Below are positions 1-17,149 of a stretch of DNA of 17,149 nt, piece by piece (the first letter of the stretch is position 1; each line of letters begins with the position of its first letter). A program made the position numbers and the translations under genes. The notes under the pieces are model-generated. The model did not search any database. It saw nothing but the letters and a program-made list of their open reading frames with translations, and was not told the origin of the DNA. This DNA is from Candidatus Aminicenantota bacterium (GTDB lineage: Bacteria > Acidobacteriota > Aminicenantia > UBA2199): the NCBI GenBank assembly GCA_020355945.1, contig CP070627.1:326760-343908 (forward strand), read 5' to 3'.

Positions 1-85
1 AACCAACTCCCGGGAACATAAAAATGATTGCCGGTAAATTGGCATTGACCGGATTGCTGTAAGTATAATTTGTTATTTGGTTCAT
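1..85 (-). CDS. Start of next cluster gene, possibly acyltransferase or alpha/beta-hydrolase (partial)
   Basis: Only the first 28 codons are in the window; the gene runs off the left edge. The protein begins MNQITNYTYSNPV and ends in IIFMFPGVG. A hydrophobic strand followed by F-x-F-P-G-x-G is typical of the start of polyketide-type acyltransferase domains (FPGQG) and also resembles the first strand and oxyanion turn of type II thioesterases, so the family cannot be settled here. The ATG at 85 lies 1 nt past the TAA of the upstream NRPS gene, and an AGAGGA ribosome binding site sits inside that gene's last codons, so the two are very probably translationally coupled in one operon. Function is inferred from 28 residues only. 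Confidence 0.6.
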   Translation of the reverse strand, partial: MNQITNYTYSNPVNANLPAIIFMFPGVG

Positions 86-101
86 TTTAAATTCTTCCTC
101 T
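86..101 (-). promoter_or_regulatory. Ribosome binding site for the gene starting at 85
   Basis: On the minus strand AGAGGA occupies 101-96, about 10 nt before the ATG at 85, and lies within the last codons (RRGRI) of the upstream NRPS gene. This supports translational coupling and makes the 28-codon fragment a real gene start. Confidence 0.65.
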
Positions 102-3100
102 TCTTATTTCCAGGCTTTGTTTCAACCGGTTTTGCCCTTTTTTTAATTGACTCGAACGTTCTTTCTGTTTATGGGAAGGATGGTGTGTTGTTTCTTCTTG
201 AAGCAAATGAGCTGCCAAAGAGTTAATGGTGGGGTACGTAAATAGCGTTACTGTCGGTGTATCTTTTTGAAGTTTTTCTTTCAATTTGCTCCCCACTATG
301 ACAATATCAAGAGAACTTCCACCAAGGTCAAAGAAATTGTCCCGGGTTCCCACCCTATCCATTTTAAGTACCTCTTGCCAGATAGCTGCAATTAGCTTTT
401 CCATATTGGTTTTGGGGGGCACATAAGTTATATTTCCTGTTGAAGGGGTCCGCCTGGGTTCCGGGAGCGCTTTTTTATCTACTTTTCCATTTGAAGTCAA
501 CGGAATTCTATCCAATGGTAAAAAATAGTTGGGAATCATATAAGGCGGCAGTTGTTTCGACAAATAATCCCTCAATTCAGCCACCAAACTTCTATTGTTT
601 TCTCCTGCCTGGCGGGGAACAAAATAAGTACACAGGTATTTATCACTGGTTTCACTGGGTTTATTTTGCCGAACCCCAATTCCCTTTAAGAAATTTTCAT
701 ACCCGGTTTCGGTCACCTTAACATTCAAGTCTTCTTGTAGGTTTTCCAGGGTTAGATGGCCCAGCCGTTTTTCCCAACTGGAAGCACCGCCATAATAATG
801 ATACCCTTTTCCCATTTGATGACTGTAGTCCCCCATCTGTTTGATAGGACAATTGGTGGAATAAACGGAAAAAGTTTTCCGGCCCTTCCAGTAAGGGTCC
901 CTATTATCGAGATATGTGATCATTTCCTGGTTTGTAATGTCAAAATAGCGGAAGAAATCTACAAATTTGACTTTATCGTGCACAGCGCCATTTTTAATCA
1001 AATCGATATCGATATAGGCATAAATACTTTTATCCATTTCAGGGGCACCCTTTTGAAGATTTAAAATTTCGTTTTCGATATCTTTTTCATTGGTAATGCC
1101 TTGCTGCAAAAACATAAACATCCGGTTTTCAATGATTTGACCTCGTGATAATGTCGCTCCTACCACCACAGGAATATCGTGTTTGTACGCATACTCACCG
1201 GCAAGGGAAGCAGAGGTATGAAAACAGCCCCGGCACACAGTGGCAGCTACTTTGATACTTTCGGCAAGAATCTTATCCGAATTTTTGTGTGTCAACACCA
1301 CATGGTCTACTCCCACGGATGAGGTTATACTCTTTATATTCTCCAACTGGGTCTTGGAAAAATACCCATTATCGTAGGTTAAAGCCAGCACATTAAACCC
1401 CATGTCTACCAGTTGGTACATGGCATACCCGGCCCCCCTTCCGCCTGCATAGAGGAGCAGACAATCGTACTTACTTTTTTGGCTTTTATTGGCCTCATGA
1501 ATGAACTGTTTCAATTGCTCCGGGATTTTAAAATAATTGTCAATGTATTTCTTATTTTTGCTATAAAACTCACAAATATTACAGACATTATCCATGTTGA
1601 TGGTGACAGAAGGATAACAGGTGGTGATCCCACAGGTTTTGCATTTTTTGACATTTTTTGCAGATTCCCGGTTATCCAACACCACGGTGACGCATTCGCT
1701 CACAGCAGGATGAGTGGAGAGCACCGTTTCTATTTCTCCCAATTCGATCCGATGGCCTCTTATCTTTACTTGCTCATCAATTCTTCCCATTATCTCGATA
1801 TTTCCATCTTCAAGCCATCTACCAATATCACCGGTTTTAAGTAATTTCCCGCTGCCGAAGGGATTTTTTACAAAGGCACCGGTTGTTTTTTCCCAGTTGT
1901 TGATGTAGCCCCTGGACACACTGTTACCGGCGATGCATATCTCTCCGGCCATCTTCAAAGGCACAGGCCGCAAATTTTGATCAAGAATGTAGATATTATT
2001 ATTGTGCACCGGTGTGCCGATGGGTACGATCGAACGTTCATCACAGCGATCGAGATCATAATAAGTATTGTTGATGGTACATTCTGTGGGACCATAAGTA
2101 TTTACAATCTTACCTGCGAAATACTTATAGAAGTTCTTAACCACTCCCATGGTAATGGGTTCTGCGCCAATAATCAGCCAGGGTAATTTCAACCTGGGTT
2201 TCTGGGTTTTGGTGTCCAGGAGGTAGGTCATGATATTTACCAGGGTAGCTGGGCAGTACATCATGGTCAATCCTGTATCTTCGGCCATTAACCGGATTAA
2301 GAATTCCGCATCTTTGCGTTGGTAGGTATCCAGGATTTTTACACTGCCACCGATATATAGGGGCCAGAAAATTTCCCATACAGAAGGATCAAAGGTCAAA
2401 TCGGTACGGTTGACAATTACAGCGTTTTGGTCCAAATTAAATTTATCCTGCATCCAAGAGATACAGTTGTTCACCTGGCGATGCTCCACCATCACCCCTT
2501 TCGGTTTTCCGGTTGAACCCGAGGTATACATCACATAGGCCAGGTTAGCGTCACTGGCGGCGGGTGCTGGATTCTCGCAATTTTCCGTGACCATGGCATC
2601 GTCGAGCCGGTCCAGGAGCAGGATTTCGCGAGATTGAACCAGGGCCGGGGTATTATGCCGAAAGGCGATTCCTTTGATCCCGCCTAACACCTCGGGACCT
2701 GGAAGCAGGAAATCATTGGCTAACATCTTTTCGATCAATTCTGCAAGGGTATACTCGCCTTCTCCCAATACCACCAGATCGATGTTACTGTCTTTTAAGA
2801 TGGTGTTATAATCACTGGAGGCATAGGGACCACCGGTGATTATAGGGGCGCCCACTCCCCATTGCCTCAGGAAGGCAGCGGCTTCATGAAAAAATTCCTT
2901 GAAAAAAGTCAATGTCCGAAGACCCACCAGGTCAGGTTTGAAATCCTCTATCAATACTTTGAGTTCCTGGAAACTATCAAAATCATTGCCGGATTTATAA
3001 ATCCGGCCGTCGATTTCATCTGCGAATCGTTCTTTTAGATAAGTTAAGAGAGAAATAAGCCCCAATGGCTGTTCCACCACCCGGTACAACATGCTGTGGG

Positions 3101-5408
3101 AACTGAAATGCTGAGATAGATCCAGCAAGAGTATCTTTTTGGCATCAGGTTTGGCCGGGGGTATTTCAGGACCCAGGTTAAATAGAGTTTTACTCTCCTC
3201 TTTTTCCTGTTGATTGATATAGTCTTCCAGGACCTGAAGCTCATCTAATCGGGCAAATTCGATCAGGTCCTGTATTGTCTCAATTTCCACAGGAAGATAA
3301 GCGTTGTATTTCTGTACCAGGGCGGTTTCGCTGAGTACCTTCATCTGGTGAGGCAGTACATGTAACAACCGCTCTTTATCCAGGAAGTAATCATTTAAAA
3401 AATTCGCCTGGTACTTACGAGTAAAACTTTTGGGAAACGGCAAAGTTTCCGGCAATTCATGAAAGGCCCGGTTCCTGGATACCAGGATATCTTTTTTGCA
3501 TACCCCATGCTCCAGTGCAAAAGCTTCCATTTCAGTATTAGGAAATATCTTTAATATATGGATGTAAGGAAAATGAAGCCACTTGATACTCTTGATAAAA
3601 TCCAATGTCATCATGGCCTCTTCTTCAGTTTCCGTGGGAAATCCGTGCATGGAGGCCATTTCCAGGATCACATTTGGATGACGAGTAGAAATATAATCCA
3701 TCACCTCTTTGAATTTATCCAGGTTGAGATATTTCCTCAACAATTTTTGAAACCGGGGGGAGGCGCTTTCCAATGAGAGGTTAATACCGCGGGTGCCAGC
3801 CTCCACCATCAAGTCAATGTAATCCGGCGTCATAATGTCTCCCCTTAAACCATTGGGAAAGAAAAGCTGGACCTCTAATTTATTCTCTACGATCAACTGG
3901 AATACCCGACGGCTTTTTTCAATGTTCAAATTGAAACAATCATCGATGAAGGCGAAATTGGTAACCCCCTGTTGGTAATAATGTTCGATTTCACAGTAAA
4001 TCTTTTCCGCACTGCGGTACACATGGTGTTTGGACCATATTTTATGGCAGAATAGGCAGTGATAGGGACAGCCGCGGGTGGCCTGGAAGGAAATACAGTT
4101 GGTAACGCTGGCCATACCGATCTTGTTTTTATAATTTTGCAGGTTGATGAGGCGTCGGTTCGGGCGGGGGAGTCGGTCAAATCCTGCAATATGGGGCCGC
4201 GGCGGTGTCACTGTTACCCGGATGCCCTGCTTGCCCTCAAATCCCTGGAGAGCGGTAAAAGATTTACCCTCGATGGCCTGGTTGGTGGAAATCAATGCCG
4301 CGGCGCCGGAATCCTCCAGCATGTACCGCACCCTCTCCTCCGGCAAGCCGGGGTCAATGGGTAAATAGGCTCCCCCGGCCTTTAAAATCCCCATTAAACC
4401 CACCAGCATATCTACGGAGGGTTCAAGCATAATGCCCAGCACAGATTCGGTGGTGGTACCTTTTTTCCTCAGCAGATGACCCAGTTGATTGGCTCGTTTA
4501 TTCAATTCTCTATACGTCATATCTGTTCCTGCGACAACTATATTTTCAGGGAAATTCTTTACCTGTTTTTCAAATAATTCATGTATCGGTTGGGAAAATC
4601 TATTCATTTTTTGGTTATCATTAAAATCAACCAGCAGGCGCTTCTTCTCAGCCTCTGTTATGATATCCACCTGGGATAGGGGCGTATTTAAATCAATCAG
4701 AACACCTTGCAGCAGTTGACAATAATGGCCGAGAATTGACTTTATTGACGTTTTCTTATAAAGAACCGAATTATACTCGACCACACCCTGCACCTCTGAC
4801 TCTGTCTTGGAGAAAGAAAAAATCATATTGGGATGAATGTGTTGAATATATTTTTTATCGTGAATATTTTCAAGCAAAATTGCAACATCGAATAAAGGAA
4901 AATCATTTCCTGAATATGGCAATTTTAACTTTTGCAGCAGCAGCTCTATCGAGTAATTCTGATATTCATCCGCTTCAAGAATGGTCTCTCTCACGTGAAG
5001 TAATAGTTCTTTAAATGTTAAATGGTCCGTCACATGATTTCTTAACGCCACGATGGTATTGACAAACTCCGCATCGGTATCCTGTTTAAAAATAGGGGCC
5101 CCCACGATAATATCTTTGCTGCCGCTGTATTTATTCAGCAATACCACCAGGAGGGCAGTCAAAATCATAAATAATTTTATGTCTGAGCCGCCGCAGATAT
5201 TCATTAACATTGAAAAAGAGGAATCGGTGATCCTGAATTTTGCATCGGTGCCAATTGGCTCATGCGGCATTACTGTTTTGCGATCATGAGGGAAGCCAAT
5301 TTTTAACAACTGGCCCGATAATTTTTTTAACCAGTAATCTTCCTCTTTGGTAAATTGGTGTGAGATAACCGATACTTCACTGGAAATCCTTTGGCTTATT
5401 GCTTCCAT
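87..5408 (-). CDS. Single-module NRPS: half-C, A domain interrupted by radical SAM/B12-like and PP-loop domains, PCP
   Basis: This 1773-residue NRPS activates one building block as an acyl-adenylate and loads it on its carrier domain. Residues about 17-260 match only the C-terminal lobe of a condensation domain (YWLKKLSG, DIIVGAP, FVNT); the HHxxxDG lobe is absent. The A domain starts near 275 (TYRELN, LKAGGAYLPIDP to 352), is broken by a radical SAM/cobalamin-type insert (about 378-945), resumes at YTSGSTGKPKG (961-971), NTYGPTE and the A8 motif (about 1209-1228), is broken again by a PP-loop domain (about 1248-1583), and closes with the A10 lysine (SNGKVDKKAL, K1642). PCP Ser1699 lies in LGGSSL. 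The last 35 residues are basic, like a docking tail. All A-domain catalytic motifs look intact. The start is fixed by GAGGAG 6 nt upstream. It lies 15 nt after the methylthiotransferase gene. The substrate is not predicted. Confidence 0.97.
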   Translation of the reverse strand: MEAISQRISSEVSVISHQFTKEEDYWLKKLSGQLLKIGFPHDRKTVMPHEPIGTDAKFRITDSSFSMLMNICGGSDIKLFMILTALLVVLLNKYSGSKDIIVGAPIFKQDTDAEFVNTIVALRNHVTDHLTFKELLLHVRETILEADEYQNYSIELLLQKLKLPYSGNDFPLFDVAILLENIHDKKYIQHIHPNMIFSFSKTESEVQGVVEYNSVLYKKTSIKSILGHYCQLLQGVLIDLNTPLSQVDIITEAEKKRLLVDFNDNQKMNRFSQPIHELFEKQVKNFPENIVVAGTDMTYRELNKRANQLGHLLRKKGTTTESVLGIMLEPSVDMLVGLMGILKAGGAYLPIDPGLPEERVRYMLEDSGAAALISTNQAIEGKSFTALQGFEGKQGIRVTVTPPRPHIAGFDRLPRPNRRLINLQNYKNKIGMASVTNCISFQATRGCPYHCLFCHKIWSKHHVYRSAEKIYCEIEHYYQQGVTNFAFIDDCFNLNIEKSRRVFQLIVENKLEVQLFFPNGLRGDIMTPDYIDLMVEAGTRGINLSLESASPRFQKLLRKYLNLDKFKEVMDYISTRHPNVILEMASMHGFPTETEEEAMMTLDFIKSIKWLHFPYIHILKIFPNTEMEAFALEHGVCKKDILVSRNRAFHELPETLPFPKSFTRKYQANFLNDYFLDKERLLHVLPHQMKVLSETALVQKYNAYLPVEIETIQDLIEFARLDELQVLEDYINQQEKEESKTLFNLGPEIPPAKPDAKKILLLDLSQHFSSHSMLYRVVEQPLGLISLLTYLKERFADEIDGRIYKSGNDFDSFQELKVLIEDFKPDLVGLRTLTFFKEFFHEAAAFLRQWGVGAPIITGGPYASSDYNTILKDSNIDLVVLGEGEYTLAELIEKMLANDFLLPGPEVLGGIKGIAFRHNTPALVQSREILLLDRLDDAMVTENCENPAPAASDANLAYVMYTSGSTGKPKGVMVEHRQVNNCISWMQDKFNLDQNAVIVNRTDLTFDPSVWEIFWPLYIGGSVKILDTYQRKDAEFLIRLMAEDTGLTMMYCPATLVNIMTYLLDTKTQKPRLKLPWLIIGAEPITMGVVKNFYKYFAGKIVNTYGPTECTINNTYYDLDRCDERSIVPIGTPVHNNNIYILDQNLRPVPLKMAGEICIAGNSVSRGYINNWEKTTGAFVKNPFGSGKLLKTGDIGRWLEDGNIEIMGRIDEQVKIRGHRIELGEIETVLSTHPAVSECVTVVLDNRESAKNVKKCKTCGITTCYPSVTINMDNVCNICEFYSKNKKYIDNYFKIPEQLKQFIHEANKSQKSKYDCLLLYAGGRGAGYAMYQLVDMGFNVLALTYDNGYFSKTQLENIKSITSSVGVDHVVLTHKNSDKILAESIKVAATVCRGCFHTSASLAGEYAYKHDIPVVVGATLSRGQIIENRMFMFLQQGITNEKDIENEILNLQKGAPEMDKSIYAYIDIDLIKNGAVHDKVKFVDFFRYFDITNQEMITYLDNRDPYWKGRKTFSVYSTNCPIKQMGDYSHQMGKGYHYYGGASSWEKRLGHLTLENLQEDLNVKVTETGYENFLKGIGVRQNKPSETSDKYLCTYFVPRQAGENNRSLVAELRDYLSKQLPPYMIPNYFLPLDRIPLTSNGKVDKKALPEPRRTPSTGNITYVPPKTNMEKLIAAIWQEVLKMDRVGTRDNFFDLGGSSLDIVIVGSKLKEKLQKDTPTVTLFTYPTINSLAAHLLQEETTHHPSHKQKERSSQLKKGQNRLKQSLEIRRGRI
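655..1670 (-). other. Decayed PP-loop ATP pyrophosphatase domain inserted between A8 and A10
   Basis: Residues about 1248-1583 of the 1773-residue NRPS resemble N-type ATP pyrophosphatases of the WbpG/WbuX sugar-amidotransferase and ExsB-like kind. A zinc-ribbon-like start has C1256, C1259, C1276 and C1279. A YDCLLLY strand leads to the nucleotide loop, which here reads AGGRGAGY (1321-1328) instead of SGGKDSSY in the sister copy. The downstream TYDNGYFSKTQLENI, VCRGCF (C1392, C1395), FVDFFRY and STNC (C1520) segments are conserved, but the first cysteine of the CSTNC motif is Tyr1516. Loss of the loop's Lys, Asp and both Ser suggests it no longer cleaves ATP and may act as a scaffold or partner. 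The reading frame is intact, so the domain seems maintained. Confidence 0.9.
2574..4277 (-). other. Radical SAM plus cobalamin-binding-like domain inserted between A2 and A3 of the A domain
   Basis: Residues about 378-945 of the 1773-residue NRPS replace the normal 30-50 residue A2-A3 linker. A segment resembling the pre-radical-SAM linker of B12-dependent enzymes comes first (RPHIAGFDRLPRPNR). The radical SAM core follows with CxxxCxxC at C447, C451 and C454, a GxNLSLES strand and a HGFPTETEEE motif, then a helical tail to about 745. Residues 757-905 form a Rossmann-like domain with the signature of cobalamin-binding halves of radical SAM enzymes (QPLGLISLLTYL, FKPDLVGLRTLT, ITGGPYAS, VVLGEGEYTLAELI). 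The DxHxxG cobalamin ligand is absent, as in many radical SAM B12 proteins. Family members methylate unactivated carbon or rearrange substrates, so modification of the tethered amino acid is a plausible inferred role. Domain order is the reverse of the usual B12-then-SAM order. Confidence 0.9.
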
Positions 5409-5420
5409 TATTTTCTCCTC
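5409..5420 (-). promoter_or_regulatory. Ribosome binding site of the single-module NRPS
   Basis: GAGGAG at 5420-5415 (minus strand) lies 6 nt before the ATG at 5408 and inside the 15-nt gap after the methylthiotransferase stop codon. It fixes the start that yields the N-terminal half-condensation domain, so that domain's truncation is not an artefact of choosing a late start. Confidence 0.8.
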
Positions 5421-5423
5421 TTT

Positions 5424-6716
5424 TTAAAATGTAAAATCATCGTTTTCGGTTAGACGGATTTTTGATTTTGCCCTCATTAGGCCTGGATCATCCACCACAT
5501 TTTCTATCTCATCTTTAAAGGTATCTTTACAAAACGTATAGTTCCTTTCATGTGTCAATTGGAACGCCACATCCATCATGCTTGCATCTTCTGATTTGTA
5601 ATTGGATGAGCATTTCTGAAGAGTTTTATCAAAAATCTCCCAACGGCGTACCAATTGGGATGTGGAGAGTTTCCCGTCAAATTTATAAGAGGGTGCACCT
5701 TTAACATCGCTATAAGCAAAATGCCTTACATTGTTAAAGCAAGTATCTTTTTCAAAGAATTCCACCAACTGGGCAAACATTTCTTCGGTTTCCCCGGGAA
5801 ACCCCACAAGAATATCGGCTTCCAGGAACACATCCGGACATTCTTTTTTTAGATGTTTTATAAACCGGTACAATTCTGAAAATACGATGGGACGTCCCAT
5901 GCGCTTAAGGAGCCGGTCGTTGACGTGTTGAAGCCCCACATGTAATTCTTTGACAATCCCCCTTTTACACAGGGACAGGATACCTTCCTTGTACTCTAAA
6001 AGCCACTTGATATGTAAACTTCCGAAATTCAATTCTACCTGCGAATCGATCGCCAACATGGACTCCACCAGCTCGATAATGTTGCTGCCTGTATCCTTCC
6101 CATAAGCCAATGTATCTTCACCCATGAGGTATATTCTTCTTTTTCCCTGTTTGATCGCCTTTCTAAACTGCTTCAAAATTTCATCATCGGGTGTGCTTTT
6201 AATATATCCTTTGGCTTTATTAATAACACAAAAAGTACATCTTGTCAGGCACCCCTGGGCTATTTTAATATGGAAGTATTCGTTCCTCTCGTCCAAGTTA
6301 CATTCTTTGAAAGGTCTGAGTAAATTATTGGGGGTAATTTCACCAAAAGGTACACGGGCATTGATGATGTCATCCAAATGCTTTTCCCGGTTGAAACCGA
6401 TTATTTTTACTTTTAATTTCTCCATTAATTCTGCTTCATGGGTTTTCGATTGACAGCCCATGATGATTATGTTATTCTCCAGGAAGTGACGATCTTTTAA
6501 CTCCTTGACGGTCTTGATCACCTTTTCATGCATCACATCATGAAAACCGCAGCAGCATATAATCACCTTGTCAACATTAAAATCCTCTGCAACCTCCCAT
6601 CCGTTGATGATGAAATATTTCTCAATATTGGAATAATATTGGACGTGTCTTTCACAATTTACATTATTGGTGACAATTGCCACCCTTTTTCTTAGTGTTA
6701 CGGAATCGCTACGCAT
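5424..6716 (-). CDS. MiaB/RimO-like radical SAM methylthiotransferase
   Basis: This 430-residue protein fits the methylthiotransferase family, which inserts sulfur and a methyl group at C-H bonds using two [4Fe-4S] clusters. The N-terminal region carries the expected auxiliary-cluster cysteines at C21, within a CCC run at 54-56 (the NTC-type position) and in MGCQS (C88). The radical SAM core has CxxxCxxC at C156, C160 and C163 (QGCLTRCTFC), and DILVGFPGETEE at 301-312 is a strong family marker. About 55 residues follow the core, with no clearly recognisable TRAM (RNA-binding) domain, so the substrate may not be tRNA. It lies between two NRPS genes (gaps of 36 and 15 nt), which makes the peptide or a carrier-bound intermediate the likely target. 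That is inference; a tRNA or protein target, as for MiaB or RimO, is not excluded. Confidence 0.9.
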   Translation of the reverse strand: MRSDSVTLRKRVAIVTNNVNCERHVQYYSNIEKYFIINGWEVAEDFNVDKVIICCCGFHDVMHEKVIKTVKELKDRHFLENNIIIMGCQSKTHEAELMEKLKVKIIGFNREKHLDDIINARVPFGEITPNNLLRPFKECNLDERNEYFHIKIAQGCLTRCTFCVINKAKGYIKSTPDDEILKQFRKAIKQGKRRIYLMGEDTLAYGKDTGSNIIELVESMLAIDSQVELNFGSLHIKWLLEYKEGILSLCKRGIVKELHVGLQHVNDRLLKRMGRPIVFSELYRFIKHLKKECPDVFLEADILVGFPGETEEMFAQLVEFFEKDTCFNNVRHFAYSDVKGAPSYKFDGKLSTSQLVRRWEIFDKTLQKCSSNYKSEDASMMDVAFQLTHERNYTFCKDTFKDEIENVVDDPGLMRAKSKIRLTENDDFTF

Positions 6717-6730
6717 TTATAAAACCTCCT
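6717..6730 (-). promoter_or_regulatory. Ribosome binding site of the methylthiotransferase gene
   Basis: AGGAGGT at 6730-6724 (minus strand) is a near-perfect Shine-Dalgarno sequence 7 nt before the ATG at 6716. It sits in the 36-nt gap after the large NRPS stop codon. No promoter or hairpin terminator is visible in that gap, so the genes are probably co-transcribed. Confidence 0.85.
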
Positions 6731-6752
6731 TACTAAATTTTCCCCATTTAAC

Positions 6753-9700
6753 TCAAAAATTAAAATCCACTGCCGTGCCCTTTGAAACAGAGGGCTTTGC
6801 CACTGTCAGATGGTGTGAAATGGTGATATCTTTAAGTTTTATATCATTATTTTCCACCACCTGTTTAAGGATATTTACATATCGTTCAGCGAATTTTTCG
6901 GCCCATACCCGTTTAAACAGAGCGATTGAGTATTCCAGTATCATGGTTATGGAATCGTTGGCTTCTGAGGCTACCAGTTGAAAATCAAAACGGGATACCC
7001 TGGTTTTAAAATCGTAAGGTGTGATTTCCAGTCCTTCAATTTCGATCTTGTCGATTTCCATATTTTGGACGACAAATGCCGCGTTAAATAGGGGGTTTTG
7101 ACTGAGGTCACCGGTAACCCCCAATTTACGTACCAACTCTTCAAAGGGATATTCTTGGTTTTCATATCCTGCCAACGTGATATCCTTTACCTCATGTAAA
7201 AATTTACTATATGTTTTGTCGGGCTGCGGTTGAATCTTGATGGGAAGGGTATTGACAAAAAAACCGATGATATTTTCAACATCCGGGTGGGTTCTCCCGG
7301 AAATTCCCAGCCCCACCACGATATCTTTTTCCCCTGAGTATTTGGACAATAGGATAGCGTAGGCTGCTAACAATACCATGTTTAACGTGGTTTTCGTTTG
7401 TTGGGTCAATCGTTTTAGGGCCCCGCTCAGCCAGCTGTCCAATACAAAATGGAAAATGTCCCCTTCAAACGATTGAACCAAGGGCCTTGGGAAATCCTTG
7501 GGAATATCCACCACAGGTACACCGTCACTAAATCTCTCTAACCAGTATTTCTCCTGTTTTTTTTGTGTCTCACTGCCTTTCTCGCGATTTTGCCATTGGG
7601 AGAAGTCTTTATATTGGACCCTTAAGGGCCGCGGTTCCATTTCCCTGTAAAGGGCCATAAAATCATTAATGAATATACCATTGGAAAAACCATCGGTGAT
7701 GATATGGTGCATGTCTAACAGGAACAGGTGTTCTTCATGGGCAAACTCCACCAATAAAGCCTTTAATAATGGCGGTTTCTCAAGGTCAAACGGTTTTATA
7801 AAGTCGTTTATGATACTTGTTATTCCCGGTTCACCGTGCTCCCAATGGCCGCTCAATTTTAACGATTCAATTTCAAAATTAACGTGCTCATGGATGACCT
7901 GTACCGGTTGTCCATCTATGATAGTAAATGATGTGCGCAGACTATCATGTCTTTTTATCATCCTGTTGAAAGTATCCTCGAAAAGATTCTTTTCAATCCT
8001 GCCTTTAATTACCCAGGCGGCCGAAATATTGTAAACATTCCCGGTATTTGCCAATTTTTCAATAGTAAACAATCTTTTTTGCGCACTCGATAAATTGTAG
8101 TATTCTTTTTTTTCTATGGTTTCGATGGAAAAAAATTTTTGTTTTACTGCTCCTTGAATACAATTAGAGATTTCTCTTATTGTCGGGCCTTGAAAAAAAT
8201 CTTTAAGAGAAAATTTAACATCCATGGTTTGATGTAACCTGGCGGCGAATATAGTTGCCTTTAGTGAATGACCTCCCAGATGGAAAAAATTGTCATTAAT
8301 ACCGATTTTTTCTTTTTCCACGTCCAGGATTTCAGACCATATGTCTACCAATTTCTTTTCAATAGAATTTGTCGGCGCTGCATACTTGCCAGCATCGACC
8401 TTGAATCCAGGTGCGGGCAGTGCTTTTCTATCAACTTTCCCACTGGAAGTACGCGGCAGGTGTTCCAATCTCACAAAATAAGAGGGTACCATATATCCAG
8501 GTAGACGCCTCAACAAAAATAACCTCAATTCAGATATAGGAATTTCAAGGTTGGAACCAATATAAGCACATAGATAGTTATCTCCTTTTTCATCTGTTCC
8601 GGCGATGACAGTGGCCTCCTCGACCTTTTCCAGGCTTGATAAGTGACCTTCGATTTCCTCCAATTCGATGCGGTAACCTCTTATCTTTAACTGGCGATCG
8701 CTTCTTCCCAAAAATTCAATATTTCCGTCCGGTAACCATCTGGCCAGGTCACCGGTTTTGTATAATTTAGCCACCAAGGCACCAAGGCACCAAGAAAAAT
8801 AAACATCTTTGTGTCTTTGTGTCTTTGTGGCTAATATAAATTTCTCTGCGGTTAATTCCGGCCTATTTAAATAGCCCCTGGCAACACCGCGGCCAGCGAT
8901 AAACAATTCGCCCGGGATTCCTATGGGCTGGAGTTCTCCAACAGCCGAAAAAATGTAAACCCTCATATTGCCAAGAGGACGACCAATGGGGATTCGTGGG
9001 TGCTCATTGATGGTTTCTTTGACAATCCTGTATGAAGTGGTGACATCACAGCATTCTGTGGGACCATACACATTAATAATCTTAAATTCCTTTTTACCCA
9101 CTGCACTGATAAATTTTTCACACAATGTCTTACCCAGTTCCTCCCCCCCGACGATAAACTGCTCTACAGGGAACAACCACCCCAATCGATCTTGATAATT
9201 TATCAATATGTTGAGGTGTGCCGGGGTGCCATCTGCCACCCTTATTCTCCTCTCTTTATAGAAAGCAATTAGCTTCTCCCCATCAAACCGCTCCTCCTCC
9301 GGTACAATCTCCAACTTATGGCCCAGGAGCAGTGATGGAAATATCTGTTTTATGGATGCATCAAAGATAATTGGAGACACCCAGGAGACGTTTATCGCAT
9401 TTTCATAAAAATATACCTTCTCTTTTAACCCTATCACCAGGTTAAGAACACTTTTATGCTCAATCATGGCACCTTTGGGAGTCCCTGTGGTCCCGGAGGT
9501 GTAGATGACGTAAGCCAGGTTTGTAGGATAGGAAGCAGGTAAGAGGGGAACAGAGGTAGTGGAGAAAGGAAAAAGATATGAGAAATTGAGGAAAACGATT
9601 TCGAGGTTTCTCTCCTCTTTCCACTTTCTTATCTTACTATCTTCTTTATATAATTCAATGGTGGTTACCAGCACTTTAACACTGCTGTCAGCTAACATAT

Positions 9701-12700
9701 CATTGGTCCTCTCCTCCTGGTAATCCACATCAATGGGTAAATAGGCACCACCTGCCTTTAATATTCCCATTATACCGATTATCATATCCAGGGAACGCTT
9801 CACCATTAAACCTACCACCATGTCCGCTTTCACACCTTTAACCCTCAATACTTGTGATAACCAATTGGAGGTTTCATGTAATTCCCGATAATTCAACTGT
9901 CTATCTTTATACACCACAGCTAGTTGATCGGGGGTTCGTTCCGCCTTTTCTTCAAAATTTCCATGAAGAGTATTTTCCCCTGGATAAACTGACAATGTAT
10001 CGTTGAAATTAAATAATATCCGTTTTCTTTCTTCGCCAGTGATGATATCTATCCCGGATATCCTGGTTTCATAATTCTCAAGTACGGTAGTAACTGTTTT
10101 TTTGAAAAAACCGATAAACCTCTGGATAGTTTCCCTTTTAAAAAGGCTGATACAATATTCGAAGGTAAAACTCAGGCGATCTTCTATTTCTACTGCCGCC
10201 AATGTAAGATCAAATTTTGATTTCCGGCTTTTATAATGATAAGGCATTACTTTTAATCCTGGTATTTCGATGGCAGGTGTATCCACATTTTGTAGGGCAA
10301 ACATCGTATCAAATAAGGGGTTACGACCAATATCCCGTTCAACCTCCACCTGGTCCACCAGGTCTTCGTAGAGATAATCCTGGTTTTCAAAGGCTTTTAT
10401 TGTGTTTTCTTTTACTTCCCCTAAAAACTGACCGAAAGTCTTTTCCATGACGGGAAAATTCCGAAGCGCCAGTGTATTAACAAACATACCGAATATGCCT
10501 TCTAAATCAGTGTGCCTGCGACTGGCTATGGGAGTACCCACCACAATATCTTCCTGGCCCGAAAGTTTGCATAAGAAAATAGTATAAACGGAAAGGAGCA
10601 GCATGAACAAAGTGACATCCTGTTCACGGGCCAGGGATTTTAAGGCAGCGGTTTCTTCTTTATTTATCTCGAAATGAACGGTCCCCCCGGAAAAACTCTG
10701 CACCGATGGCCGGGGATAATCCGCGGGAAGATCTAATACCGGTGCTTCCCATTTAAACTGTTTTAACCAGTAGTTCTTCTGTTCCTTCATAAACTCTTTT
10801 CCTACCTGCCGATTGTGCCATTCGCTGTAGTCTCTATACTGTAGTCTTAACGCAGGCAAACTCTTGCCCCCATACAGTTGTGTGAATTCTTTTACAAATA
10901 TTCCGATAGATAGTCCATCCGATATGATGTGATGCATATCCACCATTAAGATGTACTCACCCTCTTTTCCCTCTTGAGAGGGGTGGCCTCGAAGAGTGGT
11001 CGTGGTGTGTGGAAGTTTTATCAACCTCACCCGCAGCAGCGGCGCCTGGGATAAATCAAAGGGTTTGATAAAATTCTTGATTATATCTTCAATTTCGCTT
11101 TCCTCAGCTTCACCAATGACCAATGACCAATGATCAATGACGGTTTCCTCATGCACCCGCTGCACATGTTCATCACTTACCACGGTGAAGAAAGTTCTTA
11201 AGCTCTCATGCCGCCGGACCAATCGAAGGAAAACACCTGCAAATTTTTCCGTATCCAGTTCCCCCTGAACCTGCCACACCGATGGTATGTTGTACGCAAT
11301 TCCCTTTTCAGCATCCATCTGCTGGAGAATATACAGGCGTCTTTGGGCGGATGATAAGTAGTAATATTCCTTTTTTTCAACCGGTTCCACCGGGACGTAA
11401 TTACTTCTGGCCATTTCTTTAATATATGAGGCCAGACCACGGATGTGGGGTGTTTTAAATATCTCGCTGAGAGGGACGTTTATATTGAATTCTTTATGTA
11501 TTCGTGATGCTAACACCGTGACTTTTAAGGAATGCCCCCCCAGATGGAAAAAATTAGCATCGATACTGATTTTCTCTTTGCTGATACCCAGGACTTCCGA
11601 CCATATTTCCACCAACTGCATCTCAATATCATCACGGGGACCCGTGAAATCCACCGGCACATTTCCACGTTCCGGAGCGGGTAAAGCTTTTCTGTCTATC
11701 TTACCATTGGGGGTTAAAGGTATCTTATCCAGCTTAATAAAAAACGAGGGGATCATATACCCCGGTAATTCATTCGACAGGTATTTTCTTAATTCATCAA
11801 CATCTATGTCTCTATCTGAAACAAAATACGCAGATAGATATTTATCCCCCCTGGCATCTTTTTTATCCACCACCACGGCTTCCTGGATGGGTTGTTCCCG
11901 GTAACCGATTTCTTTAAAAATCTCCTGCACTTTCGGTAAATCCACTTTATACTGGACTTCTTCCAGCAGTTCCCCCCGTTTGCCCTGACCCAGTCGGCAG
12001 TCCCAACTCAATGGTGCTTCATAATTATGATAGCCCCTGTCTTTCAAATGCACATAAATGCCCACGTCGTTAATAATGCAATTGGTGGAACAGAAACCCG
12101 TATCCCCTGGCTGATGCCAATACACATCCCTTTCCCGCAAATAATCCTTGATCTTCTCTTGGGGCGTGTCATCATACCTGAAAAAATCCACGAAATAGAT
12201 GTCGTCAAAGATATTATCTTCAAGGTTAATATTTAATAACTTTGAAGTTTTATCAGGGGTGGAGTGATACATTTTCCTGAATAACAGGAGCTTTTCTTCG
12301 ATCTCCGGCACGTTGAATATATTCTGACTGGCCAACCCGGATAATTTGGTATCCATGATCTGCCCCCGGGACAGCCCGGTCACGATCACATTGATATTTC
12401 TTTCCACTGCCAACTGGGTACTGATGGTGGTCAACGCTTTAAAACATCCACTGCATACTGTATGATCATATTTCAGGCATTCCCGGAATATTTCCTTCAT
12501 ATTGTCCGTTTTACTCACGATACTCTCCACCTTTAACGCTGAAGTGATCCGCCGGATATTCTCAAAGGCAGTAGCGGAAATATACCCGTTATCAAAAGTG
12601 AAAGCCAGCACTTTTAACCCCATTTCCACCAGGCGGTATAAGACGTAAGAGCTGTCTTTACCACCACTGAACAAAAGCATACAGTCATACTTGCTGCGCT

Positions 12701-15700
12701 TTCTTTTCCCGGCTCTCTCCATAAGCTTTTTAAAGACCTCTATTCCCTCAAAATACAGCCCAATCCGGTCTTTATATTCTTCATATTCCCGGCATACACT
12801 GCAAATGCCCTCCTTGTCAAAATGAATACCCGGGTAATTGGACGATAATAAGCAGCGTTTACAATAGGTAATACCCTCAAAAGTAAAATTTTTTTTATAA
12901 TGGAGCAACCGGGATTCGATTTCGCCCAATTCGATGCGAAATCCCCTGACCTTGACCTGGAAGTCGATTCGGCCCAGGAACTCCAGGTTCCCATCCGGCA
13001 GCCAACGGGCCAGGTCCCCGGTGCGGTAAAACCTGTCATTGATCATTGGACATTGGTCATTGGGGGAGAACTTAGAAGAACTACTAATGACTAATGACGA
13101 ATGGCCATTGACAGCTCTTACAAATTTCTCCGCTGTTAACTCCGGGTTGTTTAAATACCCCCGGGCCACTCCTACACCACCAATATATAATTCCCCGGTC
13201 ACGCCGAAGGGGACCGGCCCCATCCCTTGATCCAGTATATATATATAGGTATTGTGCAGCGGTCTGCCAATGGGTAATTGAAGGACACTCTCACCCACCT
13301 GTCTCACCGGTAATTCAATTGAAGTGACTGTGGTTTCAGTGGGTCCGTATTCATTATAGAATCTGCAGTGTTTATGCCAGCGCACGGCCAATTCCACCGG
13401 GCACGTATCTCCTCCTGCCACCACCCGCTTTAATGGGTAGAAGTCATTCATTTCGATAGTTTCCAGGAATGAAGGTACAGCATGGATATGCGTGACCTGG
13501 TGGTTCAGTAAATATTTTCCAAATTTATCCTTGTCCAGGAGAGTATTCTTACCCACCAGCACCAACACAGAACCGCTGAATAATGCAATAAAGATTTGTT
13601 CTACGGATGCATCAAAACAAAGAGAAGAAAACTGCAATATATGATCTCTTTCATCGATGTTAAAGACCTCTTTTTGGGCCCAGGCCAGGTTGATTACCGA
13701 CAATTGCTCTATCACAACTCCTTTGGGGGCACCGGTGGAACCCGAGGTATACAACACATAAGCCGGATCCTTCGGGTGACTGGCAATACCGGGATTTGAA
13801 CTTTCACCATTGGCCGCTGCTTCTTCATCGATATGGATAGCTTCTGCGTACAGGCTCATCTCTCCCGGTAGTGGATGTTGACTTAATACCAGCCTGGCCT
13901 GGCTGTCTTTAATCATATATATCAGCCGGGTTTCCGGGTATTCCGGGTCCACTGGCAGATAGGCGGCAGCACACTTTAGTACTGCTATTATACCGGTAAT
14001 CACCCCGGGCTGGCGTTCCTCCATCACAGCGGCAATGCTTCCCCAGGTTAACCCCTTTGCCTTCAATAAATGCGCCGTCTGATTGGCTTTTTTATTCAAT
14101 TCCCGGTAACTGAGCACCCGGTCATCCAATACCAGTGCAGTATGATCAGGGGTTCTCCCTGCCTGTTCTTCAAATAATTGCCGGAGAGTTTTATCATTTG
14201 GATATTCGGCTTTCGTATTGTTTAACGTATACAGCAATAAATCCAACTCTCCTTTATCCAGCATAGGCAGTCTGGAAATTTTTTTGTCCGCATGGGTCAG
14301 GATTTCTTGCAGCAGCCGGTTATAATGACTCATCATTTGATCGGTGGTGGTATCGTCGAAAATATCGGTATTGTATTCCCATACGATTTCGATTCGCCCG
14401 CCTGTTTCTTCGCTTCGTTCTTCCGTCGGCGGTTCCACGATGATGTTGATGTCGAATTTGGACGAACGGTTGTGCGCGGCTTCTACCTCCAGTTTCAAAC
14501 CCGGTAACTGCAGCCGGTCTGACGGGGTATCCATAAAACTTAATACCACCTGGAATACCGGTGTATAGCTTAAACTTCTTTCGGGCTGGATAATTTCCAC
14601 GACCTTTTCAAAGGGGGTATCTTCATGCTCGTATGCTTCCAGGCAGGTAGTTTTTACTCGCTGGAGACACTCATCAAAAGATAATTCCCCCGATATCCAG
14701 TTGCGCAGCGCCAGGGTATTGATCACCATGCCCAGCATCCCTTCGGTCTCCTTGTATCTCCGGTTGGCCATCCCGGTACCGATGCACAAATCATTACTGC
14801 CGGTATACCGATACAATAATACGTTAAACACCGCCAACATGGTCATAAATAAGGTAACTTCCTTTTGACGGCTGAATGCGATCAAGTTATCAGATAACGA
14901 TTTGGAAAGAAACAGTCGCTTTTCAGCCCCTTTTCCACTGATGACCGGTGGCCTGGGACGATCCGTGGGCAAATTCAATATCGGGGGTAAACCGGAGAGT
15001 TTTTCCTTCCAGTAGGCCAGGTGATTTTCCAGTACCTCTCCTTGCATTTGCTGCCTCTGCCAATAGGCAAAATCACCGTATTGAATGGGCAGTCCAGGTA
15101 AATGCGCGGGTTTTCCCTTTGAAAAAGCGGTAAACAGGGTGATAAATTCCTTTAACAATACCCCCTGCGTCCAACCGTCATGGATCAAATGGTGCTCAGT
15201 GATTACCAGCAGGTGTTCCGTGGGTTTTAACCTCAGCAGCGTTATGCGGATCATGGGGCCTTTTTCAAAATCAAAGGGCCGTTGGCCTTCTTCTTTAATC
15301 CAGCGGGTGACCTCTTCGTTTTGAAAGGATTGTGCCATGCCGCTCAAATCAATGATGTTTAATTTAAAGGGGGTATGGGCCTGCACCCGCTGCACCGGAC
15401 GCCCTTCCACGGTGGGAAATACCGTCCGCAATATTTCATGACGCCGGGTTATCTCGTTAAAGGTTTGTTCTACCGCGGCCACATTCAATTGCCCGATCAT
15501 CCGTACTACACGGGGAACAAAGTAGGCCGTGGTTTCACTGTCCAGTTGATGCAAAAACCACAACCGCTCCTGGGCAAAAGATAAAGGGATGTCTACCCCG
15601 GGCGGTGCTTTCGTGATGAATACCGCATTGCCCCCCAGGGTTTCTATTTCCCCGGCTAATTCTTTTATGGTAGGGTGCTGGAAAAACTTCCGCACCGGCA

Positions 15701-17149
15701 GTTCAACGCCGAATACTTCCCTCATGCGGGTAATGGCACGGATCACCAGCAGCGAATCCCCCCCCAATTCAAAAAAGTTGTCCGTCATCCCGATCCGTTT
15801 CACCCCGGTTACTTCCCGCCAGACAGCCGCCAGTTTTTTTTCTTTTTCACCCCGGGGTGCCACATATAAATGCCGGACGTCCGGGGTTTCGCTCTCGCCA
15901 TCCGGCTCCGGCAGCAGGCGCCGGTCGATCTTACCATGCGGGGTCAGCGGAATTTTTTCCAACCTGACAAAATAAGAGGGAACCATGTAACTCGGTAGTC
16001 GAGAGGATAGATATTCCCTTAAACCTGTGACAGCTAAGGCTTCATCCGATACAATGTAAGCACATAAATACCGTTCGGCCGATGCTGTTGCCATGGATGC
16101 AGGATGTCTTTCCAGGGCTATTACCACGGCGGCTTTTACCTGTTCATGGGCCATTAAATGATTTTCTATCTCCCCCGGTTCGATACGGAATCCCCTGATC
16201 TTGACCTGGAAATCAACCCGGCCGATAAATTCGATATTGCCGTCCGGGAGCCGCTTGACCAGGTCGCCGCTGCGATACCACAGGCTGTCACCGGTCAGGG
16301 GAAGTTTGATAAATTTTTCGGAGGTTAACCGGACATCATTGATATACCCCAGTCCCAGCCCTTTTCCCCCGATGAACAATTCTCCCGCCGCACCAATGGG
16401 AAGCGGTTGAAAACAACGATCCAATACCAATAATCCCGTATTGTTAACCGGCTTTCCTATTGGAACTGCCCCGTTCAAAAAATCCCCGGGCCGCTTTACC
16501 GGGTAAAAAGCGCAAATGTCCGTACATTCGGTAGGGCCGTAGGTATTGACTATCTCCCCTTTAAAATAGCCCGATGTCACCCATTGCCACAGCATGTTCA
16601 TGGCAATGGGTTCCCCCCCCAAAAACAGGTACTTTAAAGATGACAGTTTTTCCAGACTGCCGGGAGCCTGGTGTTCGATAATCTTATAAATCATGCCGGG
16701 GGTACAATTGAGCCAGGTGACTCCTTTCTCCAGTATAATGTCTTGTATCGCCCCCGGGTCAAAATAGTCCAGTCCCGGCAATATTAAGATGCCCCCCGTG
16801 ATCAGGGGAGCAAAAATATTCTTCTGGGTCAAATCGAAACTCAGGGAAGTGACCAATAAATTCCTGTCATGGGCACCCAGTTTAAATTGGGTTACAAACC
16901 AGTTCATGAGATTAAAGAAACCACTGTGAAAGACCCCCGCACCTTTGGGTTTACCCGTGGAACCCGAGGTATAGATAATATAGGCCGGGCTGTCACCGCC
17001 GGGAAACAGGCCCGGGTTTTCCCCGCTCTCTTTCTCGATTTCAACATGCCATTGGTCAGGGCAGAGGATTTTTCCTTTGTAATTATCCATAACCCCTGCC
17101 ATGAAATTACCTTGCCTCCGGCGGCCAGGGGCTCTTTTTGAAAAAACCG
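6753..17149 (-). CDS. Multimodular NRPS: A-PCP-C-A(PP-loop)-PCP-C-A-PCP-C (5' end beyond window)
   Basis: This is the elongation synthetase of the cluster. Numbering from the ATG at 17102, the domains are: A1 (to about 400, YTSGSTGKPKG at 44-54), PCP1 (S450 in LGGDSL), C1 (about 503-935, HHLIHDG from H637), A2 (about 970-1805, interrupted by a PP-loop domain at 1401-1735), PCP2 (S1858), C2 (about 1905-2345, H2057), A3 (about 2385-2895, YTSGTTGTPKG) and PCP3 (S2946). It ends in a complete C3 (about 2998-3425, H3132) with a short tail ending VDFNF. All three C domains keep HHxxxDG; no epimerase, methyltransferase or thioesterase is seen. The ATG at 17102 is probably internal: it would delete the N-terminal half of A1, and the frame is open to the edge. 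C3 should join the chain to the block loaded by the 1773-residue NRPS. Short repeats interrupt A2, C2 and A3 in frame. Confidence 0.96.
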   Translation of the reverse strand, partial: VFSKRAPGRRRQGNFMAGVMDNYKGKILCPDQWHVEIEKESGENPGLFPGGDSPAYIIYTSGSTGKPKGAGVFHSGFFNLMNWFVTQFKLGAHDRNLLVTSLSFDLTQKNIFAPLITGGILILPGLDYFDPGAIQDIILEKGVTWLNCTPGMIYKIIEHQAPGSLEKLSSLKYLFLGGEPIAMNMLWQWVTSGYFKGEIVNTYGPTECTDICAFYPVKRPGDFLNGAVPIGKPVNNTGLLVLDRCFQPLPIGAAGELFIGGKGLGLGYINDVRLTSEKFIKLPLTGDSLWYRSGDLVKRLPDGNIEFIGRVDFQVKIRGFRIEPGEIENHLMAHEQVKAAVVIALERHPASMATASAERYLCAYIVSDEALAVTGLREYLSSRLPSYMVPSYFVRLEKIPLTPHGKIDRRLLPEPDGESETPDVRHLYVAPRGEKEKKLAAVWREVTGVKRIGMTDNFFELGGDSLLVIRAITRMREVFGVELPVRKFFQHPTIKELAGEIETLGGNAVFITKAPPGVDIPLSFAQERLWFLHQLDSETTAYFVPRVVRMIGQLNVAAVEQTFNEITRRHEILRTVFPTVEGRPVQRVQAHTPFKLNIIDLSGMAQSFQNEEVTRWIKEEGQRPFDFEKGPMIRITLLRLKPTEHLLVITEHHLIHDGWTQGVLLKEFITLFTAFSKGKPAHLPGLPIQYGDFAYWQRQQMQGEVLENHLAYWKEKLSGLPPILNLPTDRPRPPVISGKGAEKRLFLSKSLSDNLIAFSRQKEVTLFMTMLAVFNVLLYRYTGSNDLCIGTGMANRRYKETEGMLGMVINTLALRNWISGELSFDECLQRVKTTCLEAYEHEDTPFEKVVEIIQPERSLSYTPVFQVVLSFMDTPSDRLQLPGLKLEVEAAHNRSSKFDINIIVEPPTEERSEETGGRIEIVWEYNTDIFDDTTTDQMMSHYNRLLQEILTHADKKISRLPMLDKGELDLLLYTLNNTKAEYPNDKTLRQLFEEQAGRTPDHTALVLDDRVLSYRELNKKANQTAHLLKAKGLTWGSIAAVMEERQPGVITGIIAVLKCAAAYLPVDPEYPETRLIYMIKDSQARLVLSQHPLPGEMSLYAEAIHIDEEAAANGESSNPGIASHPKDPAYVLYTSGSTGAPKGVVIEQLSVINLAWAQKEVFNIDERDHILQFSSLCFDASVEQIFIALFSGSVLVLVGKNTLLDKDKFGKYLLNHQVTHIHAVPSFLETIEMNDFYPLKRVVAGGDTCPVELAVRWHKHCRFYNEYGPTETTVTSIELPVRQVGESVLQLPIGRPLHNTYIYILDQGMGPVPFGVTGELYIGGVGVARGYLNNPELTAEKFVRAVNGHSSLVISSSSKFSPNDQCPMINDRFYRTGDLARWLPDGNLEFLGRIDFQVKVRGFRIELGEIESRLLHYKKNFTFEGITYCKRCLLSSNYPGIHFDKEGICSVCREYEEYKDRIGLYFEGIEVFKKLMERAGKRKRSKYDCMLLFSGGKDSSYVLYRLVEMGLKVLAFTFDNGYISATAFENIRRITSALKVESIVSKTDNMKEIFRECLKYDHTVCSGCFKALTTISTQLAVERNINVIVTGLSRGQIMDTKLSGLASQNIFNVPEIEEKLLLFRKMYHSTPDKTSKLLNINLEDNIFDDIYFVDFFRYDDTPQEKIKDYLRERDVYWHQPGDTGFCSTNCIINDVGIYVHLKDRGYHNYEAPLSWDCRLGQGKRGELLEEVQYKVDLPKVQEIFKEIGYREQPIQEAVVVDKKDARGDKYLSAYFVSDRDIDVDELRKYLSNELPGYMIPSFFIKLDKIPLTPNGKIDRKALPAPERGNVPVDFTGPRDDIEMQLVEIWSEVLGISKEKISIDANFFHLGGHSLKVTVLASRIHKEFNINVPLSEIFKTPHIRGLASYIKEMARSNYVPVEPVEKKEYYYLSSAQRRLYILQQMDAEKGIAYNIPSVWQVQGELDTEKFAGVFLRLVRRHESLRTFFTVVSDEHVQRVHEETVIDHWSLVIGEAEESEIEDIIKNFIKPFDLSQAPLLRVRLIKLPHTTTTLRGHPSQEGKEGEYILMVDMHHIISDGLSIGIFVKEFTQLYGGKSLPALRLQYRDYSEWHNRQVGKEFMKEQKNYWLKQFKWEAPVLDLPADYPRPSVQSFSGGTVHFEINKEETAALKSLAREQDVTLFMLLLSVYTIFLCKLSGQEDIVVGTPIASRRHTDLEGIFGMFVNTLALRNFPVMEKTFGQFLGEVKENTIKAFENQDYLYEDLVDQVEVERDIGRNPLFDTMFALQNVDTPAIEIPGLKVMPYHYKSRKSKFDLTLAAVEIEDRLSFTFEYCISLFKRETIQRFIGFFKKTVTTVLENYETRISGIDIITGEERKRILFNFNDTLSVYPGENTLHGNFEEKAERTPDQLAVVYKDRQLNYRELHETSNWLSQVLRVKGVKADMVVGLMVKRSLDMIIGIMGILKAGGAYLPIDVDYQEERTNDMLADSSVKVLVTTIELYKEDSKIRKWKEERNLEIVFLNFSYLFPFSTTSVPLLPASYPTNLAYVIYTSGTTGTPKGAMIEHKSVLNLVIGLKEKVYFYENAINVSWVSPIIFDASIKQIFPSLLLGHKLEIVPEEERFDGEKLIAFYKERRIRVADGTPAHLNILINYQDRLGWLFPVEQFIVGGEELGKTLCEKFISAVGKKEFKIINVYGPTECCDVTTSYRIVKETINEHPRIPIGRPLGNMRVYIFSAVGELQPIGIPGELFIAGRGVARGYLNRPELTAEKFILATKTQRHKDVYFSWCLGALVAKLYKTGDLARWLPDGNIEFLGRSDRQLKIRGYRIELEEIEGHLSSLEKVEEATVIAGTDEKGDNYLCAYIGSNLEIPISELRLFLLRRLPGYMVPSYFVRLEHLPRTSSGKVDRKALPAPGFKVDAGKYAAPTNSIEKKLVDIWSEILDVEKEKIGINDNFFHLGGHSLKATIFAARLHQTMDVKFSLKDFFQGPTIREISNCIQGAVKQKFFSIETIEKKEYYNLSSAQKRLFTIEKLANTGNVYNISAAWVIKGRIEKNLFEDTFNRMIKRHDSLRTSFTIIDGQPVQVIHEHVNFEIESLKLSGHWEHGEPGITSIINDFIKPFDLEKPPLLKALLVEFAHEEHLFLLDMHHIITDGFSNGIFINDFMALYREMEPRPLRVQYKDFSQWQNREKGSETQKKQEKYWLERFSDGVPVVDIPKDFPRPLVQSFEGDIFHFVLDSWLSGALKRLTQQTKTTLNMVLLAAYAILLSKYSGEKDIVVGLGISGRTHPDVENIIGFFVNTLPIKIQPQPDKTYSKFLHEVKDITLAGYENQEYPFEELVRKLGVTGDLSQNPLFNAAFVVQNMEIDKIEIEGLEITPYDFKTRVSRFDFQLVASEANDSITMILEYSIALFKRVWAEKFAERYVNILKQVVENNDIKLKDITISHHLTVAKPSVSKGTAVDFNF
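8769..8832. repeat. Imperfect hairpin of 8-bp tandem repeats inside the third A domain
   Basis: Arm one (8769-8794) carries the 8-bp unit CAAGGCAC in tandem; arm two (8807-8832) carries TTTGTGTC in tandem and is its reverse complement at 21 of 26 positions, with a 12-nt loop. It lies in frame in the NRPS gene, between ELTAEKF and the TGDLARW motif, adding about 20 residues (residues about 2758-2778, including TKTQRHKD) to a surface loop. Short elements of this appearance are, from memory, common between genes in many bacterial genomes, so insertion into a coding sequence is notable. Confidence 0.8.
10969..10982. repeat. Short palindrome in an extra loop of the second condensation domain
   Basis: CCCTCT-TG-AGAGGG is a perfect 6-bp inverted repeat with a 2-nt centre. 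It encodes part of a Gly/Ser/Lys-rich extension (PSQEGKEG) just before the strand leading into the HHIISDG motif of C2. The corresponding stretch in C3 (EFAHEEHLFLLDMHHI) is shorter by roughly 14 residues. The extension looks like a captured intergenic element, but the palindrome is short and could be chance. Confidence 0.4.
11114..11141. repeat. Tandem CAATGAC heptamers inside the second condensation domain
   Basis: Four consecutive heptamers (CAATGAC, CAATGAC, CAATGAT, CAATGAC) fill these 28 bases. They encode HWSLVI-like residues (about 1988-1997) in the N-terminal lobe of C2, just before the helix leading to the HHxxxDG region. The 28-nt run keeps the coding frame. The same heptamer recurs in inverted orientation at 13035-13062. 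Confidence 0.75.
11898..12902 (-). other. Intact PP-loop ATP pyrophosphatase domain inserted in the second A domain
   Basis: Residues 1401-1735 of the large NRPS interrupt the small C-terminal subdomain of A2, directly after the A8 motif (FRIELGEIES). A zinc-ribbon-like CxxC pair (C1414/C1417 and C1434/C1437, FDKEGICSVC) precedes the full nucleotide loop SGGKDSSY (S1479-Y1486) and FDNGYISATAFENI. VCSGCF (C1550, C1553) and CSTNC (C1671, C1675) could bind a metal or Fe-S cluster or carry sulfur. The architecture resembles WbpG/WbuX-type amidotransferases and, in its extra cysteines, TtuA/Ncs6-type sulfurtransferases. These enzymes adenylate a carbonyl oxygen, then replace it with nitrogen or sulfur. 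An amidine or thioamide on the loaded residue is therefore a reasonable inference. No glutaminase partner is in the window. Confidence 0.9.
13035..13105. repeat. Inverted heptamer repeat element inside the second A domain
   Basis: Four GTCATTG-type heptamers (13035-13062) are followed, after about 22 nt, by TAATGAC, TAATGAC and GAATGGC (13085-13105). The two arms can pair imperfectly (15 of 21 positions by hand). The unit is the reverse complement of the CAATGAC array at 11114. The element falls in the loop between ELTAEKF and the TGDLARW motif of A2, the same loop that carries a different repeat in A3, and adds about 25 low-complexity residues in frame. Confidence 0.75.

Follow-up and report, generated by a model that had tools for sequence, protein, structure and literature searches.

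An AMDH-like PP-loop domain with a predicted iron-sulfur cluster in an adenylation domain of a Candidatus Aminicenantota peptide synthetase

Background

A zinc-ribbon PP-loop domain that interrupts an adenylation (A) domain of a nonribosomal peptide synthetase (NRPS) is an arrangement already known, and not a new one. The described examples are the AMDH domains, which are alpha-ANH-like and occur in CysH and AlbIV, of the cystobactamid and albicidin antibiotic pathways, respectively (PMC7966384, accessible text, as throughout for this source). In both antibiotics a domain of this kind makes a nitrile out of the side-chain amide of asparagine. CysH is the only AMDH found to have been assayed in print: it converts carrier-bound Asn into beta-cyano-L-alanine and/or isoasparagine, and the domain is required. 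The aminomutase outcome depends on the hydroxylase CysJ, whereas unhydroxylated Asn is dehydrated. Deletion of AMDH also abolished O-methylation by CysQ, which the authors credited to protein contact. The CysH protein was dark brown, a colour that they left unexplained; they also sought a CxxCxxxC motif, and all homologs in that study had Asn-code A domains. An author correction (PMC8429670) deals with misplaced labels in Figure 5.

Features found in other PP-loop proteins also bear on the domain considered here. In LpNASAT (8wex), the tetracysteine corresponding to that of the insert binds zinc (accessible text of PMC10607449). The combination of CxxC...C and SGGxDS is the signature of [4Fe-4S] sulfur insertases, of which LarE is described and TtuA compared in the accessible text of PMC9283937.

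Placement of the insert in A2

The window, that is, the whole stretch of 17,149 nucleotides analysed (contig CP070627.1, assembly GCA_020355945.1), contains on its minus strand an ORF for a 3449-aa NRPS (6753..17102) that is open throughout, with no internal stop. Its A2 domain is interrupted just after motif A8 (GFRIELGEIE, window 12944..12915) by a complete domain with zinc ribbon and SGGKDS, as the preliminary description had it, and motif A10 and a carrier (PCP) follow (Table 1). The core motifs and PCP around the insert are intact, as judged by the TIGR01733 match, A10 Lys1801 and the PCP itself. The domain's assignment to the PP-loop ATP pyrophosphatase type and its siting in the mobile part of the A domain also stand, and tailoring of the amino acid during loading is still its most likely role.

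Table 1. Positions in the window of the insert, its motifs, the surrounding domains and the related domains of the downstream NRPS
Feature	Position	Strand	Remarks
A2 adenylation core, ending just before the insert	12897..14111	-	residues 998-1402 of the 3449-aa NRPS; TIGR01733 match 998-1402
Inserted AMDH-like PP-loop domain, type I	11895..12890	-	residues 1405-1736, 332 aa; PP-loop intact
Zinc-ribbon tetracysteine CKRC...CSVC	12792..12863	-	C1414, C1417, C1434, C1437; Cys in 120/120 type I rows
PP-loop SGGKDS	12651..12668	-	residues 1479-1484
CSGC	12444..12455	-	residues 1550-1553 (C1550, C1553); aligns with [4Fe-4S] CxxC of LarE and TtuA
FCSTNC	12078..12095	-	residues 1670-1675; C1675 near-invariant, putative third cluster ligand; C1671 variable
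A2 C-terminal subdomain, restarting after the insert	11658..11894	-	A10 LTPNGKIDRKALP (Lys1801)
PCP after A2	11388..11585	-	LGGHSL
Circularly permuted B12-radical-SAM domain, 1773-aa NRPS	2628..4217	-	between motifs A2 and A3 of the A domain
Second AMDH-like domain, type II, 1773-aa NRPS	666..1655	-	follows motif A8 in the A domain that also carries the radical-SAM domain; retains zinc ribbon and CxxC...C but has a degenerate PP-loop, AGGRGA

Likened by way of the published description, the insert resembles the AMDH of CysH and AlbIV (PMC7966384), a SGGKD domain of about 340 residues (about 38 kDa / 342 aa) within an A domain: it has 332 residues and the motif SGGKDS, and it comes after the A core and before the carrier. 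Its family, like AMDH, is housed in carboxamide-coding A domains and includes free-standing A-insert-PCP modules. It differs in that the window copy sits within a multimodular NRPS, in that A2 has the code DAEHVGEVT rather than the Asn code of all homologs in PMC7966384, and in that the window's gene set also encodes a sibling whose PP-loop is degenerate; moreover, the CxxC...C of the inserts is not among the features found described in the accessible text of that paper. Because its host A domain lacks an Asn code, the window domain is classed as a variant and not as an Asn-AMDH. A search for CysH itself in genomes labelled Myxococcota gave none in 395 at E 1e-50; that set is probably the wrong group, the 20 genomes listed being of 5.3 Mb or less.

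Conservation and family relationships

Relatives of the insert number 194 proteins at E<=0.001, its own protein counted (120 of the 194 listed; top relative 3.1e-138). This number, together with a mean pLDDT of 95.4 for the AlphaFold2 model of the insert, argues that the domain is not a chance match. Conservation was counted over 120 type I rows with an intact PP-loop, the window copy among them. Of the four further conserved cysteines noted previously, three proved near-invariant (C1550 in 119/120, C1553 in 120/120 and C1675 in 119/120), but C1671 varies by clade and is Cys in just 57/120. The remaining invariant positions, besides PP-loop, zinc ribbon and CxxC...C, are likewise retained in the A2 copy.

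The families suggested earlier for a profile match, TIGR03573 (WbuX), LarE and TtuA, do not take in the insert, which falls below the cut-off of each: 128.7 bits against 203.2 for TIGR03573 (81.3 for the type II sibling), 26.1 against 150 for LarE (TIGR00268) and 26.3 against 450 for TtuA (NF049949). With WbuX, WbpG and LpNASAT the insert has in common the zinc tetracysteine ribbon and the SGGxDS PP-loop. However, CxxC...C is missing from all 10 true WbuX amidotransferases aligned (15 were found over the cut-off), whereas in the same alignment it is present in all 14 inserts and in 6/6 standalone relatives below the cut-off. The top Pfam match is QueC (PF06508, 31.6 bits; cut-off 22), a likeness to the QueC / nitrile synthetase group, to which a PDB title, nitrile synthetase ArtA, also belongs; unlike members of that group, the insert lies under the TIGR00364 cut-off (32.1 bits against 150.3). 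QueC and ToyM perform amide-to-nitrile chemistry.

A predicted iron-sulfur cluster

In hhalign comparisons CSGC falls on CYFC of LarE (20/20) and on CSYC of TtuA-type proteins (8/8, four of them over the TtuA cut-off), and in a HMMER alignment it falls on CYNC of 8cnz. With Foldseek, TtuA, YcfA and LarE are among the matches of the insert, with E values from 1e-7 to 5e-5. The insert resembles the [4Fe-4S] proteins LarE, TtuA and NcsA in its PP-loop ATPase core, in the position of CxxC and in having a third conserved Cys downstream. It differs in its family scores, far under the cut-offs, in its N-terminal ribbon of NASAT type and in its third Cys, C1675, which does not align with that of LarE or TtuA. 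On these sequence comparisons the insert probably carries an iron-sulfur cluster; we infer that C1550, C1553 and C1675 would hold it, that it would be of the [4Fe-4S] type and that it would have a role in the reaction. Such a cluster at CxxC...C could be the cause of the brown colour of CysH.

Substrate of A2 and genomic neighbours

The specificity positions of the window A2 read DAEHVGEVT(K), a rare code. Asn-type (DLTK) codes are found in the host A domains of 93/120 intact copies. Insert clades track the code of the host A domain, and the window insert is nearest to inserts from Gln-code A domains; as judged from sequence, the A2 substrate is probably Gln-like, that is, an amino acid other than Asn. 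Of the relatives' loci, 11/42 have a gene for asparagine synthase no more than 2.2 kb away, against 0/31 loci of other PP-loop proteins, a distribution with which a carboxamide substrate fits.

Smaller neighbours were scanned with Pfam (141 neighbouring ORFs, 89 families, the 25 commonest inspected; longer ORFs, including asparagine synthase, fall outside this set). Neither a sulfur-donor family nor a glutaminase family occurs among those 25, and the window's three genes give no match to a hydroxylase family.

Proposed reaction and its alternatives

In light of the CysH precedent, it is fairly probable that the insert is an AMDH-type domain that tailors in cis the amino acid loaded by A2 on the neighbouring PCP, via amide activation to a nitrile or iso-amide and with [4Fe-4S] participation. 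A2 would activate a carboxamide-bearing amino acid and place it on the PCP. ATP would bind in the PP-loop, and AMP would be moved to the side-chain amide oxygen with release of PPi. The activated imidate could then lose AMP to yield the nitrile, a formal elimination of water, or be recaptured internally to give the iso-amide. The predicted cluster on C1550, C1553 and C1675 would participate, perhaps as a Lewis acid through an open iron. Both the AMP chemistry and the product are what we infer for the window insert by analogy.

Thioamide or amidine formation, raised as a possibility in the preliminary description, is not supported as the main chemistry. A nitrile or isomer formed by amide activation appears better supported, since the one such insertion assayed, that of CysH, dehydrates or isomerises carrier-bound Asn (PMC7966384), and the amidine is weakened by the absence of CxxC...C from true WbuX proteins and by the low TIGR03573 score. 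An unlikely though arguable alternative is [4Fe-4S]-dependent sulfur insertion, in which the insert would bring LarE/TtuA chemistry to an NRPS carrier and make a thioamide from an amide of the side chain or the backbone. The SGGKDS plus CxxC...C signature (PMC9283937, accessible text), the aligned CxxC and the Foldseek matches speak for it; the LarE and TtuA scores, the dehydration and isomerisation by assayed CysH, with no added sulfur source mentioned in the accessible text of PMC7966384, and the neighbour scan, whose 25 most frequent families include no sulfur donor (rare cases are possible), speak against it. Less likely again is an aminomutase that yields an iso-amide residue and no nitrile: CysH does form such a residue, dependent on CysJ, but it dehydrates unhydroxylated Asn (PMC7966384), and the window genes lack a hydroxylase match.

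That the window insert has lost catalysis and become a docking or structural element, as may be suspected for its PP-loop-degenerate sibling, is very unlikely. The sibling does retain its fold (pLDDT 92.9, predicted model) without the PP-loop Asp (0/117 readable rows), and the loss of CysQ O-methylation was ascribed to protein contact (PMC7966384); the A2 copy, however, retains the PP-loop, zinc ribbon, CxxC...C and other invariant positions, and the probability of a non-enzymatic role is low. Least probable is a WbuX/NASAT-type amidotransferase that makes an amidine from amide and ammonia, for despite the common ribbon and PP-loop the score is under the cut-off, true WbuX proteins lack the CxxC...C of the inserts, and the 25 most frequent neighbour families include no glutaminase (a scan without the asparagine synthase genes).

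A doubly interrupted A domain downstream

The type II copy in the downstream NRPS gene is absent from the preliminary description. Type II and the permuted B12-radical-SAM domain occur together in 114/117 proteins, and the remaining three are truncated before they reach the radical-SAM region. BLAST places a radical-SAM domain in the A domain that holds the insert for three type I proteins, P0122, P0134 and P0136, and at another site for four, P0127, P0150, P0153 and P0162. Position 4 of the type II A-domain code is M in one alignment and Y in another; Y is adopted with reserve. As a possible partner of the PP-loop domains, a MiaB/RimO-like gene was sought in three clostridial genomes, and none was found over the 40 kb surrounding the type II gene.

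Methyltransferases interrupt A domains at two sites, between motifs A2 and A3 and between A8 and A9. There too a tailoring domain occupies a loop between core motifs; unlike them, the domains described here are of another enzyme class, and in the downstream NRPS both sites are occupied at once. A literature search in which preprints and most subscription papers were outside the scope, and which included the accessible text of PMC9259500 and PMC12858407, found no account of radical-SAM domains inserted in A domains.

Implications

The survey widens the AMDH-type family from Asn to Gln-type and unassigned A-domain codes, and asparagine synthase provides a genomic link for it. Because the conserved CxxC aligns with residues that bind the clusters of LarE and TtuA, the idea of a [4Fe-4S] cluster in AMDH-type domains can be tested directly. 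Rather tentatively, and with chances put below even, a [4Fe-4S] PP-loop family of amide tailoring may extend beyond Asn: A2 would turn a Gln-like carboxamide into a nitrile or iso-amide, and in the doubly interrupted A domain downstream the permuted B12-radical-SAM domain and the sibling, its PP-loop Asp lost and its cluster and pocket kept, would tailor one carrier-bound residue by an undescribed reaction. The type II branch is found in proteins labelled Ruminiclostridium cellulolyticum and Acetivibrio cellulolyticus, and these organisms are places in which its products may be sought.

A known kind of interrupted adenylation domain

Three genes occupy the minus strand of the window, and two of them encode non-ribosomal peptide synthetases (NRPSs) with inserts in an adenylation (A) domain. 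The preliminary description placed the insert of A2, the second A domain of the larger NRPS, at 11898-12902, which fits the domain mapped here. Downstream of it follow the C-terminal part of the A domain, with the A10 lysine Lys1801, and then a PCP. The second domain carries AGGRGA in place of SGGKDS. The MiaB/RimO methylthiotransferase-like gene between the two NRPS genes scores 213.8 bits against a TIGR00089 cut-off of 251.

Features of the window (coordinates are window positions)
Feature	Position	Strand	Remark
3449-aa NRPS	17102..6753	minus	Frame open to window edge; start possibly further upstream
332-aa PP-loop domain	12890..11895	minus	Interrupts A2 of the 3449-aa NRPS after motif A8
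430-aa MiaB/RimO-like radical SAM protein	6716..5424	minus	
1773-aa NRPS	5408..87	minus	
Second related domain	1655..666	minus	In the 1773-aa NRPS, likewise after A8

In its arrangement the insert matches the AMDH domain of CysH, which is reported to dehydrate CysH-bound L-Asn to beta-cyano-L-alanine, and whose deletion abolishes dehydration and the isoasparagine products (PMC7966384). The paper further reports an SGGKD motif, places all BLAST homologs within Asn-code A domains, gives the mechanism as unknown, and describes CysH as dark brown, yet without a CxxCxxxC motif (PMC7966384). For albicidin, the published proposal has the side-chain amide oxygen phosphorylated and water then lost (PMC8949500). 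On this precedent, the A2 insert belongs to an arrangement already described, and dehydration or isomerisation of the amide is the chemistry with the best support.

Cysteine signature

Among the 120 type I rows (aligned survey sequences with an intact PP-loop), Cys stands at C1550 in 119 and C1553 in 120 (the CSGC motif), and at C1675 in 119, and the zinc-ribbon cysteines are retained in 120/120. In the 120 other rows all these positions hold Cys in 117-118, the remainder being gaps. In a LarE study, CxxC...C with SGGxDS is the [4Fe-4S] signature described for most homologs of LarE, and is compared with TtuA (PMC9283937). In profile alignments the CxxC position is common to both families: CSGC falls on LarE CYFC in 20 of 20 sequences, taken from among 46 genomes that have a match above the cut-off, and on CSYC in 8 of 8 TtuA-type proteins, of which four exceed the TtuA cut-off. 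The third Cys does not align reliably with that of either family. HMMER aligned CSGC to CYNC of 8cnz, an entry titled mmLarE-[4Fe-4S].

True WbuX amidotransferases exceeded the TIGR03573 cut-off in 15 of the 99 genomes from a single genus, and 10 of their loci were compared. The zinc ribbon and SGGKDS are present in all 10, but CxxC...C in none of the 10 as aligned, whereas both window inserts, 12/12 other sampled inserts and 6/6 standalone relatives below the WbuX cut-off have it. The inserts are thus set apart from true amidotransferases, and their CxxC...C may offer an explanation of the CysH colour.

Host codes and substrate

The code positions themselves, and the readings of DPQD and DAWQ, are our assumption. 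Type I host codes (n=120, window included) begin DLTK in 93, DAQD, DPQD or DAWQ in 20, DAEH in three and otherwise in four; DLTKIGEVGK is listed with the Asn/cyanoalanine codes, and DAQDLGVVDK is assigned to Glu and Gln (PMC12283262). A tree was built from 92 of the 240 rows, comprising the full-length type I rows without an Asn code, one Asn-coded row in two and 19 type II rows; its code labels require 10 changes, compared with an average of 40.6 after shuffling. The five rows nearest the window insert by path are all Gln-coded, but its supported set is a mixture of 17 Gln, 16 Asn, 3 DAEH and 3 other rows (39 in all). The window code, DAEHVGEVT, and the closely similar DAEHIGEVT together account for 3/120, all of them interrupted A domains, and for none of the 105 A domains without an insert in this set of proteins. 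The fourth cysteine, C1671, varies: it is found in 19/20 Gln-coded, 3/3 DAEH, 4/4 other and 31/93 Asn-coded rows. We infer that a Gln-like carboxamide is the probable A2 substrate.

Genomic neighbourhood

One scan of species genomes gave at least 73 loci (590 pattern matches). The insert is present at 39-61% identity in loci L001-L036, which span at least nine phyla, judged from 32 of the 36. A glutamine-hydrolysing asparagine synthase gene ends less than 2.2 kb from the PP-loop stretch in 6/36 of these, and in 5/6 loci of standalone relatives (L037-L042, about 30% identical; L042 itself spans just 3.5 kb), which also have an AMP-ligase-like stretch nearby. Five of these 11 genes were scored, at 474-537 bits (cut-off 267.1). 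No such gene occurs in the window, in the scan's remaining 31 loci, whose matches are to different PP-loop proteins, or in shorter loci of WbuX (0/10), LarE (0/20) and TtuA (0/12). This distribution fits a path in which the carboxamide is made and then activated.

Of 178 ORFs predicted beside L001-L036, 141 were scanned, namely those of up to roughly 480 aa save one that overlaps another, and the 25 commonest of their 89 Pfam families include no sulfur-donor or glutaminase family. Acyl-CoA-dehydrogenase-type genes make up 12 of the 141, their commonest NCBIfam matches being PigA and prolyl-PCP dehydrogenase, and a HupE/UreJ_2-like membrane protein gene lies in 12 of the 42 loci L001-L042 (L002, L003, L008, L013, L015, L024, L026, L030, L031, L033, L034, L035); together these neighbours suggest a widespread, possibly pyrrole-type, metal-related cluster. 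In L009, L010 and L025 the interrupted A domain is seemingly two genes, split at the insertion point, with the PP-loop domain opening the downstream ORF.

The degenerate sibling

Type II domains, such as that of the 1773-aa NRPS, have lost the PP-loop, but the fold (predicted model of the window copy, pLDDT 92.9), the zinc ribbon, CxxC...C and the majority of the invariant positions persist. The A domain of this NRPS (87-5408, minus strand) is twice interrupted: motifs A2 and A3 are separated by a B12-radical-SAM domain, and A8 is followed by the degenerate AMDH-like domain. Counting that of the window, the survey holds 117 such proteins, some of which bear the labels R. cellulolyticum and A. 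cellulolyticus. The B12-radical-SAM insert lies 318-399 residues upstream in the same A domain in 114/117 type II proteins, the other three being cut off at that region. It is circularly permuted: of the standard profiles, the first half is matched by its B12 part and the second half by its radical-SAM part, yet residues 32-208 fall on PhpK positions 236-410 and residues 389-523 on KedN5 positions 28-159. Host codes are near-uniform (DPWY 110/113, DPFY 3/113), although position 4 reads M, not Y, in another alignment. Three type I proteins hold both inserts, 345-351 residues apart, with an intact PP-loop, so the combination does not require its loss. In four others (P0127, P0150, P0153, P0162) the permuted insert lies far from the PP-loop insert, in a module without one. 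A standalone CxxC...C PP-loop protein (L115:9747-10865, 26% identical to the insert) shares a clostridial cluster with a type II NRPS.

The [4Fe-4S] cluster, substrate and product of the A2 insert are predictions. The PP-loop domain that the preliminary description saw within an A domain is real and intact; the thioamide or amidine maker then proposed explains it less well than an AMDH-type amide-tailoring domain.
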